A stretch of 64,000 bases of DNA from an uncultured Eubacteriales bacterium (lineage in GTDB: Bacteria; Bacillota; Clostridia; Christensenellales; Aristaeellaceae), in the NCBI GenBank assembly GCA_900315675.1, contig OMZY01000001.1, positions 186,001 to 250,000 of the forward strand, in the 5' to 3' direction. The stretch's first letter is position 1. The number at the start of each line of letters is the position of its first letter. Position numbers and translations under genes: made by a program. This document shows, in pieces, positions 1 to 64,000 of the stretch. The notes under the pieces were generated by a model. The model had not been told where the DNA came from. It did not search any database and worked only from the letters and a program-made list of their open reading frames with translations.

Positions 1-1
1 G

Positions 2-3000
2 GCTGCTGCCGCAAGCGCTGACTGGACAGAACTTCAGATCAGCGTCAGCTGGTATGACAGCACAGGTGCTTTGCAAAGCGCCGCAGCTTTCCCGGCGGGT
101 GAAACAGAAACCGGAGAAGGCTGTTTCTGGGTGCTGCTTCCGGCGGACGCACCGCTGGACGGACTCACGTTTACAGTATTCCATCCTGCACATGAATATC
201 AGTATTCTCCCGAACCCGGATCTGTCCTGGCAGGCGTTACGGACGCGGGTGAATATATGGACGGAGTCAGCTTTGTTCCCATATCCGCTACGGATCCGGG
301 AAACGGCATGACGGAAGTGTTTTATCTGTATATTTCCACTGTAACCGATCAGCCCTTGCCTGTGCCGGACGAGCAGGAACCTTATACGGAACCCGAACCG
401 GAACCCTATGTGGAGCCGCAGCCCGAACCGGAACCTTATGTGGAACCGCAGCCCGAACCGGAACCCTATGTGGAGCCGCAGCCTGAACCGGAACCCTATG
501 TGGAACCGCAGCCCGAACCGGAACCCTACGTGGAACCGCAGCCCGAACCGGAACCTTATGTGGAACCGCAGCCCGAACCGGAACCCTATGTGGAACCGCA
601 GCCCGAACCGGAACCCTATGTGGAACCGCAGCCCGAACCGGAACCCTATGTGGAGCCGCAGCCTGAACCGGAATCCTACGTGGAACCGCAGCCCGAACCG
701 GAACCCTATGTGGAACAGGCAGCGGCACAGGAACCTGAATCTCAGGCGGAAGTGCCTACGGAAGCTCCCATCATGCCGGTTGGCGAAATGATCAACAGCT
801 ATGGCATGACAGCTGCTAAAGTCAATTACCGGAAAGAACCGAGCAAGGATGCCGGAAAGTACGGTGAACTGGCTGCCAACACCATGGTATATCTGATCTA
901 TACAGAAGTTAACAGCGCCGGAGAAATGTGGACGCTGGTTGAAGCGGACGGACATACCGGCTATCTGATGAGCGAATTTATTACGGTACTGACGCCTGAA
1001 GACAGCAACGCTTATAGCAATGCCCAGCCGAATCCGGCCCACATCTACACCTATGAGGAAATTTTCCCCACGACGGCGGCGGAACCCGAACCTGCAGCGG
1101 AACCTGCTCCTGTGACGGAACCTGAACCCGCAGCGGAACCGCAGACTGAACCTGAACCCTACGTGGAGCCGCAGCCCGAACCGGAACCTTATGTGGAACC
1201 GCAGGCGGAACCTGAACCTAACGTGGAACCGCAGCCTGAACCCGAACCTGTTGCTGAGGCAGCCCCCGCGAACGAACCGGAACCTGCGGCAGAGCCTGCT
1301 CCTGAAACGAATCAGGAAACTGCCACGGTTACAGAAGCTCCCGTGATTATCGACGGTGAAATGATCAACCGTTACGGTATTACCAATGCAGTCAGACTCG
1401 CACTTCGCGAACAGCCGGATAAGAAAGGTAAAGAATTAGCCCGTCTGGACAAGGGAATCCATGTCTATATGTACCGCGCGGAGCAGAACAGTGCGGGTGA
1501 AAGCTGGACGTATGTTGAAGTGAACGGGCGGAGGGGATATATCAAGACGGAATTCCTGAATCCGCTTACACAGCAGGACAGTGATGAATGGGACAGCATC
1601 CAGCCGACCCGTGCTCCTGTGCTGACGGAAGCAGAACTGTTCCCGCAGCCGGAAGCGGCTGTCCCGGAACAGGTTCCGGAAACCGCTGAAACAGATCAAA
1701 CAGAAAACAACGAGCCTGATAACAGCGAGACCGGTATCGGAACACCCGAAAGCAGCGAACCTGAAGCGACCACCCCTGAAAACAATACTTCTGAAACCGG
1801 CAATCCTGAGAACAACACCCCTGAAAACAGCGTGCCGGAAAATAATGTACCGGAAAACAACGAAACCGGTATCGGTACTCCCGAAAGCAATAATCCTGAA
1901 ACGAATAATCCCGAAGCGGATCAGAATACTGTCAGCCAGCCGGCAGCGGAAACGCCTGCTCCAGAAATTCCGGTGGGCGAGATGATGAACCGTTACGGAA
2001 AGACAAACAGCAAGGTATTCTTCCGTAAGGATCCCAGCACCAAGTCCAACAAACTGAGTCAGTTGGGTAAAAACACTTATGTGTATATGATCCATACCAA
2101 AGAGTATGACAATAACGAAGTATGGACATACGCACTGGTGAACGGCAAGCCCGGATACATCATGACGGAGTATCTGGACGCACTGACAGAAGAAGACAGC
2201 GCGGCATGGAATCAGGCACAGGCCAGTCCGGCACCGGTATATTCCAGGGAGGAGTTCTTCCCGACAGAACCGCCTGCTGTGACAGATACTCCTGTCCCGA
2301 CGGATACTCCGACCACAGTCCCGACAGATACGCCAACACAGGCTCCGACGGGCACGCCGACACAGGCACCGACGGAAACACCGACGCAGGCGCCGACGGA
2401 TACACCGACGCAGGCTCCGACGGATACGCCGACACAGGCTCCGACTGATACTCCCGTACCGGCTCCGACGGACACGCCCGTACCGGTCCCGACAGATACC
2501 CCTGTACCGGCCCCGACACAGGAACCGCCGCAGCTGAGCGGATACGGTATTACCATCGGTGAAGGAATTCCCGTCCGGCAGAGACCGACAGCCGCAAGCG
2601 CGATTAAGGAAGAGCTTCCGGTCAACAAGATTGTTTATGTATACGGTCAGATTTACCAGGACGGTATAGCCTGGCATGAGATTGAGCATGACGGCAAATG
2701 GGGTTATGTCCGCGCGGACCTCATCCGGATCATGTCCTACGGCGAAATGGCTGCCTATGAGGAGAGACTGCAGCCGCAGGATACTCCGATTCCCAATGTG
2801 ACAATGGCTCCCTATACCTATGATCCGAACGAATTGAGCTGCTACGGTTATGTAACAACAGACGCTGTCAATTTCCGTACTGAAGCCAGCTCCAGTTCCA
2901 GAAGAATCCGGCTGATGAAGAAATATGCAACCTTCATCGTATACGGAGCAATCCAGGCAGACGGAGAAACCTGGTACAAGGTTTCCTATGAAGGCCAGAT

Positions 3001-4009
3001 CGGCTATCTGAACGGTAAGTATTTCAAGCAGATGACGGTCAGTGAAGCGGAACAGTTCCTGCAGTCTGACAAGTACAGAGAGGGACTGGCCAATAACAAC
3101 ATTCAGAATACAACAGATCATACCGCTTCTTCTCCGACAACAACCGGAAGTCCCTCTGGAATTGTAACAGCCGAAGATCAGAAGGTCAGCGAATGGGTGA
3201 ATCCTGCAGCAGGCGCTACTGTCAGCTACAAACCGTTTGATCCGTTTGCCACGCCTGAACCTCTTCCGGAAAACCTTCCTGAAAATGAGTTTGAGAACAA
3301 CCAGTTTGTCAGTTCCCTGATCGATCAGGTGAAGGAAGGAAAACTGAAAAAGGATGAACTGAAGATCGAACTGGAGAAGTTCTACAAGGACGCTGCCGAT
3401 CCCACCGGAATGGTGGAAAGGGCCATGACCTATATTGAAGGTAAAACGGACCTGGCCGCGGAAGAACCTACCCAGTCTCCTGAACCTCTGGCGACCGAAG
3501 AGATCAGTGAATTCCCGCAGGAACAGAGCACAGGCGGCGGCGCAGGATGGGTGATCGCCGGGGTGCTGCTGGCAGCGGGCGGCGGAGGAGGATACTACTG
3601 GTATCTGCAGCGTGAACGGAAACGGAAGGCTGCCCAGCGGATGGCACAGAAACGGGTGGCCCAGCAGAACAAAGCTGCCCAGCAGAGCAAACCCAGGACA
3701 GCAGGCCAGAATGTTTCCGGCAACAGCAACGGAAACGCTGCATCCGCACAGAATGCGGCCAGAGTCCGTACGGGCAGTTATACAGGCAGCGCAGGAACCG
3801 CAAAACCCAGAGTAACGCCGACAACGCCCTCCTCCGGAACAAACAACGGGAAAGTATACGGAAACGGGACGAAGAATCCGTACGGACGTTATACAAGGTC
3901 GGGATCGGATGAAGAATCGGCCTATACCGCAAGCTTTAAACCCGAAGGCGGTGAAACGAGGCCCCGCCGCAGCCGGATTGATCATTCCGACCAGAAACCC
4001 GAAGCATAA
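2..4009 (+). CDS. Giant SH3-domain surface protein, 5' end missing
   Basis: The frame is open to the first base of the window, so the true start lies upstream; about 1335 residues are visible. In order they hold a short beta-rich N-terminal part, an acidic proline-rich stretch of ten-residue repeats (bases 401-716), then five bacterial SH3-like domains (about 783-1015, 1357-1600, 1976-2215, 2531-2780 and 2834-3065). The linkers between them are rich in Pro, Glu, Asn or Thr. Near the end are a single membrane helix (bases about 3544-3610, [16 protein letters not shown]) and a basic, Gln/Ala/Asn-rich tail. No LPXTG motif is seen. The likely topology is a large extracytoplasmic stalk bearing SH3 modules, anchored by the C-terminal helix with a cytoplasmic basic tail. 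Binding to cell-wall peptides or glycans is inferred from the SH3_3 family. The two repeat tracts are likely to vary in length between strains. Confidence 0.8.
401..716 (+). repeat. 30-bp coding tandem repeat, ten full units and a partial eleventh
   Basis: Direct tandem repeat with a 30-base period encoding [10 protein letters not shown]. Units differ mainly by synonymous third-base changes (tat/tac, gag/gaa, ccc/cct); unit 10 carries a Pro-to-Ser change and the last unit breaks off into EQAAAQ. Degenerate copies recur at about 1147-1245. There are no spacers, so this is not a CRISPR array. Confidence 0.95.
2281..2520 (+). repeat. 24-bp Thr/Pro-rich coding tandem repeat (PTDTPTQA type)
   Basis: A second tandem array within the surface protein, with a 24-base period encoding variants of PTDTPTQA that grade into PTDTPVPA. 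It separates SH3 domains three and four and probably forms an extended, possibly O-glycosylated stalk. The glycosylation is inference. Confidence 0.85.
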
Positions 4010-4041
4010 AAACAGGCGCCTCGACAATGGCCCTGCAGGGG

Positions 4042-4076
4042 GAGGAGACTGCTGAAAGCGGTCTCCTCTTTCCCTT
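4042..4076 (+). terminator. Intrinsic terminator of the SH3 surface-protein gene
   Basis: An 11-pair stem (4042-4052 with 4058-4068, one G-T pair) closes a TGAAA loop and is followed by a T-rich run (tttcccttttc). It lies about 30 bases after the stop codon. Confidence 0.8.
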
Positions 4077-4135
4077 TTCAGACTGCCATGGTATAATCGT
4101 GGCAACTGCTGCAGAAAGGAAGGGAGCATATTCTC

Positions 4136-4243
4136 ATGACGAATAAAAGGCAGAGCGCCAGAACCAGAATGGCAAGAATCGTCGCACTGGCAACAGCGGG
4201 CGTACTGATTTTTTCCATTGTGATGACATATATCCTGAAATAA
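4136..4243 (+). CDS. 35-residue single-pass membrane microprotein
   Basis: ATG at 4136 is preceded by a purine-rich AAGGAAGGGAG site and the frame closes at TAA 4241-4243. The 35 residues have a basic N-terminus (MTNKRQSARTRMAR) followed by one hydrophobic helix ending YILK. A TATAAT box lies at 4092-4097, but its -35 is weak. The gene stands between the terminator of the SH3 gene and the CapA-like gene 36 bases downstream, so it is probably the first gene of that operon. Function is unknown. The basic-then-hydrophobic pattern, the ribosome site and the promoter-like box argue that it is real, but its shortness keeps confidence moderate. Confidence 0.5.
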   Translation: MTNKRQSARTRMARIVALATAGVLIFSIVMTYILK

Positions 4244-4279
4244 AAAGAAAAAAACGCTGCGCAGAAAGGAGGACAGGAG

Positions 4280-5593
4280 ATGGGCCGCGGGAACGGACAG
4301 AAGCGCAGGTTTTCAGCCGGTACGAAATTCATGCTGGGGCTGCTTGTGATTGTTCTGTGCGGATCAGCAGTTGTTCTGGGAAGGCTGTCTTCCGGAGCAA
4401 CTGTCGATCTGGGTAAACTCCAGATGAATATCCTGGACCTTCAGGAAACTTTCGCACCGGAGACAGAACAGCGACCGGCTGCAACAATACCGGCTGAACA
4501 ACAAAACATGACGCAGCCGGCGGCAGCGACAGCAAAGCCGGCGAACGGGAACGAGCAGATCCCTGAAAACGCGAAAGCATCCTACACGCTGACAATCGGC
4601 GGAAGCATCTCTCTGTCCGGCGAGGTCAGAAAGAACAGCTGGAACGCCGACGCAAAAATGACAGACTATTCTGATGTGATGATGCTGCTTGCACCTCATG
4701 TTAAGGCTGACGTCAATTGTGTATTCCTGGAAAACATCCTCAGCGACGAACATAAAGCCAATGACTATGTGGCACCTGCTGCAGCCGCTTCACTGCTGAA
4801 GGAAGCCGGTTTCGGCATGGCTGCCTGCGGTTTTTCACAAGCGTATACTGCCGGGGAAAACGGCCTTGACGCTACTGTAAACGCACTGGAAGGACAACAA
4901 ATCCGTGCGATCGGGATCGGCAGCCGGGAAGATGAAACTTCCGCCACAACAGATACCGGTCATGTGAAGACAACGTTTCTGCAATATACCACAGGCGTTC
5001 CCGCAAAGACGCGGAAGAACATGGGCAGGGAAGGAACGGAAAGTCTGATTCCTGAAGCGGAGATTACACGGATCACAGACGATATTGCTGACGCAAGAGC
5101 CCGGGGAGCAGAAGCGGTGATTGTACTGCTGAACTGGGGAAAGACCGGAAAGGATCCGGACCGGGCACAGAAAGAGCTTGCGGAAGGAATCGCGATGGCA
5201 GGAGCAGATCTGATTGTCGGAAACGGCAGTCATGTTCCCCAGAAAGCAGAATATATCACCGGCAGGAACGGCAAAAACATCCTGTGCGTATGGAGTCTCG
5301 GATCCCTGCTTTGCGGAGACAGGGCAAACATAAAACGCATTTCAGGCTACCTGCTGCATGTGACTGTTCAGAGCGACGGGCAGGGCGGAGCGGAGATTCT
5401 TCATCCCGAATATACGCCGGTATATACATGGAAGTATAAGCAGGACGGAAGATATTATTATCATTGCATTGCTTCGAACAGTAACAATCCTGACGGCATG
5501 GACAGCGAACAGCGGAAGAATATGGCGAAGTCGCTTGAAACCGTGACGGATGTCCTGCTTGGCTCCCCGGTGACCGAACGGAGAACGAAATGA
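4280..5593 (+). CDS. CapA-family (PGA_cap) membrane-anchored protein with degenerate active site
   Basis: 437 residues: short basic N-terminus, a membrane helix at about 15-38, a Pro/Ala/Gln linker to about 95, then a CapA/PGA_cap-like domain. Typical members are metallophosphatase-like proteins linked to poly-gamma-glutamate or capsule export. Several family landmarks are recognisable but altered: GG at 107-108 where GD is usual, CGFSQ at 183-187 where NNH is usual, and NWG at 285-287 where HWG is usual. GNGSHVPQ near 315-322 is kept. The ribosome site is AGAAAGGAGGA. The stop overlaps the next start (ATGA at 5590-5593), so the two genes are probably translationally coupled. Family assignment is fairly secure; enzymatic activity is doubtful. 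Confidence 0.75.
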   Translation: MGRGNGQKRRFSAGTKFMLGLLVIVLCGSAVVLGRLSSGATVDLGKLQMNILDLQETFAPETEQRPAATIPAEQQNMTQPAAATAKPANGNEQIPENAKASYTLTIGGSISLSGEVRKNSWNADAKMTDYSDVMMLLAPHVKADVNCVFLENILSDEHKANDYVAPAAAASLLKEAGFGMAACGFSQAYTAGENGLDATVNALEGQQIRAIGIGSREDETSATTDTGHVKTTFLQYTTGVPAKTRKNMGREGTESLIPEAEITRITDDIADARARGAEAVIVLLNWGKTGKDPDRAQKELAEGIAMAGADLIVGNGSHVPQKAEYITGRNGKNILCVWSLGSLLCGDRANIKRISGYLLHVTVQSDGQGGAEILHPEYTPVYTWKYKQDGRYYYHCIASNSNNPDGMDSEQRKNMAKSLETVTDVLLGSPVTERRTK

Positions 5594-6078
5594 GAACGGT
5601 GAACGCGCTGAGAAAGGAACTGCAGATCCTGATGCAGACGAAGCGGACAAGCAGGCCCCCGGTGCTTCGCAGAAGCCTGGTGGAGGAATGGCTGTATGCG
5701 ACGGATCTGCCCGGCGTATGCAGCAGGGAAGAAATCAGTCTGTTCCAGGATCAACTCACGGAAAACGGATGGGAATATACAGCGGACGGGCAATGGATCC
5801 TGATGAGGAAAACGGCTGAAGAACCGCCGGATGAATGGTATAACGGTTCGTTCAGCACTGAAGCGGGTTGCTGCCTGAGCCTGCTTGAACGGCATCCGGA
5901 CCGGACAACAGACGCGCCGGAAGCGGCTCAGCGGATGCTGATCAAAGCCGGTGAAGAAGGCGAAAAACGTTATGAAGCCGCCTGTGCAGCGCTTCACCGG
6001 AACTGGGCTGAACGCCTCAGAAAAGGAGAACCGCTGCCGGCCCTGAATTTCTGTTATTTTTCGGAACGAAAGGAATGA
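5590..6078 (+). CDS. Unknown soluble 162-residue protein
   Basis: I do not recognise this family. The protein is charged and has no signal peptide or membrane segment, so it is probably cytoplasmic. Notable residues are a short aromatic stretch (DEWYNGSF) and a helical C-terminal half. Its start overlaps the stop of the CapA-like gene by four bases and the next gene begins seven bases after its stop, so all three are read as one operon. Composition resembles the neighbours, which supports a real gene. Confidence 0.7.
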   Translation: MRTVNALRKELQILMQTKRTSRPPVLRRSLVEEWLYATDLPGVCSREEISLFQDQLTENGWEYTADGQWILMRKTAEEPPDEWYNGSFSTEAGCCLSLLERHPDRTTDAPEAAQRMLIKAGEEGEKRYEAACAALHRNWAERLRKGEPLPALNFCYFSERKE

Positions 6079-6084
6079 GAACTG

Positions 6085-6735
6085 ATGCTGATTCGGCACA
6101 TCGGACACGCGGAATTCCTGATTGTTACGGAAAGCGGCGTACGGATCGTAACGGATCCCTATGACGCCTCCTGCGGTTATCCACTGCAGAAAACGGACGC
6201 GGATATTGCACTGATTTCCCATCATCATCATGATCATGACGCGGTGGAAAACCTGAAAGGGGAACCGAGGATCATCGATAAGGCCGGACAATATACACCG
6301 GAACCGGATGTGAGGGTTACGGCTGTGAAAGGATTCCATGATGATGAACAGGGGAGCAAGCGGGGAGAAACCCTGCTGTTCCTGATTGAGACAGAAGGAC
6401 TGCGGATTGTTCATCTGGGTGATCTTGGCTGCGCACTGGATGACAATCAGCTGGAACAGCTGAAAAAACCGGACATTCTGATGATCCCGATCGGCGGTTT
6501 TTATACCATCGGCGCCGAACAGGCAAAACAGACAGCAGAGCAGCTGGGAGCCGGAATCATACTGCCGATGCATTACAGGACAGAGTATAATCAGGACTGG
6601 CCGATCAGCGGGCCGGAGGCTTTCCTTGAACAGTTTGCTACCAATGAAATCTGCCAGGGAGCGGAAGCGGTCCGGGTGACAAAAGCAGATATGATGTGTC
6701 AGCCCAGAATTATTATGTTCAGCACCGGACGATGA
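6085..6735 (+). CDS. Metallo-beta-lactamase-fold hydrolase (UlaG-like)
   Basis: 216 residues of a compact MBL fold: an N-terminal strand with GHAEFLI, DPYD, then the metal motif SHHHHDHDAVENL (HxHxDH), a further metal histidine in VKGFHDDEQG, HLGDLG and a C-terminal PMHYRTEYN histidine. This pattern fits the beta-lactamase_2/UlaG-like group of small zinc-dependent hydrolases, whose substrates are diverse; I cannot name the substrate. The protein is cytoplasmic. It is the last gene of the CapA-like operon and is followed by a bidirectional terminator. Confidence 0.85.
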   Translation: MLIRHIGHAEFLIVTESGVRIVTDPYDASCGYPLQKTDADIALISHHHHDHDAVENLKGEPRIIDKAGQYTPEPDVRVTAVKGFHDDEQGSKRGETLLFLIETEGLRIVHLGDLGCALDDNQLEQLKKPDILMIPIGGFYTIGAEQAKQTAEQLGAGIILPMHYRTEYNQDWPISGPEAFLEQFATNEICQGAEAVRVTKADMMCQPRIIMFSTGR

Positions 6736-6770
6736 ACACACTGTAAACGATCCATCCCGAAATAACAGAA

Positions 6771-6808
6771 ACGGACGCAACTGATCAGAATTGCGTCCGT
6801 TTCTTTAT
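6771..6808. terminator. Bidirectional intrinsic terminator between convergent genes
   Basis: A perfect 10-base inverted repeat, ACGGACGCAA (6771-6780) with TTGCGTCCGT (6791-6800), is flanked by TTTCTTTAT on the plus strand. On the minus strand TTTCTGTTATTT follows the stem. It ends the MBL operon and the transglutaminase operon; the minus-strand stop codon (6785-6787) sits in its loop. Confidence 0.85.
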
Positions 6809-9049
6809 GAAGATGCGGCGAATATAGTAGCGGAGACGGGCGGGACGTGACAGGTCACCCTTCAGCAGGACGGCCGTATCCCGAAGTATACCGGTTTCCG
6901 CCGCTCCGGCTTCGGCACGGGAATAACGGATCCATGAAATGCATTCCCCCACCGGATTGAGGGAAACATTAAAGTGTGAAGCGCGGTCGATTCTCCGGCC
7001 GTATGCCATTGGCGTTTCGCCGGTACGCCGGGAATAATTCTCTGCGTACAGGAGTTCTGCAATCTCCTCTGCCCAGATGTCAAAACGCCGGGCTTCCGTA
7101 ACGGCACGACGCTCGCGGACAACAGGATCGGTCAGGCGGATCCTGAGCACAAGCGCCGCCAGAAGAAGCAGGAGCAGCAGAAGCAGCCAGGGGAAAGAAC
7201 CGGAAGACGATTCCGGAATATCTGGCGGTTCAGACGAATCATCCGGTTCCGGAGTGGGAGAATCGGGAGTGTCAGCTGAATGGTCCGGAATGTCGGGTTC
7301 AGGCGTAGGCTCATTCTCACCAGGTACGGAATCCGGAGGCTCAGGGGTGGGGGAAGGAGCAGAATCAGGCGGAGAAGATCCGTCCGAATGATCCTGTCCG
7401 CTGTTTCCGCTGTGCCGGGGTGTGGCATCAAAAGTAAGCCAGCCGAATCCTTTAAAATAGACTTCGGTCCAGGCATGGGCGGAAAGCCCGGTTACAAGCG
7501 CCTGTCCATTTGCGTCCGGTTCGGCCACATATCCTTCCACATAACGGGCAGGCAGGCCGACCATACGGCACAGAACGGTCATGGCTGAAGCAAAATAGGT
7601 ACAGTAACCTTCTTTGGTATCCAGCAGGAAGGATGTGACGAAGTCCATATCGGGAGACTGCGGCTGCACATCAAGCGTATAACGGAAGCTGCGGCTCAGC
7701 CAGGAACGGAGAGCCAAGGCTTTCTCATAAGGCGAAACTGCGGCAGAAGAGGCATCATTGGCAAGGGAATACACAGGTCCTTCAAGATGGGACGGCAGAG
7801 TTGTATAAGTCTGAACAATTTTATCATATGCACTGTCATCCATCGTAGAGCAGACTTCAATCAGGGTTCCGAGTCCGGAATCACCGGCAAGGAAGAGAGG
7901 CGCTGTGACAGTATATGTATCGCCTGCCTGCAGGTTTCGGGTAACAAACAGTTCGGATGAATTGTTAAAATAGGGGACGAGATCTCCACCGGGAATCAGG
8001 GTTCGAACCCGCTGCGGCACAAAGAGAGTGGATGAAAACTGGCTTGAAGAAAAGTCTTCACTTTCTCCCAGCATCTGTACGGATACGGTCACAGGATCAC
8101 ACAGGGCATTACGGATGTTGAGCGGCGGGAGATTTTCATCAAACAAAGCGGCACGCAGATCGGCAAGCCGGGAGGACTGACGGAGATAACGGCGTCTGTC
8201 CGTCGTGTTGATCCATCCGCGGCCGGTATATTCGTTCAGGATTACACCCCGAAGGTAAACTGTACGGGGAGTTGAAACCATCATAACCGGATGGTTGGTC
8301 GGATTCGGCTTGCCGCCCAGCTGATCCTGTCCTTCAGGATAATAGTTTTCTGATGAAAGGGAAAAGATATCTCTGGGTTCAGTGAAAAACAGACGGTCAA
8401 GAACAGCCTGACGTAATTCGTCCGCTTTCCGGCGGAGAGGGTTTTGACCGACGCCTCCGCCAGCCAGCAGGAAGGCTGCGAAAACAAGTAAAACCGCAAG
8501 AGGAATAAGCTGCGGAACAGAGGTTTCCGGGAACCGTTCTGTCATCAGAATCAGAAGCAGGGAAACCAGCGCAGGAAGAAACCAGGGAATCATGCTGTGC
8601 GTTCCTGTGAGATAAATCAGCAGAATCATGCTGAAACAAAGAACTGCTGGCGGAAGGAAAGACGCGCCGCGCTGGCAGATCAGACAGGAGACCAGAGTGA
8701 TGAGAACGGTCAGAATCGCCGTGACAGAAGAGCCAACAAGCGGTATAGCGGTACGGATATTGTTACAGCGAAGAACAACGGCCATTACAGCGTCGGAAAC
8801 AATCATCATTCCGCCCATGGCGAAAAGCCACAGCAACAGCAGAACAAGCGTTGTACCGGCGGCCGCAAAAATGACAGCCCTTTTGAGGGAAGACAGTTCA
8901 AACAGCACAATGATCAGCACAATCCAGGGAATGATGACCGGAGAAGGCAGAGAAGAATCCAGGATGCCGAGCAGGGGAATCAGAAGGCCGACGGCCATCA
9001 GAAGGGATAACAGGGCGTGAACCAGGCGGGAACGCAGGGATTCACTCAC
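6785..9049 (-). CDS. Membrane transglutaminase-like protein (TgpA/DUF3488 type)
   Basis: I take the GTG at 9049 as start because AAAGGAGG lies nine bases before it; the longer frame from a TTG at 9070 would contain the ribosome site. 754 residues: about six or seven N-terminal membrane helices, an extracytoplasmic transglutaminase core with the triad Cys483 (EGYCTYFAS), His525 (SAHAWTEV) and Asp541 (FDATP), a Pro/Ser/Asp-rich linker, a Leu-rich membrane helix and a DUF4129-like C-terminal tail. The family sits in operons with MoxR and DUF58, exactly as here, and probably crosslinks or cleaves envelope proteins or peptides. The last point is inference. Confidence 0.88.
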   Translation of the reverse strand: MSESLRSRLVHALLSLLMAVGLLIPLLGILDSSLPSPVIIPWIVLIIVLFELSSLKRAVIFAAAGTTLVLLLLWLFAMGGMMIVSDAVMAVVLRCNNIRTAIPLVGSSVTAILTVLITLVSCLICQRGASFLPPAVLCFSMILLIYLTGTHSMIPWFLPALVSLLLILMTERFPETSVPQLIPLAVLLVFAAFLLAGGGVGQNPLRRKADELRQAVLDRLFFTEPRDIFSLSSENYYPEGQDQLGGKPNPTNHPVMMVSTPRTVYLRGVILNEYTGRGWINTTDRRRYLRQSSRLADLRAALFDENLPPLNIRNALCDPVTVSVQMLGESEDFSSSQFSSTLFVPQRVRTLIPGGDLVPYFNNSSELFVTRNLQAGDTYTVTAPLFLAGDSGLGTLIEVCSTMDDSAYDKIVQTYTTLPSHLEGPVYSLANDASSAAVSPYEKALALRSWLSRSFRYTLDVQPQSPDMDFVTSFLLDTKEGYCTYFASAMTVLCRMVGLPARYVEGYVAEPDANGQALVTGLSAHAWTEVYFKGFGWLTFDATPRHSGNSGQDHSDGSSPPDSAPSPTPEPPDSVPGENEPTPEPDIPDHSADTPDSPTPEPDDSSEPPDIPESSSGSFPWLLLLLLLLLAALVLRIRLTDPVVRERRAVTEARRFDIWAEEIAELLYAENYSRRTGETPMAYGRRIDRASHFNVSLNPVGECISWIRYSRAEAGAAETGILRDTAVLLKGDLSRPARLRYYIRRIFIKKRTQF

Positions 9050-9147
9050 GGCGGAAGGCCTCCTTTCCAATCAGACAGAGATGATCATACTGACTGATTT
9101 ACTAGATCAGACGGAAATGCGTGGAATAAAAGGAAAAAACGGCCATC

Positions 9148-10299
9148 TTATGCGTCAGGCGTTACGTAGGAGACTTCCAGTCCTGCCTCACGCAGACGGG
9201 CAATCAACGGGAGGACATTTTCATCTTCGGGCGCAAAGGTTACCAGATAGAGACGGATATTCGGCCCGGCACGGTGCATACGGATCATGATATCCACCAT
9301 GGGAATGTTCAGACGAGCGGAAATAATGACAACACAACCGACCTTCCGCAGGCGGCAGCTTTCCATGGACAGGACGCGCTCAAAGCGATCCGTCTCAGAG
9401 AAGTCCACACGGGCCAGATAATCCATGGCGATGGGAAGACCCATGCTCTTATCCACATCCACAGGATGCTTTCCGGGAAGAGGCATGCGCAGCTGATGAT
9501 CCGTAACAGTCTGAGAGGTCAGGACAGAAGCAGCAGTCTCCAGCATGGCATCCCGGATGTCTGCTCCGGCCCTTGCATGGCCCCAGGAGGGAGGCGGAGA
9601 GCAGTCCATGAGAATGAGTACGTCCTGAAGAATCGGCTCATCAAACTTACGGACGATCAGTTCCCGTTTGCGCAGGGAGAGTTTCCAGTGAATCTTCTTC
9701 ATTGCATCCCCGGGCTGATAGCTTCGGATATCGGAAGGAGCATTCAGATCCTCCGTTGCCCGGGACATCAGTTCGCTGCCGGGGTCGCCGGGAGCAAGCT
9801 TCAGCGGTTCCACATCAAAAGTCTGGGGCAGAACCACCAGTTCAAACGAAGTTTTTTGCAACGGAATACGCCGCTGAACGAGGCACAGCAGGTCTTCCAC
9901 GGTACAGGAACGAAGGCCGACGGAGAAAACACCCACATGAGAGGCGTGTATAGGCAGTCTCATGCTCTGCAGGCGATGAGGCATATTTTTCAGCCGGACT
10001 TCCCGGTCACGGTTTCCGACGGGATCAGACAACTCCAGAAGCAGCGGCGCAACGGGCAAAAAACCGCGATGCCGGACCCGAAGACTGAGAACAACATCGT
10101 CGCCGCGCCGGACGGTTTCCCCTGAAAGCATTCCATCCACCTCCAGCGTGGAGGACGCCCAAAGAACGGAAATCAGGGCACCGGCCAGAATCAGCAGAAT
10201 CAGAATGGAAAGCAGCAAAAAAAGCTGACTGCCGGTGCAGAGGGCAACCGTCAGCAGCGTCAGAAATACGGCAATGGGCAGAGTCAGTTTCAGTTTCAT
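9148..10299 (-). CDS. DUF58 domain protein
   Basis: 383 residues with two N-terminal membrane helices, a beta-rich middle and the DUF58 signature SDIRSYQPGDAMKKIHWKLS, then a von Willebrand A-like region (VLILMDCSPP). DUF58 proteins act with MoxR ATPases in assembling or activating membrane or envelope complexes. The start codon overlaps the stop of the moxR gene by four bases. A 98-base gap leads to the transglutaminase gene; no terminator is seen there. Confidence 0.9.
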   Translation of the reverse strand: MKLKLTLPIAVFLTLLTVALCTGSQLFLLLSILILLILAGALISVLWASSTLEVDGMLSGETVRRGDDVVLSLRVRHRGFLPVAPLLLELSDPVGNRDREVRLKNMPHRLQSMRLPIHASHVGVFSVGLRSCTVEDLLCLVQRRIPLQKTSFELVVLPQTFDVEPLKLAPGDPGSELMSRATEDLNAPSDIRSYQPGDAMKKIHWKLSLRKRELIVRKFDEPILQDVLILMDCSPPPSWGHARAGADIRDAMLETAASVLTSQTVTDHQLRMPLPGKHPVDVDKSMGLPIAMDYLARVDFSETDRFERVLSMESCRLRKVGCVVIISARLNIPMVDIMIRMHRAGPNIRLYLVTFAPEDENVLPLIARLREAGLEVSYVTPDA

Positions 10300-11240
10300 A
10301 ATTTTACAGGCACGGTGGTGTTCTGCAGGGTTGTCAGCAGAAACTGCTCCGCAGGGATGCCTTTCATTTTTGCTTCGGGGGAGAGAATCATCCTGTGGGC
10401 CATGACGGGAAGGAACATATGCTGCACATCCTCAGGCAGGACAAAATCCCGATCATCCAGCATGGCGCAGGCCTGCGCACCGCGAATGAGGGCAATAGAA
10501 GCGCGGGTGGAGGCACCCAGAGAAAATGCCGGGTCATTACGGGTGGCTGCAGCGAGTGAAGCAACATAATTCCGGATTTCAGGGGAACAGTAAACAGTGG
10601 TGACCTGCTCCTGCATGGCAAGCACATCCTGGGCAGAGCAGATCGGTTCTATGGTTGTCATAGGGACAACGGAGCCGCTGTAGCGCTCCAGAACATCCAT
10701 CTCCTGTTCCACAGTGGGATAGCCGATGGAAATCCGCAGGAAAAAGCGGTCCACCTGTGCTTCCGGAAGCGGGTAAGTACCGACGAATTCGCCGGGGTTC
10801 TGGGTGGCCAGTACGATAAAAGGCTGGGGTAACGGATGGGTTACACCATCCACGGTAACCTGATGCTCTTCCATTACTTCCAGAAGGGCAGACTGGGTTT
10901 TGGGACTGGTACGGTTGATTTCATCCGCCAGCACGATCTGGCTCATGACAGCGCCTTCTTTGAATTCCATTTCACCTGTCTGGAAATTGACCAGCGTGAA
11001 ACCGGTCACGTCAGAAGGCATGAGGTCGGGTGTGAACTGAATCCGGCGGAAGGAACAGTCCAGAGAACGAGCCAGGGCGCTGGCCAGCGTGGTTTTACCG
11101 ACACCGGGAACGTCCTCAATCAGTACGTGGCCTTTGCAGAGCAGGGCAATGAGCGCATATTCAATGGCTTCTTCCTTACCGACAACAGCCTTGCTGATGT
11201 TCTGCTGAAGGGCGAGGACCATTCTGCCGGGATTGATCAT
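10296..11240 (-). CDS. MoxR-family AAA+ ATPase
   Basis: Start chosen at ATG 11240, seven bases after GGAGG; the upstream extension to 11405 overlaps the promoter region and has no family similarity. 314 residues: Walker A GVPGVGKTTLASALA, Walker B VLADEINRTSPKTQ, a sensor region (IVLATQNPGE) and the AAA_lid_2 domain. MoxR ATPases are chaperone-like partners of DUF58/vWA proteins. First gene of the moxR-DUF58-transglutaminase operon, with its promoter at 11347-11375. Confidence 0.93.
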   Translation of the reverse strand: MINPGRMVLALQQNISKAVVGKEEAIEYALIALLCKGHVLIEDVPGVGKTTLASALARSLDCSFRRIQFTPDLMPSDVTGFTLVNFQTGEMEFKEGAVMSQIVLADEINRTSPKTQSALLEVMEEHQVTVDGVTHPLPQPFIVLATQNPGEFVGTYPLPEAQVDRFFLRISIGYPTVEQEMDVLERYSGSVVPMTTIEPICSAQDVLAMQEQVTTVYCSPEIRNYVASLAAATRNDPAFSLGASTRASIALIRGAQACAMLDDRDFVLPEDVQHMFLPVMAHRMILSPEAKMKGIPAEQFLLTTLQNTTVPVKL

Positions 11241-11346
11241 AGGGTACCTCCACTGATAAAGAAACTTACTCTGAAAACGGATCATGCAGAGAACCGAAAA
11301 TAGGACTCCGGAACACTGATCATCCTTCCCTGAAATATACTCAAAT

Positions 11347-11375
11347 ATTATACCTTCATTTGATGAAAACCGCAA
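11347..11375 (-). promoter_or_regulatory. Promoter of the moxR operon
   Basis: On the minus strand TTGCGG (11370-11375), a 17-base spacer and TATAAT (11347-11352). It interleaves with the acpS promoter on the other strand, so the two polymerases must compete for the same DNA. Confidence 0.7.
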
Positions 11376-11388
11376 GGTGTGGTATGAT
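11360..11388 (+). promoter_or_regulatory. Promoter of acpS
   Basis: TTGATG (11360-11365), a 17-base spacer and TATGAT (11383-11388), about 70 bases before the acpS start codon. Confidence 0.7.
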
Positions 11389-11456
11389 GCAGACGGATTG
11401 ACCACGGAATAGAGTATAGGTTGTCTGTATGGCAGCAGACAAAGAGGTGAAACAGC

Positions 11457-11822
11457 ATGGTTAAGGGTCTCGGACTGGATCTTTGCGAGATATCCAGGAT
11501 GGATAAACTGCTTGAGAATGACCGGTTTCTGAACCGGTATTATACGGAAGAAGAAAAAAACTATATCAGATCAAAAGGGATAAATGCCGCCCAGACGGCA
11601 GCCGGGATTTTTGCCGCCAAAGAAGCGCTGACGAAGGCTGTCGGAACAGGGATCGCTTTTGATCTCAGAGAGATCGGCATATCCCATGATGATGCCGGAC
11701 GACCGGTATACAGGCTGACCGGAAAAGCGTTAGAACTGGGGAAAGGAGACCGCTTTGAGCTGTCTGTTTCCCATGACGGCGGGATTGCGGCCGCAGTTTG
11801 CGTCAGGGAAGCGGAACGGTGA
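11457..11822 (+). CDS. acpS: Holo-[acyl-carrier-protein] synthase
   Basis: 121 residues, the usual family length. Transfers the 4'-phosphopantetheine group of CoA to acyl carrier protein. Seen motifs: GLGLDLCEISR at the N-terminus (the metal-binding Asp in the DxxEI element), YYTEEEKNYI and FAAKEALTKAVGTG (the Glu-Lys motif), then LSVSHDGGIAAAV at the C-terminus. AGAGGTG precedes the ATG by eight bases. It is transcribed from its own promoter and divergently from moxR. Confidence 0.93.
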   Translation: MVKGLGLDLCEISRMDKLLENDRFLNRYYTEEEKNYIRSKGINAAQTAAGIFAAKEALTKAVGTGIAFDLREIGISHDDAGRPVYRLTGKALELGKGDRFELSVSHDGGIAAAVCVREAER

Positions 11823-11863
11823 TCCGGAACGCTGCGTTTCTTTCTGTCTTCCATGGTTTGCGC

Positions 11864-11892
11864 TTGTCAAGCGAGCGGAAAAAAACTATAAT
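11864..11892 (+). promoter_or_regulatory. Promoter of the phosphoglucomutase gene
   Basis: TTGTCA (11864-11869), a 17-base spacer and TATAAT (11887-11892). The 5' leader is about 70 bases. Confidence 0.8.
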
Positions 11893-11965
11893 TAATATGC
11901 GGTTTTACGCATACGTCTGAGGTACTGAAAGAACCGGGTCTGACTGTAAGAAAGGCGGTAAAAAC

Positions 11966-13684
11966 ATGTCAATTCGTGAGAATTATGAGCAGTGGCTGAA
12001 GGATTTTGCGGATGATCAGGAGACTGTCCGGGAACTGGAGGCCATCGGCAATGACGAAAAGGAAATGGAAGACCGCTTCTATACCGAATTAAGCTTCGGA
12101 ACCGCGGGAATGCGGGGAGTCCTCGGAGCGGGTATGAACCGGATGAACAAATATAATGTCCGGCGCGCAACCAAGGGCCTTGCAGGTTATCTGCTTGAGA
12201 ATCCGGAGGAAGCAAAGCGCGGGGTTGTGATTGCCTATGACAGCCGGCGCTGCAGCGCTGAATTCGCGAAAGATACGGCGCTGGTGCTGTGCGCGGAGGG
12301 AGTGCCTGCGTTCCTGTTTGACGCGCTCCGGCCTGTGCCTGTTCTGAGCTATGCGGTGCGGCATCTGAACGCCAAAGCAGGCGTGGTGATTACAGCCAGC
12401 CATAATCCGCCGCAATACAACGGGTATAAAGTATACGGTGAGGACGGCGCCCAGGTGGGACCGGAGACAGCCGAAGGCATTACCCGGGTGATTCGCTCCA
12501 CGAAGTATACGGACTGTGTGCTGATGAATGAGCAGGAAGCGCTGGACAAAGGTCTGCTGAAGATCATCGGCAACAAGGAAGTGGATGATGACTACATTGC
12601 CCAGGTCAAGACCCTGAGCATCAATCCGGAACTGCTCCGTACGGAAGGTTCAAAACTCCACATTGTGTATACTCCTCTGCATGGAAGCGGAAACGTACCC
12701 GTAAGGCAGCTGCTGAAGGAGATCGGCCTGACCAATGTGGCTGTGGTGAAAGAACAGGAGATGCCTGATCCGAATTTCAGCACGATCAAAGTGCCGAATC
12801 CGGAAGATCCGGGCGCCTATGAACTTGCATTCAGGCTTGCTGCCCAGGTGGATGCCAATGTGATTTTCGCCACCGATCCGGACTGCGACCGTCTGGGTGT
12901 GGCCGTAAAGGACGGACAGGGAGAGTGGCATCTGCTCAGCGGCAACCAGATCGGCTGCGTGCTGCTGCATTATATTCTTTCCAGCCTGAAAAAAGCCGGC
13001 AAACTGCCGAAGAACGGAGCTGCGGTCAAGAGCATTGTTTCCACCAGCCTGGCAAACCGGATCTGTGAAAGCTTCGGTATCTCCATTTATGAAACGCTGA
13101 CCGGATTCAAGTATATCGGTGAAAAGATCCAGCAGTTCATGGACAAGGGAGACCACACTTTCCTGTTCGGTTTTGAGGAGAGCTACGGATTCCTTTCCAG
13201 CACGTTTGTACGGGACAAGGACGGAGTGAATGCCAGCCTGCTGGTCAGCGAAGTTGCCTGTGCCTGTATGGCGGAGGGAATCACGTTCTATGACAGGATT
13301 CAGGAAATTTTCAGGGAATACGGTTATTATGCCAACAGCGTGGTATCCACAACCCTTCCCGGCAAAGACGGACTGACCCGGATGAAGGAGATCATGAGCA
13401 CCCTGCGTGCCCAGCCGCCAAAGGAGATTGCCGGACTGAAGGTGACGGCAGTACGCGATTACCTCAAGGGAATCCGTACGGAAAACGGACAGGAAACCCC
13501 GACCGGACTGCCGGTATCCGACGTGCTGTATTTTGAACTGGAGAAGGGCAACTGGGTCTGCGTCCGGCCTTCCGGTACGGAACCCAAAATCAAGCTTTAC
13601 ATCAACGCAAACGCTGCGGAGAAGGCAGAAGCAGACGCGTTGAGTGAAGCACTGAGTGAAGCAAGCAAAAAGCTGATGGGCTGA
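11966..13684 (+). CDS. pgcA: Phospho-sugar mutase (phosphoglucomutase/phosphomannomutase)
   Basis: 572 residues with all four alpha-D-phosphohexomutase elements in order: substrate-entry loop FGTAGMRG, the phosphoserine loop TASHNPPQYNGYK, the magnesium loop ATDPDCDRLG, the sugar-binding loop GFEESYGF and the phosphate-binding loop RPSGTEPKIKLY. It interconverts glucose-1-phosphate and glucose-6-phosphate, feeding UDP-glucose synthesis for the envelope or glycolysis from GlgP products. The length matches the Bacillus PgcA type. The ribosome site is AGAAAGGCGG. Confidence 0.92.
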   Translation: MSIRENYEQWLKDFADDQETVRELEAIGNDEKEMEDRFYTELSFGTAGMRGVLGAGMNRMNKYNVRRATKGLAGYLLENPEEAKRGVVIAYDSRRCSAEFAKDTALVLCAEGVPAFLFDALRPVPVLSYAVRHLNAKAGVVITASHNPPQYNGYKVYGEDGAQVGPETAEGITRVIRSTKYTDCVLMNEQEALDKGLLKIIGNKEVDDDYIAQVKTLSINPELLRTEGSKLHIVYTPLHGSGNVPVRQLLKEIGLTNVAVVKEQEMPDPNFSTIKVPNPEDPGAYELAFRLAAQVDANVIFATDPDCDRLGVAVKDGQGEWHLLSGNQIGCVLLHYILSSLKKAGKLPKNGAAVKSIVSTSLANRICESFGISIYETLTGFKYIGEKIQQFMDKGDHTFLFGFEESYGFLSSTFVRDKDGVNASLLVSEVACACMAEGITFYDRIQEIFREYGYYANSVVSTTLPGKDGLTRMKEIMSTLRAQPPKEIAGLKVTAVRDYLKGIRTENGQETPTGLPVSDVLYFELEKGNWVCVRPSGTEPKIKLYINANAAEKAEADALSEALSEASKKLMG

Positions 13685-13759
13685 CGGTATTGTCCGGCGG
13701 ATCAGAAAGAACCATTGCAAGGGAATCCATAAACACGGCAGATGTAAGGAGAGTCAGAA

Positions 13760-14794
13760 ATGTTCGGTAAAATGATGAACAACTACTATTACGGAAAAAG
13801 CGGAAAAGGCGATTTCCGGAAGGAAGACCTGCCCCAGAACAGACGACAGCTGTTCACGGATACACTGAGAACGAGGCTGAGCGCCCTGTGCAGGATCAAT
13901 CTTCTGTATATGCTCATCTTTCTGCCGGCAATGCTGGTGATCATGTTTTCCTTCACCAATGTTCTGTCAACCACAAGCAATGTTCTGATGATTGAACAGA
14001 ATGACTACGCTTCCTTTGTTGAACAGGTCACACAGAATGAACAGGAAGTTACGATTACCGAAGAACAGTTCAATGAGCTGAAAAACAGCGACGCCAATCT
14101 GGGCGATATGCTGGACGGCACGCTGTTCCGTATGCTGCTGTGGCTGATTCCCTGCCTGGCAATCACAGGACCCTTTACAGCCGGACTGAGCTATATTACC
14201 CGGAACTGGGCGCGGGACGAGCATGCCTTTATCTGGACGGATTTCAAAGACGCGGTCAAGGCAAACTGGAAACAGTCTCTGATCCTTTCCGTCATTACCT
14301 CCATCCTGCCTATGGCAGCCTATGTCGGCTGGCGTTTTTACGGCCAGCTGGCGGAACGGAATGTCATTATGATGATTCCGCAGGTGCTGGTGGTGCTTGT
14401 CAGCCTGATCTGGTCGATCAGTATTACCTATATGCATCCGCTTGTGGTGACTTATGAGCTGAAAACAAAAGATGTAATCCGCAACGGACTGCTGCTGGGA
14501 ATTGCCCGGCTTCCCATGAGCGTCGGAATCCGTCTGCTGCACTGTGTGCCGGCGCTGATCGGCGGACTGCTGATCTGGTTCTGGAATCCGATGATCGGTA
14601 TGCTGATTCTTTTCGCCTATTATGCTCTGATCGGGTTCTCCATCAGCCGGTTTGTCACGGCCAGTTATACCAATGCAGTTTTCGACCGTTTCATCAACAC
14701 CCGGATTGAAGGCGCGAAAGTGAACCAGGGGCTGTATAAACCGGAGGATGAGGACGAGGAAGAGGAAACAACGGAAGGGGAAACAGATAACTGA
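13760..14794 (+). CDS. DUF624/YesL-like integral membrane protein
   Basis: 344 residues with about six membrane helices. Features recall DUF624: an N-terminal segment (LCRINLLYMLIFLPAM), a long extracytoplasmic loop (about residues 72-110), GPFTAGLSYITRNWARDEHA and WTDFKDAVKANWKQS. The C-terminus is acidic (PEDEDEEEETTEGE). DUF624 proteins lie near sugar-uptake genes in other Firmicutes; their function is unsettled. The ribosome site is AAGGAGAG. Two bases separate its stop from the methyltransferase start, so the two are probably co-transcribed. Confidence 0.75.
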   Translation: MFGKMMNNYYYGKSGKGDFRKEDLPQNRRQLFTDTLRTRLSALCRINLLYMLIFLPAMLVIMFSFTNVLSTTSNVLMIEQNDYASFVEQVTQNEQEVTITEEQFNELKNSDANLGDMLDGTLFRMLLWLIPCLAITGPFTAGLSYITRNWARDEHAFIWTDFKDAVKANWKQSLILSVITSILPMAAYVGWRFYGQLAERNVIMMIPQVLVVLVSLIWSISITYMHPLVVTYELKTKDVIRNGLLLGIARLPMSVGIRLLHCVPALIGGLLIWFWNPMIGMLILFAYYALIGFSISRFVTASYTNAVFDRFINTRIEGAKVNQGLYKPEDEDEEEETTEGETDN

Positions 14795-14796
14795 CC

Positions 14797-15543
14797 ATGT
14801 ACCAGGGATTTGCTGAACTGTATGACGAACTGATGGACGACGTCAATTATGAAGGCTGGGCGGATCATTATACCCGCCTGCTTTCGATTTACGGGATAAG
14901 AAGCGGAAAGGTCTGTGAATGCGCCTGCGGAACCGGAAGCCTGACCCTGCCGCTGCAGAAACGCGGATTTCAGATGACAGGCGTGGATCTTAGCCGTGAA
15001 ATGCTGTGGCAGGCGGCACAGAAAGCACGGAAAAACGGAATCGCCATTCCATTTGTGCAGCAGGACATGAGAAGCCTGAACCTTCATAAACCTGTGGACG
15101 CTGTACTGGCCACCTGCGACGGTGTAAACTATCTGTTGACAGAAGAAGATCTCCTCGGATTTTTCCGCGCGGCGAAACGAGCTATTCTGCCGGGCGGAGC
15201 ATTGATATTTGATGTATCCACCCCGTACAAACTGAAAAATATCCTGTGTTCCGGACTGATGTATGAAGACAGGGATGATGTAACCTATCTCTGGCAGAAC
15301 ACATGGCATGAAAGATCACAGACGGTCAACCTGGATCTTTGCTTTTTTGTGCGGGAAAACGACGGGCGGTACCGCCGGATGGAGGAGCACCAGACACAGC
15401 GTGCCTGGAATATGGAAACACTTAAGGAAGTCCTCTGGAAGGCCGGATTCCGCGCGGTATGCATGTATTCCAACGGATCGCTGAACGCCGCGAAGGAACA
15501 GGATGAAAGATGGCACATAGCGGCAACCAACCCGGCCAAATAA
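14797..15543 (+). CDS. Class I SAM-dependent methyltransferase
   Basis: 248 residues, Methyltransf_25-type Rossmann fold. SAM-binding motif I is VCECACGTGSLTLPL; the acidic end of strand 2 is TGVDLS, followed by FVQQDMRSL and ATCDGVNYL. The substrate is not evident. Homologues are widespread single genes in Clostridia. It follows the DUF624-like gene by two bases. Confidence 0.82.
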   Translation: MYQGFAELYDELMDDVNYEGWADHYTRLLSIYGIRSGKVCECACGTGSLTLPLQKRGFQMTGVDLSREMLWQAAQKARKNGIAIPFVQQDMRSLNLHKPVDAVLATCDGVNYLLTEEDLLGFFRAAKRAILPGGALIFDVSTPYKLKNILCSGLMYEDRDDVTYLWQNTWHERSQTVNLDLCFFVRENDGRYRRMEEHQTQRAWNMETLKEVLWKAGFRAVCMYSNGSLNAAKEQDERWHIAATNPAK

Positions 15544-15646
15544 CACTGAAAGCGGAGTATCCGACGGCCGGGAGACCGTCGAGGATAATCTTTGCGAAAA
15601 GACTTTTATCCGGATCATTACCGGCAAATAAACAAGAGGAATGAAG

Positions 15647-16528
15647 ATGGCAAATATGGATGAAATGCTTCAGATTGACCTGTGCAACGGACAGGTAAGG
15701 GTAATGCTGTGTGAAACAACCGGCACGGTACAGCGCTGTGCGGATATCCACGCAACAAGCCCTGTGTGTACAGCCGCGCTGGGCCGGTTGATGACCGGAA
15801 CGGCGATGCTGGGGATCATGATGAAGGGTGAAGAGGAAAACGTCACGGTTACGATCAAGGGTGACGGTCCCATGGGTACGCTGGTAGCCGTGGCGGATCA
15901 CGGCAAAATCCGTGCGTGCGCGGACAATCCGCAGGTAGAACTTCCGCTCCGGGAAGACGGGAAGCTGGATGTCGGCGGAGCGGTCGGACATCACGGCCGT
16001 ATGAGCGTCATCAAAGACCTGGCCTTACGGAAAAACTACATCGGACAAAGCGAACTGGTGAGCGGAGAAATTGCCATGGACTTTGCCCAGTATTTTACCG
16101 TATCGGAGCAGCAGCCCTCGCTGGTGGCGCTGGGAGTGCTTGTCAGCGGTGAAACAGTCCTGAAAGCGGGCGGACTTCTTATACAGCCTCTGCCGGGATG
16201 CCCGGACGAGATCATTGACCAGCTCGAGCTGAGGAGCCCCATGTTTGCTGATATCAGCCGGGAAATGACTTTTGCGCCGATTGAGCAGCTGTGTGAAGAC
16301 TGGTTCCGGGGGATGGAGCCGAAGATCCTGGAAAGGACTCCGATTTCCTACACCTGTACATGCAGCAGGGAACGAATGGAGAAGGCCCTGATTTCCATGG
16401 GAAGAAAGGATCTGCAGTCCCTGATCGATGATGACGAGGGGGCTGAACTGGTCTGCCATTTCTGCCACAGCAAGTATTTCTTTACCACCGAACAGCTCAG
16501 AGGCATGTTAAAGGAGGCACAGCAATGA
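15647..16528 (+). CDS. hslO: Redox-regulated chaperone Hsp33
   Basis: I prefer the ATG at 15647, six bases after AAGAGGA, over the ATG at 15641 that abuts the ribosome site. About 293 residues, normal for Hsp33. The C-terminal redox switch is complete: CTC (in ISYTCTCSRERM) and CHFC (in LVCHFCHSKYFF), the four zinc cysteines that form disulfides under oxidation. GHHGRMSVIKDL and related motifs of the chaperone domain are present. It protects unfolding proteins during oxidative stress. The stop overlaps the next start (ATGA, 16525-16528). Confidence 0.93.
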   Translation: MANMDEMLQIDLCNGQVRVMLCETTGTVQRCADIHATSPVCTAALGRLMTGTAMLGIMMKGEEENVTVTIKGDGPMGTLVAVADHGKIRACADNPQVELPLREDGKLDVGGAVGHHGRMSVIKDLALRKNYIGQSELVSGEIAMDFAQYFTVSEQQPSLVALGVLVSGETVLKAGGLLIQPLPGCPDEIIDQLELRSPMFADISREMTFAPIEQLCEDWFRGMEPKILERTPISYTCTCSRERMEKALISMGRKDLQSLIDDDEGAELVCHFCHSKYFFTTEQLRGMLKEAQQ

Positions 16529-17361
16529 AAATGCCGATTATCAACTTTGACGAACGTTTTGCCGATTTTATGTCCGAATGGATGAAGAACCATCAGGATC
16601 AGTATGCCACGTTTGACGATATGGAAGAGGATATGCCCCGGATTTATGTGGCTTTCCTCAACACCAGGGCCAAATGGCTGGGCAATGTTACGCCGGGGGC
16701 CTATTTTACCCAGTTTGAGGATCCGAAAGTACTGGTGGACTGGCTGGCTCAGTACTGTGAAGAGGGAGCACCCGTTCCGGATCTGCTGATGGAACAGATT
16801 ACCACAGTCGGACGGCCCTGCGAGAAGCGGCTGCTTGAGCTTCTGAAAGATGAAGAAGCCACAGAGGAAGCCAAAATGATCGCAATCAATCTTCTGCGGG
16901 AAATGGAAAGCGTTCTGCCGAAGATGCTGTATATTACCTGGCAGCTGAACCGCGAAGGAAAGGACGAGCTGAAGGACAATGCGCTGGAGAGCCTGACAGC
17001 AATGGGCGAATGCGTTGTCCAGCCCGTTTTGCAGGAACTTCCCAAAGCAAATGCAGCAGGAGAGGAAGCCTTGCTGGAAGTACTGTCCCATTTTCCCGGG
17101 AACGAACAGATTTTCAAACTTGCGATCAGGCTGTTCAGGGAACGCAGAGACCAGAGAGCATTGTTTGCCGGATATCTTGCCAAACTGGGGGATGACCGTG
17201 CACTTCCGGAACTGATGAAAGCGGCAGAAGAGGAAAAACTGCCCTATCTGACATTTATAGAAATCCGGAATGCCATCGAAGAACTCGGCGGCGTATGTCC
17301 GGAACGAACCTATGATGACGATCCTGAATACGAGGCGCTCAGGGATCTGGACCTGAACTGA
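16525..17361 (+). CDS. HEAT-repeat-like helical protein, function unknown
   Basis: 278 residues, predicted almost entirely helical, with a HEAT-like middle (paired helices around residues 85-240 such as EEALLEVLSHFPGNEQIFKL). An aromatic N-terminal part contains FADFMSEWMKN and NTRAKWLG. There are no membrane segments or catalytic motifs. It overlaps hslO by four bases, so it is translationally coupled to the chaperone and may be an adaptor or scaffold; that role is inference. Confidence 0.7.
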   Translation: MKMPIINFDERFADFMSEWMKNHQDQYATFDDMEEDMPRIYVAFLNTRAKWLGNVTPGAYFTQFEDPKVLVDWLAQYCEEGAPVPDLLMEQITTVGRPCEKRLLELLKDEEATEEAKMIAINLLREMESVLPKMLYITWQLNREGKDELKDNALESLTAMGECVVQPVLQELPKANAAGEEALLEVLSHFPGNEQIFKLAIRLFRERRDQRALFAGYLAKLGDDRALPELMKAAEEEKLPYLTFIEIRNAIEELGGVCPERTYDDDPEYEALRDLDLN

Positions 17362-17398
17362 TGATTCTGAATGACAACCCGAAAGGAGGCTGCCGGAA

Positions 17399-19321
17399 AT
17401 GCTGTGTCCAAGATGCGGATATTATGCGGAAAAGGAAGATACTGTCTGCCCGGAATGCGGAGAAATCCTGAATTCCGGCACTGACATGCCCTACAGCGGC
17501 GCGGAAGCCATCCGGCAGGGGAAAAGAGCCAGGCAGGCTATTCATGAGGCTGCTGAAAGAACCCTGGAGGTCAAGAGAAGACGCCGCAGCGGCGCCAGCC
17601 GCGCAACGGTTGAGATGCCTGCACTGAAGGATACGGAGGATGAAGAGGAGTCTTTTGCGGAATACAGAGTATCGGAAACTGAGGCTGCCGGTGATGAAGA
17701 CGGCGATTCTGTGGTCTTTGAACGACGCCGCCGAACCGTGTACGATGAGAATGACGATATCCGTGAACAGGCCAGAGCCTATACGGAATGGATTGAAAAC
17801 GGCGGCAGAAAACGGCTGAAAATGGTGAACTGGATGAAGCTTACCATGGCCGGAGTTGTCCTTCTGGCACTGATTACCGCCGGCGGATACTTCTTCCTGA
17901 AAGAGACAGCCGGAGGCCAGAAAATCATGGCCAGGCTTGGCCGGGAAACGACAGCAACCGCATTATGGGCTGTTGGTGAAGATCTGATGGACAGCGGCGA
18001 CGTGGAAGGTGCCATCGAGGCATTTGAAAAGGCCAAACTTCAGGATGAGGCGGAAGACAATGTCGATGTGGACGGCATGCTGATGCTCGGTAATGCCTAT
18101 GAGGCGGCTGGCCGGACCAAAGAGGCGGCGGAGCTCTACGCCTATATTTATGAAGGGACGCCCTCCCGTCCGGAGGCTTATGTAAACCACATCCGGATCC
18201 TGATGAACAACGGCGAACTTGCAAAAGCAGGAAACCTGATGGATAAGGCTTACAAGGCGACTGGCGAGACAACCTTCCAGACGCAGCGCAGGGACCTGCT
18301 ACCGGAAGTACCTACGGTTACGGTGGGCGGCGTCTTTGAAGACAAAAAAAAGATAACGATGAGCTCGCCACAGGGCTATGATGTTTACTATACATTTGAT
18401 GAAAATGTTAAGCTGCCGGAAGGCGGAACACTCTATACAGATATACCACCGCTTGATGAGGGCATCTGGAATCTGCGGGCTGTGGCTGTAAACGGCGAAC
18501 TCGTATCAGACGAGATCAAGGGAACTTACAAGATTATCATGCCGTCTCCGCAGATGCCCCGGGTCAATCTTGCGCCGGGCGCCTATAAAAACCGGCAGAA
18601 GGTTAAGCTTTTTCCGGGCAAGGATAACGAAAAAGATGACGATATCAGGATTTTCTATACCGTTGACGGATCCACGCCCAATACAGACAGCCCGGAGTTT
18701 ACCGGGGAACCAGTGCTGCTGCCCAGCGGGCACAAGGTCACCATCAAGGCTATAGCCGTCAACCAGTACGGCAAGGAATCCATGGTTCAGGAAGTCAGCT
18801 TCCGGATTGACGCAAAACCCTATCCGCTTACCGCATGGGAAATTGATGAGCGGATCAATGACCTGGAGCTGAATAAAACAACCATGAAAGACTTCCAGGC
18901 AGCATACGGCCCGGGAGAGGAAACAGAAATAGAAACAACCAAGAGCAGCGGCTTTACTACTGCGCTCCGCAAGTTCGAATATCCCTGGGGTTACGCGGTG
19001 ATGAACCTGAACAAGAAAAACTGGGTGCTGGTGGAACTGCACTTCAGGGACAATTCCGTTTTCAAAGCACCGAGGGGTACAGGAATCGGAGACCAGAAGG
19101 ATTTTGTTATCAGCAAGTTCAGGGATATGGGACAGGTTGAAAGCGCCAACGGAAACCGGGGCCTTTATTATCTGGACAACCTGTCCGACGGCAAGTTCCT
19201 GGCCAAGGATCAGTCCATCCGGTACAGGATCCGTATTGACGGCACCTATTACCAGCTGAAGTACTATCTGAATGAAAACGGAACGGTGAATGAGATCGAA
19301 TACCGTTATATTCCGAAATAA
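17399..19321 (+). CDS. Zinc-ribbon, single-pass membrane protein with TPR and chitobiase-like domains
   Basis: 640 residues. N-terminal zinc ribbon CPRCGYYAEKEDTVCPECG (Cys3, 6, 17, 20), a basic/acidic cytoplasmic linker, one membrane helix at about 146-166, TPR-like helices at about 180-290, and two beta-sandwich modules at about 305-380 and 390-472. The second resembles CHB_HEX_C (YTVDGSTPNTDSPEF). A novel-looking C-terminal domain of about 165 residues follows. Cytoplasmic zinc ribbon plus extracytoplasmic tail resembles the TcaA/YvbJ type of Firmicute envelope proteins. It is probably an envelope sensor or scaffold. The ribosome site is AAAGGAGG. Confidence 0.75.
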   Translation: MLCPRCGYYAEKEDTVCPECGEILNSGTDMPYSGAEAIRQGKRARQAIHEAAERTLEVKRRRRSGASRATVEMPALKDTEDEEESFAEYRVSETEAAGDEDGDSVVFERRRRTVYDENDDIREQARAYTEWIENGGRKRLKMVNWMKLTMAGVVLLALITAGGYFFLKETAGGQKIMARLGRETTATALWAVGEDLMDSGDVEGAIEAFEKAKLQDEAEDNVDVDGMLMLGNAYEAAGRTKEAAELYAYIYEGTPSRPEAYVNHIRILMNNGELAKAGNLMDKAYKATGETTFQTQRRDLLPEVPTVTVGGVFEDKKKITMSSPQGYDVYYTFDENVKLPEGGTLYTDIPPLDEGIWNLRAVAVNGELVSDEIKGTYKIIMPSPQMPRVNLAPGAYKNRQKVKLFPGKDNEKDDDIRIFYTVDGSTPNTDSPEFTGEPVLLPSGHKVTIKAIAVNQYGKESMVQEVSFRIDAKPYPLTAWEIDERINDLELNKTTMKDFQAAYGPGEETEIETTKSSGFTTALRKFEYPWGYAVMNLNKKNWVLVELHFRDNSVFKAPRGTGIGDQKDFVISKFRDMGQVESANGNRGLYYLDNLSDGKFLAKDQSIRYRIRIDGTYYQLKYYLNENGTVNEIEYRYIPK

Positions 19322-19344
19322 CCGAAAGGATTTCACGGCGACCT

Positions 19345-20133
19345 ATGCAGATTACAGATATTCATGCGCACGTATTTCCGGATGCCATCGCGGAAAAGGC
19401 GTCCGGCAGTATCGGTGAGTTTTACCGCATGAAAGTGTACCACAGCGGCACGGTCGGAGAACTGCTTGCGCTTGAAAAAGAAGCGGGAATAACCCATGCC
19501 TGTATTCACTCTGTTGCTGTCACACCCCGTCATATTGAATCTATCAACCGTTTTATCAGTGAAACCGTAAGCCTGCATCCGGACAGCGTGACCGGATACG
19601 CGGCGATTCATCCGGACCATGAAGATATTCAAGGGTTGATCCGTGATGTCCGGACGATGGGACTGAAAGGTCTGAAGATTCATCCTGACATGCAGAGATT
19701 TGCACTGGACAGCCCGAAGGCGATGGAGATGTTTGCCGCTATTGAAGGGAAGATGCCGATTATTATCCATACCGGCGATCCCCGTTATGAGTATTCCAGA
19801 CCCCGGCAGATGAAAAAAGTGCTGGATGCGTTCCCAAAGCTGGTATGCGTCTGCGCACATCTGGGCGGCTGGAGCGAATGGGATGAGGCAACCAGGACGC
19901 TGGCAGAATATGAGAATGTATATGTGGATACATCCAGCTCCCTTTATACCCTGAAACCGGAAGAAGGCCGGAGAATCATCCGCAGTTACAGCAGGGACAG
20001 GGTTCTGTTCGGGACGGATTATCCCATGTGGAATCCGGCTGAAGAACTGGAACGTTTTCACCGGCTGCAGCTGACAGATGATGAAGAGGAAAAGATACTC
20101 TGCCTGAATGCCGGGACCCTGTTGGGCTGCTGA
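19345..20133 (+). CDS. Amidohydrolase_2-family TIM-barrel metal hydrolase
   Basis: 262 residues. The N-terminal DIHAHVFP gives the HxH metal motif; GLKIHPD, IIIHTGD, AHLGG and FGTDYPMWNP give the further metal/active-site His and Asp residues in family order. Members include decarboxylases and lactone or amide hydrolases; the substrate cannot be read from sequence. It starts 24 bases after the preceding gene and is followed by a strong terminator. Confidence 0.85.
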   Translation: MQITDIHAHVFPDAIAEKASGSIGEFYRMKVYHSGTVGELLALEKEAGITHACIHSVAVTPRHIESINRFISETVSLHPDSVTGYAAIHPDHEDIQGLIRDVRTMGLKGLKIHPDMQRFALDSPKAMEMFAAIEGKMPIIIHTGDPRYEYSRPRQMKKVLDAFPKLVCVCAHLGGWSEWDEATRTLAEYENVYVDTSSSLYTLKPEEGRRIIRSYSRDRVLFGTDYPMWNPAEELERFHRLQLTDDEEEKILCLNAGTLLGC

Positions 20134-20160
20134 AGGAATACAGAAAACAAAAGCATAAAA

Positions 20161-20203
20161 GCCGTACAGTTACGGATCGCGAGATCCGCCTGTACGGCTT
20201 TTT
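20161..20203. terminator. Bidirectional terminator with GCGA tetraloop
   Basis: Two-part stem: GCCGTACAG (20161-20169) with CTGTACGGC (20190-20198), and inner CGGATC (20173-20178) with GATCCG (20183-20188) closing a GCGA tetraloop. TTTTT follows on the plus strand and AAAA precedes the stem. It separates the convergent amidohydrolase and four-Cys protein genes. Confidence 0.9.
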
Positions 20204-20210
20204 CTGACAA

Positions 20211-20414
20211 TCAACTGTTGAACAGGGTACAGCCCATGGCTTTGAATTCACGGATTTTTTCACGGAGTATGTCTTCTGTGACCTGAAAATGATCCGCAAG
20301 ACATCCCAGACAGAAATACTGTGTTGTACCGCGGTTGATCAGTTTTCGGGTGAGCGCTTTTTCATCGTTTGTGAGATGAACTCCGCAGCGCACGCAAAGA
20401 TCCGGATTATCCAC
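20211..20414 (-). CDS. Small four-cysteine (zinc-binding) protein
   Basis: 67 residues with two Cys pairs, CVRCG near the start and CLGC at 35-38, followed by a helical tail ending MGCTLFNS. A zinc-binding fold is likely. The start is GTG at 20414, eight bases inside the end of the alpha-galactosidase gene, with no clear ribosome site of its own, so translation probably depends on the upstream gene. I recognise it only as a small hypothetical protein type of Clostridia. A regulatory role is possible but not shown. Confidence 0.65.
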   Translation of the reverse strand: MDNPDLCVRCGVHLTNDEKALTRKLINRGTTQYFCLGCLADHFQVTEDILREKIREFKAMGCTLFNS

Positions 20415-21597
20415 GGGAAGGCACCAGGGAACACAGATACAGTCTCATATCATGACCCGGAACAACCGGATTGAAATAATCGGACTTCCGACCAAGGCTT
20501 TCTCCTGTAAAAGCGTCACGCACATTGAGGGAAAAACCGGAGGATACAGGCAGGCCAAGATCAACCAGTTCACAATGCATGCATGTTTCCGCCTCGGAAA
20601 GATTCACAAAAGCCAGTGCAAATTCGCCGCCGGACAGATGACGGAACAGGGTAAGGGAGGAATCCGGCAGCTCCCGCCAGGGGAATTCGCCCTCTTTCGG
20701 TTCGGGATTGGAAGTAAAAACGGAACCACGGCGGATCAGGAAGGGCGGACGGCACTCTTCATCCTGGTCGATCCTGAGAAGGTCTTTATTCTGCATGAGA
20801 GCAACATATTCAGGCTTCAGGGCACGGAGATCAGCACCCATCATCAGCGGGACGCCGCACAGACACCACAGGGCGAACTGCAGACGGTATTCCTCATAGG
20901 TGCAAACTTTGCCGAAACCGACATTGCCCTTGCCGCACATTCCGACAGTAAGCATATCCATGTCATTGAAACAGTCAGAGCCGCTCATGCAGAGATTATC
21001 CAGCTGGGACTTGAAAATGTTCGTGAAGGAAACATAGTTATCCATAATATCACCGGTGGAACGGTACATATGCGCCCCGCGGCTGCGCATCCACTTCCAG
21101 GGGTCCTGCTGTCCCCAGTTACAGGCCGAGAAAAGAATATCCCTTCCGGAAGCCTTAAGGGCCATGGCCATCGTCTGATAGCGATTGCGGCAGTCTCCGG
21201 ATTCCGGGAAATTGCAGAAATCATATTTCAGAAAATCCACACCCCAGGAGGCAAAGGTTTTTGCATCCACAAATTCATGATCATAGCTGGAAGGATATCC
21301 GGCGCAGGTCATGACACCCGCACAGGAATACATGCCAAATTTCAGGCCTTTACTGTGAACATAATCGGCAAGATCTTTCATCCCGTGAGGGAATTTTGCC
21401 GGATCGGGCACCAGAAGGCCGTTTTCATCCCGGTCACGCAGGGACCAGCAGTCATCAATCACCAGATAGTTATAACCGGCGGCAAGCCAGCCCTGATCAA
21501 CCATAAAATCTGCCATTTCACGAATCAGGGCGTCACTGATATGCTCACCAAAGGTGTTCCAGGAATTCCATCCAAGAGGGGGAAGAGAAGCCAGCAT
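20407..21597 (-). CDS. GH27 alpha-galactosidase, cytoplasmic
   Basis: 396 residues: a GH27 TIM barrel starting PPLGWNSWNTFGEHI, with nucleophile Asp126 in FLKYDFCN and likely acid/base Asp183 in RSTGDI, then a C-terminal beta domain. It releases alpha-galactose from oligosaccharides such as melibiose or raffinose. No signal peptide is present, so the substrate must be imported or generated inside. AAAGGAG lies ten bases before the ATG. Its promoter carries an operator-like palindrome (21663-21674), indicating sugar-responsive repression. No transporter gene lies nearby. Confidence 0.92.
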   Translation of the reverse strand: MLASLPPLGWNSWNTFGEHISDALIREMADFMVDQGWLAAGYNYLVIDDCWSLRDRDENGLLVPDPAKFPHGMKDLADYVHSKGLKFGMYSCAGVMTCAGYPSSYDHEFVDAKTFASWGVDFLKYDFCNFPESGDCRNRYQTMAMALKASGRDILFSACNWGQQDPWKWMRSRGAHMYRSTGDIMDNYVSFTNIFKSQLDNLCMSGSDCFNDMDMLTVGMCGKGNVGFGKVCTYEEYRLQFALWCLCGVPLMMGADLRALKPEYVALMQNKDLLRIDQDEECRPPFLIRRGSVFTSNPEPKEGEFPWRELPDSSLTLFRHLSGGEFALAFVNLSEAETCMHCELVDLGLPVSSGFSLNVRDAFTGESLGRKSDYFNPVVPGHDMRLYLCSLVPSRG

Positions 21598-21638
21598 AGT
21601 ATAATGCTCCTTTCAGATTAATCATTGTTCCTGGAGTT

Positions 21639-21667
21639 ATTATATGGATTGATTGGTTAAAAGTAAA
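21639..21667 (-). promoter_or_regulatory. Promoter of the alpha-galactosidase gene
   Basis: On the minus strand TTTACT (21662-21667), a 17-base spacer and TATAAT (21639-21644). The -35 overlaps the operator at 21663-21674. Confidence 0.75.
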
Positions 21668-21674
21668 CGTTTAC
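21663..21674. promoter_or_regulatory. LacI/CcpA-type operator over the alpha-galactosidase promoter
   Basis: GTAAACGTTTAC is a perfect 12-base palindrome with the central CG typical of LacI-family operators. Extended by one base on each side it also matches 13 of 14 positions of the cre consensus TGWAANCGNTNWCA, so CcpA is an equal candidate to the LacI regulator encoded at 53982-54998. Confidence 0.75.
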
Positions 21675-21711
21675 AAACAAATTATATTTAACTTAACAAA
21701 AAGCCTTATGA

Positions 21712-22593
21712 TCAAAATGGCGGATCAATGGAAAAAGTCCTGTTATCAAGCAGGGGAAGCTGTCCGCCTGTGTCCAGACAGAGAGAGACGGCACAGAGCC
21801 TGAGACTGCGGGCTTTTTCACGGCGGTTGAAGTCCCGGTCGCCGTAAAGATCATCTCCGAGAATCGGATGCCCCAATGCAGCCAGATGGGCTCTGATCTG
21901 GTGAGTACGACCTGTGATCAGATGAACGCGAAGGCGTGAAACAGGGCCGCTGACAAGCGTTTCATAACCGGTGGTCACAGGCCGGGCGTCCGGTTCGGGA
22001 TGATCAGTAATCCTGACCCGGGCATGCAGGGAATCCTTTACAAGCCATGCGCTGCAGACCGCCTGCGGCGGCTTCATTATACCGCGGACCAGGCAGATGT
22101 AATACTTTTCCAGTTTACGATTACGGAAAACATCCTGAAGGATTTCCAGCGCCTGTGGATTTTTTGCGAACAGACAAAGTCCGCAGGTTTTGTTATCCAG
22201 CCTGTGGCAGGCCGCCGGCGGAAAGGCCTCCGGATCCTTTTGCCGGACATATTCAATACACAGATCGGTCAGGGTCGTTCCGCCGTGCGCATCCGGTTCC
22301 ACACTGATTCCGGCACGCTTGTTGACCAGAAGTACATCGCTGTCCTCATAGACGACTGACAGGGAAGCAGAACCGGAAGGATTTCCGGCGGCGTCCGGAA
22401 TATAAATCTTCAGGAGCTGTCCCTGATGAAGCTTCTGATCCCGCGGAACGCGAACCCCGTCCAGCTTAACATCCCTGGCCGCAAAAACACGGCGAAGCAT
22501 ACTCTCCGGCAGATCCGGGAGCGCAGAACGAAGATAATCCGCAACCCGCTGTCCATCAGCGGCAGGGGGAACCACAATTTCTTTTAACGGCAT
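21712..22593 (-). CDS. RluA-family RNA pseudouridine synthase
   Basis: 293 residues: an N-terminal S4 RNA-binding domain (residues about 10-70) and the RluA catalytic domain with HRLDNKTCGLCLF containing the catalytic Asp, then RTHQIRAHLAALGHPILGDDLYG. It isomerises uridines in rRNA or tRNA; the target site cannot be fixed from sequence. Its start is one base after the stop of the preceding unknown gene, so they are translationally coupled. Confidence 0.92.
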   Translation of the reverse strand: MPLKEIVVPPAADGQRVADYLRSALPDLPESMLRRVFAARDVKLDGVRVPRDQKLHQGQLLKIYIPDAAGNPSGSASLSVVYEDSDVLLVNKRAGISVEPDAHGGTTLTDLCIEYVRQKDPEAFPPAACHRLDNKTCGLCLFAKNPQALEILQDVFRNRKLEKYYICLVRGIMKPPQAVCSAWLVKDSLHARVRITDHPEPDARPVTTGYETLVSGPVSRLRVHLITGRTHQIRAHLAALGHPILGDDLYGDRDFNRREKARSLRLCAVSLCLDTGGQLPLLDNRTFSIDPPF

Positions 22594-22594
22594 A

Positions 22595-23641
22595 TTACTG
22601 TACCTGTGAGGTACTCAGGTCCAGCCAGCGGGGGACCCGGTCACTCAGATTCTTCAGGGCAGAACGCATTTCCGGTGTGGACTGGCAGATCAGCAGGGAA
22701 GAAAGCACATCGAGCATATCTTTCCAGGGCACTTCCTGTTTGGCAAGGATAATCAGGTCTTCCACAGCATCTTCAGGAGAGATTTCAGGCCGGACAGCAC
22801 CCTGCAGAACGGCAAGCATCTGCTCATACAGTGGTGATTCCAGGTCATTAATGCTTTCCGAAGCCCTGGAAAGAGAATCAGGATCCATTTCCGTATAGCT
22901 GATATCCATCATCCGCTCAGGTTCGGCCAGCCCGGGATGAATCAGGAGAAGACTGCCGGAACGGTTATAGACATAATCGTAGCCGGAGAGCAGAAAACGA
23001 TTCACAAGATCAGATCTGTCTTCAGCGACAGTTCCTTTCAGAAGAGAAAGCATATCACGTGCAGGACCGGAAGCCTGGACAGCCCCGAGCAGATAAAGGG
23101 TATTTTCAATCCGGTCATGTACCTGTTCCACTATTGTCCTGATATCACGGTGATTGTCCCCGGCAAGAAGCATCAGGACGGTGGCACAAAGCCGGGAGGG
23201 CAGAATCAGCGTTGCGTTGGAGCCTACATTTTCCACACGGCACCAGAGGCGGCGAACCAGCCCGCGGGCAGGAATCAACTCATTCCAGTCATTGAGAGGC
23301 GTGCGTCCGCCGAAGAGCATAGCCCGCACAAGCAGGTCATGTTCCTCCACGGAAAGCAGGGCTGCTTCCGGCCCAAAGGAATGCAGAACGCGATTCCGGA
23401 GTTCTTCCACTGTATGCAGAACCGGATGATGCGTCCGGTCAGCAGATTTTCTGTCCTCTTCCGCATAGAAGGAGATATCATACAGTTTTTCCGCATCCAG
23501 ATCACTGCATTCAGTTTCAAAAAGACAATGGGAAGGAAGGCCTGCGAGATCCTTCTCGCAGGCCTCCAACTGATCTGCCCGCAGAACACTCATGGTTTTG
23601 TCAGCCCATTGGAGGGAGCGGGTGTCGGTTTGCCTCATCAT
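22595..23641 (-). CDS. Unknown 348-residue protein
   Basis: I do not recognise this family. The protein is mostly helical and acidic, with no signal peptide or membrane helix. Two ATGs (23641 and 23638) follow GAAAGGA; either could be used. It lies 21 bases after the aminotransferase gene and one base before the pseudouridine synthase. This spacing fits an operon with metabolic and RNA-modification genes but gives no clear function. Confidence 0.7.
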   Translation of the reverse strand: MMRQTDTRSLQWADKTMSVLRADQLEACEKDLAGLPSHCLFETECSDLDAEKLYDISFYAEEDRKSADRTHHPVLHTVEELRNRVLHSFGPEAALLSVEEHDLLVRAMLFGGRTPLNDWNELIPARGLVRRLWCRVENVGSNATLILPSRLCATVLMLLAGDNHRDIRTIVEQVHDRIENTLYLLGAVQASGPARDMLSLLKGTVAEDRSDLVNRFLLSGYDYVYNRSGSLLLIHPGLAEPERMMDISYTEMDPDSLSRASESINDLESPLYEQMLAVLQGAVRPEISPEDAVEDLIILAKQEVPWKDMLDVLSSLLICQSTPEMRSALKNLSDRVPRWLDLSTSQVQ

Positions 23642-23662
23642 TGAGGATGGGTTCCTTTCAAA

Positions 23663-24730
23663 TTACAGTTTAACAATCCAGCCGAATTTATCCTCCAGAC
23701 GGCCGTACTGGATTCCGGTAAGGGTATCATAAAGGCTCTGGGCTACTTTGCCGATTCCGCCGTCACCGATGGTGATTTTTTCATCCTTCATGGCGAGGGT
23801 GCCTACAGGACTGATCACGGCGGCGGTGCCGGTGCCAAAGGCTTCGGTCAGTTTCCCGGATTTTGCGTCCGCAAAGATTTCGTCAATATTCAGCCGTGCT
23901 TCCTCCGCTTCATATCCCATGGAGCGGGCAAGAGTCAGCACGCTGTCACGGGTGATACCGGGCAGGATGGAACCGTTCAGCCGGGGTGTTACGATCTTGT
24001 TCCCGTAGGCGAACATCATGTTCATGGAACCGACTTCCTCAACGTATTTCTGTTCGACACCGTCCAGCCAAAGAACCTGAGAGAAGCCTTTTTTCTCAGC
24101 CACGTCACCGGCGAGAATGGAAGCAGCGTAATTGCCGGCACACTTCGTGAAACCGACGCCGCCGCGAACCGCACGGACATATTCATCCTCAACATAAATG
24201 CTGACGGGCTTCAGGCCTTCTTTGTAATAGGCGCCCACAGGACTGAGAATGATGTAGAAAAGATACTTTTTGGAAGCATGAACGCCCAGACCCACATCCA
24301 TGGAAATCATGGTGGGACGGATATAGAGGGAGGTGCCGTCACGATGCGGAACCCAGGCTTCCTCGATCCGAACCAGCTGTTTCAGGCCTTCCAGGGCTGT
24401 TTCCTCATCCAGGGCGGGCATACCCATGCGCTCCGCGCTGCGGCTCATCCGGGCAAGATTGGCCTGGGGACGGAAAAGCTGGAGGCCGCCGTCCGCACGG
24501 CGGTAGCACTTTGTTCCTTCAAAAATGGCCTGCCCGTAATGCAGAACCATGGCGGCAGGATCCATTGCAAAATCACCGTAAGGAACGATACGGGCATTCT
24601 TCCAGCCACTGCCCTGTTCGTAATCCATGAGGAACATATGGTCGGTAAAGATCCGGCCAAAGCCGAGGGCGGATTCATCCGCGGGCTTCTGTTTGAGATT
24701 CTGTGAAAGTGTTACTTTGATGTCCAGCAT
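23663..24730 (-). CDS. ilvE: Branched-chain amino acid aminotransferase
   Basis: 355 residues, PLP fold type IV, group II BCAT length. Seen are LHYGQAIFEGTKCYRR, the PLP lysine Lys196 in GVGFTKCAGNYA, EEVGSMNMMF and GSILPGITRDS. Transfers the amino group between glutamate and Leu/Ile/Val. A TATAAT lies at 24765-24770 on the minus strand with a weak -35; no T-box leader is seen in the 80-base gap. The ribosome site is AAGAAGGAA. Confidence 0.93.
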   Translation of the reverse strand: MLDIKVTLSQNLKQKPADESALGFGRIFTDHMFLMDYEQGSGWKNARIVPYGDFAMDPAAMVLHYGQAIFEGTKCYRRADGGLQLFRPQANLARMSRSAERMGMPALDEETALEGLKQLVRIEEAWVPHRDGTSLYIRPTMISMDVGLGVHASKKYLFYIILSPVGAYYKEGLKPVSIYVEDEYVRAVRGGVGFTKCAGNYAASILAGDVAEKKGFSQVLWLDGVEQKYVEEVGSMNMMFAYGNKIVTPRLNGSILPGITRDSVLTLARSMGYEAEEARLNIDEIFADAKSGKLTEAFGTGTAAVISPVGTLAMKDEKITIGDGGIGKVAQSLYDTLTGIQYGRLEDKFGWIVKL

Positions 24731-24811
24731 GTCAGTTCCTTCTTTCCCTTAAAAGATTGGTGTTATTATACGCCCGGCGGGGCAAAAATGCATGGACTTT
24801 TTCTGTACTGA

Positions 24812-25564
24812 TTACAGTTCGTCGAGGATATCTTCCAGAGCGATGGGGAAGGTAAAAAGCCCGGTGCCTTCCGGAACCTCGGCAAAGAAATCTCCAGGCT
24901 GAAGGTAGAAGACAGGATCACCGTTTTCATCCAGATAAAAGTTTTCCTCCGGGAAGAAAACGTAATCGAGGCTTTCTTCCGTAACATCACCGTAATCCAG
25001 ACCTTCCGGGTTGTCCTGTATCATATCCCAGACCATCTCACGGATGACGCTGTTTGCTTTTTCCGTCTGACGGTTCTGCAGCCATTCATCATTTTCATTG
25101 GCAGAAAGGATTCCCAGCACCTTCGGCAGGGTATAGGTCTGACCGGGACTTCCTTTCGTCCGTGAAAAAACATGGCCTTCCCAGGTAGTAAGACGAAGGT
25201 CCGGATTGTCCCTATCCGTTCTGATCAGAACGGAGAAATACTCATCGTTATTGCAGGTGACCGTATAAGTGACAATCATGGATGAATCATATCCTTCATA
25301 GGCGTCCTGCAGGAGAGGAATATAATTATCCAGGGTATCGTTCATCAGATACTCATAAAAGGCGTTGATTTCAGAACCGCCCGCAGATGAGTCATCCGCA
25401 TGAGGATAACGACAGCGGTAAATGAAAGTGCCTGCGGAAGGATCATTTTCATCGTAAGGCTGAGCGATTTCCGCAGTATAATCCTCCAGCAGGGGAAGCG
25501 GATCCGCCAGGGCAGGAAGAGCCAGGAGGGAAAGAAGAAGCAGAACCGAAAGTACACGTTTCAT
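24812..25564 (-). CDS. Secreted DUF3298/RsiV-like protein
   Basis: 250 residues with a clear signal peptide (MKRVLSVLLLLSLLALPALA, cleavage after ALA). The mature part is acidic and its C-terminal half follows the DUF3298 pattern (FYLDENGDPVFYLQPG ... FTFPIALEDIL). Related domains occur in anti-sigma factor RsiV and in lysozyme-binding or wall proteins; no membrane helix follows here, so this is a free or lipid-less secreted form. It begins 22 bases after the zinc-ribbon membrane protein gene. Confidence 0.8.
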   Translation of the reverse strand: MKRVLSVLLLLSLLALPALADPLPLLEDYTAEIAQPYDENDPSAGTFIYRCRYPHADDSSAGGSEINAFYEYLMNDTLDNYIPLLQDAYEGYDSSMIVTYTVTCNNDEYFSVLIRTDRDNPDLRLTTWEGHVFSRTKGSPGQTYTLPKVLGILSANENDEWLQNRQTEKANSVIREMVWDMIQDNPEGLDYGDVTEESLDYVFFPEENFYLDENGDPVFYLQPGDFFAEVPEGTGLFTFPIALEDILDEL

Positions 25565-25586
25565 CGGAAAACAACTCCTGTCTTAT

Positions 25587-27401
25587 TTATCTTGCATAAC
25601 TGTAACGGGCTATCAGCAGGGGCATATTGTCATAGACATTGGAAACATCAGCATAGATTTCGTAGTGTTTCCCTTTTTCCCATTTGAATGTGGCCTGCTC
25701 GGGACGTTCCACCACAACAGGCTGTGACTTGCCGTCCTCGCTGGTGTTAATGGTAACCCTGAGCGGTTTCTCGTTGATAATATCCGTGATGATTCCCTTA
25801 ATTACGTAAACCTGTTTTCTGTCCGCACGGACCTTGATGTTGTTCAGAAGCTCCGTATATCCCTCCGGAGACAGCGGCCAGGCCAGCGTGGTATATATTT
25901 CAGGTTTGGGAACATAATAGACCTTATGGTTTACAATCGAGGTTCTCATTCCTTCCCGGGCGGAAGAGATTGTGATGGTGTTTTCACCGACCTGATCAAA
26001 GATAGCGATAAAGGAGAAATCACCGGTAGTGTTCAACTTTGTGACATCCATATCAGAATGCCTGGAAAGGACTTTTACTTCACTGCCGGGCATGGTGGTG
26101 GCTGAGACCTTCATCGTATTCTTGTCTGTGCTGCTGATTGTGCCTACAGCGAGGTCCAGCGTAATTTCCTGTTTTTCACGGTACAGAATGACCTTGATGG
26201 TGTTTTCACGGCAGTAACGGGAGCGGACTGAAATGATATATTCATTATCTCCCTTAGGCTGGACCGGAGCGTTATAGACCATTTCACCTGTTTCGTCACT
26301 GACCGTATCGGAATAGTCCTTACCGTTGATTGTAACGCGGGAGTCCGGACGGACAACAAGCCGGATCGAATACATGGTGGTGGAAACTTCCTTGCGCAGT
26401 CCTTCAGGACTTTCAAGGGTGATCGGACTGATCGGAATCGTGATGGGGTAGGTGATCAGGTCCAGGGGAACCTGTCTTCCGGAAGCAGTTTTCAGGAAAG
26501 GCGTCATGATTACATCCATGGTCTCATCCAGTACACCCTGGAGATTATCATACCAGATATGGTCGGCCACCTGGATGGTGGCGAATCCGTCCATCACAAC
26601 GTAGCTGGAATGAAGTTCACGGATATAGATGGTGGTTCCTTCCTCACCCGGAATCAGAATGGTATGAGCGGGCAGGTCGTCGACCAGCGAAGCGGTAATA
26701 ACAGCTTCCTGATTATAGGACGGTTTGTTCTGACCGGCAAAATACCGGTAGGCGAAAAAACCGCCAGCGAGAAGCAGGAGAATGATGATAATGGCCAGGA
26801 GAATCTTCAGGAAGCCATGTTTCTTTTCGGGTTCCGGTGCAACAGACTTGCTCAGCGGGCCGGCCAGATGCCAGGATCCTGTGCCCTGATTGTAGCTATA
26901 TCCCCCGGAAAGTACCGGATCATAGGTGTGACTTTCAATGAAGGCTCCGTTTTCATCCATAAAACGCACACGGTGGCGCAGTTCGGATTCTTCCCGGCGT
27001 GCTTTTTCATTGCGTGACACCGGCTGGACACGCACCGCTGTAGCCGGTGCTTCCACACGGCGCATTCTGCGGGTATATTCAGAAGAATCCTCTTCGGTGA
27101 CGATCACTTCAGGTTCCGGGCGGGAGGCGGCAGAACGGCTCAGGCGGCGCTGACGTTCGGCACCTTCATTTTTGCGCTTTTTCAGTTCCTGCATTTCCCC
27201 GGCAAGCTGATCACGGGCGTCAGGCGTAGAGTCAACCTGGCCGAATTCATCAGCGCGCAAATACGCTGTGGAAGGACCGCTGTCCTTCAGCGTGTCCTTC
27301 CACTGCAGCCTGGATACTTCGTCAATATTCAGCGGTGCTCCGCATTTTATACAATGAGGCATGGAGGCGCGGTTCCACTGACCGCATTCCGGACATTTCA
27401 T
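25587..27401 (-). CDS. Zinc-ribbon, single-pass membrane protein with large extracytoplasmic domain
   Basis: 604 residues. N-terminal zinc ribbon CPECGQWNRASMPHCIKCG (Cys3, 6, 17, 20), a charged cytoplasmic linker with a run of basic residues, a membrane helix at about 196-221 and a beta-rich extracytoplasmic region of about 380 residues. The latter has Ig-like modules (SRVTINGKDYSDTV; TMPGSEVKVLSRHSD). The plan is the same as the gene at 17399-19321 and recalls TcaA/YvbJ envelope proteins. It lies between an LCP gene and a DUF3298 gene, consistent with a cell-wall job. The ribosome site is GAGAGGAG. Confidence 0.75.
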   Translation of the reverse strand: MKCPECGQWNRASMPHCIKCGAPLNIDEVSRLQWKDTLKDSGPSTAYLRADEFGQVDSTPDARDQLAGEMQELKKRKNEGAERQRRLSRSAASRPEPEVIVTEEDSSEYTRRMRRVEAPATAVRVQPVSRNEKARREESELRHRVRFMDENGAFIESHTYDPVLSGGYSYNQGTGSWHLAGPLSKSVAPEPEKKHGFLKILLAIIIILLLLAGGFFAYRYFAGQNKPSYNQEAVITASLVDDLPAHTILIPGEEGTTIYIRELHSSYVVMDGFATIQVADHIWYDNLQGVLDETMDVIMTPFLKTASGRQVPLDLITYPITIPISPITLESPEGLRKEVSTTMYSIRLVVRPDSRVTINGKDYSDTVSDETGEMVYNAPVQPKGDNEYIISVRSRYCRENTIKVILYREKQEITLDLAVGTISSTDKNTMKVSATTMPGSEVKVLSRHSDMDVTKLNTTGDFSFIAIFDQVGENTITISSAREGMRTSIVNHKVYYVPKPEIYTTLAWPLSPEGYTELLNNIKVRADRKQVYVIKGIITDIINEKPLRVTINTSEDGKSQPVVVERPEQATFKWEKGKHYEIYADVSNVYDNMPLLIARYSYAR

Positions 27402-27422
27402 GTGGTACTCCTCTCCGAACGG

Positions 27423-28604
27423 TTAAAAGTCATCATCCTCCTCGTCATCCGCCACGAGGAAACTATTCTGCAGATAATCAGCCATCTGCTCCCGGCAGTA
27501 AGGCCAGTTGATCTCCTGCGTAGCCATACCGGCATAGTGATGAGAACGGACGGCTCCCTCCATGGGGATCCGGAGTTCCTCAATGGTGCATTCACGCAGG
27601 GAATAAGCATATTCTGCAGCCTGGACCATATCGTCCAGATTCATGTTGGTCTTGTTATTGTTATCGAGGATATTATTGGCCAGCGCCCGGGCATCGTCCC
27701 AGGACATGGTGCGGCATTTGTCCGCCAGGAGACTGAGCACTTTCCGGGCACGCTGGGTGCGCATGAAATCCCCGCCGCCTCCGAATTTACGGATCCGCAT
27801 GTACAGAACCGCAGAACAGCCGCCGGTGCGCTTGATCACTTTGGAGTCATCATCCTTCTGCCGCTGTTCGGTTCCTTTATTGTAGCTGGCAGCCCGTTCC
27901 GTGGTCCTGAATGAATAGACACCGGCCGGATGATGTCCTCCGGAAAGAATATCATGGCCATTCGGATCCGTGACAGTACCGCTGAGAACGGTGTACTTCA
28001 GGGCGGAAATCTCCGCCTCATTCAGTTCAATATCCACACCGCCGAGATAGTCCACAATATTGGCAATCTGCTTAAAGGTGAAAAGAATGTATTTCTCAAT
28101 CCGTACGCCGATATGCTGGCTGAGGATCTGGCAGAGCGCTTCAGGACCGTAGTCATTGTAAACACGGTTGATCCGCCCGTATTTGTCACCGGCAGATTCA
28201 TCCAGGTTGACCTTCTTGATCAGGGCGTCGCGGATGAAAGATGTCAGCATGATCCGGTGAGCCCGGGTGTCCAGGGTCAGAAGAACTATACCGTCGGTGT
28301 TGCCGTACATATCTTTACGGCTTCCGTTGGCATAGGTGGGGACATTGATGCCGTCGGGACGTGCGTCGCGTACCCACTGGTCAATACAGAGCAGCAGGTA
28401 GTGATGCTGCCCTTCCACGACCGGGGGAAGTTCATCATAGGGAACCACTTCAATGGACAGGGGGGAGTCTTCGCCCACGGACTGTTTTGCCCATTCTTCG
28501 GGAGTGAGGGTTGCCGCCGGCAAAGGAAGCTCAGCATCTTCAGAGAAGACGGGTGCAACAGGCAGCAGCATGAGTACAAGCATCAGGGCGAAAAGTTTCC
28601 GCAT
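27423..28604 (-). CDS. LytR-CpsA-Psr (LCP) family protein
   Basis: Start placed at ATG 28604 so that the protein begins with the signal peptide MRKLFALMLVLMLLPVAPVFS; the frame also opens at 28643. 393 residues. The LCP domain shows LLLCIDQW, TDGIVLLTLD, IMLTSFIRDALI (the conserved Arg-Asp), GRINRVYNDYG and VDYLGGVDIELN. LCP enzymes attach wall teichoic acid or other glycopolymers to peptidoglycan. The usual N-terminal membrane anchor is replaced by what looks like a cleavable signal. Confidence 0.88.
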   Translation of the reverse strand: MRKLFALMLVLMLLPVAPVFSEDAELPLPAATLTPEEWAKQSVGEDSPLSIEVVPYDELPPVVEGQHHYLLLCIDQWVRDARPDGINVPTYANGSRKDMYGNTDGIVLLTLDTRAHRIMLTSFIRDALIKKVNLDESAGDKYGRINRVYNDYGPEALCQILSQHIGVRIEKYILFTFKQIANIVDYLGGVDIELNEAEISALKYTVLSGTVTDPNGHDILSGGHHPAGVYSFRTTERAASYNKGTEQRQKDDDSKVIKRTGGCSAVLYMRIRKFGGGGDFMRTQRARKVLSLLADKCRTMSWDDARALANNILDNNNKTNMNLDDMVQAAEYAYSLRECTIEELRIPMEGAVRSHHYAGMATQEINWPYCREQMADYLQNSFLVADDEEDDDF

Positions 28605-28648
28605 GGATGAATACACTCCTTCAGGAATAACTAAAAGATTCATTCCTC

Positions 28649-28676
28649 ATTATACTATAGAAATAAAAAAATGAAA
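28649..28676 (-). promoter_or_regulatory. Candidate promoter of the LCP operon
   Basis: On the minus strand TTTCAT (28671-28676), a 16-base spacer and TATAAT (28649-28654), about 45 bases before the LCP start. The -10 is good, the -35 poor. Confidence 0.45.
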
Positions 28677-28763
28677 GAGGAAATTCGTAAATTCGACAAA
28701 AAGATGAAACAATTCTGAAAAGATTAGAACAATTCTGAACGAATCAGGCACCGGCGGATCCGC

Positions 28764-28792
28764 TTTTCTTTTTCTTCCTTCAATGATATAAT
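28764..28792 (+). promoter_or_regulatory. Candidate promoter of the FAD dehydrogenase gene
   Basis: TATAAT at 28787-28792 with a weak TTTTCT 17 bases upstream (28764-28769). The transcription start would lie about 60 bases before the ATG at 28858. Confidence 0.5.
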
Positions 28793-28857
28793 TTTACAGG
28801 CCGGAACGGACGCGGTGCAGCGCCTGCCCGGACTATAAGCAAGGAAAGACCGGAAAA

Positions 28858-30243
28858 ATGACGGATTATGATGTGCTGATTATCGGTGCGGGCCCCGGAG
28901 GTATTTTCACCGCGTACGAACTGACAGAAAAATCAGAAAGCCCCCTGAAAGTAGCAGTGTTTGAGCTGGGACGAAAACTGGACAAAAGGAAATGTCCGAT
29001 TGACGGAGACAAGATCAAGTCCTGTGTACGCTGCAAAACCTGCTCCATCATGAGCGGATTCGGCGGTGCCGGCGCTTTTTCTGATGGAAAATACAATATT
29101 ACCAACGACTTCGGCGGAAGCCTGCACGAACATGTGGGTAAAAAGCGCGCGCTGGACCTGATGCGGTATGTGGATGAAATCAATCTGAAGTACGGCGGAG
29201 AAGGAACAAAGCTTTACTCCACCGCCAATACATCAATCCGCAAAACCTGCCTGCAGAACGGACTTCATCTGCTGGATGCACAGGTACGTCATCTGGGGAC
29301 GGATATCAACTATGTTGTGCTTGATAACCTGTACCGGGATCTGAAGGGGAAAGTGGACTTTTTCTTTGAAACACCGGTTGCTTCCGTAGCGCGCGAAGGT
29401 AAAAACTACCGCGTGACAACAGAAGACGGAAAAAGCTATACGGCGTCCCACTGCGTTGTTTCTGTCGGACGCAGCGGCAGCAAATGGATGGAAGGCGTAT
29501 GCAGGGATATGGGAATTCCCACCAAAAGCAACCGGGTGGATATCGGCGTGCGGGTGGAACTTCCCGCCCAGGTGTTCAGTCATCTGACAGATGAACTCTA
29601 TGAGAGCAAGATTGTTTACAGGACCGAGAAATTTGAGGATCTTGTCAGAACCTTCTGCATGAACCCCCATGGAGCGGTAGTCAGTGAGAATACCAACGGT
29701 ATTGTAACGGTCAACGGACACAGTTATGAAGATCCGGCGAAACATACGGACAATACGAACTTTGCCCTGCTGGTCAGCAAGCATTTTTCCGAACCGTTCA
29801 AGGATTCCAACGGATACGGTGAGTCCATTGCCCGGCTGAGCAACATGCTGGGCGGCGGTGTGATCGTACAGCGCTTCGGAGATCTGGTCCGCGGACGCAG
29901 AAGTACCCCCGGACGTATTGCGGATTCCTTTGTGACGCCGACCCTTGCCGCAACTCCCGGAGATCTGAGCCTGGTCATTCCGAAACGGATTCTGGACGGT
30001 ATTATCGAGATGATCTACGCGCTGGACAAAATTGCTCCCGGCACAGCCAACGATGATACGCTGCTGTACGGTGTGGAGGTCAAGTTTTACAATATGGAAG
30101 TGGAACTGGATGAAAACCTGGAAACTGCTTATCCCGGCCTGTATGTTATCGGCGACGGGAGCGGCGTGACTCACAGCCTGTCGCATGCCAGTGCCAGCGG
30201 GGTACACGTGGCAAGAAAGATTTTGGCTTCTGTCAAATCATAA
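28858..30243 (+). CDS. FAD-dependent dehydrogenase (COG2509 type)
   Basis: 461 residues. An N-terminal FAD-binding Rossmann motif (VLIIGAGPGGIFTAYEL) is followed by a Cys-rich segment CPIDGDKIKSCVRCKTCS and GFGGAGAFSDGKYN. The C-terminal FAD motif is YPGLYVIGDGSGVTHSLSHA. COG2509 members are annotated as NAD(FAD)-utilising dehydrogenases of unknown substrate. The four clustered cysteines could be a metal or redox site. It is a single gene with its own promoter and terminator. Confidence 0.87.
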   Translation: MTDYDVLIIGAGPGGIFTAYELTEKSESPLKVAVFELGRKLDKRKCPIDGDKIKSCVRCKTCSIMSGFGGAGAFSDGKYNITNDFGGSLHEHVGKKRALDLMRYVDEINLKYGGEGTKLYSTANTSIRKTCLQNGLHLLDAQVRHLGTDINYVVLDNLYRDLKGKVDFFFETPVASVAREGKNYRVTTEDGKSYTASHCVVSVGRSGSKWMEGVCRDMGIPTKSNRVDIGVRVELPAQVFSHLTDELYESKIVYRTEKFEDLVRTFCMNPHGAVVSENTNGIVTVNGHSYEDPAKHTDNTNFALLVSKHFSEPFKDSNGYGESIARLSNMLGGGVIVQRFGDLVRGRRSTPGRIADSFVTPTLAATPGDLSLVIPKRILDGIIEMIYALDKIAPGTANDDTLLYGVEVKFYNMEVELDENLETAYPGLYVIGDGSGVTHSLSHASASGVHVARKILASVKS

Positions 30244-30290
30244 ATGATCCCGTTCAGATGGAATATGAAGGAAACAGATACAAACAGCAA

Positions 30291-30315
30291 CGAGGGCCGG
30301 AGGGCCCTCGCTTTT
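30291..30315 (+). terminator. Terminator of the FAD dehydrogenase gene
   Basis: CGAGGGCC (30291-30298), a GGAG loop and GGCCCTCG (30303-30310), then CTTTTA. It lies in the gap to the convergent tmcAL gene, whose stop codon is in the T-tract. Confidence 0.85.
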
Positions 30316-31483
30316 ATATGGAAACCAGCTTTTCGGTGAAAGGCAGTGTGCCGGGGAGACCGGCACACTGAGCCCAGAGATTCCAGGCAGCCAGGTCTGA
30401 AGGCGCGGCAGACTGCTTCCATTCGGTAAAGGAGGTGATGACCGGAATGGGAAGCGTTTTCCACAGGGAGGTCATTTCCGGACACTTTCGCAGGCCGAGG
30501 AGCAGCGCGTGATCCGGAAGAGGAGCGTTCAGTATGTCTTCCTTTGTGATACCCAGAAGCACACAGGCGCAGAGACGGCTGACGCGGGCCGCTGGATAAC
30601 GCCTGCCGGAAAGAGACGCAAGAAGTTCCGAACGGGTATGTGAAACGGCGGAAGCTGTACGCAGCGCATTTTCCATTCCCTCTGAAAGATCCGGGAGGGA
30701 ACCATATTCCACAGCCGTCATGGAACGGAGACGGGCCAGCAGCAAAGCGTCCGGAATACGTCCGTCCGGAATGCGGTGATCCAGAAAACGACGACGCAGC
30801 AGGGCAGCGGTATACTCGGGGACAGCTTTATATGCGTCTTCATAATTTCCGCGGAGCAGGCTTTCCCTGAGCGCGGAGGCAGAGGGAAATTCCTGGTTGA
30901 TTTCAGCGGCGTGATAGCTGCCGGTACGGGAAATCACAACAGGACGGACAGACAGATTCAGACGAAGAATGGCCCGGAGATAACAAACTGCAAGAATACT
31001 ATTCGGCTGATCAAGTAAACCGGATGCTTCCGGCAGAACCAGGGAGAGGGCGGCGGAAAGGGCGGAAGGGTAACCTGCACCGGATGCGAGCGCATCTTTC
31101 AGAGACGAACGGAAGGAGGGGACAGGATCCTCCAGCATCTGCGCGGCACGGCTCAGCAGGGAGTCATCCGCAGTTTCGGCGCCGAAAGCGAGGTGGGTGA
31201 TACCGAGTTTTGCAAGGAGTGAAACAGCCCCCAGCGCATAATGCTCCGCGTCGCGGACAGTCCAGAGCACCGGGAGAGAAAAAACGGCATCAGCACCGGC
31301 TTCCAGTGCACATTTTGCCCGGTCAGAGGGAGATAACAAAGGAAGCTCTCCCCGCTGCTTGATACAGGGTGAGAGTGCAACAAAAACAAAATCCGGGGCA
31401 ACACGGCGTACCGCTTCCGACAGATGGTACAGATGCCCGCGATGAAAAGGATCATATTCAGCGACAATCCCCAGAATTTTCAT
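30314..31483 (-). CDS. tmcAL: tRNA(Met) cytidine acetate ligase (YlbM family)
   Basis: 389 residues of the nucleotidyltransferase_DUF795 family. The N-terminus GIVAEYDPFHRGHLYHL carries the HxGH nucleotide-binding motif, and SRTGSYHA plus PSASALRESLL match the conserved distal motifs. TmcAL uses ATP and acetate to acetylate the wobble cytidine of elongator tRNA-Met. The ribosome site is AAGGAGTG. It is a lone gene on this strand, divergent from ackA. Confidence 0.88.
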   Translation of the reverse strand: MKILGIVAEYDPFHRGHLYHLSEAVRRVAPDFVFVALSPCIKQRGELPLLSPSDRAKCALEAGADAVFSLPVLWTVRDAEHYALGAVSLLAKLGITHLAFGAETADDSLLSRAAQMLEDPVPSFRSSLKDALASGAGYPSALSAALSLVLPEASGLLDQPNSILAVCYLRAILRLNLSVRPVVISRTGSYHAAEINQEFPSASALRESLLRGNYEDAYKAVPEYTAALLRRRFLDHRIPDGRIPDALLLARLRSMTAVEYGSLPDLSEGMENALRTASAVSHTRSELLASLSGRRYPAARVSRLCACVLLGITKEDILNAPLPDHALLLGLRKCPEMTSLWKTLPIPVITSFTEWKQSAAPSDLAAWNLWAQCAGLPGTLPFTEKLVSI

Positions 31484-31571
31484 GCAGACACTCCTTCAAT
31501 TATGAAAATTGATTATGTGCGGTAAGCACAGGACCCGGGTTCATATCAGGATGAGTGTAGCATTTTAGGTC

Positions 31572-31600
31572 TTTATTTTCAAGCAAAAGGGGAGTATAAT
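31572..31600 (+). promoter_or_regulatory. Promoter of ackA
   Basis: TTTATT (31572-31577), a 17-base spacer and TATAAT (31595-31600), about 35 bases before the ackA ribosome site. Confidence 0.7.
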
Positions 31601-31641
31601 TATTTGATGGATATGAATCAAGCAAAGGAGTTAGAAGTATT

Positions 31642-32880
31642 ATGAAAATTCTGGTTGTGAACGCAGGTTCTTCTTCCCTGAAGTATCAGCTGATCGATAT
31701 GGACGGCGAGAAGGAACTGGCCAAGGGACTTGTTGAACGTATCGGTATTGAGGGAAGCAAGCTGAAACACAGCGCCGGGGACAAGAAAACCGAAATCGTC
31801 CAGGAAATTCCGGACCATGAAGCCGCTGCCCAGCTGATGCTCAAGATTCTTCAGGATCCGGAGTTTGGCGTTATCAAGAGCACCGACGAAATCGGCGCCG
31901 TCGGCCACCGGGTGCTGCACGGCGGCAGCGCGTTCACGGCTTCTGTCATCGTGAATGACGCTGCAAAACAGGCGATCCGTGACTGCTTCCCCCTGGGACC
32001 GCTGCATAATCCCGCCAACCTGATGGGTATTGAAGCCTGCGAAAAGGTTATGAAGGGAACACCTCAGGTAGCGGTATTTGATACCGCTTTCCATCAGACC
32101 ATGCCGCCCAAAGCCTATATGTACGGTGTGCCGAAGATGTATGAAGAAAAGCTTCATGTACGCCGCTACGGCTTCCACGGCACCAGCCACCGCTATGTCA
32201 GCCGCCGGGTCTGTGAATTCCTCGGAATCAGCCCCATCGGCAAGAAAATCATCATCTGCCATCTGGGCAACGGTTCCAGCCTGAGCGCCGTGATGGACGG
32301 AAAGTGCCAGGATACTTCCATGGGTCTTACGCCTCTTGAAGGCCTGCTGATGGGAACCCGCTGCGGCAGCTGCGATCCTGCTGTTGTGCAGTTTATCGCG
32401 AATAATCCTCTGAATGATGACGGTACTCCAGTCGGACATCCGATCAGTGTGGATGAAGTTCTGACGATGATGAACAAGAAGAGCGGTCTGCTGGGCATCA
32501 GCGGTAAGAGCAGCGACTGCCGGGATATTGACGATCTGGCCAGCAAGGGTGATCCGAACGCCAAGCTTGCCCAGGAGATGCTGATTTACGGCATTAAAAA
32601 GTATATCGGTTCCTATGCTGCAGCCATGGGCGGTGTGGATATTATCGTATTCACTGCCGGCATCGGTGAGAATAACGCGGACCTGCGTGCGCAGGTGATC
32701 GACGGCCTTGAATTCATGGGCGCAAAGATCGATGCGGAGAAGAACAAGACCCGTAAGGAAGCAGTCATTTCCGCTGATGACAGCAAAGTGACGGTATGCG
32801 TTATCCCCACGAATGAAGAAATCATGATTGCCCGGGATACGCTGGATCTGGTAACAACCGGAAAAGTCAGGGACAATTAA
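31642..32880 (+). CDS. ackA: Acetate kinase
   Basis: 412 residues, close to the usual family length. Motifs in order: VNAGSSSLKYQL at the N-terminus, GHRVLHGG, FHQTMPPKAYMYGVP, YGFHGTSHRYVSRR, CHLGNGSSLSA and VFTAGIGENNADLR. It makes ATP from acetyl-phosphate, the last step of fermentative acetate production, or runs in reverse for acetate activation. No phosphotransacetylase gene is adjacent. The ribosome site AAAGGAG is ten bases before the ATG. Confidence 0.96.
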   Translation: MKILVVNAGSSSLKYQLIDMDGEKELAKGLVERIGIEGSKLKHSAGDKKTEIVQEIPDHEAAAQLMLKILQDPEFGVIKSTDEIGAVGHRVLHGGSAFTASVIVNDAAKQAIRDCFPLGPLHNPANLMGIEACEKVMKGTPQVAVFDTAFHQTMPPKAYMYGVPKMYEEKLHVRRYGFHGTSHRYVSRRVCEFLGISPIGKKIIICHLGNGSSLSAVMDGKCQDTSMGLTPLEGLLMGTRCGSCDPAVVQFIANNPLNDDGTPVGHPISVDEVLTMMNKKSGLLGISGKSSDCRDIDDLASKGDPNAKLAQEMLIYGIKKYIGSYAAAMGGVDIIVFTAGIGENNADLRAQVIDGLEFMGAKIDAEKNKTRKEAVISADDSKVTVCVIPTNEEIMIARDTLDLVTTGKVRDN

Positions 32881-32882
32881 GA

Positions 32883-32906
32883 AATAAGAATGAAGAATGA
32901 AAAATG
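32883..32906. repeat. Short low-complexity intergenic repeat (GAATGAARAATGA type)
   Basis: Directly after ackA lies AT-rich, purine-biased DNA (agaatgaagaatgaaaaatg) whose reverse complement reads as FFILHSYF-like peptide. A related tract lies at 37797-37885. These look like copies of a degenerate intergenic element rather than coding sequence. Confidence 0.45.
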
Positions 32907-32940
32907 CGATATGCATTGATCATCATTCGGCGTATAATCA

Positions 32941-32982
32941 TCTTCCGTTTCACCCGGTAAAAACACCGGGTGAAGCGGGAGA
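32941..32982. other. Long stable hairpin between ackA and yceD
   Basis: An 18-pair stem (32941-32958 with 32965-32982, two G-T pairs) closes an AAAAAC loop. No T-run follows on either strand, so it is not a classical intrinsic terminator; it may end ackA transcription weakly or protect its 3' end. Confidence 0.6.
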
Positions 32983-33003
32983 AAAATCGGCGCAAATTCT
33001 TTG

Positions 33004-33032
33004 TTGACAAACGTTTTGCATCGAATTATAAT
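33004..33032 (+). promoter_or_regulatory. Consensus sigma-A promoter of yceD-rpmF
   Basis: TTGACA (33004-33009), exactly 17 bases and TATAAT (33027-33032), a perfect consensus promoter as expected for a ribosomal-protein operon. The spacer contains the palindrome AAACGTTT (33009-33016), possibly an operator. Confidence 0.9.
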
Positions 33033-33060
33033 ACCAAATGGTCACTTTTGAGGTGAGGAC

Positions 33061-33552
33061 ATGAAGCTTGACGTATCGAATGCTTTATCCCATCCCGGTC
33101 AGGAGTACCCTTTCTCAGGCCTGCAGGCCATTGCGGACCAGGAGATCGGCGGAGACACCGTAAGGATCGATGAATGCGCCGTGGAAGGTACTTTTCTGTC
33201 GGATGAAGACGGAAACATCTCGGTGAAAGGCAAGCTGAAGACCGTTGCCCACGCTCCATGCGCCAACTGTCTGGAGGACGCACAGGCCGAAATCGAAAAC
33301 GAATTCGACGAAGTGTTCCAGCGGAACGGTGATATGGAGGATAATGAGATCTTTGCCTATACAGGGCATGAGGTTGAACTGGACAAACTGGTGATGTCAT
33401 ACGCCGTCATGGCTCTGCCGATCCGCTTTCTCTGCAGAGAGGATTGTCCGGGCTTTGAATACAGGGACCCGGAAGCAGTTCCTTCCGAACCGGGGATTCA
33501 GTACCCGTTCGCCGGACTGCAGCAATTGCTTGAAAACAATGAGGAGGTGTGA
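33061..33552 (+). CDS. yceD: YceD/DUF177 rRNA-accumulation protein
   Basis: 163 residues. The DUF177 core carries CxxC (APCANCLEDAQAEIENEF), the acidic patch and a second Cys pair (FLCREDCPGF). YceD proteins are needed for 23S rRNA accumulation and always precede rpmF, as here. GAGGTGAGG lies just before the ATG; three bases separate it from rpmF. Confidence 0.9.
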   Translation: MKLDVSNALSHPGQEYPFSGLQAIADQEIGGDTVRIDECAVEGTFLSDEDGNISVKGKLKTVAHAPCANCLEDAQAEIENEFDEVFQRNGDMEDNEIFAYTGHEVELDKLVMSYAVMALPIRFLCREDCPGFEYRDPEAVPSEPGIQYPFAGLQQLLENNEEV

Positions 33553-33555
33553 ATC

Positions 33556-33750
33556 ATGGCTCTTCCGAAGGGGAAAATCTCTAAGGCTCGCAAGCACAGC
33601 CGCCGCGCCAACTGGAAGCTCACACTGCCGGGTATCGGCAAGTGCCCCCAGTGCGGTCAGATGAAACTGTCTCATCGCGTGTGCAAGAATTGCGGTTATT
33701 ATAACGGCGTCCAGGTCGTCGTCAATAAGGACGAAGAGAAGAACGCCTGA
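33556..33750 (+). CDS. rpmF: 50S ribosomal protein L32
   Basis: 64 residues. Typical bL32 start [19 protein letters not shown] and a complete zinc ribbon (CPQC ... CKNC). The usual downstream partner plsX is absent; instead a terminator and valS follow. The ribosome site is GAGGTG. Confidence 0.97.
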
Positions 33751-33787
33751 TTGTCGACTGCATTTTTTGGCCAGGAAGTAAGAATCG

Positions 33788-33821
33788 CAGCTCCGCCCAT
33801 CAGGGACGGGGCTGTTTCTTT
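33788..33821 (+). terminator. Terminator between rpmF and valS
   Basis: CAGCTCCG-CCC (33788-33798), an ATCA loop, GGG with one bulged A, then CGGGGCTG (33807-33814), followed by TTTCTTT. It may be a partial terminator, as no separate valS promoter is obvious. Confidence 0.75.
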
Positions 33822-33851
33822 CATCAGGGCAGATTGAGAGGGAGGATTACC

Positions 33852-36506
33852 ATGGAGAAGAAAATGACCGGTGCTGATATGGAAACACGCTTTAATCCAC
33901 AGGCGATCGAGGCCGATATCTATAAGGCCTGGGAGGAAGCCGGCGCGTTTACCGCACACAGGGTTGAGGGAAAGAAGCCCTTTACCATCGTTATGCCCCC
34001 GCCCAACATTACCGGCCAGCTGCATATGGGCCATGCCATGGACTGTATTATGCAGGACGCTCCGATCCGGTATCACCGGATGAAGGGCGATCCTACGCTG
34101 TGGCTGCCCGGCACGGACCATGCCGCAATCGCCACGGAAGTGAAGATTGTGGAAGCCATGCAGAAGGAAGGCCTGACCAAAGAGGGAATCGGCCGTGAAG
34201 CATTCCTGGAGCGGGCCTGGAACTGGAAGAAAGAATACGGCGGCCGTATCGTGCACCAGCAGCGGAAGATGGGTATCAGCTGTGACTGGACCCGGGAACG
34301 GTTCACCATGGACCAGGGCTGCAGCCGCGCGGTGCGCGAGATGTTTGTCAGCCTGTATGAAAAGGGACTGATCTACCGCGGTAACCGGATGATCAACTGG
34401 TGTCCTGCCTGCCAGAGCGCCATCAGTGACGCAGAAGTGGTATACAAAGATGTGGCCAGCCACCTGTGGCATATCCGCTATCCCGGCGCTGACGGCAGCG
34501 AAGGCGTGGTGGTGGCTACCACCCGTCCCGAAACCATGCTGGGCGATACCGGCGTGGCTGTGAACCCTGCCGATGAGCGGTATACCGACCTGGTGGGCAA
34601 GAACGTGATTCTGCCTATTATGAACAAAGAGATCCCCGTGGTCGCGGATGACTATGTGGAAATGGAATTCGGAACCGGCGCGGTGAAGATGACCCCCGCC
34701 CACGACCCGAATGACTTTGAAGTTGCCCAGCGGCATAACCTGGAGATTATCACGGTGACCAATGATGACGGCACCATGAACGAAAACGCCGGACGTTTTG
34801 CCGGCATGGATCCCATGGAATGCCGGAAGGCTGTTGTGGAAGAACTGGACAAGCTGGGCCTGCTGGTAAAGATCGAGGATTACAGCCATAACGTAGGATT
34901 CTGTTACCGCCACGGTGATACCCCTGTAGAACCCCGGCTGAGCGAACAGTGGTTCGTGAAGATGAAGACCCTGGCCGAACCGGCTATCGCCGCGGTAAGG
35001 GAAGGCCGGACGAAGTTTGTGCCGGAACGGTTCAGCAAGATGTACTATAACTGGATGGAAAACATCCGTGACTGGTGCATCAGCCGCCAGCTGTGGTGGG
35101 GCCACCGGATCCCTGTGTGGTACTGCGATGACTGCGGCGAACAGATTGTGAGCCGGGAAGATCCCACGGTCTGCCCGAAGTGCGGCGGCAAGCTGCGCCA
35201 GGATGAGGACGTGCTGGACACCTGGTTCTCCTCCGCCCTTTGGCCTTTCTCCACGCTGGGCTGGCCGGACAATACCGACGACCTGAAGTATTTCTATCCC
35301 ACCAACATGCTGGTGACGGGCTGGGATATCATCACCTTCTGGGTGTCCAGGATGATGGTTGCCGGTATCGAATGCATGGGTGAGACTCCCTTTGAGACTG
35401 TGCTGATTCACGGCCTGGTCCGGGACGAACAGGGACGGAAGATGTCCAAATCCCTGGGCAACGGTGTGGATCCGCTGGAAGTGATTGAAGAATACGGCGC
35501 TGACGCGCTGCGGTTCAGCCTGGTGATGGGCGTGAGCCCCGGAAATGACACCCGCTACAGCAAGGACAAGGTTGAGTCTGCCCGGAACTTTGCAAACAAG
35601 GTGTGGAACGCCAGCAGGTTCGTGCTGATGAACGTGAGCGAGCGGAAAAGCTTTGATCCCGCAAAGCTGGAAACAGCTGACAAGTGGATCCTGACCCGGC
35701 TGCAGGAAGCGGTGAAGGATATCTCCGAGCATATGGAGGACGGCGACTTCGGTCTGGCTGCCACGAAGGTTTATGATTTCGCCTGGAGCGAGTTCTGCGA
35801 CTGGTATATTGAACTGAGCAAGTCCCGCCTGCTGGGTGAAGAAGGAGAGAGCAAGGAGACGGTGAAAGCCGTGCTGCTCTTCGTGCTGGAGAACCTGCTG
35901 AAGCTGCTGCATCCCTATATGCCCTTCCTGACAGAACAGGTTTACAAGTACCTGCCCGGAACAGAAGGCTTCCTGATGCTCCAGAGCTGGCCGGAATACA
36001 AAAAAGAGTATGTGTTCACGGCGGATGAGGAAAAGATGCAGGGCGTGATGGAAATCATCCGCACGATCCGCAACCTGCGCAGTGAGATGAACGTGGCACC
36101 TTCCAAACGTACGCACCTGATGCTGCTGCCTGCGGAAGGCTGGGCTGATACCCTGAAGGGCGGCGAAGGCTACTTCAAAAAGCTGGCCGGAGCGGAACAG
36201 GTTGAGCTGATCTCCGACCGCAATGACGCCACCGGCAAGAATGTGTCCGCTGTGGTTGCGGCAGGCGAACTTTTCATTCCGCTGGGCGATCTGGTGGACT
36301 TTGAAAAGGAAACCGCGCGGCTGACCAAAGAGCTGGAAAACCTGAAGAAGGAAATGGCCCGCTCCAACGGCATGCTGAACAACCAGGGCTTCCTGGCCAA
36401 AGCACCGGCACAGCTGGTGCAGCAGGAAAAAGATAAGCTTGAAGCTGCCAAGGCCAAAGCGGCCGCACTGGAAAACCGCATTGCGGAACTGAAAGAGAAT
36501 CTATGA
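33852..36506 (+). CDS. valS: Valyl-tRNA synthetase
   Basis: Start at ATG 33852, seven bases after GAGGGAGG; the ATG at 33834 lies before that ribosome site. 884 residues, the usual family length. HIGH-type motif GQLHMGHAMD, editing-domain motif TTRPETMLGDT, KMSKS motif RKMSKSLGNG, anticodon-binding domain and a C-terminal coiled-coil arm (LENLKKEMARS...). It charges tRNA-Val. No T-box leader fits in the roughly 100 bases upstream, unusual for a clostridial synthetase gene. Confidence 0.97.
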   Translation: MEKKMTGADMETRFNPQAIEADIYKAWEEAGAFTAHRVEGKKPFTIVMPPPNITGQLHMGHAMDCIMQDAPIRYHRMKGDPTLWLPGTDHAAIATEVKIVEAMQKEGLTKEGIGREAFLERAWNWKKEYGGRIVHQQRKMGISCDWTRERFTMDQGCSRAVREMFVSLYEKGLIYRGNRMINWCPACQSAISDAEVVYKDVASHLWHIRYPGADGSEGVVVATTRPETMLGDTGVAVNPADERYTDLVGKNVILPIMNKEIPVVADDYVEMEFGTGAVKMTPAHDPNDFEVAQRHNLEIITVTNDDGTMNENAGRFAGMDPMECRKAVVEELDKLGLLVKIEDYSHNVGFCYRHGDTPVEPRLSEQWFVKMKTLAEPAIAAVREGRTKFVPERFSKMYYNWMENIRDWCISRQLWWGHRIPVWYCDDCGEQIVSREDPTVCPKCGGKLRQDEDVLDTWFSSALWPFSTLGWPDNTDDLKYFYPTNMLVTGWDIITFWVSRMMVAGIECMGETPFETVLIHGLVRDEQGRKMSKSLGNGVDPLEVIEEYGADALRFSLVMGVSPGNDTRYSKDKVESARNFANKVWNASRFVLMNVSERKSFDPAKLETADKWILTRLQEAVKDISEHMEDGDFGLAATKVYDFAWSEFCDWYIELSKSRLLGEEGESKETVKAVLLFVLENLLKLLHPYMPFLTEQVYKYLPGTEGFLMLQSWPEYKKEYVFTADEEKMQGVMEIIRTIRNLRSEMNVAPSKRTHLMLLPAEGWADTLKGGEGYFKKLAGAEQVELISDRNDATGKNVSAVVAAGELFIPLGDLVDFEKETARLTKELENLKKEMARSNGMLNNQGFLAKAPAQLVQQEKDKLEAAKAKAAALENRIAELKENL

Positions 36507-37792
36507 GAAACGCCCAAATGGTTATAAACGAAATACACTCCGCCCTGGGGGACGGAGACAAGCAGGGGCTGCGGAATACCGCAGCCCTGCTTGAAACTTT
36601 ACAGGCATGGCCTGTTTGTCCGGTGATCCACGTGGCAGGGACAAACGGCAAGGGAAGCGTATGTGCCATGCTGAACAGCGTGCTGACGGAGGCCGGATAT
36701 AAAACCGGTATGTATACGTCACCCTTTCTGCAGAAATACAATGAACGGATCCGGCTGCGGGGAATTCCTGTTGCGGATGAGCTGCTGATCCGTTATGGAA
36801 ATGAAACGCTGGACGCCGCTGAAAAGCTGAAAAGGGAAAAGAATTATCACGCAACCCCCTTTGAGCTGGGTACAGCTCTGGCTTTCCGGACATTCCGGGG
36901 CGAACAGTGCGACCTGATTATTTCCGAAACAGGTATGGGCGGACGGCTGGATCCTACCAATGCGATCCCGAACCCTGCTGTATGTGCTATAACCGCTATC
37001 GGGATGGATCACATGCAGTATCTTGGCGGTACACTGGCGGAAATTGCGGGCGAAAAAGCGGGGATCATCAAGCAAGGTGTTCCTGTGGTCTGTTATCCGC
37101 CTGATGAAAAGACTGTCCGGGATGTACTGGCTGAAAAGGCCAAAATGGAAAAGGCACCGCTGATCATTCCGGAAAAAGAACTCATTTACATCCGGGAGGC
37201 TGCGGTACGATATACTATTGCGGATTTCCGGACAGGAAAACGCACATGGCAAAAACTGAAGATTGCCCTGCCGGGAAAACACCAGGCAGTAAATGCACTG
37301 GTTGTGCTTCATATTCTGGAGGAACTGGAAAAGCAGGGAATTCATATACCTGAAGCGGCTGTGAAAAGGGGACTGAGCCAAACCTTCTGGCCCGGACGTC
37401 TGGAATGGTACGGAAACATACTGATGGACGGAGCACATAATGCGCAGGGTATCTGCGCCTTCCGCCGTTACACGGATGAACAGCTTGCAGGAAAAAGAAA
37501 GATTCTGCTGACCGGGGTGCTGAAGGAGAAGCTGACAGACGAAATGCTTGCGGGACTGGCGGAAATTGCGGAGGAAGCCGTGACTGTAACCCCGGACAGC
37601 CCGCGTGCGATGAAGGCTGAAGAACTGAACGCATTGCTGGCACAAAAGGGATTGAAGACCAGAACGGCGAACAGTTTGAAGGAAGGGCTGAATACAGCCA
37701 GGGAACTGGCCGGAGAGGAAGGCCTGATTCTGGCGACGGGAAGCCTGTATTTTATCGGTGCGCTGAGAAGCGAACTGGGGCTGAATCCATAA
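36503..37792 (+). CDS. folC: Folylpolyglutamate/dihydrofolate synthase
   Basis: 429 residues. The P-loop VAGTNGKGSVCAML, TSPFLQKYNERIRL, SETGMGGRLDPTNAI, the central HMQYLGGTLAEIAGEKAGIIK and a C-terminal ligase domain (PGRLEWYGNILMDGAHN) are all present. It adds glutamates to folates. The ATG overlaps the valS stop (ATGA); valS-folC is a classic Firmicute pair. Confidence 0.95.
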   Translation: MRNAQMVINEIHSALGDGDKQGLRNTAALLETLQAWPVCPVIHVAGTNGKGSVCAMLNSVLTEAGYKTGMYTSPFLQKYNERIRLRGIPVADELLIRYGNETLDAAEKLKREKNYHATPFELGTALAFRTFRGEQCDLIISETGMGGRLDPTNAIPNPAVCAITAIGMDHMQYLGGTLAEIAGEKAGIIKQGVPVVCYPPDEKTVRDVLAEKAKMEKAPLIIPEKELIYIREAAVRYTIADFRTGKRTWQKLKIALPGKHQAVNALVVLHILEELEKQGIHIPEAAVKRGLSQTFWPGRLEWYGNILMDGAHNAQGICAFRRYTDEQLAGKRKILLTGVLKEKLTDEMLAGLAEIAEEAVTVTPDSPRAMKAEELNALLAQKGLKTRTANSLKEGLNTARELAGEEGLILATGSLYFIGALRSELGLNP

Positions 37793-37796
37793 AGAG

Positions 37797-37885
37797 TAAT
37801 TCAGAATTCAGAGTTTTGAGTGAAGAGCGCAGAGTGTAAAGTGAAGGGTTGCCTTTTGGGCAGTAAAGAGTGCAGAGTTGCCGGG
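37797..37885. repeat. Degenerate intergenic repeat between folC and rsmH
   Basis: Purine-biased low-complexity DNA with imperfect direct repeats such as GCAGAGTGTAAAGTG and GTAAAGAGTGCAGAG, each followed by TTGCC. Read on the reverse strand it gives FTLHSALFTQNSEF-like peptide, a pattern typical of dispersed intergenic repeats that produce spurious ORFs. The block is noncoding; the rsmH ribosome site begins after it. Confidence 0.55.
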
Positions 37886-37923
37886 CTGGCGAATACGTCC
37901 GGCAGAAAGGATGGGGTGCGGCT

Positions 37924-38871
37924 ATGGAGTTTAGGCATGAACCGGTACTGCTGAATGAAGTGCTGGAATGGATGAATGTAAAGCCTGACGGTGTTTACTG
38001 TGACGGAACCCTGGGCGGCGGCGGTCACAGCGGCGCAATCCTGAGAGCCTCCGGCGGAACGGCACGCCTGTACGGAATCGACCGGGATGAAAACGCTATC
38101 CTTGCCGCATCGGAACGACTGAAGGATTATCCGGGCTTCACTGCCATCCGCGGTAATTTTCATGACGCCAGGAAGCTTCTGAAAGAAGCAGGAGCAGAAG
38201 CGCTGGACGGCGCCCTGCTGGACCTGGGAGTATCCAGTCCACAGCTGGATACGGCAGAACGCGGATTCAGCTATCACGAAGACGCACCGCTGGATATGCG
38301 TATGGACCAGCGCCAGACTATGACAGCTGCAGATTTCCTGAACACAGCGGATGAACGGGAAATTATGGAAGTGATCCGGGATTACGGCGAGGAAAAATGG
38401 GCGGCGCGTATCGCACGTATTATCTGTGAACACAGAAACGAAAAACCTTTTGAAACCACATTTGATCTTGTACATGCTGTTGACGCTGCGATTCCGAAGG
38501 CTGTACGCAGGAAAGATGACGGTCATCCGGCCCGGCGGACTTTCCAGGCGGTCCGTATTGCCGTGAATGATGAACTCAAACCGTTGGAACAGGCGTTAAA
38601 GGACCTGACAGACTGTCTGAAACCCGGCGGAAGAATCTGCGTCATTACCTTCCATTCCCTGGAGGACAGGATTGTAAAACGCTGTTTTAAGACACTGGAG
38701 AATCCCTGCATCTGTCCACCGAAGGCCCCGATCTGCACCTGCGGACGGAAACCGGTTGTGAAGGTGCTGGCCGGAGGAGCTGTTGCGCCTTCCGCGGATG
38801 AGGTCGAAAGGAATCCCCGGGCACGCAGCGCCAAGCTGCGGGTAGCGGAGAAGAGAATAACGGAGGCTTAA
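37924..38871 (+). CDS. rsmH: 16S rRNA (cytosine1402-N4)-methyltransferase
   Basis: Start at ATG 37924 (MEFRHEPVLLNEV), the family's usual beginning, rather than 37870, which would lie in the repeat. 315 residues. CDGTLGGGGHSGAIL is the SAM motif; LLDLGVSSPQLD, DAPLDMRMD and ITFHSLEDRIVKR are signature blocks. It methylates the ribosomal P-site with RsmI, encoded immediately downstream (one-base gap). Here it stands outside any division (dcw) cluster. Confidence 0.96.
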   Translation: MEFRHEPVLLNEVLEWMNVKPDGVYCDGTLGGGGHSGAILRASGGTARLYGIDRDENAILAASERLKDYPGFTAIRGNFHDARKLLKEAGAEALDGALLDLGVSSPQLDTAERGFSYHEDAPLDMRMDQRQTMTAADFLNTADEREIMEVIRDYGEEKWAARIARIICEHRNEKPFETTFDLVHAVDAAIPKAVRRKDDGHPARRTFQAVRIAVNDELKPLEQALKDLTDCLKPGGRICVITFHSLEDRIVKRCFKTLENPCICPPKAPICTCGRKPVVKVLAGGAVAPSADEVERNPRARSAKLRVAEKRITEA

Positions 38872-38872
38872 C

Positions 38873-39727
38873 GTGGCTGTTCTGTATGTTGTGGCAACAC
38901 CCATCGGTAATCTTCAGGATCTGTCTCCCCGGGGAACGGAAACCCTGAGAAATGCCGATCTGATTATTGCCGAGGATACCCGGGTGACCATGAAACTGTG
39001 TCAGGTTTTCGGACTGAAAGCTCCGCTGGTCAGCTGCCATCGTCACAGCGAAGACAGCAAGGCAGCCGGGCTTGCACAGAGAATCCTGGAGGAGGATCTG
39101 TCAGCGGCACTGGTTACAGATGCCGGAACTCCCTGCATCTCGGATCCCGGCAGCGAAGTAGTCCGGGAGTGCGCAGAATCGGGTATTCCGGTTATTCCGA
39201 TTCCCGGATGCAGTGCCGGAATCGCCGCTGTTTCCATCAGCGGGTTTGACGCACGGGAGTTCGCTTTCTATGGATTCCTGCCCAGGGAGAAAAAGGATAT
39301 CCGTGCGAAACTGGAAGAGATTGCACGGGGGGTGAAGGTGGCCATTCTGCACGAATCCCCATTCAGAATTACCGAGCTGACGGAGATCATTGCGGAAACC
39401 CTGCCGGAAGCAAGGCTTACGGTATGCTGTGATCTGACAAAACTGCATGAAAAGACCCTCCGGGGGACACCGGAGGAAGTGCTGAAAGCCCTTCAGGCAA
39501 ATGAAAAGACTGAAAAAGGCGAATACTGCGTCGTACTGGATCTGCATAACGTATTCCTGCCCGAACCCGCAACAGAGGCTGCAGAATGGCCGCTGGAAGC
39601 AAAGCTGATCGAAGAAATGAAGCAGGGAAGCACCCTGCGTGAAGCACAGGAAAAGCTGATCAGCAAAGGCGAAAAGAAGAACGCGGTCAAACAGGCCGCA
39701 CTCACACTGAAAAAACTGTTTGAATAA
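38873..39727 (+). CDS. rsmI: 16S rRNA (cytidine1402-2'-O)-methyltransferase
   Basis: GTG start at 38873 with AGGAGG-like GGAGG inside the end of rsmH. 284 residues, tetrapyrrole methylase fold: YVVATPIGNLQDLSPRG, IIAEDTRVT, SCHRHSE, LVTDAGTPCISDPGSEVV and GFLPREKKD. It modifies the same nucleotide (C1402) as RsmH, explaining the coupling. A terminator follows at 39732-39760. Confidence 0.96.
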   Translation: MAVLYVVATPIGNLQDLSPRGTETLRNADLIIAEDTRVTMKLCQVFGLKAPLVSCHRHSEDSKAAGLAQRILEEDLSAALVTDAGTPCISDPGSEVVRECAESGIPVIPIPGCSAGIAAVSISGFDAREFAFYGFLPREKKDIRAKLEEIARGVKVAILHESPFRITELTEIIAETLPEARLTVCCDLTKLHEKTLRGTPEEVLKALQANEKTEKGEYCVVLDLHNVFLPEPATEAAEWPLEAKLIEEMKQGSTLREAQEKLISKGEKKNAVKQAALTLKKLFE

Positions 39728-39731
39728 ATAC

Positions 39732-39764
39732 AAAAGGACCGTCTGTGAGGACGGCCTTTTATTA
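39732..39764 (+). terminator. Terminator of rsmH-rsmI
   Basis: AAAAGG, a bulged A, CCGTC (39739-39743), a short loop and GACGGCCTTTT (39750-39760), then ATTATT. Confidence 0.8.
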
Positions 39765-39775
39765 TTCTATAACGT

Positions 39776-39803
39776 AAAAAGCTGTCCCGTGATCCGGGAC
39801 AGC
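39776..39803 (-). terminator. Terminator of the aquaporin gene
   Basis: GCTGTCCCG (39781-39789) pairs with CGGGACAGC (39795-39803); on the minus strand the stem is followed by TTTTTACG. Confidence 0.85.
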
Positions 39804-39820
39804 CGAGAAAAGAAATCATA

Positions 39821-40470
39821 TTATTTATCAGAATCCAGGAAACGGTAGATAATTGCTGCAAGCGCGCCGCCCACCAGGGGAGCCAGCAGGAATACCCAGA
39901 TTCCGCCGAGGTTTCCGGCAATCAGCGCCGGTCCAAAGGAACGGGCGGGGTTCACGGAAGTGCCGGTGAAGGAGATACCGAGAAGGTGAACCAGAACCAG
40001 TGCACCGCCGATCACCAGGCCGGCAATGTTTCCGTTGGACTCCTTTGAGGTAACACCGAGAATCGCAATTACAAAGACACAGGTGAGGATCACTTCAATG
40101 AGGAAACTGAGCCAGGCATTGCCGTTGTAAAGAGCATTGCAGCCAAGTTTTCCGGCGTCCTGAACGATTGCATTGAGGATCGCGGCACCGGCAATGGCGC
40201 CGAGGAACTGAGCTACAATATAGCCGCAGAAATCCTTAACAGAGATTTTTTGCTGATCAGCATGGCAACGGATACTGCCGGGTTGATATGACAGCCGGAG
40301 ATATTGCCGATGGAATAAGCCATGGCGACGATGACAAGACCAAAGGCAAGGGCAGTACCAATCAGCCCGGAGACTCCCGTGGCGCATATCTGCCCCGCAA
40401 CACCGCAGGCGACCAGCACAAGGACGCAGGTGCCGATGAACTCTGCCAGATACTTCCGCAATTCTTTCAT
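39821..40470 (-). pseudogene. Aquaporin/MIP-family channel gene with one-base frameshift
   Basis: The first part (ATG 40470; MKELRKYLAEFIGTCVLVLV) contains the first NPA box (CHINPAVSV, residues 60-68) but runs to an early stop at 40213. The remainder, in the -1 frame, contains FCGYIVAQFLGAIAG and the second NPA box (TSVNPARSFGPAL) through the last helix. The frames meet at six A residues on the minus strand (40246-40251); a seventh A would give one uninterrupted channel of about 216 residues. Both halves are otherwise well conserved, so the break is recent, a read error, or bypassed by slippage. AGGAGG and a good promoter precede it. The gene would encode a water or small-solute channel. Confidence 0.85.
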
Positions 40471-40515
40471 GTTCTTCTCCTCCTTTTATTCCTATCTGTT
40501 GTGGAATCAACCGGT

Positions 40516-40544
40516 ATTATAGCGCAAGATGATGTGTTTTACAA
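40516..40544 (-). promoter_or_regulatory. Promoter of the aquaporin gene
   Basis: On the minus strand TTGTAA (40539-40544), a 17-base spacer and TATAAT (40516-40521). Confidence 0.75.
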
Positions 40545-40611
40545 GAAGAAAGAAAAACGGCAGGGCAGGAACGCCGTATTTCCGGACGGCTTGCAAAAGC
40601 GGCCCGTTCTC

Positions 40612-40640
40612 TTGTGTTTGCATGCGATATCTGATAAAAT
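40612..40640 (+). promoter_or_regulatory. Candidate promoter of the Mrp/Mbh-like operon
   Basis: TTGTGT (40612-40617), a 17-base spacer and TAAAAT (40635-40640), about 65 bases before the first gene. The DNA here is still of average composition; the GC-rich block starts just after it. Confidence 0.6.
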
Positions 40641-40704
40641 TCATTCTGATACAAGTGAAGCCAGGGGCTTCCGGTATTCAGTTCTGTTGGGGAGAGAAAG
40701 ACGG

Positions 40705-41169
40705 ATGGCGCTCTTGTTTTTTTTGTTCTGGATGGTACTGAACGGGAAGGTTACGTGGGAGACTGCCGCCTTTGGCGCGGCGGTCTGCGCCTTGGCCATG
40801 ACGTTCGCCTGCAGGGCGTGCGGCTGGTCCCTGGACCGTGAGAAACGGCTGTACGCGGCGGCTCCCCGGATCATCGGATACCTGGGCGTCCTGCTGTGGG
40901 AGATCCTGAAGGCCAACCTGAAAACCTTCCGGACGGTATGGGGCAGGGGACCGGATCCGGTCGTCCGGACCATACGCACCGGGCTTGTGACCCGGATGGG
41001 GAAGATGGCGCTGGCCAATTCCATCACCCTGACGCCGGGCACCATTACGCTGAACTGCCGCGGGAACGAGCTGACGGTTCACTGCCTGACGGCGGAGATG
41101 GCGGAAGGCCTGGACGAAAACATATTTGAAGCGAAACTGAAAAGAATCGAGGCGGTGTTGCATGGATGA
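40705..41169 (+). CDS. mnhE: Na+/H+ antiporter subunit E (MnhE/MrpE/MbhA-like)
   Basis: Start at ATG 40705 after GGGGAGAGAAAG; the same frame extends far upstream but that part is unrelated to the family. 154 residues: two N-terminal membrane helices, then the conserved soluble part with ILKANLKTFRTVW, VVRTIRTGL and ANSITLTPGTITLN. MrpE is a small structural subunit of multi-subunit cation/proton antiporters. It is the first gene of ten. Its end overlaps the next gene by eight bases. Confidence 0.9.
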   Translation: MALLFFLFWMVLNGKVTWETAAFGAAVCALAMTFACRACGWSLDREKRLYAAAPRIIGYLGVLLWEILKANLKTFRTVWGRGPDPVVRTIRTGLVTRMGKMALANSITLTPGTITLNCRGNELTVHCLTAEMAEGLDENIFEAKLKRIEAVLHG

Positions 41170-41467
41170 AACCTACGCGCTGCTCATGCAGGGAGCGGTG
41201 ATCCTGCTGGGGCTGTGCCTTGCAGTATGCCTCTTCCGCGCTTTCCGCGGCCCGAAAACGGCAGACCGGGTGGTAGCCGTGAATATGGCGGGTACGGTAA
41301 CGGTTCTGATCATCCTGTTCCTGGCTTTGCTGACGCGGGAAGGCTTTTTGCTGGACGTGGCCATGATCTACGCCCTGCTGAGTTTCTTGGCGGTGATGCT
41401 TCTGTGCCGGATCCTGATCGGCGTTCACCGCGAGCGGTACGGAAAGGGGGCCGGGCGGGATGGCTGA
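41162..41467 (+). CDS. mnhF: Na+/H+ antiporter subunit F (MnhF/MrpF/MbhB-like)
   Basis: 101 residues with three membrane helices; the signature FRGPKTADRVVAVNMAGT and LLDVAMIYALLSFLAV fit MrpF closely. It starts inside the end of mnhE and overlaps mnhG by eight bases, so expression is translationally coupled. It is a membrane structural subunit of the ion-translocating module. Confidence 0.93.
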   Translation: MDETYALLMQGAVILLGLCLAVCLFRAFRGPKTADRVVAVNMAGTVTVLIILFLALLTREGFLLDVAMIYALLSFLAVMLLCRILIGVHRERYGKGAGRDG

Positions 41468-41786
41468 GACCCTGCGGCTGGCCCTGTTCGCCATGCTGAT
41501 GGCGGGCGGGCTGATATTTGAAATTTCGGCGGTTTTCGGGGCCAACCGGTTCCGCTTTTCCCTGAACCGGATGCATCCGGCGGGCATGGGGGATACGCTG
41601 GGACTGCTGCTGATGGCCCTGGCGATGATCGTGTACACCGGGTTTGACTGGATCGCCCTGAAGATCCTGGCGGCCGTTGCGGTCTACTGGATCACGAGCC
41701 CGGTGTGTACACACCTGGTCGGCAAGCTTGTGCGCGAAACGGAAGAAGAGCAGCTGAAAACGGAGGCAAAGGAATGGAAATCCTGA
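41460..41786 (+). CDS. mnhG: Na+/H+ antiporter subunit G (MnhG/MrpG/MbhC-like)
   Basis: 108 residues, three membrane helices, with the MrpG motif FSLNRMHPAGMGDTLGLLLM (family: MHAxGxxDT). The charged C-terminal tail is probably cytoplasmic. It overlaps both neighbours by 8 and 13 bases. Confidence 0.93.
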   Translation: MAETLRLALFAMLMAGGLIFEISAVFGANRFRFSLNRMHPAGMGDTLGLLLMALAMIVYTGFDWIALKILAAVAVYWITSPVCTHLVGKLVRETEEEQLKTEAKEWKS

Positions 41787-42052
41787 ACGTGATCCTGCTG
41801 GCGGTGATCGTGGCCTGCGCGGTGGCGGTCAGCCTGACCCGCGGCCTGCTGAGCGCGGTGATCGTTTTCATGATCCAGGGGCTTGCCATGTCCGTGGTGT
41901 GGGTCCTGCTGCAGGCGCCGGACCTGGCGATTACGGAGGCGGCGGTAGGCACCGGGATTTCCACGGTGCTGATGCTGGCGGCCCTGAAGAAGATCCAGTC
42001 TGTCCAAAGAAAGGAGGAAAGGCGGGATGCCGGCAAACAAAAAGAAGCATGA
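41774..42052 (+). CDS. MbhD-like subunit (DUF4040; C-terminal MrpA piece)
   Basis: Start at ATG 41774 (MEILNVILL) after AAAGGA. 92 residues, three membrane helices, with the signature LLQAPDLAITEAAVGTGIST. This segment is fused to MrpA in true Mrp operons but is a separate gene in membrane-bound hydrogenases (MbhD). The separate form argues for Mbh-type ancestry. It overlaps the next gene by 26 bases. Confidence 0.88.
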   Translation: MEILNVILLAVIVACAVAVSLTRGLLSAVIVFMIQGLAMSVVWVLLQAPDLAITEAAVGTGISTVLMLAALKKIQSVQRKEERRDAGKQKEA

Positions 42053-43022
42053 TGCCTTTGCCCGCCTGGCTGACTGGCTGGAGAACGGAGCCCAGCCCCT
42101 GGACGAGGAAATCGGGGAGAGCCTGGCGGACGAGGCATACGAGGAAGAAAACGCCGCGGAGAAAACCATTCCTTCTGTTGAAGTGAAAAAGCAGACGCCG
42201 AAAAAGAAAAAAAGGCAGGAACGACACAGAAGAAAGCGCAGGGACGCCCTGACAGTCGGCGCGTACGCCGACGCGTGGTGGTACCGCGTAACCGCATTCA
42301 TCGTGTGCGTCAGCCTGGTGGGGCTTTTGCTGTACGGCGTGGTCAGGATGCCCCTGTTCGGCAACGCGGACACGCTGGCGGACAGCGAGGTCGCATCCTT
42401 TTACGTCACCCATACCCTGGAGGAAACCGGCGCGGTGAACATCGTGACGGGCATCATCCTGGACTACCGCGGATTTGACACGCTGGGGGAATCCCACGTG
42501 CTGTTTGTCGCGGTCAGTTCCGTGCTGCTGCTCCTGAGCATCCGGGGAGAAAAGGACGAACAGGAACGGCTGCTCGAAAGTGACCGGGAACAGCGGACGG
42601 AACCGGACCACGACCTGGTGCTGCAGGGAGGCGCCAGGCTGCTGCTGCCCCTGGTTCTGATTTTCGGAATCTATATCATCCTCAACGGCCACCTGTCCCC
42701 GGGCGGCGGATTCTCCGGCGGTGCGGTGCTCGGGGCCGGACTGATCCTGTACCAGAATGCCTTCGGCTATGACCGGATCGGGAAGTTCTTCACCTACCGG
42801 ACCTTCCGCGCGGTGTCGGTGTCCGCGCTGCTGTTCTACGCGCTGGCAAAGGGATACCATTTCCTGACAGGCGCCAACCACATCCCGGGCGGGATTCCGG
42901 AGGGAACCGCCGGGGCGATCCTCTCGGGCGGGCTGCTGCTTCCGCTGAATATCGCGGTGGGCTGCGTGGTGACCTGCACCATGTACGCGCTCTACACCAT
43001 GTTCAGAAGGGGGGCTTTCTGA
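42027..43022 (+). CDS. MbhE-MnhB fusion subunit with basic N-terminal extension
   Basis: 331 residues. Residues 1-85 are a soluble extension: an acidic helix, then a very basic run (KKKKRQERHRRKRR, about 60-73). Residues about 86-170 are MbhE-like, with NIVTGIILDYRGFDTLGES (the block found at the MrpA C-terminus). Residues about 196-331 are MnhB (LNGHLSPGGGFSGGAV). Two subunits that are separate genes (MbhE, MbhF) in archaeal hydrogenase operons are thus joined. The basic region is not part of either family and may contact nucleic acid, phospholipid or a partner; this is inference. Confidence 0.88.
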   Translation: MPANKKKHDAFARLADWLENGAQPLDEEIGESLADEAYEEENAAEKTIPSVEVKKQTPKKKKRQERHRRKRRDALTVGAYADAWWYRVTAFIVCVSLVGLLLYGVVRMPLFGNADTLADSEVASFYVTHTLEETGAVNIVTGIILDYRGFDTLGESHVLFVAVSSVLLLLSIRGEKDEQERLLESDREQRTEPDHDLVLQGGARLLLPLVLIFGIYIILNGHLSPGGGFSGGAVLGAGLILYQNAFGYDRIGKFFTYRTFRAVSVSALLFYALAKGYHFLTGANHIPGGIPEGTAGAILSGGLLLPLNIAVGCVVTCTMYALYTMFRRGAF

Positions 43023-43411
43023 TGCTGCGCCATGTCACTGAACTCGTGAACCAGCATCTGGACGAAGTGGCGGCCCTGATCCTTTTCGGCGTCGGTTTCA
43101 CGATGCTTCTGCTGGACAAAAACCTGATCAAGAAGATTATCGGCTTTTCGATGATGGATTCCGGAATCTACCTGTTCCTGGCTTCCTACGGTTATATCGG
43201 CGGGCTGCGAAGCGCCCCGGTTTATACGAACGGCGTCACGGATCCGGCTGCCTACGTCAATCCGCTGCCGGCCGGACTGGTGCTGACAGGCATCGTGGTG
43301 AGCGTCAGCGTGACGGCCGTGATGCTGGGACTGACAGTACGGCTGTATCAGCGGTATCATACACTGGATATGGACGAGATCGCGGAACAGATCCGGAAGG
43401 AGGGGAAATGA
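43022..43411 (+). CDS. mnhC: Na+/H+ antiporter subunit C (MnhC/NuoK-like)
   Basis: 129 residues, three membrane helices: FGVGFTMLLLDKNLIKKIIGFSMMD and DPLPAGLVLTGIVV-like NPLPAGLVLTGIVVSVSVTA, matching MrpC/NuoK. The start codon overlaps the stop of the fusion gene by one base. It ends in a charged cytoplasmic tail. Confidence 0.93.
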   Translation: MLRHVTELVNQHLDEVAALILFGVGFTMLLLDKNLIKKIIGFSMMDSGIYLFLASYGYIGGLRSAPVYTNGVTDPAAYVNPLPAGLVLTGIVVSVSVTAVMLGLTVRLYQRYHTLDMDEIAEQIRKEGK

Positions 43412-44907
43412 TCTTGGCCTGGTGGCAGAATCTCCCCCTCTTCCTGGTGCTGTGCCCGCTGATGTGCGGGGTGGCGTGCTCCGCACTGCGCGGAAAGGCG
43501 TCGCGGTGCGTGACGGCGGCCATGTGCGCAGCCGAGTCCGCCGGCATGGCGGTGCTGCTCTGGTATACGGCTTCCGGAAACGTCAGCTTTACCTACGCGA
43601 TGGGGAAAATCGGCGCGCCGTTCGGCAACGAACTGCGGGCGGGACCCGCGGAGGCGCTGATGGGACTGGGATTCACCCTGGTGCTGACGCTGTCCGTGAC
43701 CGGCGGAAACCGCAGCCTGACCGAGGACGTGGAGTCGAAGCGGATGAACCTTTTCGGGGCCATGATCGGCCTGCTGACCGCGGCGACGGCCGCCATCGTA
43801 TTCACCAACGACCTTTTCACGGCTTACGTTTTCATTGAGATCACAACCCTTTCAGCCTGCGCGCTGATCGGCGTGACCAACCGGGGAAGGGCGCTGTTTT
43901 CCTCCGCCCGTTACATGGTGATGAACCTGCTGGGCAGCGGCCTGTTCCTGCTGGGTCTGTCTATGCTCTACGCGCTGACGGGGCAGCTGCTTTTTCCCCA
44001 GCTGGCGTCGGCAGTGGACGCCCTGATCGCGGAAAACAGATACAGCGTGTCGATGTACCTGTCCTTCCTTCTGATGGGCCTGGGGCTGTGCATCAAGAGC
44101 GCACTGTATCCCTTCCATACCTGGCTGCCGGACGCTTACAGCAACGCCACGGCGGTTTCCGGGGCGCTGCTGAGCTCGCTGGTATCCAAGCTGTATATTT
44201 TCCTGCTGATCAAGATCGCCCTGCGGGCGGCGGGGGAAGAGGCGTTTATCCACAGGATCGGAGACGTGCTTTTCCTTTATGCCGCGGTCGGTACGGTGCT
44301 GGGTTCAGTCCACGCGCTCTACCAGCGGAAGCTGTCCCGGGTGATCGCGTATTCCTCGGTCGCACAGATCGCCTGCGTCTACCTGGGGATCGCCCTGGGA
44401 AGCGGGGAAGGGATCGCCGCCGCGCTGTTCTATATCCTGGCCCACTCGGCGGCCAAGTCCATGCTGTTCGTGACGTCCCATAAGCTGCGGCGGGCCTGCG
44501 GCGGGGCGGACGGGCTGGAAGACCTGCGCGGCGCGGCCAGGAGAAGCCCGCTGGCCGGGCTGGCGTTCCTGGCGGGGGCGTGCTCCCTGGTCGGGATTCC
44601 AGGCCTGGGCGGGTTCGCGGCGAAAATGTACCTGGCGCAGGCGGCTATCGGCGGGGGCGGCTGGAGAATGCCGGCGCTGCTGGGCCTGCTGGCAGTGAGC
44701 ACGACGCTGAACGCCGCCTATATGCTGAGGACTGCGCTGATCCTGTACAGCCGGGACAAGCCGGCCGGAGAGGCTGGAAAGCCGAAGGCGCGGGATGCCG
44801 CGTTCGCAGCTGCGACGGCGGTGATGATCGGCCTGAACCTCTTCCTGGGCTTTTGCGGGCGGCCGGTGATCGAACTGATTCACAGGGGACTGGCCCTGTT
44901 TTCCTGA
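43408..44907 (+). CDS. mnhD: Antiporter-like subunit 1 (MnhD/NuoN-M type)
   Basis: 499 residues, about 14 helices, Proton_antipo_M family. Proton-path residues are kept: Glu144 (VFIEITTLSA), Lys230 (LCIKSALYPFHTWLPDAY), Lys261 (SLVSKLYIF), and Lys406 (GGFAAKMYLA). It follows mnhC in the order seen in both Mrp and Mbh operons and is therefore the likeliest true MrpD/MbhH counterpart. The ATG overlaps mnhC (GGAAATGA). Confidence 0.92.
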   Translation: MILAWWQNLPLFLVLCPLMCGVACSALRGKASRCVTAAMCAAESAGMAVLLWYTASGNVSFTYAMGKIGAPFGNELRAGPAEALMGLGFTLVLTLSVTGGNRSLTEDVESKRMNLFGAMIGLLTAATAAIVFTNDLFTAYVFIEITTLSACALIGVTNRGRALFSSARYMVMNLLGSGLFLLGLSMLYALTGQLLFPQLASAVDALIAENRYSVSMYLSFLLMGLGLCIKSALYPFHTWLPDAYSNATAVSGALLSSLVSKLYIFLLIKIALRAAGEEAFIHRIGDVLFLYAAVGTVLGSVHALYQRKLSRVIAYSSVAQIACVYLGIALGSGEGIAAALFYILAHSAAKSMLFVTSHKLRRACGGADGLEDLRGAARRSPLAGLAFLAGACSLVGIPGLGGFAAKMYLAQAAIGGGGWRMPALLGLLAVSTTLNAAYMLRTALILYSRDKPAGEAGKPKARDAAFAAATAVMIGLNLFLGFCGRPVIELIHRGLALFS

Positions 44908-44928
44908 ATGAAGACGGAGGTGGACTGG

Positions 44929-46383
44929 ATGAATATTCTGCTGATCCTGCCTGTACTGCTCCCGGTGGCGCTGGGACTGATATGGTACGGACTGAAGCTG
45001 ACGGGAAAGCGGCTGAACCTGGCGACGTTCCTGACCGTGCTTTGCAGCGCCGGACTGGCCGCAGCCTGCGCCTTGGTACCCGACGCAGGGGAAATCACGC
45101 TGCGCTGGACGGATATGCTGACTTTTTCTATGCGGGTGGACGGCATCAGCCGCGTTTTCCTTCTCCTGGTGGCTGTAGTGTGGCCGTGTGTGGCGCTGTA
45201 CGCCACGGAATACCTGGAACACGACGCGAAGCCGGGACGCTTCTTCCTTTTCTACACGATTACCCAGGGCATTCTGCACGCACTGGCGATGAGCGGGAAC
45301 CTGGTGACCTTCTACATGTTCTATGAGGCTATGACCCTGCTGACTGTGCCGCTTGTGCTGCACAATATGGACCGGGAAGCGGTGGCGGCGGCAATCAAGT
45401 ACCTGATCTACTCCGTGATCGGCGCGTCTGCGGCGCTGATCGGGATTTTCTTTGTGGGTTCAGTGGGCGGCAGCGGGGATTTTTCCGCCGGGCCGCTGAC
45501 GGCGGAACAGATCGCCGGCAGGGAAGGACTGGCTATGGGCGTGTTCATGGTGATGCTGGTGGGCTTCGGCGTAAAGGCCGGCATGTTTCCCCTGCACGGC
45601 TGGCTGCCTACGGCCCATCCGGTCGCGCCGGCACCGGCCAGCGCTGTGCTGTCCGGCGTGATCACTAAAATGGGCGTGCTCGGCGCGGCGCGGGTCGTGT
45701 TCTCCGTCGCAGGTACACAGCGGCTGCGCGGCAGCTGGGTGCAGATGGCGCTGCTGGCCCTGACGCTGATGACGATCCTGATGGGGTCGCTGCTGGCGTT
45801 CAAGGAAAAGAAACTCAAAAAGCGGCTGGCCTATTCCTCCGTATCTCAGGTTTCCTACGTGCTGTTCGGCCTCTACACGATGACGCCGCTCGGGTTTACC
45901 GGGGCGATGCTTCACGTGATCTTCCACTCCCTGATGAAAAACACGCTGTTCATGGGTGCCGGCAGCATTATCCATAAAACCGGAAAAACCATGGTGCCTG
46001 AACTGGACGGACTGGGGCGGAGGATGCCATGGACCTATGCCTTCTTTACCGTAGCCTCCCTCGGCCTTGTAGGCATTCCGCCTACCGGCGGGTTTGTCAG
46101 CAAATGGAACCTGGCGCAGGGCGCGCTGGCGCTGGACAACGCCGTGCGCTGGATCGGCCCGACGGCGCTTCTGATTTCCGCGATCCTGACGGCAGCCTAC
46201 CTGTTCACTATCGTGATCCGCGGATGCTTCCCCGGAGAAGACTGGGTGCCGGAACCCTCCTGTGAAGCGGGATGGAGGATGCTGGTGCCGATGGGGATCC
46301 TGGCCGCGCTGATTCTCCTGGCCGGCGTGTTCTCCGGCGGACTGGTGTCGTATCTTGAGACGATTGCGGGACAGCTGATGTGA
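44929..46383 (+). CDS. Antiporter-like subunit 2 (Proton_antipo_M)
   Basis: Start at ATG 44929, eight bases after GGAGG, rather than the ATG at 44908. 484 residues, about 14 helices. Glu133 (FYMFYEAMTLLT), Lys216 (GFGVKAGMFPLHGWLPTAHPV), Lys247 (SGVITKMGV) and the Lys in GGFVSKWNLA make a complete proton path. The GWLPTAHPVAPAPASAVLSG block is typical of complex I subunit 5-like proteins. It is an additional pumping subunit next to MnhD. Confidence 0.92.
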   Translation: MNILLILPVLLPVALGLIWYGLKLTGKRLNLATFLTVLCSAGLAAACALVPDAGEITLRWTDMLTFSMRVDGISRVFLLLVAVVWPCVALYATEYLEHDAKPGRFFLFYTITQGILHALAMSGNLVTFYMFYEAMTLLTVPLVLHNMDREAVAAAIKYLIYSVIGASAALIGIFFVGSVGGSGDFSAGPLTAEQIAGREGLAMGVFMVMLVGFGVKAGMFPLHGWLPTAHPVAPAPASAVLSGVITKMGVLGAARVVFSVAGTQRLRGSWVQMALLALTLMTILMGSLLAFKEKKLKKRLAYSSVSQVSYVLFGLYTMTPLGFTGAMLHVIFHSLMKNTLFMGAGSIIHKTGKTMVPELDGLGRRMPWTYAFFTVASLGLVGIPPTGGFVSKWNLAQGALALDNAVRWIGPTALLISAILTAAYLFTIVIRGCFPGEDWVPEPSCEAGWRMLVPMGILAALILLAGVFSGGLVSYLETIAGQLM

Positions 46384-46393
46384 GGAAACGGAA

Positions 46394-47845
46394 ATGATGG
46401 TGTTTATCTGCGCGTGGGTGCCCGTGGTTCTCGGCTGCGTGCCCCTGGCAGTCCGGTTCCGCAGCATAAAGGCACGGTCCCTCTGGGCGCTGTTTTCCGT
46501 GACTGCCACATCCCTGCTGCTGGGAGCCCTGGCACTGTGGGGAAGCATGGAGGAGACTGCGGAAGTTTTCCGGCTGTCGGAAAGCTTCCGCTTCGTCCTG
46601 CGACTGGACGGAACGGGGAAGGTTTACCTGGGAGTCGCCGCGGTGCTGTGGCCCCTGGCCATGCTCTATGCCGGAGAATACATGGACCATGAAAAACGGG
46701 AGGGGCACTTCTTCACCTGGTATACCGCTGCGTACACGCCGGCGATCCTGCTGGGAACGGCGAACAACCTCTTTACGCTCTACATGGCATATGAATGGCT
46801 GACGCTGTGTACGGTGCCGCTGGTATGGCACGCGCGGGACGCGGCATCCGAACGGGCGGCGGTGCGCTACCTGCTGTTCCTGATCGGCGGAGCTTCCCTG
46901 GGCTTTGTCGCCATGGCCGGGCTGAACGCCTTCGGCGTGGGCGGGTTCGACGGCCCGGCCAGCACGGCCGCCGCGGAAAACGAATGGTTCCGCGCGCTGT
47001 GCATGCTCGGATTCCTTGGATTCGGGGTCAAGGCGGCGGTGCTGCCGCTGTCCCGCTGGCTGCCCACGGCTTCCGTCGCACCGACGCCGGTGACGGCCCT
47101 GCTGCATGCGGTGGCGGTCGTCAATGCAGGTGTTTTTGCGGTTGCGCGGCTGTTGTACAACGCGCTTTCACCGGACATGCTGCGCGGCACCTGGGTACAG
47201 GCGGCCATGATGAGCCTGGCTGCTCTAACCGTGGTTTATGCCGCCGCGGCGGCAGTGAGGGAAAAGCATATCAAACGGCGCATGGCGTGGAGTACGGTGA
47301 GCAACCTGAGCTACATGCTCTTCGGGCTGAGCCTGTTGACGGCCCACGGGCTGGTTGCCGGGCTGGCACACATGGTATTTCACAGCGCCATGAAGATCGT
47401 GCTGTTCCTGTGTGCAGGCGGGATCATCATCTATTCCGGGCGGTACTCGGTCCGGCAGATGCACGGACTGGGCCGGAGAATGCCCCTGCTGTTCGGGTGC
47501 TTTACGCTGGCCGGGGTGTCGCTGCTTGGCGTGCCTCCGCTGCCGGGGTTCGTGAGCAAGTACGAACTGGTGACGGCGGCTTTTGAGGAAGGCAGCCCGC
47601 TGGCACTGGCCGGGGCGGGAGCGCTGCTGCTCGCAGCGGTCCTGACAGCCGTTTATGTCTTTACCATCGTTTACCCCGCCTTCTTTATGGCGGAGGACTC
47701 CCGGCTGCAGGAGCAGGACGTGACGAAGCCCGGGCCGCGCATGACGGCTTCGCTGGCGGTGCTGTGCCTCCTGCTGCTTGTGCTGGGTGCCGCGGCGGGA
47801 ACGGTCGTCAAGCAACTGTACGGACTGACGGGAGGGATAGGATGA
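46394..47845 (+). CDS. Antiporter-like subunit 3, lacks the second channel lysine
   Basis: 483 residues, about 14 helices, NuoL/MrpA-like in the block SRWLPTASVAPTPVTALLHA. Glu134 (YMAYEWLTLC) and Lys213 (GFGVKAAVLP) are present, and Lys in GFVSKYELV, but the helix-8 lysine of MrpA is Asn244 (AVVNAGVFAVARL). NuoL of Escherichia coli also lacks that lysine, so the change need not abolish pumping, but this subunit differs from its three neighbours. The stop overlaps the next start (ATGA). Confidence 0.9.
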   Translation: MMVFICAWVPVVLGCVPLAVRFRSIKARSLWALFSVTATSLLLGALALWGSMEETAEVFRLSESFRFVLRLDGTGKVYLGVAAVLWPLAMLYAGEYMDHEKREGHFFTWYTAAYTPAILLGTANNLFTLYMAYEWLTLCTVPLVWHARDAASERAAVRYLLFLIGGASLGFVAMAGLNAFGVGGFDGPASTAAAENEWFRALCMLGFLGFGVKAAVLPLSRWLPTASVAPTPVTALLHAVAVVNAGVFAVARLLYNALSPDMLRGTWVQAAMMSLAALTVVYAAAAAVREKHIKRRMAWSTVSNLSYMLFGLSLLTAHGLVAGLAHMVFHSAMKIVLFLCAGGIIIYSGRYSVRQMHGLGRRMPLLFGCFTLAGVSLLGVPPLPGFVSKYELVTAAFEEGSPLALAGAGALLLAAVLTAVYVFTIVYPAFFMAEDSRLQEQDVTKPGPRMTASLAVLCLLLLVLGAAAGTVVKQLYGLTGGIG

Positions 47846-50001
47846 TTCCGGTGATCATGCTGCTGATTCCGCTGATCGGGGCGGCGGCCGCGCCTCTGGC
47901 GGGACTCCGGAAACCGGCGGCCCGGGAAGTGCTGCTGCGCCTGTTTACACTGGCTGAGCTGGCACTGGCAGCGGGACTGTTCATCCGCGTCCGGCAGGGG
48001 GCTGATCTGGTAATTGGAGCACCCGGGCTCGTTGGCATGGGGCTCTCATTCCGGGTGGACGGATTCCGGGCGCTGTATGCGATGCTGGCCTGCTTTATGT
48101 GGGCGATGGCCTGCCAGTTCTCCCTCCAGTATTTCGCGGGGCACGGGTCGCATCCGGGGCGGTATGCCTGCTTCACGCTGATTACACAGTGCGGTGTGCT
48201 CGGGGTGTTTTTTTCCGACGATCTCTACACGACCTTCGTGTTTTTTGAAATCATGTCCATCGCTTCCTATCCATGGGTTGCCCATGAAGAAACAAAAGGC
48301 GCGATGCGGGCGGCGGCTACCTACCTGGGCGTATCCGTCGCCTGCGGGATGGTGACGCTGATGGGTATGTTCCTGTGCTGGCGGGAGGTCGGGAGCCTCT
48401 CCTTTGACGCGCTGCGGGCAGCGGGAGACAACCCGGCGGCTGTGCTGCCCGCTTGTCTGATGCTGGTCGGCTATGCAGCGAAGGCGGGCATGGTCCCGCT
48501 GCATATCTGGCTTCCCAAGGCTCACCCCGTGGCACCGGCCCCGGCGAGCGCCCTGCTGTCCGGGATGCTGACGAAAACGGGGATCTTCGGGGTTGTCGTG
48601 ATTGCCCTGAATCTGCTGGGGGAGAACCGGGTATTCGGGAATGTGCTGCTGGGAATCGGGCTGGTAACGATGACGCTGGGAGCGGTGCTGGGCGTGTTTT
48701 CGGTCAACCTGAAGCGTACGCTGGCGTGCTCCTCGCTGTCCCAGATCGGCTACATCACGGTCGGGATTTCCTGCGCGCTGCTGCTGGGGCACCATGGAGG
48801 CCTCGCGGCCGCGGGCGCAGTGGCGCATATGGTGAACCACTCGCTGCTGAAACTATGCCTGTTTTTGTGCGCCGGCGCGGTCTATATGCAGGCGCATACG
48901 CTGGACCTGAACGAACTGCGCGGCTACGGCCGGAGAAAGATGCTGCTGCACATCGTTTTCCTGCTGGGAGCGCTGGGGCTCATGGGCGTACCGGGCCTGA
49001 ACGGCTACACCGGGAAAACCATGATCCATGAAGGGCTCGTGGAACTGGCGGAAGATGCGGGGGGCTTCGGTGCCTACCGCCTGTGCGAATGGGTTTTCCT
49101 GTTCGCGGCCGGGCTGACGACCGCCTATATGCTGAAACTCTACATTTGCCTGTTCTGGCAGAAAAATCCGGACCGGGAGCGGCAGGCCCGCTACGACGGC
49201 ATGAACGGCCGAGACCTGACGGCGCGCTCTGCCGCGGTGCTCGCGTTTTCCGCCGTGCCGCTTGTGGCGCTTGGCGCGCTGCCGAATCGGCTGCTTCTGC
49301 CGCTGACGCGGATCTGCGCAGGATTTTTCAACCGGCCGGAGCTGGGCGGGGAAGTCGCCTTCTTTTCCCGGACGAACCTGCAGGGCGGCGGGATCAGTCT
49401 TCTGATCGGCGCCGCGGTGTACCTGTTGTTCGTGCGGACAGTGCTTTATAACCGGGAAAAAGGCTACATGGACCGCTGGCCGCGCGGGCTGGACCTGGAA
49501 GAGCTTTTCTACCGCCCTGTTTTCACGCGCTTCCTGCCTTGGGCCGGCTGCGGGATCGCCGCCTTCCTGGACCGGATTCCGCAGTCTCGGTTGGTGAGTG
49601 AGTGGATCCCCAAAGGTGTGACCGCTGTGTTTATCGGAATGGACCGCCTGCCGGAATCCAAAGCGGTGACGAAGATCCTTCCCGGCATTTTCGTCGCCTT
49701 CGGCAGGATCTGCGACGAACTGGCGGACCACATCGCCCTGTTCTGGCGGGAACTGTTCCTGGAAAGCCGGGAGGACCTGCAGCGAAGCCGGAACCACAAC
49801 GGCTTTACACGCATGGCCTGGGCGGCAGAGGAGGGATTCCGCCGGGTCGGTCTGCTTCCGGAACGGTATATCCGCCGGCGGGCGCCGGACGACCTCCGGT
49901 ACGGAACGTGGCTGACTAACGCCATTTCCTTCGGCCTGCTGCTGGGGGCGGCCGGGATCGTGGCGGCCATTCTCTACGTTTTTATCCGGATGGGCGTATA
50001 G
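47842..50001 (+). CDS. Antiporter-like subunit 4 with long C-terminal extension
   Basis: Start at ATG 47842 after GGAGGG. 719 residues. The first 480 or so form a Proton_antipo_M domain with Glu136 (FVFFEIMSIASYPW), Lys214 (GYAAKAGMVPLHIWLPKAHPV), Lys245 (GMLTKTGIF) and the Lys in NGYTGKTMIHEG. About 240 more residues follow, with a transmembrane helix near LIGAAVYLLFV, amphipathic charged helices (MDRWPRGLDLEELFYRP) and a final membrane helix (LLLGAAGIVAAILYVFI). The extension resembles the lateral arm of NuoL-type subunits that braces neighbouring subunits. This would be the distal subunit of the complex. Confidence 0.9.
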   Translation: MIPVIMLLIPLIGAAAAPLAGLRKPAAREVLLRLFTLAELALAAGLFIRVRQGADLVIGAPGLVGMGLSFRVDGFRALYAMLACFMWAMACQFSLQYFAGHGSHPGRYACFTLITQCGVLGVFFSDDLYTTFVFFEIMSIASYPWVAHEETKGAMRAAATYLGVSVACGMVTLMGMFLCWREVGSLSFDALRAAGDNPAAVLPACLMLVGYAAKAGMVPLHIWLPKAHPVAPAPASALLSGMLTKTGIFGVVVIALNLLGENRVFGNVLLGIGLVTMTLGAVLGVFSVNLKRTLACSSLSQIGYITVGISCALLLGHHGGLAAAGAVAHMVNHSLLKLCLFLCAGAVYMQAHTLDLNELRGYGRRKMLLHIVFLLGALGLMGVPGLNGYTGKTMIHEGLVELAEDAGGFGAYRLCEWVFLFAAGLTTAYMLKLYICLFWQKNPDRERQARYDGMNGRDLTARSAAVLAFSAVPLVALGALPNRLLLPLTRICAGFFNRPELGGEVAFFSRTNLQGGGISLLIGAAVYLLFVRTVLYNREKGYMDRWPRGLDLEELFYRPVFTRFLPWAGCGIAAFLDRIPQSRLVSEWIPKGVTAVFIGMDRLPESKAVTKILPGIFVAFGRICDELADHIALFWRELFLESREDLQRSRNHNGFTRMAWAAEEGFRRVGLLPERYIRRRAPDDLRYGTWLTNAISFGLLLGAAGIVAAILYVFIRMGV

Positions 50002-50035
50002 CGAAAAGGGAGCGCGGCAAAACGCTCCCTTTTCG
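50002..50035. terminator. Bidirectional terminator of the Mrp/Mbh-like operon and glgP
   Basis: A perfect 13-base inverted repeat, CGAAAAGGGAGCG (50002-50014) with CGCTCCCTTTTCG (50023-50035). It starts one base after the last antiporter stop codon and faces the end of glgP, so it can serve both strands. Confidence 0.85.
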
Positions 50036-50069
50036 AATGTATTGGATATTTCCGGGACTCCGGGATTCT

Positions 50070-52409
50070 TCAGACGGACCAGATGTCCTTCGCATACTCA
50101 CGGATGGTCCGGTCAGAGGAGAACTTGCCGGCACAGGCCACATTCATCAGGCATTTGCGGGCAAAGCCGGTTTCATCAGCTTTGGCGTCGCGGATGGCAC
50201 GGAGTTTTGTTTCATAATAATCCCCGAAGTCCTTCATGACGAAATAATGATCAGGTTTATGCCAGGAGGCCCCCTTCAGAATCGCGTCATGGAGTTCGGC
50301 AAGCATGCCGTCATCATCCGGGAAGGTTCCGTCGGTCAGTGTATCGAGGGCACGGCGCAGCAGGGCATTTTTGTTATAAATCTTTACAGGATCATAAGTA
50401 TCCCTGATCTTTTCAAGCTCTTCCACTGTGGCACCGAAAATATAATTGTTTTCACGGCCGGCTTCCTCAACAATCTCCACATTGGCGCCGTCAAAGGTTC
50501 CAAGCGTTACAGCACCGTTCAGCATCAGCTTCATATTACCTGTGCCGGATGCTTCCGTGCCCGCAGGAGAAATCTGCTCAGATATATCCGCAGCAGGAAT
50601 GATCTTTTCAGCCCAGGAACAGTTGTAATTACGGATGAAAACCACTTTCAGGCGGTCTTTCGTTTTCGGATCGTTGTTCACTTTGTCAGCAATCATATTG
50701 ATCCAGTGAATAACAGCCTTGGCACGGTCATAACCCGGCGCGGCTTTGGCACCGAAGATGAAAGCGACCGGGGGCAGATCACTGAGCTGTCCGCGCTTCA
50801 GCTGATCATAGATAGCCAGAATGCTCAGGGCGTTCATGAACTGGCGCTTGTATTCATGGAGACGTTTGACCTGAACGTCGAAAACCATATCGGGATCCAG
50901 TGTAATTCCTTCCCGGGCCAGAATCTCAGCACAGAGCTGCTTCTTTTTGGTTTTCTTTACAGTACGGAATTTACCGCAGAGAGATTTGTTTATTTTCGGG
51001 ACAAGCGCCTTCAGTTTATCCAGATCTGTTTCAAAGCCGGGACCGATCTGATCGGTAATCAGTTTGGAAAGCTCCGGGTTGCACAAGCCGAGCCAGCGGC
51101 GCTGGGTGATTCCGTTGGTCTTGTTCTGGAACCGTTCCGGGTAAAGCTGATACCAGTCAGCAAAGACATCGTTTTTAAGAATTTCGCTGTGGAGGGCTGC
51201 GACACCGTTAATGGCATGAGTGGCATAAGTTGCCAGTTCCGCCATATGAACGCGGCCGTCCAGAATGATGCACAGGGACGGTGTAATTTCCTTTCCGGCC
51301 CGTTTCATTTCCCTGCGGAAGCGGGCATCGATCTTCCTGATGACAGAAACAATCTGCGGGCAGACGGAGGAGAGGAGGGAAAGATCCCACTTTTCCAGCG
51401 CTTCCTGCATGACGGTATGGTTGGTATAGGCGAAGGTATCCCTGGCAATCAGGAAAGCGTCTTCAAAAGATACGCCATCCTCGCCAAGCAGACGGATCAG
51501 CTCAGGAATGGCCATCGTGGGATGCGTATCGTTCAGCTGGGCGGCCACTTCTTTGGCGAAGAAGGAATAATCACTTCCGTGACGTTTCCGGTATGCCCGC
51601 AGGATATCCTGCATCGTCGCGGAAACCAGCACATACTGCTGTTTGACACGAAGCTGTTTTCCCTCTTTTTTAGTGTCGTTGGGATACAGGAACTTGGTGA
51701 TGTCCTCCGCCTGATTTTTACCGGCGGCAGCCTTTGCGTAATCCTGGCTGTTGAAAACCGCAAAGTCAATTTCTTTCAGGCTTTCGGTTTGCCACAGGCG
51801 CAGGGTACCGACATTCTTAGCCCCGAACCCCACCACAGGCATATCATAGGGAACTGCCAGAACGTCTCCTGTTTTCATGGAAACAACCACAGCTTCATCG
51901 AGACGGCGGATTGACCAGGGATCACCGTACTTTGACCAGTCATCAGGAAGCTCCACCTGACGGCCGTTTACGAAATCCTGTTTGAACAGGCCGTAACGGA
52001 ACCGAAGCCCGTAACCGGTCAAAGGAACATTACAGGTTACCGCACTGTCCAGGAAACACGCGGCAAGACGGCCGAGACCGCCATTTCCGAAGGCGTCATC
52101 CTCCACGTCCTCCAGAATGGAAATATCCACTCCTTTTTCCTTCAGCAGGATGCCGACCTCATCCAGCAGTCCCATGCAGTAAAGGTTGTTATAGACCAGG
52201 CGGCCCACCAGGAATTCCATGGAAAGATAGGCGGCCTGACGACGGGAGGCGCGGGCTTTCTCTTTTTTGATCCAGAGGGGAGCCAGTGTATCCATGGCCG
52301 CGCCGGAAACCGCGTTGTGCAGTTCCTGGGCAGAGGCATGGGCAAGGTCTTTGTGATATTCAGTCATCATACGCTGTTCAGCGTCTTTCAGCAGTTGTTT
52401 CGCATTCAT
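50070..52409 (-). CDS. glgP: Glycogen/maltodextrin phosphorylase
   Basis: 779 residues, GT35 family. The PLP-lysine motif EASGTGNMKLMLNGAVTLGT, the N-terminal YLSMEFLVGR, GNGGLGRLAACFLDS, and the central FNDTHP-like LNDTHPTMAIPEL are all present. It releases glucose-1-phosphate from alpha-1,4-glucans; the pgcA mutase elsewhere in the window converts it to glucose-6-phosphate. The ribosome site AAAGGAGG is eight bases before the ATG. It is the last gene of the lacI-malQ-glgP operon, after a hairpin. Confidence 0.95.
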   Translation of the reverse strand: MNAKQLLKDAEQRMMTEYHKDLAHASAQELHNAVSGAAMDTLAPLWIKKEKARASRRQAAYLSMEFLVGRLVYNNLYCMGLLDEVGILLKEKGVDISILEDVEDDAFGNGGLGRLAACFLDSAVTCNVPLTGYGLRFRYGLFKQDFVNGRQVELPDDWSKYGDPWSIRRLDEAVVVSMKTGDVLAVPYDMPVVGFGAKNVGTLRLWQTESLKEIDFAVFNSQDYAKAAAGKNQAEDITKFLYPNDTKKEGKQLRVKQQYVLVSATMQDILRAYRKRHGSDYSFFAKEVAAQLNDTHPTMAIPELIRLLGEDGVSFEDAFLIARDTFAYTNHTVMQEALEKWDLSLLSSVCPQIVSVIRKIDARFRREMKRAGKEITPSLCIILDGRVHMAELATYATHAINGVAALHSEILKNDVFADWYQLYPERFQNKTNGITQRRWLGLCNPELSKLITDQIGPGFETDLDKLKALVPKINKSLCGKFRTVKKTKKKQLCAEILAREGITLDPDMVFDVQVKRLHEYKRQFMNALSILAIYDQLKRGQLSDLPPVAFIFGAKAAPGYDRAKAVIHWINMIADKVNNDPKTKDRLKVVFIRNYNCSWAEKIIPAADISEQISPAGTEASGTGNMKLMLNGAVTLGTFDGANVEIVEEAGRENNYIFGATVEELEKIRDTYDPVKIYNKNALLRRALDTLTDGTFPDDDGMLAELHDAILKGASWHKPDHYFVMKDFGDYYETKLRAIRDAKADETGFARKCLMNVACAGKFSSDRTIREYAKDIWSV

Positions 52410-52455
52410 GTTCCGAAACCTCCTTTTGGTTGTTTGTCCGGCCTTGGCATACAGA

Positions 52456-52480
52456 GCGTCCGCCCTGCAGAGGCGGACGC
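52456..52480 (-). other. Strong hairpin between malQ and glgP
   Basis: GCGTCCGCC (52456-52464) pairs with GGCGGACGC (52472-52480) around a seven-base loop. No T-run follows, so it is more likely an mRNA processing or stability element than a terminator. Confidence 0.6.
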
Positions 52481-52485
52481 GAGCG

Positions 52486-53961
52486 TCACAGACGATCTGT
52501 TTCCCGGTTCAGACGGTAATACTTCATGGATAAATCGAGGGAAAGCTGATCCGGCTTCATACGCCAGGTCCAGTTGTTTCCGATTGTGCCTGGATAATTC
52601 ATCCGGGCGTAAGTATCAAGGCCCAGAACGTCCTGCATGGGAATGACAACAGTTTCGCAGGGACCTTTGAAGAGAGCGCGGATAAAAGCTTCCGGTGCTT
52701 CATCCGCTCCGGAGAAGCCGAGGGTTTTCTCTGCAAAGGCCAGCGCTTTGGGATCAGCTTTCCTGGCCCAGCCCAGGGTAGTGTCATTATCATGTGTACC
52801 GGTATACGCCACGGTGTTTTTCTCATACAGCCCGATAAAGTGCGGATTGGATTCGTCAGAGTCAAATCCGAAGGTGAGTACCTTCATGCCGGGATATCCG
52901 CACCAGTCAAGCAGTCTGCGTACCCGGCGGTTCACGCACCCCAGATCCTCTGCGATGATGCGGATTCCGGGAACTTCCTGATCCAGCCGTCTGAACAGGG
53001 CCTTTCCGGGCCCGATTACCCACCGTCCTTTACGGGCGTTCGGCATTCCGTTTTTGATGGAATAATAGTTGGCAAAACCGATAAAGTGATCTATGCGGAT
53101 CATATCATACAGTTCCGCCATGCCCTTCATGCGGTCCACCCACCAGTCAAACTTCCGGCAGAAACGCAGGTAAGTCCAGCGGTAAAGAGGATTACCCCAC
53201 AGCTGGCCGTCCGCAGAGAAATAATCCGGCGGGACTCCGGCAACGCGCTTCGGGACAAGGTTTTTATCCAGCTGGAAGATATCCGGATGCGTCCAGGTAT
53301 CAGCTGAATCTTCAGCCACATAAATGGGCATATCACCGAAAAGGAGAACGGAACGTTCATTGCAGTATTTCTTCAGACTGAACCATTGCTTTCTGAACAG
53401 ATACTGGCAAAAGATATGGTAGTCGATCTCGTCAGCCAGCTCCTCCCGGTAATGCCTGACCGCGTCAGGCTTGCGGAAACGGATATCCTTATCCGGCCAT
53501 TTTGTCCACATCTGACCGCTAAAGTGCTTCTTCAGGGCTGTGAACAGAGCATAATCCTGCACCCAGGGATTGGCACGGCAGAATTCGTCAATCTGCCCGC
53601 TGAGCCTTTCACGCGATTCACCGTAGCAGCGGCGGAGAAGCATTTCCTTATTTTCACGGACGGCATCATATTCCACTTTTTCAGGATCAGCCGGAACGAA
53701 TTCCTCTTCGTCTGAAAAGGTCAGAAGACCCTGATCGCGGAGCCTCCCGCAGGAGATCAGCAGGGGATTGCCAGCAAAAACTGATGAAGACTGATAGGGA
53801 CTTTCACCGTAGCCGGTAGGCCCGATGGGGAGAACCTGCCAGATCCGGATGCCGGAAGCCTGCAGAAAATCCGCAAAGGCATAGGCTTCATCACCCATGG
53901 AGCCGATGCCCCCGGGAGAAGGAAGGGAGGAGATATGCATCAGAATACCGCTGGAACGCAT
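52486..53961 (-). CDS. malQ: 4-alpha-glucanotransferase (amylomaltase, GH77)
   Basis: 491 residues. Starts RSSGILMHISSLPSPGGIG and keeps QVLPIGPTGYGESPYQS, FGDMPIYVAEDSADTW, MIRIDHFIGF (nucleophile Asp), IAEDLG (acid/base Glu) and YTGTHDNDTT. It rearranges maltodextrins, producing longer chains that GlgP can attack. Lies between lacI (21-base gap) and glgP, so all three are one operon. The ribosome site is AAAGGAAG. Confidence 0.95.
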   Translation of the reverse strand: MRSSGILMHISSLPSPGGIGSMGDEAYAFADFLQASGIRIWQVLPIGPTGYGESPYQSSSVFAGNPLLISCGRLRDQGLLTFSDEEEFVPADPEKVEYDAVRENKEMLLRRCYGESRERLSGQIDEFCRANPWVQDYALFTALKKHFSGQMWTKWPDKDIRFRKPDAVRHYREELADEIDYHIFCQYLFRKQWFSLKKYCNERSVLLFGDMPIYVAEDSADTWTHPDIFQLDKNLVPKRVAGVPPDYFSADGQLWGNPLYRWTYLRFCRKFDWWVDRMKGMAELYDMIRIDHFIGFANYYSIKNGMPNARKGRWVIGPGKALFRRLDQEVPGIRIIAEDLGCVNRRVRRLLDWCGYPGMKVLTFGFDSDESNPHFIGLYEKNTVAYTGTHDNDTTLGWARKADPKALAFAEKTLGFSGADEAPEAFIRALFKGPCETVVIPMQDVLGLDTYARMNYPGTIGNNWTWRMKPDQLSLDLSMKYYRLNRETDRL

Positions 53962-53981
53962 AGAACGACGCTTCCTTTCTT

Positions 53982-54998
53982 TTATGCGCGATTACAGGGC
54001 GCAATGGATTCTCTTTTGCGGAAGGCGGCGTCCACCAGAATATGCCGGGGAGCGGCGCCTTTTTCCATCATATCCAGCAACAGGTTCACGCTGCGGCGGG
54101 CAATTTCATTGACAGGCTGTTCCACTGTGGTCAGCCGGGGAAGGGTAAAGCGGCTGATGTCCACACCGTCAAAGCCAACGACACTGACATCCTCCGGTAC
54201 GGATTTGCCCAGATCGCGCAGGGCGCGGATGGCGCCGACGGCAACGGTATCACTCATGGCGAACAAGGCGGTGGCATCAGGACGCTCGGTGAAAAAGACC
54301 CGGGCCAGTTCGTATCCGGCTTCAAAAGAGAAGCGGGTTTCCCGGTAAAGGGAATTATCATAACTCAGCCCTCTGTCCGTAAAGGCATCACAGAAGCCCT
54401 GGAAACGCATGGCCAGCGAGTCACCGGCAACCGGGTTGGAACCGAAGACGGCAATGCGGCGGTGGCCGCAGTTGAGCAGCTCCTCCGCAACGGTACGACC
54501 CATGCTGCGGTCGTCCACAGCGACAGAAGAAGCACGGGCCAGAGAAGCGGATTCTGCATTGACGGTTGTGAAAACCATGGGGATATCCAGCCCGCGGATC
54601 GCATCCACGCGATTGTCAATGAGACTTCCGACAAAGATCAGTCCCTTGACATGATTCTGACGGGTCATGCGGAGTGCCGTGAGGAACTCATCGGCTTTTT
54701 CATCAATATATTCCGTTATGAAATTGTCCGGAACAGTGTCCGCCCGATCCAGAATGGCCTCCGCCAGGGAACTGAGAAAAGGATTGGAACGGCCGCGGAT
54801 GACCACGCCGATCACCTCGTTGCCCTGTTTCAGACCCCTGGCATTCGTATTCCCGACAAAACTGCATTCCTTGATGATCTGCTCCACTTTTTCGCGGGTG
54901 GCGCTGTTAACATCAGGACGGTTGTTCAGCACACGGCTGACCGTGGTAACAGAAACTCCGGCCATCGCGGCTATATCTTTAATTGTGTAGACTTTCAC
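53982..54998 (-). CDS. LacI-family transcriptional regulator
   Basis: GTG start at 54998, nine bases after GGGAGG; the longer frame to 55058 would read through the operator repeats. 338 residues: HTH at the N-terminus (VYTIKDIAAMAGVSVTTVSRVLN), hinge with LKQGNEVIGVV, then a periplasmic-binding-protein-like sugar-sensing domain (GHRRIAVFGSNPVAGDS; SVVGFDGVDISRF). First gene of the malQ-glgP operon, so likely a maltodextrin repressor that also controls itself. Confidence 0.93.
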   Translation of the reverse strand: MKVYTIKDIAAMAGVSVTTVSRVLNNRPDVNSATREKVEQIIKECSFVGNTNARGLKQGNEVIGVVIRGRSNPFLSSLAEAILDRADTVPDNFITEYIDEKADEFLTALRMTRQNHVKGLIFVGSLIDNRVDAIRGLDIPMVFTTVNAESASLARASSVAVDDRSMGRTVAEELLNCGHRRIAVFGSNPVAGDSLAMRFQGFCDAFTDRGLSYDNSLYRETRFSFEAGYELARVFFTERPDATALFAMSDTVAVGAIRALRDLGKSVPEDVSVVGFDGVDISRFTLPRLTTVEQPVNEIARRSVNLLLDMMEKGAAPRHILVDAAFRKRESIAPCNRA

Positions 54999-55028
54999 GG
55001 TTTCTGACCTCCCGTTGATCCTGATTCC

Positions 55029-55052
55029 GGTAACGGTAACGGTAACGTTTTC
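55029..55052. promoter_or_regulatory. Triple GGTAAC repeat with LacI/CcpA-type operator before lacI
   Basis: Three tandem GGTAAC units (55029-55046) run into GGTAACGTTTTC (55041-55052), which shares the AACGTTT core with the alpha-galactosidase operator. On the minus strand it also matches 12 of 14 cre positions. It lies between the lacI promoter and start, so a bound repressor would block elongation. Confidence 0.65.
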
Positions 55053-55060
55053 AAGCAAAG

Positions 55061-55087
55061 ATTATCACAAGCCAGACTGTTCGTCAA
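55061..55087 (-). promoter_or_regulatory. Promoter of the lacI-malQ-glgP operon
   Basis: On the minus strand TTGACG (55082-55087) and GATAAT (55061-55066) with a short 15-base spacer. The non-ideal spacing suggests a moderate or activator-assisted promoter. Confidence 0.5.
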
Positions 55088-55111
55088 TCCCTTTCAGCGA
55101 TATCTTCGAGG

Positions 55112-55140
55112 TTGATTTTTGAAATCTTATGCTATATAAT
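55112..55140 (+). promoter_or_regulatory. Promoter of the secreted LRR protein gene
   Basis: TTGATT (55112-55117), a 17-base spacer and TATAAT (55135-55140), followed after about 20 bases by GGGAGG. Confidence 0.8.
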
Positions 55141-55168
55141 GTATGAGTATAAAATTCGGGAGGTGTGC

Positions 55169-55882
55169 ATGATGAAAAAGCGGATCCTGCTGATCCTGCT
55201 TGCGCTGTGTGTTTTTCTATGCGCTGTGCCCACCTATGCCGATGAGTGGGACGACGATGATGACTGGCTTGATGACGATCACGGCAGCGCTTTTGAGGAA
55301 GAAGCCGGAACGAGTGATTTCAGGACCATCGCCGGATATGATATGGGCGAAAGATTCGTCTGCGGTGACTATGTATACCAGATGACCGAAGACGGGGAGG
55401 GCGCTCTGCTGACCAATTACTCCGGAACTTCCGGAGACGTTGTGATTCCCGAAACAGTGGACGGTCATCCGGTTGTCGCGGTGGGCGCGCACATGTTTGC
55501 TTATAATGAAGCGGTGGAATCCGTGAAACTGCCGGAAGGAATCCGGTCCATCGGCAATATGGCTTTCTTCAAATGTACCCATCTTCAGGGGATCGAGATT
55601 CCTGAAGGGGTGACCATGATTGATGAATGCTGCTTCGGCGGATGCGAAGCACTCTCTGAAGTAAAGCTGCCCTCCTCACTGGAGGAAGTCGGCCGGTTCG
55701 GCTTCCTGGCCTGCACTCAGCTGAAGGAAATTGTATTCGGTGATGAACTGAAAGCGATCGGTCCCGGCGCCTTCCAGATGTGCGCATCGCTGAGCAAGGT
55801 GTCCATTCCGGCCGGGCAGAATGTAACCATTGAAGAAGATTCCTTTGCCGGCTGTTCTCCCGAACTGCAGATTCTGTACTGA
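55169..55882 (+). CDS. Secreted BspA-type leucine-rich-repeat protein
   Basis: Start at ATG 55169 (or 55172) after GGGAGG; the longer frame from 55112 would lie in the promoter. About 237 residues: signal peptide (KKRILLILLALCVFLCAVPTYA), an Asp-rich mature N-terminus (DEWDDDDDWLDDD), then about five LRR_5 units of about 23 residues (such as IEIPEGVTMIDECCFGGCEAL). BspA-type repeats mediate adhesion or protein contacts. No anchor is seen, so it is probably released or held by the acidic segment. The gene stands alone with promoter and terminator. Confidence 0.85.
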   Translation: MMKKRILLILLALCVFLCAVPTYADEWDDDDDWLDDDHGSAFEEEAGTSDFRTIAGYDMGERFVCGDYVYQMTEDGEGALLTNYSGTSGDVVIPETVDGHPVVAVGAHMFAYNEAVESVKLPEGIRSIGNMAFFKCTHLQGIEIPEGVTMIDECCFGGCEALSEVKLPSSLEEVGRFGFLACTQLKEIVFGDELKAIGPGAFQMCASLSKVSIPAGQNVTIEEDSFAGCSPELQILY

Positions 55883-55899
55883 TGTACCATTCAGACAAT

Positions 55900-55930
55900 A
55901 AAACCCGGACAGAAATTCTGTCCGGGTTTT
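55900..55930. terminator. Bidirectional terminator between LRR gene and zinc-ribbon gene
   Basis: AAAACCCGGACAGA (55900-55913) pairs with TCTGTCCGGGTTTT (55917-55930); the stem itself supplies U-runs on both strands. Confidence 0.88.
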
Positions 55931-55945
55931 GTAATACGCGTATTA

Positions 55946-56647
55946 TTACGGAATGATCATTCGTCCACAGGTTTCACATTCCACCAGCGTGCCGCCTTTG
56001 ATCTTTGAAAGGATGGCAGAGGGAAGGGAAGTGTTGCATCCGGAACACTGGCCGTGAATCAGCCGGGCAACCGGAGGCGTGATATGTTTCTTGATCGTTT
56101 CGTATTCCTCCAGCAGGGCGGCATCTACCTGATCCATTACTTCTTTGGCTTTTGCCCGCTGGTTTTCCAGCTCGCCCTTCTTGCTTTTGGATTCCTCTTC
56201 ATAATCTGCCTTGAGCTGGTCAAAGGATTTCTTGGCGTTGGCCGCTTCCAGACGGACGCTGCGCTGCAGCTTTTCATTGGCGTCCGTTTCCTTGACGATG
56301 CGGCTGATTTCCACCTCGTACTGACGGATTGTATCACGGCAGCGACTGACCTCGGCGAGGAGAGATTTGACATCATCCGCTGTGGTGGGCGGCGCTGCCT
56401 CAAAACGCTTCTGAAGGCTGTCCAGCTGTTCCCTGGAACGGACGATGGCCTGGGCGATGATATCCTTGCGGTCTACCATAGCGCCGATATCCTCTTCTAT
56501 CTGCTTATACTGCTTCTGACGGTCGAGAATAAAATCACGGGCCTTTTCGAGCTTCTGCCTGGTCGGAGAACGCTTGATCGCCAGAGCGATGGCGTCCGCT
56601 TTCATGTCTTCCACCTGGTAAGCCCACAGAGCTTCATACTTTTCCAT
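55946..56647 (-). CDS. Coiled-coil protein with C4 zinc ribbon (COG1579)
   Basis: 233 residues: a long antiparallel coiled coil (residues about 25-180) and a C-terminal zinc ribbon, CSGCNTSLPSAIL ... VECETCGRMIIP. COG1579 proteins regularly follow nif3 in Firmicutes and a role in cell shape or nucleic-acid binding has been suggested. Last gene of the dgt-to-zinc-ribbon block. The ribosome site lies within ATAGGAGGCTCC. Confidence 0.88.
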   Translation of the reverse strand: MEKYEALWAYQVEDMKADAIALAIKRSPTRQKLEKARDFILDRQKQYKQIEEDIGAMVDRKDIIAQAIVRSREQLDSLQKRFEAAPPTTADDVKSLLAEVSRCRDTIRQYEVEISRIVKETDANEKLQRSVRLEAANAKKSFDQLKADYEEESKSKKGELENQRAKAKEVMDQVDAALLEEYETIKKHITPPVARLIHGQCSGCNTSLPSAILSKIKGGTLVECETCGRMIIP

Positions 56648-56681
56648 AAAGGAGCCTCCTATCTGACAGGATCACCGCCTG

Positions 56682-57452
56682 TCACGGTTGCCGGGGAAAG
56701 GAATAGGCGGATACACCCGACACATATATCCGCACATTACATTCTACCGTATTGACGGCTTTTTGTAAAGTTGAGGCAAGGCTGCGGATCCCGGGCTCCT
56801 CCGTGCAGAAATGGCCGCATTCAAAACCTGCGATACCGCTGTCCGCCATAGCGAGTCCGATGTGATGCCTGATCTCACCGGTGACAAAAGCCTGGCATCC
56901 GTTTTCCTTTGCCGCAGGCCACTCTTCACTGCCGCTTCCGCTGCAAAGCCCCACCTTACGGATGATGACAGAACCTGGCCCCATCAGGCGTACTTCTCCG
57001 TGAAGCCGCTCACGCAGAAAAGCAGCATACTCCTGTGCAGTCATCGGAGAAGGAAGTGATCCAAAGCGGAAAAAGCCGGAACCGGCAATGCCGGTGAGAC
57101 CGCAGCGTTCCGCCAGAATATCGTTGATGCCCCCCGAGGCCTGATCCAGATTGGTATGGGCGGCAATGTGACTGATGTTTTCACGGATCAGCCGGCGGAT
57201 CAGGCGGCTTTCATAAGCTCCATCCGTCAGGGAACGAATCGGACTGATCATAAGCGGATGATGCGTTACAATCAGCTGAACGCCGAGACGAACTGCTTCA
57301 TCGATAACCTGCTCTGTGAGATCAAGAGCAAAAAGGATACCGTTTATTTCCTGCGACGCGGATCCCACCAGCAGGCCGGAATTGTCGAAATCAGCCTGTG
57401 TTTCAAAGGGAGCTGTCCGATCTATCAGATCATAAACATCCTTTACCGTCAT
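56682..57452 (-). CDS. Nif3-like dinuclear metal-centre protein (YqfO family)
   Basis: 256 residues. LIVTHHPLM and AAHTNLDQASGGIND give the metal ligands, with GHFCTEEPG at the C-terminal site. The PII-like insertion seen in longer YqfO proteins is absent; this is the short form. Family members may act as GTP cyclohydrolase-like or metal-chaperone proteins; the function is unsettled. The ATG overlaps the trmK stop by four bases. Confidence 0.92.
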   Translation of the reverse strand: MTVKDVYDLIDRTAPFETQADFDNSGLLVGSASQEINGILFALDLTEQVIDEAVRLGVQLIVTHHPLMISPIRSLTDGAYESRLIRRLIRENISHIAAHTNLDQASGGINDILAERCGLTGIAGSGFFRFGSLPSPMTAQEYAAFLRERLHGEVRLMGPGSVIIRKVGLCSGSGSEEWPAAKENGCQAFVTGEIRHHIGLAMADSGIAGFECGHFCTEEPGIRSLASTLQKAVNTVECNVRIYVSGVSAYSFPRQP

Positions 57453-58147
57453 GATGATCTTCCTTTCCCGATTCTTTCATCATAGAACGCAATATCTTCC
57501 TGAACCTGAGCAATAAGGGATTCCTGCGGAATATCCGCGGAAACAAGTCCCCGAAGCTTATCCTGAAGGACATCCCTTCGCCTGATGAGATACGGGATCA
57601 GCTGATCGGAGGATGAATTGAAAAGAGGTCCTCCGAGCCGGATCTCCCGCGGAGAAAGAATGCCGGCACCGGGCCTTGCCCGCAGAACAAGATAATACCT
57701 GCCTGCACAGAAGCAGGGCTCTTCCCGGTCCAGGTGATAACCGATGCAGCAGACGGCCTCCCGGATAAGCGGAAGATCCGTATGAGCAGACAGAATCAGC
57801 GAGGCGCCCAGAAGCTTTTCTCTGCCTTGCAGCAGAATATCATGCACTGTACGGCCACCCATCCCGGTGATTGAAATCATGCCGCAGGGCTCGGTGAGCG
57901 GCTGAAGACCGTTTCCTGCGCGGAGATCGGTACGGGCGGAAAGATGACAGCGGATTACAGTTTCCCGGGCATTCTGCAGGGCGCTTTCGCTCAGATCTGT
58001 CAGGATCATATGCTGACAGCGGCCGCGCTGCAGGAGCGCGGCCGGTAGATGGGCGTGATCTGTGCCGATGTCCGCAGCCAGCTCACAGGAATCATAAAGA
58101 TCGTAGGCAAGCGAGAGGCGGGCATCCAGCTGTATCATACGTGCCAT
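57449..58147 (-). CDS. trmK: tRNA (adenine22-N1)-methyltransferase
   Basis: 232 residues. SAM-binding ELAADIGTDHAHLPAALL, ILTDLSESAL, GNGLQPL and ISITGMGGRTVHDIL match TrmK. It makes m1A22 in tRNAs. Three bases separate it from the rpoD stop and it overlaps nif3, the standard Firmicute order. Confidence 0.93.
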   Translation of the reverse strand: MARMIQLDARLSLAYDLYDSCELAADIGTDHAHLPAALLQRGRCQHMILTDLSESALQNARETVIRCHLSARTDLRAGNGLQPLTEPCGMISITGMGGRTVHDILLQGREKLLGASLILSAHTDLPLIREAVCCIGYHLDREEPCFCAGRYYLVLRARPGAGILSPREIRLGGPLFNSSSDQLIPYLIRRRDVLQDKLRGLVSADIPQESLIAQVQEDIAFYDERIGKGRSS

Positions 58148-58150
58148 GGC

Positions 58151-59278
58151 TTAATCGAGATAATCGCGCAGCTTCTTGCTGCGGGAAGGATGACGGAGCT
58201 TGCGGAGTGCCTTGGCCTCGATCTGACGGATACGTTCACGGGTAACGTTAAACTCTTTGCCGACTTCCTCCAGTGTGCGCTGATGACCGTCATCCAGACC
58301 GAAACGAAGACGCAGCACTTTTTCCTCGCGGGGGGTCAGGGTGTCCAGCACATCCATGAGCTGCTCCTTCATCAAAGCGAAGGACGCCGCTTCCGCAGGG
58401 GCGGGGGCATCATCATCCGGAATAAAATCGCCCAGATGGCTGTCCTCTTCTTCACCGATCGGTGTTTCAAGGGATACGGGTTCCTGAGCAATTTTGATGA
58501 TTTCACGGACTTTCGATTCGGAAATGCCCATTTCCTTGGCGATTTCCTCAGGCGTGGGTTCGCGGCCGTATTCCTGCAGCAACTGGCGGGAAATCCGGAT
58601 CAGCTTGTTGATGGTTTCGACCATATGAACAGGAATACGGATGGTACGGGCCTGGTCCGCAATGGCACGGGTAATGGCCTGACGGATCCACCAGGTCGCA
58701 TAGGTGGAGAACTTGAAACCTTTGCGGTAATCAAACTTTTCCACTGCTTTGATCAGACCGAGGTTGCCTTCCTGAATCAGATCCAGGAAAAGCATACCGC
58801 GGCCGACATACCTTTTGGCGATGGATACCACCAGACGGAGATTGGCTTCAGCCAGCTTCTGTTTGGCACTTTCATCACCGGCTTCCAGGCGCTTGGCGAT
58901 CTCGATTTCCTCCTCAGCAGTGAGAAGAGGAACCTTGCCGATTTCCTTGAGGTACATGCGCACCGGGTCATCGATACTGATGCCTTCCGGAACGCTGAGG
59001 TCGATGGAAGCGTTGTCTTCGCCCCCGATTCGGGCAATTTCGGCAGCCTGATCCGCAGCCTGCTCCTCGGTCAGGGTAACCTGGCGGTCAGCGGTGTCGT
59101 TAACGACAGATACGCCATAGGCTTCGAGCGTATCCAGTACGCGATCCAGCTGATCGGAATCCAGATCCATTCCGGAAAGCCGGTCCATAATTTCTTTATA
59201 GGTGATTGTTCCCCTGGATTTGCTGTACTCATAGAGCTCATCCAGACGGTTCTGCCTGTTTTCGGGTGACAATGACAA
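58151..59278 (-). CDS. rpoD: Housekeeping RNA polymerase sigma factor
   Basis: TTG start at 59278, six bases after AGGAGAGG; a further in-frame TTG at 59308 would put the ribosome site inside the gene. 375 residues with regions 1.1 ([13 protein letters not shown]), 1.2 ([17 protein letters not shown]), 2 ([20 protein letters not shown] and [14 protein letters not shown]), 3 and 4.2 ([18 protein letters not shown]). It recognises the TTGACA/TATAAT promoters seen throughout. It follows dnaG by about 75 bases. Confidence 0.96.
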
Positions 59279-59353
59279 TGGAATCCTCTCCTTCTGTTTG
59301 CGGCGCAATGCCGGTCCCTCCCGGAGTCTGTCAGACTTTCCGGGATTCGTGTT

Positions 59354-61120
59354 TTACTTCAGCTTTTTCAACTTATCGGAAATTTCAGCCGCCTCCTTCA
59401 GGAGATCAGCCAACCGGTCTCCTGCAGCGGAGGAAATTTCCTGTGACAGTTCTTCGTATCGCTTTTCAAGCCGGATCCTGCGGATCCGGGTGAGGCAATC
59501 ATTCGCCATGGTGATCATCTCATCCGTGCTGCCGGCAGTGGGGGACAGCAGCAGCCTGGCGCAGCGCGAACGGGATACTTCATCCGGCGCCAGATCGGGA
59601 AGCGACGCGGGAGATGCTCCGGCCGCAAGCTCCCTGTATAAAGATTTCAACTCGTCATCGTCAAAATCCTTTTCTTCGATCATATCTTTCGGAATCTGAC
59701 CGGATGCAAAGAGACTGATCAACAGCTCCTGGGCTTTCAGATCCTCGGACGGGGGCGCGCCGGAACTGTCCGGACGGGCAGACCGGAGACGCGGCGGCGT
59801 ATCCTGTGAACGGGCAACCGGTTTTTTTACCGTGAGAACCATCTGTTCAGCCAGGGATTCACGGGCAAAACCGGTTTCCAACGAGAGCTGCCCCAGCAGG
59901 ACATCCCGCTCCAGCGGATCCACGGCAGATACGATTTCCGCGGCACCCCGGGCATAGGCAAGCCGTCCGTCCTGTGTTGACAAATCGAACTGATCTTTCA
60001 GGCGGCGAAGACGGTAGGTAGCCGGAGAAACAGCGGGAAGAAGACGGAAACCTTCTGCACCGTCCCGGCGGATGAACTCATCCGGGTCAAGTCCGTCCGG
60101 GAAATCCAGTACCCGGGCAGGTACATTTTCCTGTTCCAGAATATCAAGGCCCCGCAGGATTGCGTGCTGACCGGCGGAGTCACCGTCATAGCCGAGATAT
60201 ACCTGGGGCGCATAGCGCTTCAGCAGCCGGGCCTGCTCGTTTGTCAGAGCGGTACCCAGCGTGGCGCAGACACCGTCCACACCGAACTGGGTGAGACTAA
60301 CCACGTCCATATAGCCTTCCACAAGGATGACCCGGTCCAGATGCCGCTGCTGACGAAGCAGATTGGCGGCAAAGACGCCTTTCCGTTTGTTGAAGACCGG
60401 AGTATCGGCGGTGTTCAGATACTTGGGTTCCCGCTTTTCCAGCGTGCGTCCGCCGAAGGCCAGAACGTTGCCGTGAGCGTCAATAATGGGGAACATGGCG
60501 CGGCTCCGGAACATGTCAAAGTATCGGTCTTTTCCGTTATCAGCCTTTTTGCGGACTGTCAGACCAGCCAGCACCAGTTCATCCAGCGTGAAGCCTTTCT
60601 CAAGCAGCCGGTCGCTCAACACACTCCAGTCGTCAGGAGAGGCGCCCAGGCCGAATTTGCGGATAATTCCGTCACTCAGTCCGCGCCTGCGCAGATACGC
60701 CAGCGCGGCAGCCCCCTGAGGGGTAAAGAGCGTTTCGTGATAGAAACGCGCTGCTTCCCGGTTGGCGTTCAGCAGGCGTTCCCGCTGGGTACGGCGGCGT
60801 TCATAGTCCACATCCTTTTCCATTTCCGGAAGCGGCATATGGGCGCGTTCCGCCAGCTGCTCAACGGCCTCATTAAAAGTGCAGTGCTCCATCTCCATAT
60901 AGAAGCTGAACACATTGCCGCCGGCTTTGCAGCCGAAGCAGTAATACAGCTGATGCTCCCCGTCCACGGAAAAAGAAGGGGTCTTTTCTCCGTGAAACGG
61001 ACAGAGGCCCCAGTATTTCCGGCCTTTCTTGTTCAGCGCCACATAGCCGGACACGATCTGGACAATATCAGACCGGCTTCGGAGTTCATCCAGCCAGGCG
61101 GCGGGGTAACGGGAAGACAT
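59354..61120 (-). CDS. dnaG: DNA primase
   Basis: 588 residues. CHC2 zinc finger (Cys40, His43, Cys61, Cys64), catalytic TOPRIM domain with RVILVEGYMDVVSL and YLGYDGDSAGQ, and a C-terminal helicase-binding region. It synthesises RNA primers for replication. Lies between dgt and rpoD in the conserved macromolecular-synthesis block. Confidence 0.96.
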   Translation of the reverse strand: MSSRYPAAWLDELRSRSDIVQIVSGYVALNKKGRKYWGLCPFHGEKTPSFSVDGEHQLYYCFGCKAGGNVFSFYMEMEHCTFNEAVEQLAERAHMPLPEMEKDVDYERRRTQRERLLNANREAARFYHETLFTPQGAAALAYLRRRGLSDGIIRKFGLGASPDDWSVLSDRLLEKGFTLDELVLAGLTVRKKADNGKDRYFDMFRSRAMFPIIDAHGNVLAFGGRTLEKREPKYLNTADTPVFNKRKGVFAANLLRQQRHLDRVILVEGYMDVVSLTQFGVDGVCATLGTALTNEQARLLKRYAPQVYLGYDGDSAGQHAILRGLDILEQENVPARVLDFPDGLDPDEFIRRDGAEGFRLLPAVSPATYRLRRLKDQFDLSTQDGRLAYARGAAEIVSAVDPLERDVLLGQLSLETGFARESLAEQMVLTVKKPVARSQDTPPRLRSARPDSSGAPPSEDLKAQELLISLFASGQIPKDMIEEKDFDDDELKSLYRELAAGASPASLPDLAPDEVSRSRCARLLLSPTAGSTDEMITMANDCLTRIRRIRLEKRYEELSQEISSAAGDRLADLLKEAAEISDKLKKLK

Positions 61121-61160
61121 GGACAGCAGTCACCTTTCCTTCAAAAATGAAAAATACAGA

Positions 61161-62165
61161 TCAGAAAGCGGGAAACGAGGACGGAACAAAAAGCTCCTGG
61201 AACTTGCGTGTGGCGTAACGGTCGGTCATGCAGGAGAGAAAGTCGCATACGCTGCGCTGTGTTCCGTCACGATAACCGATCATCACGAATTCTTCCGGCA
61301 TTTCACCGGGATGCTCGCAGTAGTAATCATAGAGATGACGCAGGACATAGTCACAGCGGGCTTCCTCCGGATCACGCCAGCCGTCGCGGTAAACCCGGTC
61401 AAACATGAATTCCCGCAGACCGTCCATGGCGTTCTCCACAGCAGCGGACATGGACAGATGAGGCTGATCCTCGCTGCAGGAGACAATGTCATGGATCATG
61501 GTGTTAATCCGTTCACGGTGCGTGTGGCCGAGGACGTTGAGGCAATCCTCCGGAAGCTCGAAGGATCTGAGGATACCGGCGCGCAGAGCGTCGTCCAGAT
61601 CATGATTCAGGTAGGCAATGCGGTCCGCACGGCGGACACATTCCGCCTCCACAGTAGCCGGTTCAGTCCGGCCTGAATGGGAAAGGATTCCCTGGCGGAC
61701 TTCCTTGGTCAGGTTCAGCCCTTCGCCCCCGTTTTCAAGTACTTCCACGACGCGGAGACTTTGCTCGTTATGGCGGAAGCCTTCCGGAAGCAGATCGTTA
61801 AGCGTGCGCTCACCAATATGACCATAGGGCGTGTGCCCCAGATCATGACCCAGGGCTATGGCCTCCGTCAGGTCCTCATTCAGCCGGAGGGAACGCGCCA
61901 GCGTACGGGCCACCTGGGATACCTCAAGCGTGTGGGTGAGACGGGTACGGTAATGGTCTCCTTCCGGGGAAAGGAATACCTGGGTTTTAAACTTCAGCCG
62001 GCGGAAAGATTTGCAGTGAATGATCCGATCCCGGTCGCGCTGGTATTCCGTCCTGAGATCACAGGGTTCCACAGGCCTGTCCCGGCCTGCTGTCTCGGCT
62101 GAACGGGCAGCCCACGGTGCCAGAAGGAGCTTTTCCTGCTGCTCCTGCCTTTCACGGATTGTCAC
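61161..62165 (-). CDS. dgt: Deoxyguanosinetriphosphate triphosphohydrolase-like protein
   Basis: Start at GTG 62165, five bases after AAGGAGGG; the GTG at 62171 touches the ribosome site. 334 residues. HD-domain motifs: CKSFRRLKFKTQVF, RTRLTHTLEVSQVART, GHDLGHTPYGHIGE and DRIAYLNHDLDDALRAG. Hydrolyses dNTPs to nucleosides and triphosphate, or acts as a dNTP-sensing regulator. Head of the replication/transcription operon. Confidence 0.92.
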   Translation of the reverse strand: MTIRERQEQQEKLLLAPWAARSAETAGRDRPVEPCDLRTEYQRDRDRIIHCKSFRRLKFKTQVFLSPEGDHYRTRLTHTLEVSQVARTLARSLRLNEDLTEAIALGHDLGHTPYGHIGERTLNDLLPEGFRHNEQSLRVVEVLENGGEGLNLTKEVRQGILSHSGRTEPATVEAECVRRADRIAYLNHDLDDALRAGILRSFELPEDCLNVLGHTHRERINTMIHDIVSCSEDQPHLSMSAAVENAMDGLREFMFDRVYRDGWRDPEEARCDYVLRHLYDYYCEHPGEMPEEFVMIGYRDGTQRSVCDFLSCMTDRYATRKFQELFVPSSFPAF

Positions 62166-62250
62166 GGGCACCCTCCTTCCGACCGTTAAATGGTAATCTT
62201 TTCAATACATTATGTATATACCACGTGAACCCCGGAATTCCTGCCTCATC

Positions 62251-62278
62251 TTGACAAGGAATTGTAAAGGATTACAAT
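62251..62278 (+). promoter_or_regulatory. Promoter of the M16C peptidase gene
   Basis: TTGACA (62251-62256), a 16-base spacer and TACAAT (62273-62278), about 50 bases before the ribosome site GAGGGGAA. Confidence 0.8.
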
Positions 62279-62335
62279 AAAAACACTGATTAATACAAGG
62301 AGAATCCCCCCTGCCTGACGAGGGGAAAACAACAC

Positions 62336-64000
62336 ATGACATTCGAACAGAATCAGCGTTTCGCCGGCTTTACCGTGAAGGAAATCCGCGACAGTGCGGA
62401 ACTGCGCGGTCGGACGGTGCTTCTTGAGCACGATAAAACCGGAGCACAGGTATTCTGGCTGGACAACAAAGCAGAGAATATCGTTTTTTCCATCACCTTC
62501 CGGACTCTGCCGGAAGATGATAACGGTGTATTTCATATTCTTGAACACTGCGTGCTGGCAGGAAGCGGAAAGTATCCAGTGAAAGAACCGTTCCTGGAAC
62601 TGCTCAAAAGCAGCATGAACACTTTCCTGAACGCACTGACATTTTCAGACATGACCATGTTTCCGGTTTCCAGCCGGAATCCCAGGGATATCCTGAACCT
62701 GACCGGCGTATACCTGGACGCTGTTTTCGATCCCACAGCACTCAGGGACCGGAAACGATTCTGCCAGGAAGGCTGGCATGTGGACAGAGACGAAAACGGG
62801 GAATATGTCTACAGGGGTGTTGTCTTTAACGAAATGAAAGGCGCCATGAGCGATACGGATACACTGATCGACCGGCAGATCATGCGCCAGCTTTTTCCGG
62901 ACACCTGCTACGGACACAACAGCGGCGGGGAACCGGAAGCCATTCCTACGCTGACTTATGAACAGTTCTGCGAACAGTACCGGAGACACTACCATCCCTC
63001 CAATGCCCGGATCTATCTGGACGGCGCGGCACCGATGGAGGAGATGCTTTCCCTGATTGCCTCCTATCTGGACCAATATGAACGGAGGACGGATATTCCG
63101 GAATACAGTTTCCAGGAACCTGTCGGATCCGAACAAACCATACGATACGAGCTTGGCCAGGAAGAAGAGGAAGAGAACCGCAGCCATCTGACCCTGGGAC
63201 GGATCACAGGCACCTGGAAAGACCGGACGGAAAACATGGCACGGGGTATCCTGTGCGATGTGCTGACCGGAAGCAATGAAGCCCTTCTAAAACGGGCGGT
63301 TCTGGAGAAGGGACTGGCACAGGATATATCTGTCTCTGTGGATGACACCACGCTGCAGAGCTGGATGACGATCCATGCGGAAAATGTAACGGACGGAAAA
63401 GAAGAAGAACTGCTTGAACTGCTGAAGGAAACCGGAGAGAGGATCCGGCGTGAAGGCCTGGACCGGAATGCGGTTGAAGCTTCGCTGAACCGTGCGATTT
63501 ATGTGCTGCGGGAAGAAGACGAACCGCAGGGGATCGGCCGTTGTATCCGCTGTGTCGGCAACTGGATTTTCGGCGGAAACCCCACAGAGGCGCTGGAAAC
63601 ATCCGGAATGGTACAGGAACTGAAAACGTGGCTGGATCAAGGCCGGTTTGAGGAACTGGCGTCGGATATGCTGCTGAACCGGGAGAACCTGGTTGTGCTG
63701 CATACAATCCCTTCCAGAACCCTGGGAGAGGAAAAACGCAGGCTGGAGAAAAAGCAGCTGGAAGCCTATATGTCAGCATGGACTGCCGAGGAAGCGGCAG
63801 AAAATGACAGGTTGATCCGGGAAATTGCCGAGTGGCAGAATACGCCGGACAGTCCCGAAGCGCTGATGACCCTGCCGAGACTGAGCAAGAAGGACGCTGA
63901 TATCGCGCCGGAGTGGACAGAAACTGTTCTTCAGGACTGCGAAGGCGTGAAAGTGATGACACACCGGCTGAACTGCAACGGTGTGGTGCACATGAGACTG
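62336..64000 (+). CDS. M16C-family zinc metallopeptidase, 3' end missing
   Basis: The ATG at 62336 follows GAGGGGAAAAC. The frame stays open to the last base, so about 555 of the usual 950-1000 residues are visible. The inverted zinc motif HILEH (His67, Glu70, His71) followed by CVLAGSGKYPVKEPF, and VVFNEMKGAMSD with the distal Glu, are typical of the PreP/falcilysin-like M16C subfamily. Such enzymes degrade peptides in a closed chamber. It is divergent from dgt. Confidence 0.93.
   Translation, partial: MTFEQNQRFAGFTVKEIRDSAELRGRTVLLEHDKTGAQVFWLDNKAENIVFSITFRTLPEDDNGVFHILEHCVLAGSGKYPVKEPFLELLKSSMNTFLNALTFSDMTMFPVSSRNPRDILNLTGVYLDAVFDPTALRDRKRFCQEGWHVDRDENGEYVYRGVVFNEMKGAMSDTDTLIDRQIMRQLFPDTCYGHNSGGEPEAIPTLTYEQFCEQYRRHYHPSNARIYLDGAAPMEEMLSLIASYLDQYERRTDIPEYSFQEPVGSEQTIRYELGQEEEEENRSHLTLGRITGTWKDRTENMARGILCDVLTGSNEALLKRAVLEKGLAQDISVSVDDTTLQSWMTIHAENVTDGKEEELLELLKETGERIRREGLDRNAVEASLNRAIYVLREEDEPQGIGRCIRCVGNWIFGGNPTEALETSGMVQELKTWLDQGRFEELASDMLLNRENLVVLHTIPSRTLGEEKRRLEKKQLEAYMSAWTAEEAAENDRLIREIAEWQNTPDSPEALMTLPRLSKKDADIAPEWTETVLQDCEGVKVMTHRLNCNGVVHMRL

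Follow-up and report, generated by a model that had tools for sequence, protein, structure and literature searches.

A ten-gene operon conserved among Clostridia, with four antiporter-type pump subunits and no redox module, probably encodes a stand-alone group-3 Mrp antiporter

The window, a stretch of 64,000 nucleotides from an uncultured bacterium of the Eubacteriales, carries on its + strand at 40705-50001 ten co-directional genes in the order MrpE-F-G-MbhD-(MbhE+MrpB)-C, followed by the four pump genes D1-D2-D3-D4 (Table 1). Judged from their sequences, the ten genes probably encode one stand-alone, redox-free antiporter of Mrp group 3, an electrogenic exchanger of Na+ (or K+) and H+ with its two pumps lengthened to four. 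This reading is based on the composition of the operon, its gene order and conservation, the absence of the redox families searched and the retention of pump and putative cation-path residues.

All gene products were matched above the gathering score by Pfam families, namely MNHE, MrpF_PhaF, PhaG_MnhG_YufB, MbhD, MnhB and MbhE (in a single protein), Oxidored_q2 and, four times, Proton_antipo_M, while a search against NCBIfam (best 25 listed per pump) assigned the operon proteins to no family at the curated cut-off. The initial annotation had described ten overlapping genes; the ten genes were recovered at its coordinates, but not all of them overlap, as the spacings in gene order are -8, -8, -13, -26, -1, -4, 0, +10 and -4 bp. 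Its four Proton_antipo_M subunits followed by a terminator were confirmed: the hairpin downstream of D4 folds with 13 pairs at -23.4 kcal/mol (z -5.7; none of 200 shuffles equally good), and it was missed by a consensus terminator scan. D1-D4 are the only PF00361 genes of the whole assembly (3.6 Mb, 57 contigs, 95.66% complete). A fused MrpA, as in the two-pump canonical Mrp of groups 1 and 2, is absent from the operon, which combines E, F, G, B and C with mrpD-type genes (at least one is expected of group 3). Group-3 Mrp is defined by the absence of mrpA, with mrpD sometimes in multiple copies, and is the published label for MrpA-less operons including stand-alone ones (PMC8415708). The resemblance to the Mbh A-H order pointed out in the initial annotation is real, but the operon is better described as a group-3 Mrp than as a headless Mbh.

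Table 1 Features of the four-pump operon in the window
Feature	Position	Strand	Evidence
MrpE-like subunit, 154 aa	40705..41169	+	Pfam MNHE 93.8 bits
MrpF-like subunit	41162..41467	+	Pfam
MrpG-like subunit	41460..41786	+	Pfam
MbhD-like subunit	41774..42052	+	Pfam
MbhE+MrpB fusion, 331 aa	42027..43022	+	Pfam
MrpC/NuoK-like subunit	43022..43411	+	Pfam
D1, pump subunit adjoining C	43408..44907	+	Pfam
D2, extra pump	44908..46383	+	Pfam, alignment
D3, pump with TM8 His	46394..47845	+	Pfam, alignment
D4, 719 aa pump (start ATG 47842): TM15, C-terminal strap, final TM helix	47842..50001	+	Pfam, model, Foldseek
Strap of D4: two diverged 24-residue units, 7/24 identical	49564..49707	+	
Terminator hairpin	~50002..50035	+	Folding

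The distribution of the operon was assessed in 61 genomes (37 in the genus, 24 others of the order), comprising this one and 60 relatives. Four PF00361 matches were present in 15 genomes, of which 14 belong to the genus, this one included, and one to the others of the order. Of the remaining genomes, one genus member has two PF00361 matches, three were found in each of two genomes from other families, and 43 are without any. All 14 four-pump relatives were read and exhibited the identical ten-gene order, with D4 cut by the contig end in L049. In L053, from the two-pump member of the genus, the D2-like protein is without the TM5 Glu and the TM7 Lys, which looks like a decaying copy. Since a complete set of four pumps is missing from 23 of the 37 genomes of the genus, the function of the operon is dispensable there, which counts against the antiporter reading. 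The gene order is kept even in relatives with all four pumps 39-55% identical to the respective pumps of the window; retention at this distance argues against a chance arrangement, and the same genes in the same order in related Clostridia suggest that the operon encodes a real machine.

A pattern scan of genome contigs with D3 yielded at least 592 stretches, at least 586 of them relatives, of which the best 80 were analysed; as best matches to this D3, these loci are uninformative on other architectures. The complete ten-gene order was found in 54 of these 80 and a consistent order cut by a contig end in 21, while five (L062, L095, L134, L136 and L138) are arranged otherwise. According to their record labels nearly all of the best 80 belong to the Clostridia group (Lachnospiraceae, Oscillospiraceae, Clostridia, Eubacteriales), including the named strains Hungatella hathewayi WAL-18680 (L107) and Butyricicoccus pullicaecorum ET57 (L125). 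The four-pump ten-gene operon is thus widespread in Clostridia. One metagenome-assembled genome among the 80 is labelled Muribaculum and one Synergistaceae.

In a class-wide sample of 246 genomes with a completeness of at least 85, PF00361 occurred in 61 and PF01058 in 48. Eighteen loci with at least three pumps side by side were read using profiles of the ten subunits; G063 and G157 were excluded, having PF01058 within 8 kb, and L165 turned out to be complex I-like. Four loci are of the D1-D2-D3-D4 type (L150, L151, L152 and L153, the last cut by a contig end). A second four-pump type, with MbhE and MrpB as separate genes and a different pump in third place, is represented by L148 and L149; in L149 the third-place pump gene is apparently split. 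The 11 three-pump loci (L154-L164) each have their pumps downstream of E-F-G-MbhD-MbhE-MrpB-C; MbhE and MrpB, fused in the operon of the window, are encoded separately in these three-pump relatives. In L154 the first pump gene is apparently split. PF01058 was detected in none of the seven four-pump genomes formed by the six class-sample carriers and this one; it was present in five of the 11 three-pump genomes, on a different contig or, in G180, at a distance of 3.3 Mb. In this sample, operons with three pumps and no redox genes are at least as frequent as four-pump operons. If the initial annotation meant by an atypical arrangement a rare one, these counts contradict it.

The absence of a catalytic half, noted at first for the operon, extends to the genome for the three families searched: PF01058 (NuoB), PF00146 (NuoH) and PF00346 (NuoD) had no match across this assembly, which therefore lacks the NuoB/D/H-type families that MBH and complex I require. 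PF01058 was likewise found in none of 21 four-pump genomes (this one, the 14 relatives and the class-sample carriers, with completeness down to 63%) and PF00146 in none of the 15 checked. Among the 61 genomes, PF01058 and PF00146 exceeded the cut-off only in the two genomes of other families with three PF00361 matches. No neighbouring gene was conserved across 95 loci, 87 of them with flanking ORFs of at least 100 aa; the biggest cluster of flanking genes covers eight loci in mixed position and orientation. These results bear on the second meaning offered by the initial annotation, a pump row that docks to a redox module from another locus and would be driven by electron transfer. The MBH-like gene order would suit such docking, as would the sequence profiles, in which the best solved relative of each of D1-D4 is MbhH, a subunit of a redox complex; the latter finding counts against the stand-alone reading. 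An unrelated partner such as Rnf is formally conceivable. Given that the redox families searched are missing and no neighbour is conserved, docking is not supported and is regarded as extremely improbable, and the stand-alone antiporter, the other meaning offered, was favoured as the best explanation.

By alignment, through which the TM helices were assigned, each of D1-D4 possesses the residues of a pump subunit, i.e. a TM5 Glu, a TM7 Lys, a TM8 Lys or His and a TM12 Lys. In D1, E144, K230 and K406 occur in 82 of 82 aligned copies and the TM8 residue K261 in 96%. The corresponding residues are invariant in D2 (E140, K223, K254 and K399; 90/90), D3 (E134, K213, H238 and K389; 96/96) and D4 (E136, K214, K245 and K392; 89/89). 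D2 has a TM8 Lys and, in addition, a Ser in the column occupied by His in D3 and other His-type pumps. A TM8 His is a trait of MrpA and NuoL (PMC7419157). D3 was considered as an orthologue of MrpA on account of this shared His and rejected, because NuoL, MrpA and HyfD cluster apart from D3 in the tree. Outside the pumps, conserved carboxylates are MbhD E55 (78/78 copies), MbhE D151 and E155 (both 79/79), MrpF D35 (73/75) and MrpC D46 (80/80). Carboxylates of the cation path are essential in Mrp, and three of them are not conserved in complex I (PMC7419157). MbhD E55, MbhE D151/E155 and MrpF D35 fit the published Mrp positions and are putative cation-path residues; MbhD E55 would correspond to E706 and MbhE D151/E155 to D792/E796, as deduced from domain homology and spacing rather than from structural superposition.

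The descent of the pumps was examined in two trees without pumps shorter than 400 aa, which occur in L153 and L154 and, as a piece of the split pump, in L149. With FastTree and 140 sequences, D1 (17 sequences), D2 (18), D3 (17) and D4 (18) formed separate clades, each with a support of 1.0. An ultrafast-bootstrap tree (LG+G4, 1000 UFBoot) of 88 of the 140 sequences, in which D1 and D4 are represented by three four-pump sequences each, recovered D2 (12) and D3 (12) at 100 each and a group of D2 and D3 alone at 97. This pair is nested in a clade (100) that also holds the middle pump of three-pump operons as well as His-type pumps from the Rubrobacter, Halomontanus and rhizobial operons. A topology uniting D3 with the clostridial middle pumps to the exclusion of D2 was not rejected by the AU test (p 0.218). 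D2 is of middle-pump descent, and the tree points to its gain by duplication; an older four-pump row from which D2 was lost in the three-pump lineages is conceivable. The extra pump of L148 and L149 branches just outside the D2/D3/middle-pump clade, joined to it at 96, and is not D2; the fourth pump of these loci is of separate origin. The row of L045 was omitted from A1-A4, and A5 omits L043, L045 and L049 (D4 cut by the contig end) as well as 40 of the 68 D4 from fetched loci.

Alternatively, D1-D4 might be interchangeable pumps for one position of a two- or three-pump complex, resulting in different complexes instead of one row. Their folds are alike and some MrpA-type subunits are reportedly active alone (PMC5703873), yet the order is fixed in 54 of the best 80 loci of at least 586 relatives and each subunit is separately monophyletic, which together suggest fixed positions. 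We consider this alternative quite improbable.

A structural trait of the proposed row is the strap of D4. The AlphaFold2 model of D4 (41 sequences) reached a mean pLDDT of 84.9 and a pTM of 0.81, with most blocks exceeding 85 as far as residue 540 and values of about 45-70 in the strap; the strap of a four-unit D4 was again of low confidence. Best Foldseek matches of the model were MrpA, MrpD, MbhH and NuoL chains. The distance from the LEELFYRP motif to the DExxDH motif amounts to 49 residues in L060, 73 in the window, 97 in L059 and 121 in L104, i.e. it increases in steps of exactly 24, and the strap consists of one to four units of 24 residues among these four close relatives (D4 identity to the window 66% in L060, 75% in L059 and 70% in L104). 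On the DNA level, Tandem Repeats Finder detected units of 72 bp in L104 (2.5 copies, 80% matches) and L059 (2.0 copies, 87%). In a survey of D4 proteins of at least 600 aa, 27 of 82 had a strap repeat unmatched by any of 60 shuffles, with a lag of 24 in 15 and of 22-24 in 22.

In an unusual complex I, a 26-residue insert in the lateral helix accompanies the added pump (PMC9040806), and the length of the lateral helix reportedly matches the number of pumps (PMC7684303). The D4 segment after K432 has a median length of 261 residues in four-pump operons (n=86) versus 237 in three-pump operons (n=10), and the segment after D551 measures 138 versus 123 residues; the Mann-Whitney p of 0.01 for the latter is no clean probability, as the sequences are related. 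In the second four-pump type the segment after K432 comprises 310 and 331 residues versus 261 in the closest three-pump relative L159, and that after D551 135 and 134 versus 130. Within the four-pump set the D4 tail from the YRP motif ranges from 84 to 210 residues. A role of the strap as a strict ruler of pump number is not supported, because its units vary while the number of pumps is constant at four.

In the antiporter as we envisage it, the ten proteins would form a single complex in gene order. E-F-G, MbhD, MbhE-B and C would provide a single cation path; D1 would lie beside C, D2, D3 and D4 would extend the row, and D4 would send its strap along it. Every D would move protons through one proton path each, and several H+ entering, driven mainly by the membrane potential, would expel the cation. 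The H+/Na+ ratio would then be above that of canonical Mrp, for which about 2 is considered likely (PMC7419157). More pumps may raise this ratio and thereby allow a steep Na+ gradient to be sustained by a low proton-motive force. They are unnecessary for exchange as such, since the Mrp of Pyrococcus furiosus has been proposed to work with a single pump, a point against the reading. A more specific proposal is offered tentatively: H+ movement in the four subunits of the lengthened redox-free row might be coupled to one cation site, yielding a low-gear Na+/H+ exchanger with more H+ per Na+, the lateral strap of D4 might have an adjustable number of 24-residue units, and four pumps might have been reached at least twice in Clostridia.

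In this genome, the antiporter would trade proton-motive for sodium-motive force. An Rnf operon is encoded, and the c subunit of the ATP synthase contains a pair of Glu at a spacing of 33 residues and, after them, T-T-G-L-Y. The motif is like that of a Na+-driven enzyme and resembles Glu32/Glu65 of Fusobacterium nucleatum; being common to other species, this two-carboxylate motif is no proof of Na+ use (PMC3692424). PF03116 (Rnf/Nqr) was present in 11 of 15 four-pump genomes versus 34 of 46 others, i.e. without association, and the four four-pump genomes lacking it have a completeness of 73% or less; this distribution is compatible with the antiporter reading. The Rnf operon and the c-subunit motif (PMC3692424) would also suit the same complex running in reverse, with Na+ flowing in down a gradient made by Rnf and H+ being expelled, which would serve acid resistance and the proton-motive force. 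Such a direction has been put forward for the stand-alone P. furiosus Mrp (PMC8415708). Only against a small proton-motive force could one Na+ expel several H+, and sequence cannot reveal the direction; we regard reversal as rather unlikely.

An open question for complex I and related systems is how coupling proceeds along antiporter-like subunits and whether each of them contributes one proton. Systems with one pump (P. furiosus Mrp), two (canonical Mrp), and three and four (Clostridia) form a natural redox-free series, which could reveal the contribution of each pump without electron transfer. As the operon is common in gut-type Clostridia of the collections searched, it also bears on their sodium and pH management.

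Among known systems, the stand-alone Mrp of P. furiosus (mrpEFGBB'CD), for which Na+ is the coupling ion, resembles the operon of the window in that E-F-G come first, MrpA and a redox module are missing, and MbhD/MbhE-type domains replace the C-terminus of MrpA (PMC8415708). It differs in having one pump instead of four and in fusing MbhD with MbhE, whereas MbhE is fused with MrpB in the window (PMC8415708). Annotated three-pump operons of Peptoclostridium acidaminophilum, Halomontanus rarus (on plasmids) and Rubrobacter radiotolerans share E-F-G, an MbhD-type subunit and three adjacent pumps, and contain no redox genes within the stretch read. They lack D2; moreover, MbhE and MnhB are separate in Peptoclostridium and the pump order is different in Rubrobacter. 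Canonical Mrp (MrpABCDEFG) shares with the window homologous pumps and the subunits E, F, G, B and C, but has a fused MrpA and two pumps. Pyrococcus MBH and MBS share the subunit order A-H, and MbhH is the nearest solved pump; their I-N half is missing in the window, and they possess one and two pumps, respectively (PMC7684303), versus four. A lengthened pump row is also found in complex I of Nitrospira 2M, rhizobia and Ca. Manganitrophaceae (PMC9040806). Those are redox enzymes, whereas the operon of the window is redox-free, with a strap whose length varies at constant pump number. Prior descriptions of the operon in many Clostridia had been named in the initial annotation as a finding that would refute its view; many Clostridia do carry it, but no description of a four-pump redox-free operon was recognised in the literature searched, a scope mostly exclusive of subscription papers. 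Group-3 Mrp as a kind is already known, and its four-pump form is real and conserved and appears to be new.

The three-pump operons found at two loci of the class-wide sample (L163 and L164) are a further architecture. Following the E-F-G-MbhD-MbhE-MrpB-C genes, their second and third pumps each scored best with D4, the last of the four pump subunits in the window, and the TM8 His, a trait of D3, was absent from every pump. In another three-pump operon (L160, G123:C5), the tail of the D4-like protein carried a strong 28-residue repeat (z 26.5), whose sequence is charged and different. One of the 80 best D3-matched loci (L062) encodes D3 close to a contig end, and the approximately 10 kb downstream of D3 lacked a D4 gene, reflecting either loss, rearrangement or misassembly. 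In the two-pump genus member (L053), only a D2-like and a D4-like gene of the operon were present, and the D2-like protein lacked the proton-path residues TM5 Glu and TM7 Lys. This stretch is apparently a remnant of the antiporter operon.

In the window, a putative aquaporin-like gene is oriented divergently from the antiporter operon. It exhibited one NPA motif per half, with the halves in different reading frames.

Features located in the window, its genome and a genus member.
Feature	Locus	Position	Strand	Remark
Putative aquaporin-like gene	window	39821-40510	-	called by eye
Apparent operon remnant	L053 (G017:C7:28000-47000)	7079-10272	-	
Rnf operon	L168 (G000:C53:73000-90000)	1561-10021	-	
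ATP synthase c subunit	L169 (G000:C19)	1357-1746	+	

The Rnf operon of the window's genome encodes an RnfD+FMN_bind fusion of 519 aa and a protein of 1134 aa that combines a cytochrome c552 domain with three FMN_bind stretches. A multi-flavinylated RnfG with a multi-heme domain is mentioned for Christensenellales (PMC8238504). The two-carboxylate motif of the ATP synthase c subunit encoded in the same genome resembles that of the Fusobacterium nucleatum c subunit.
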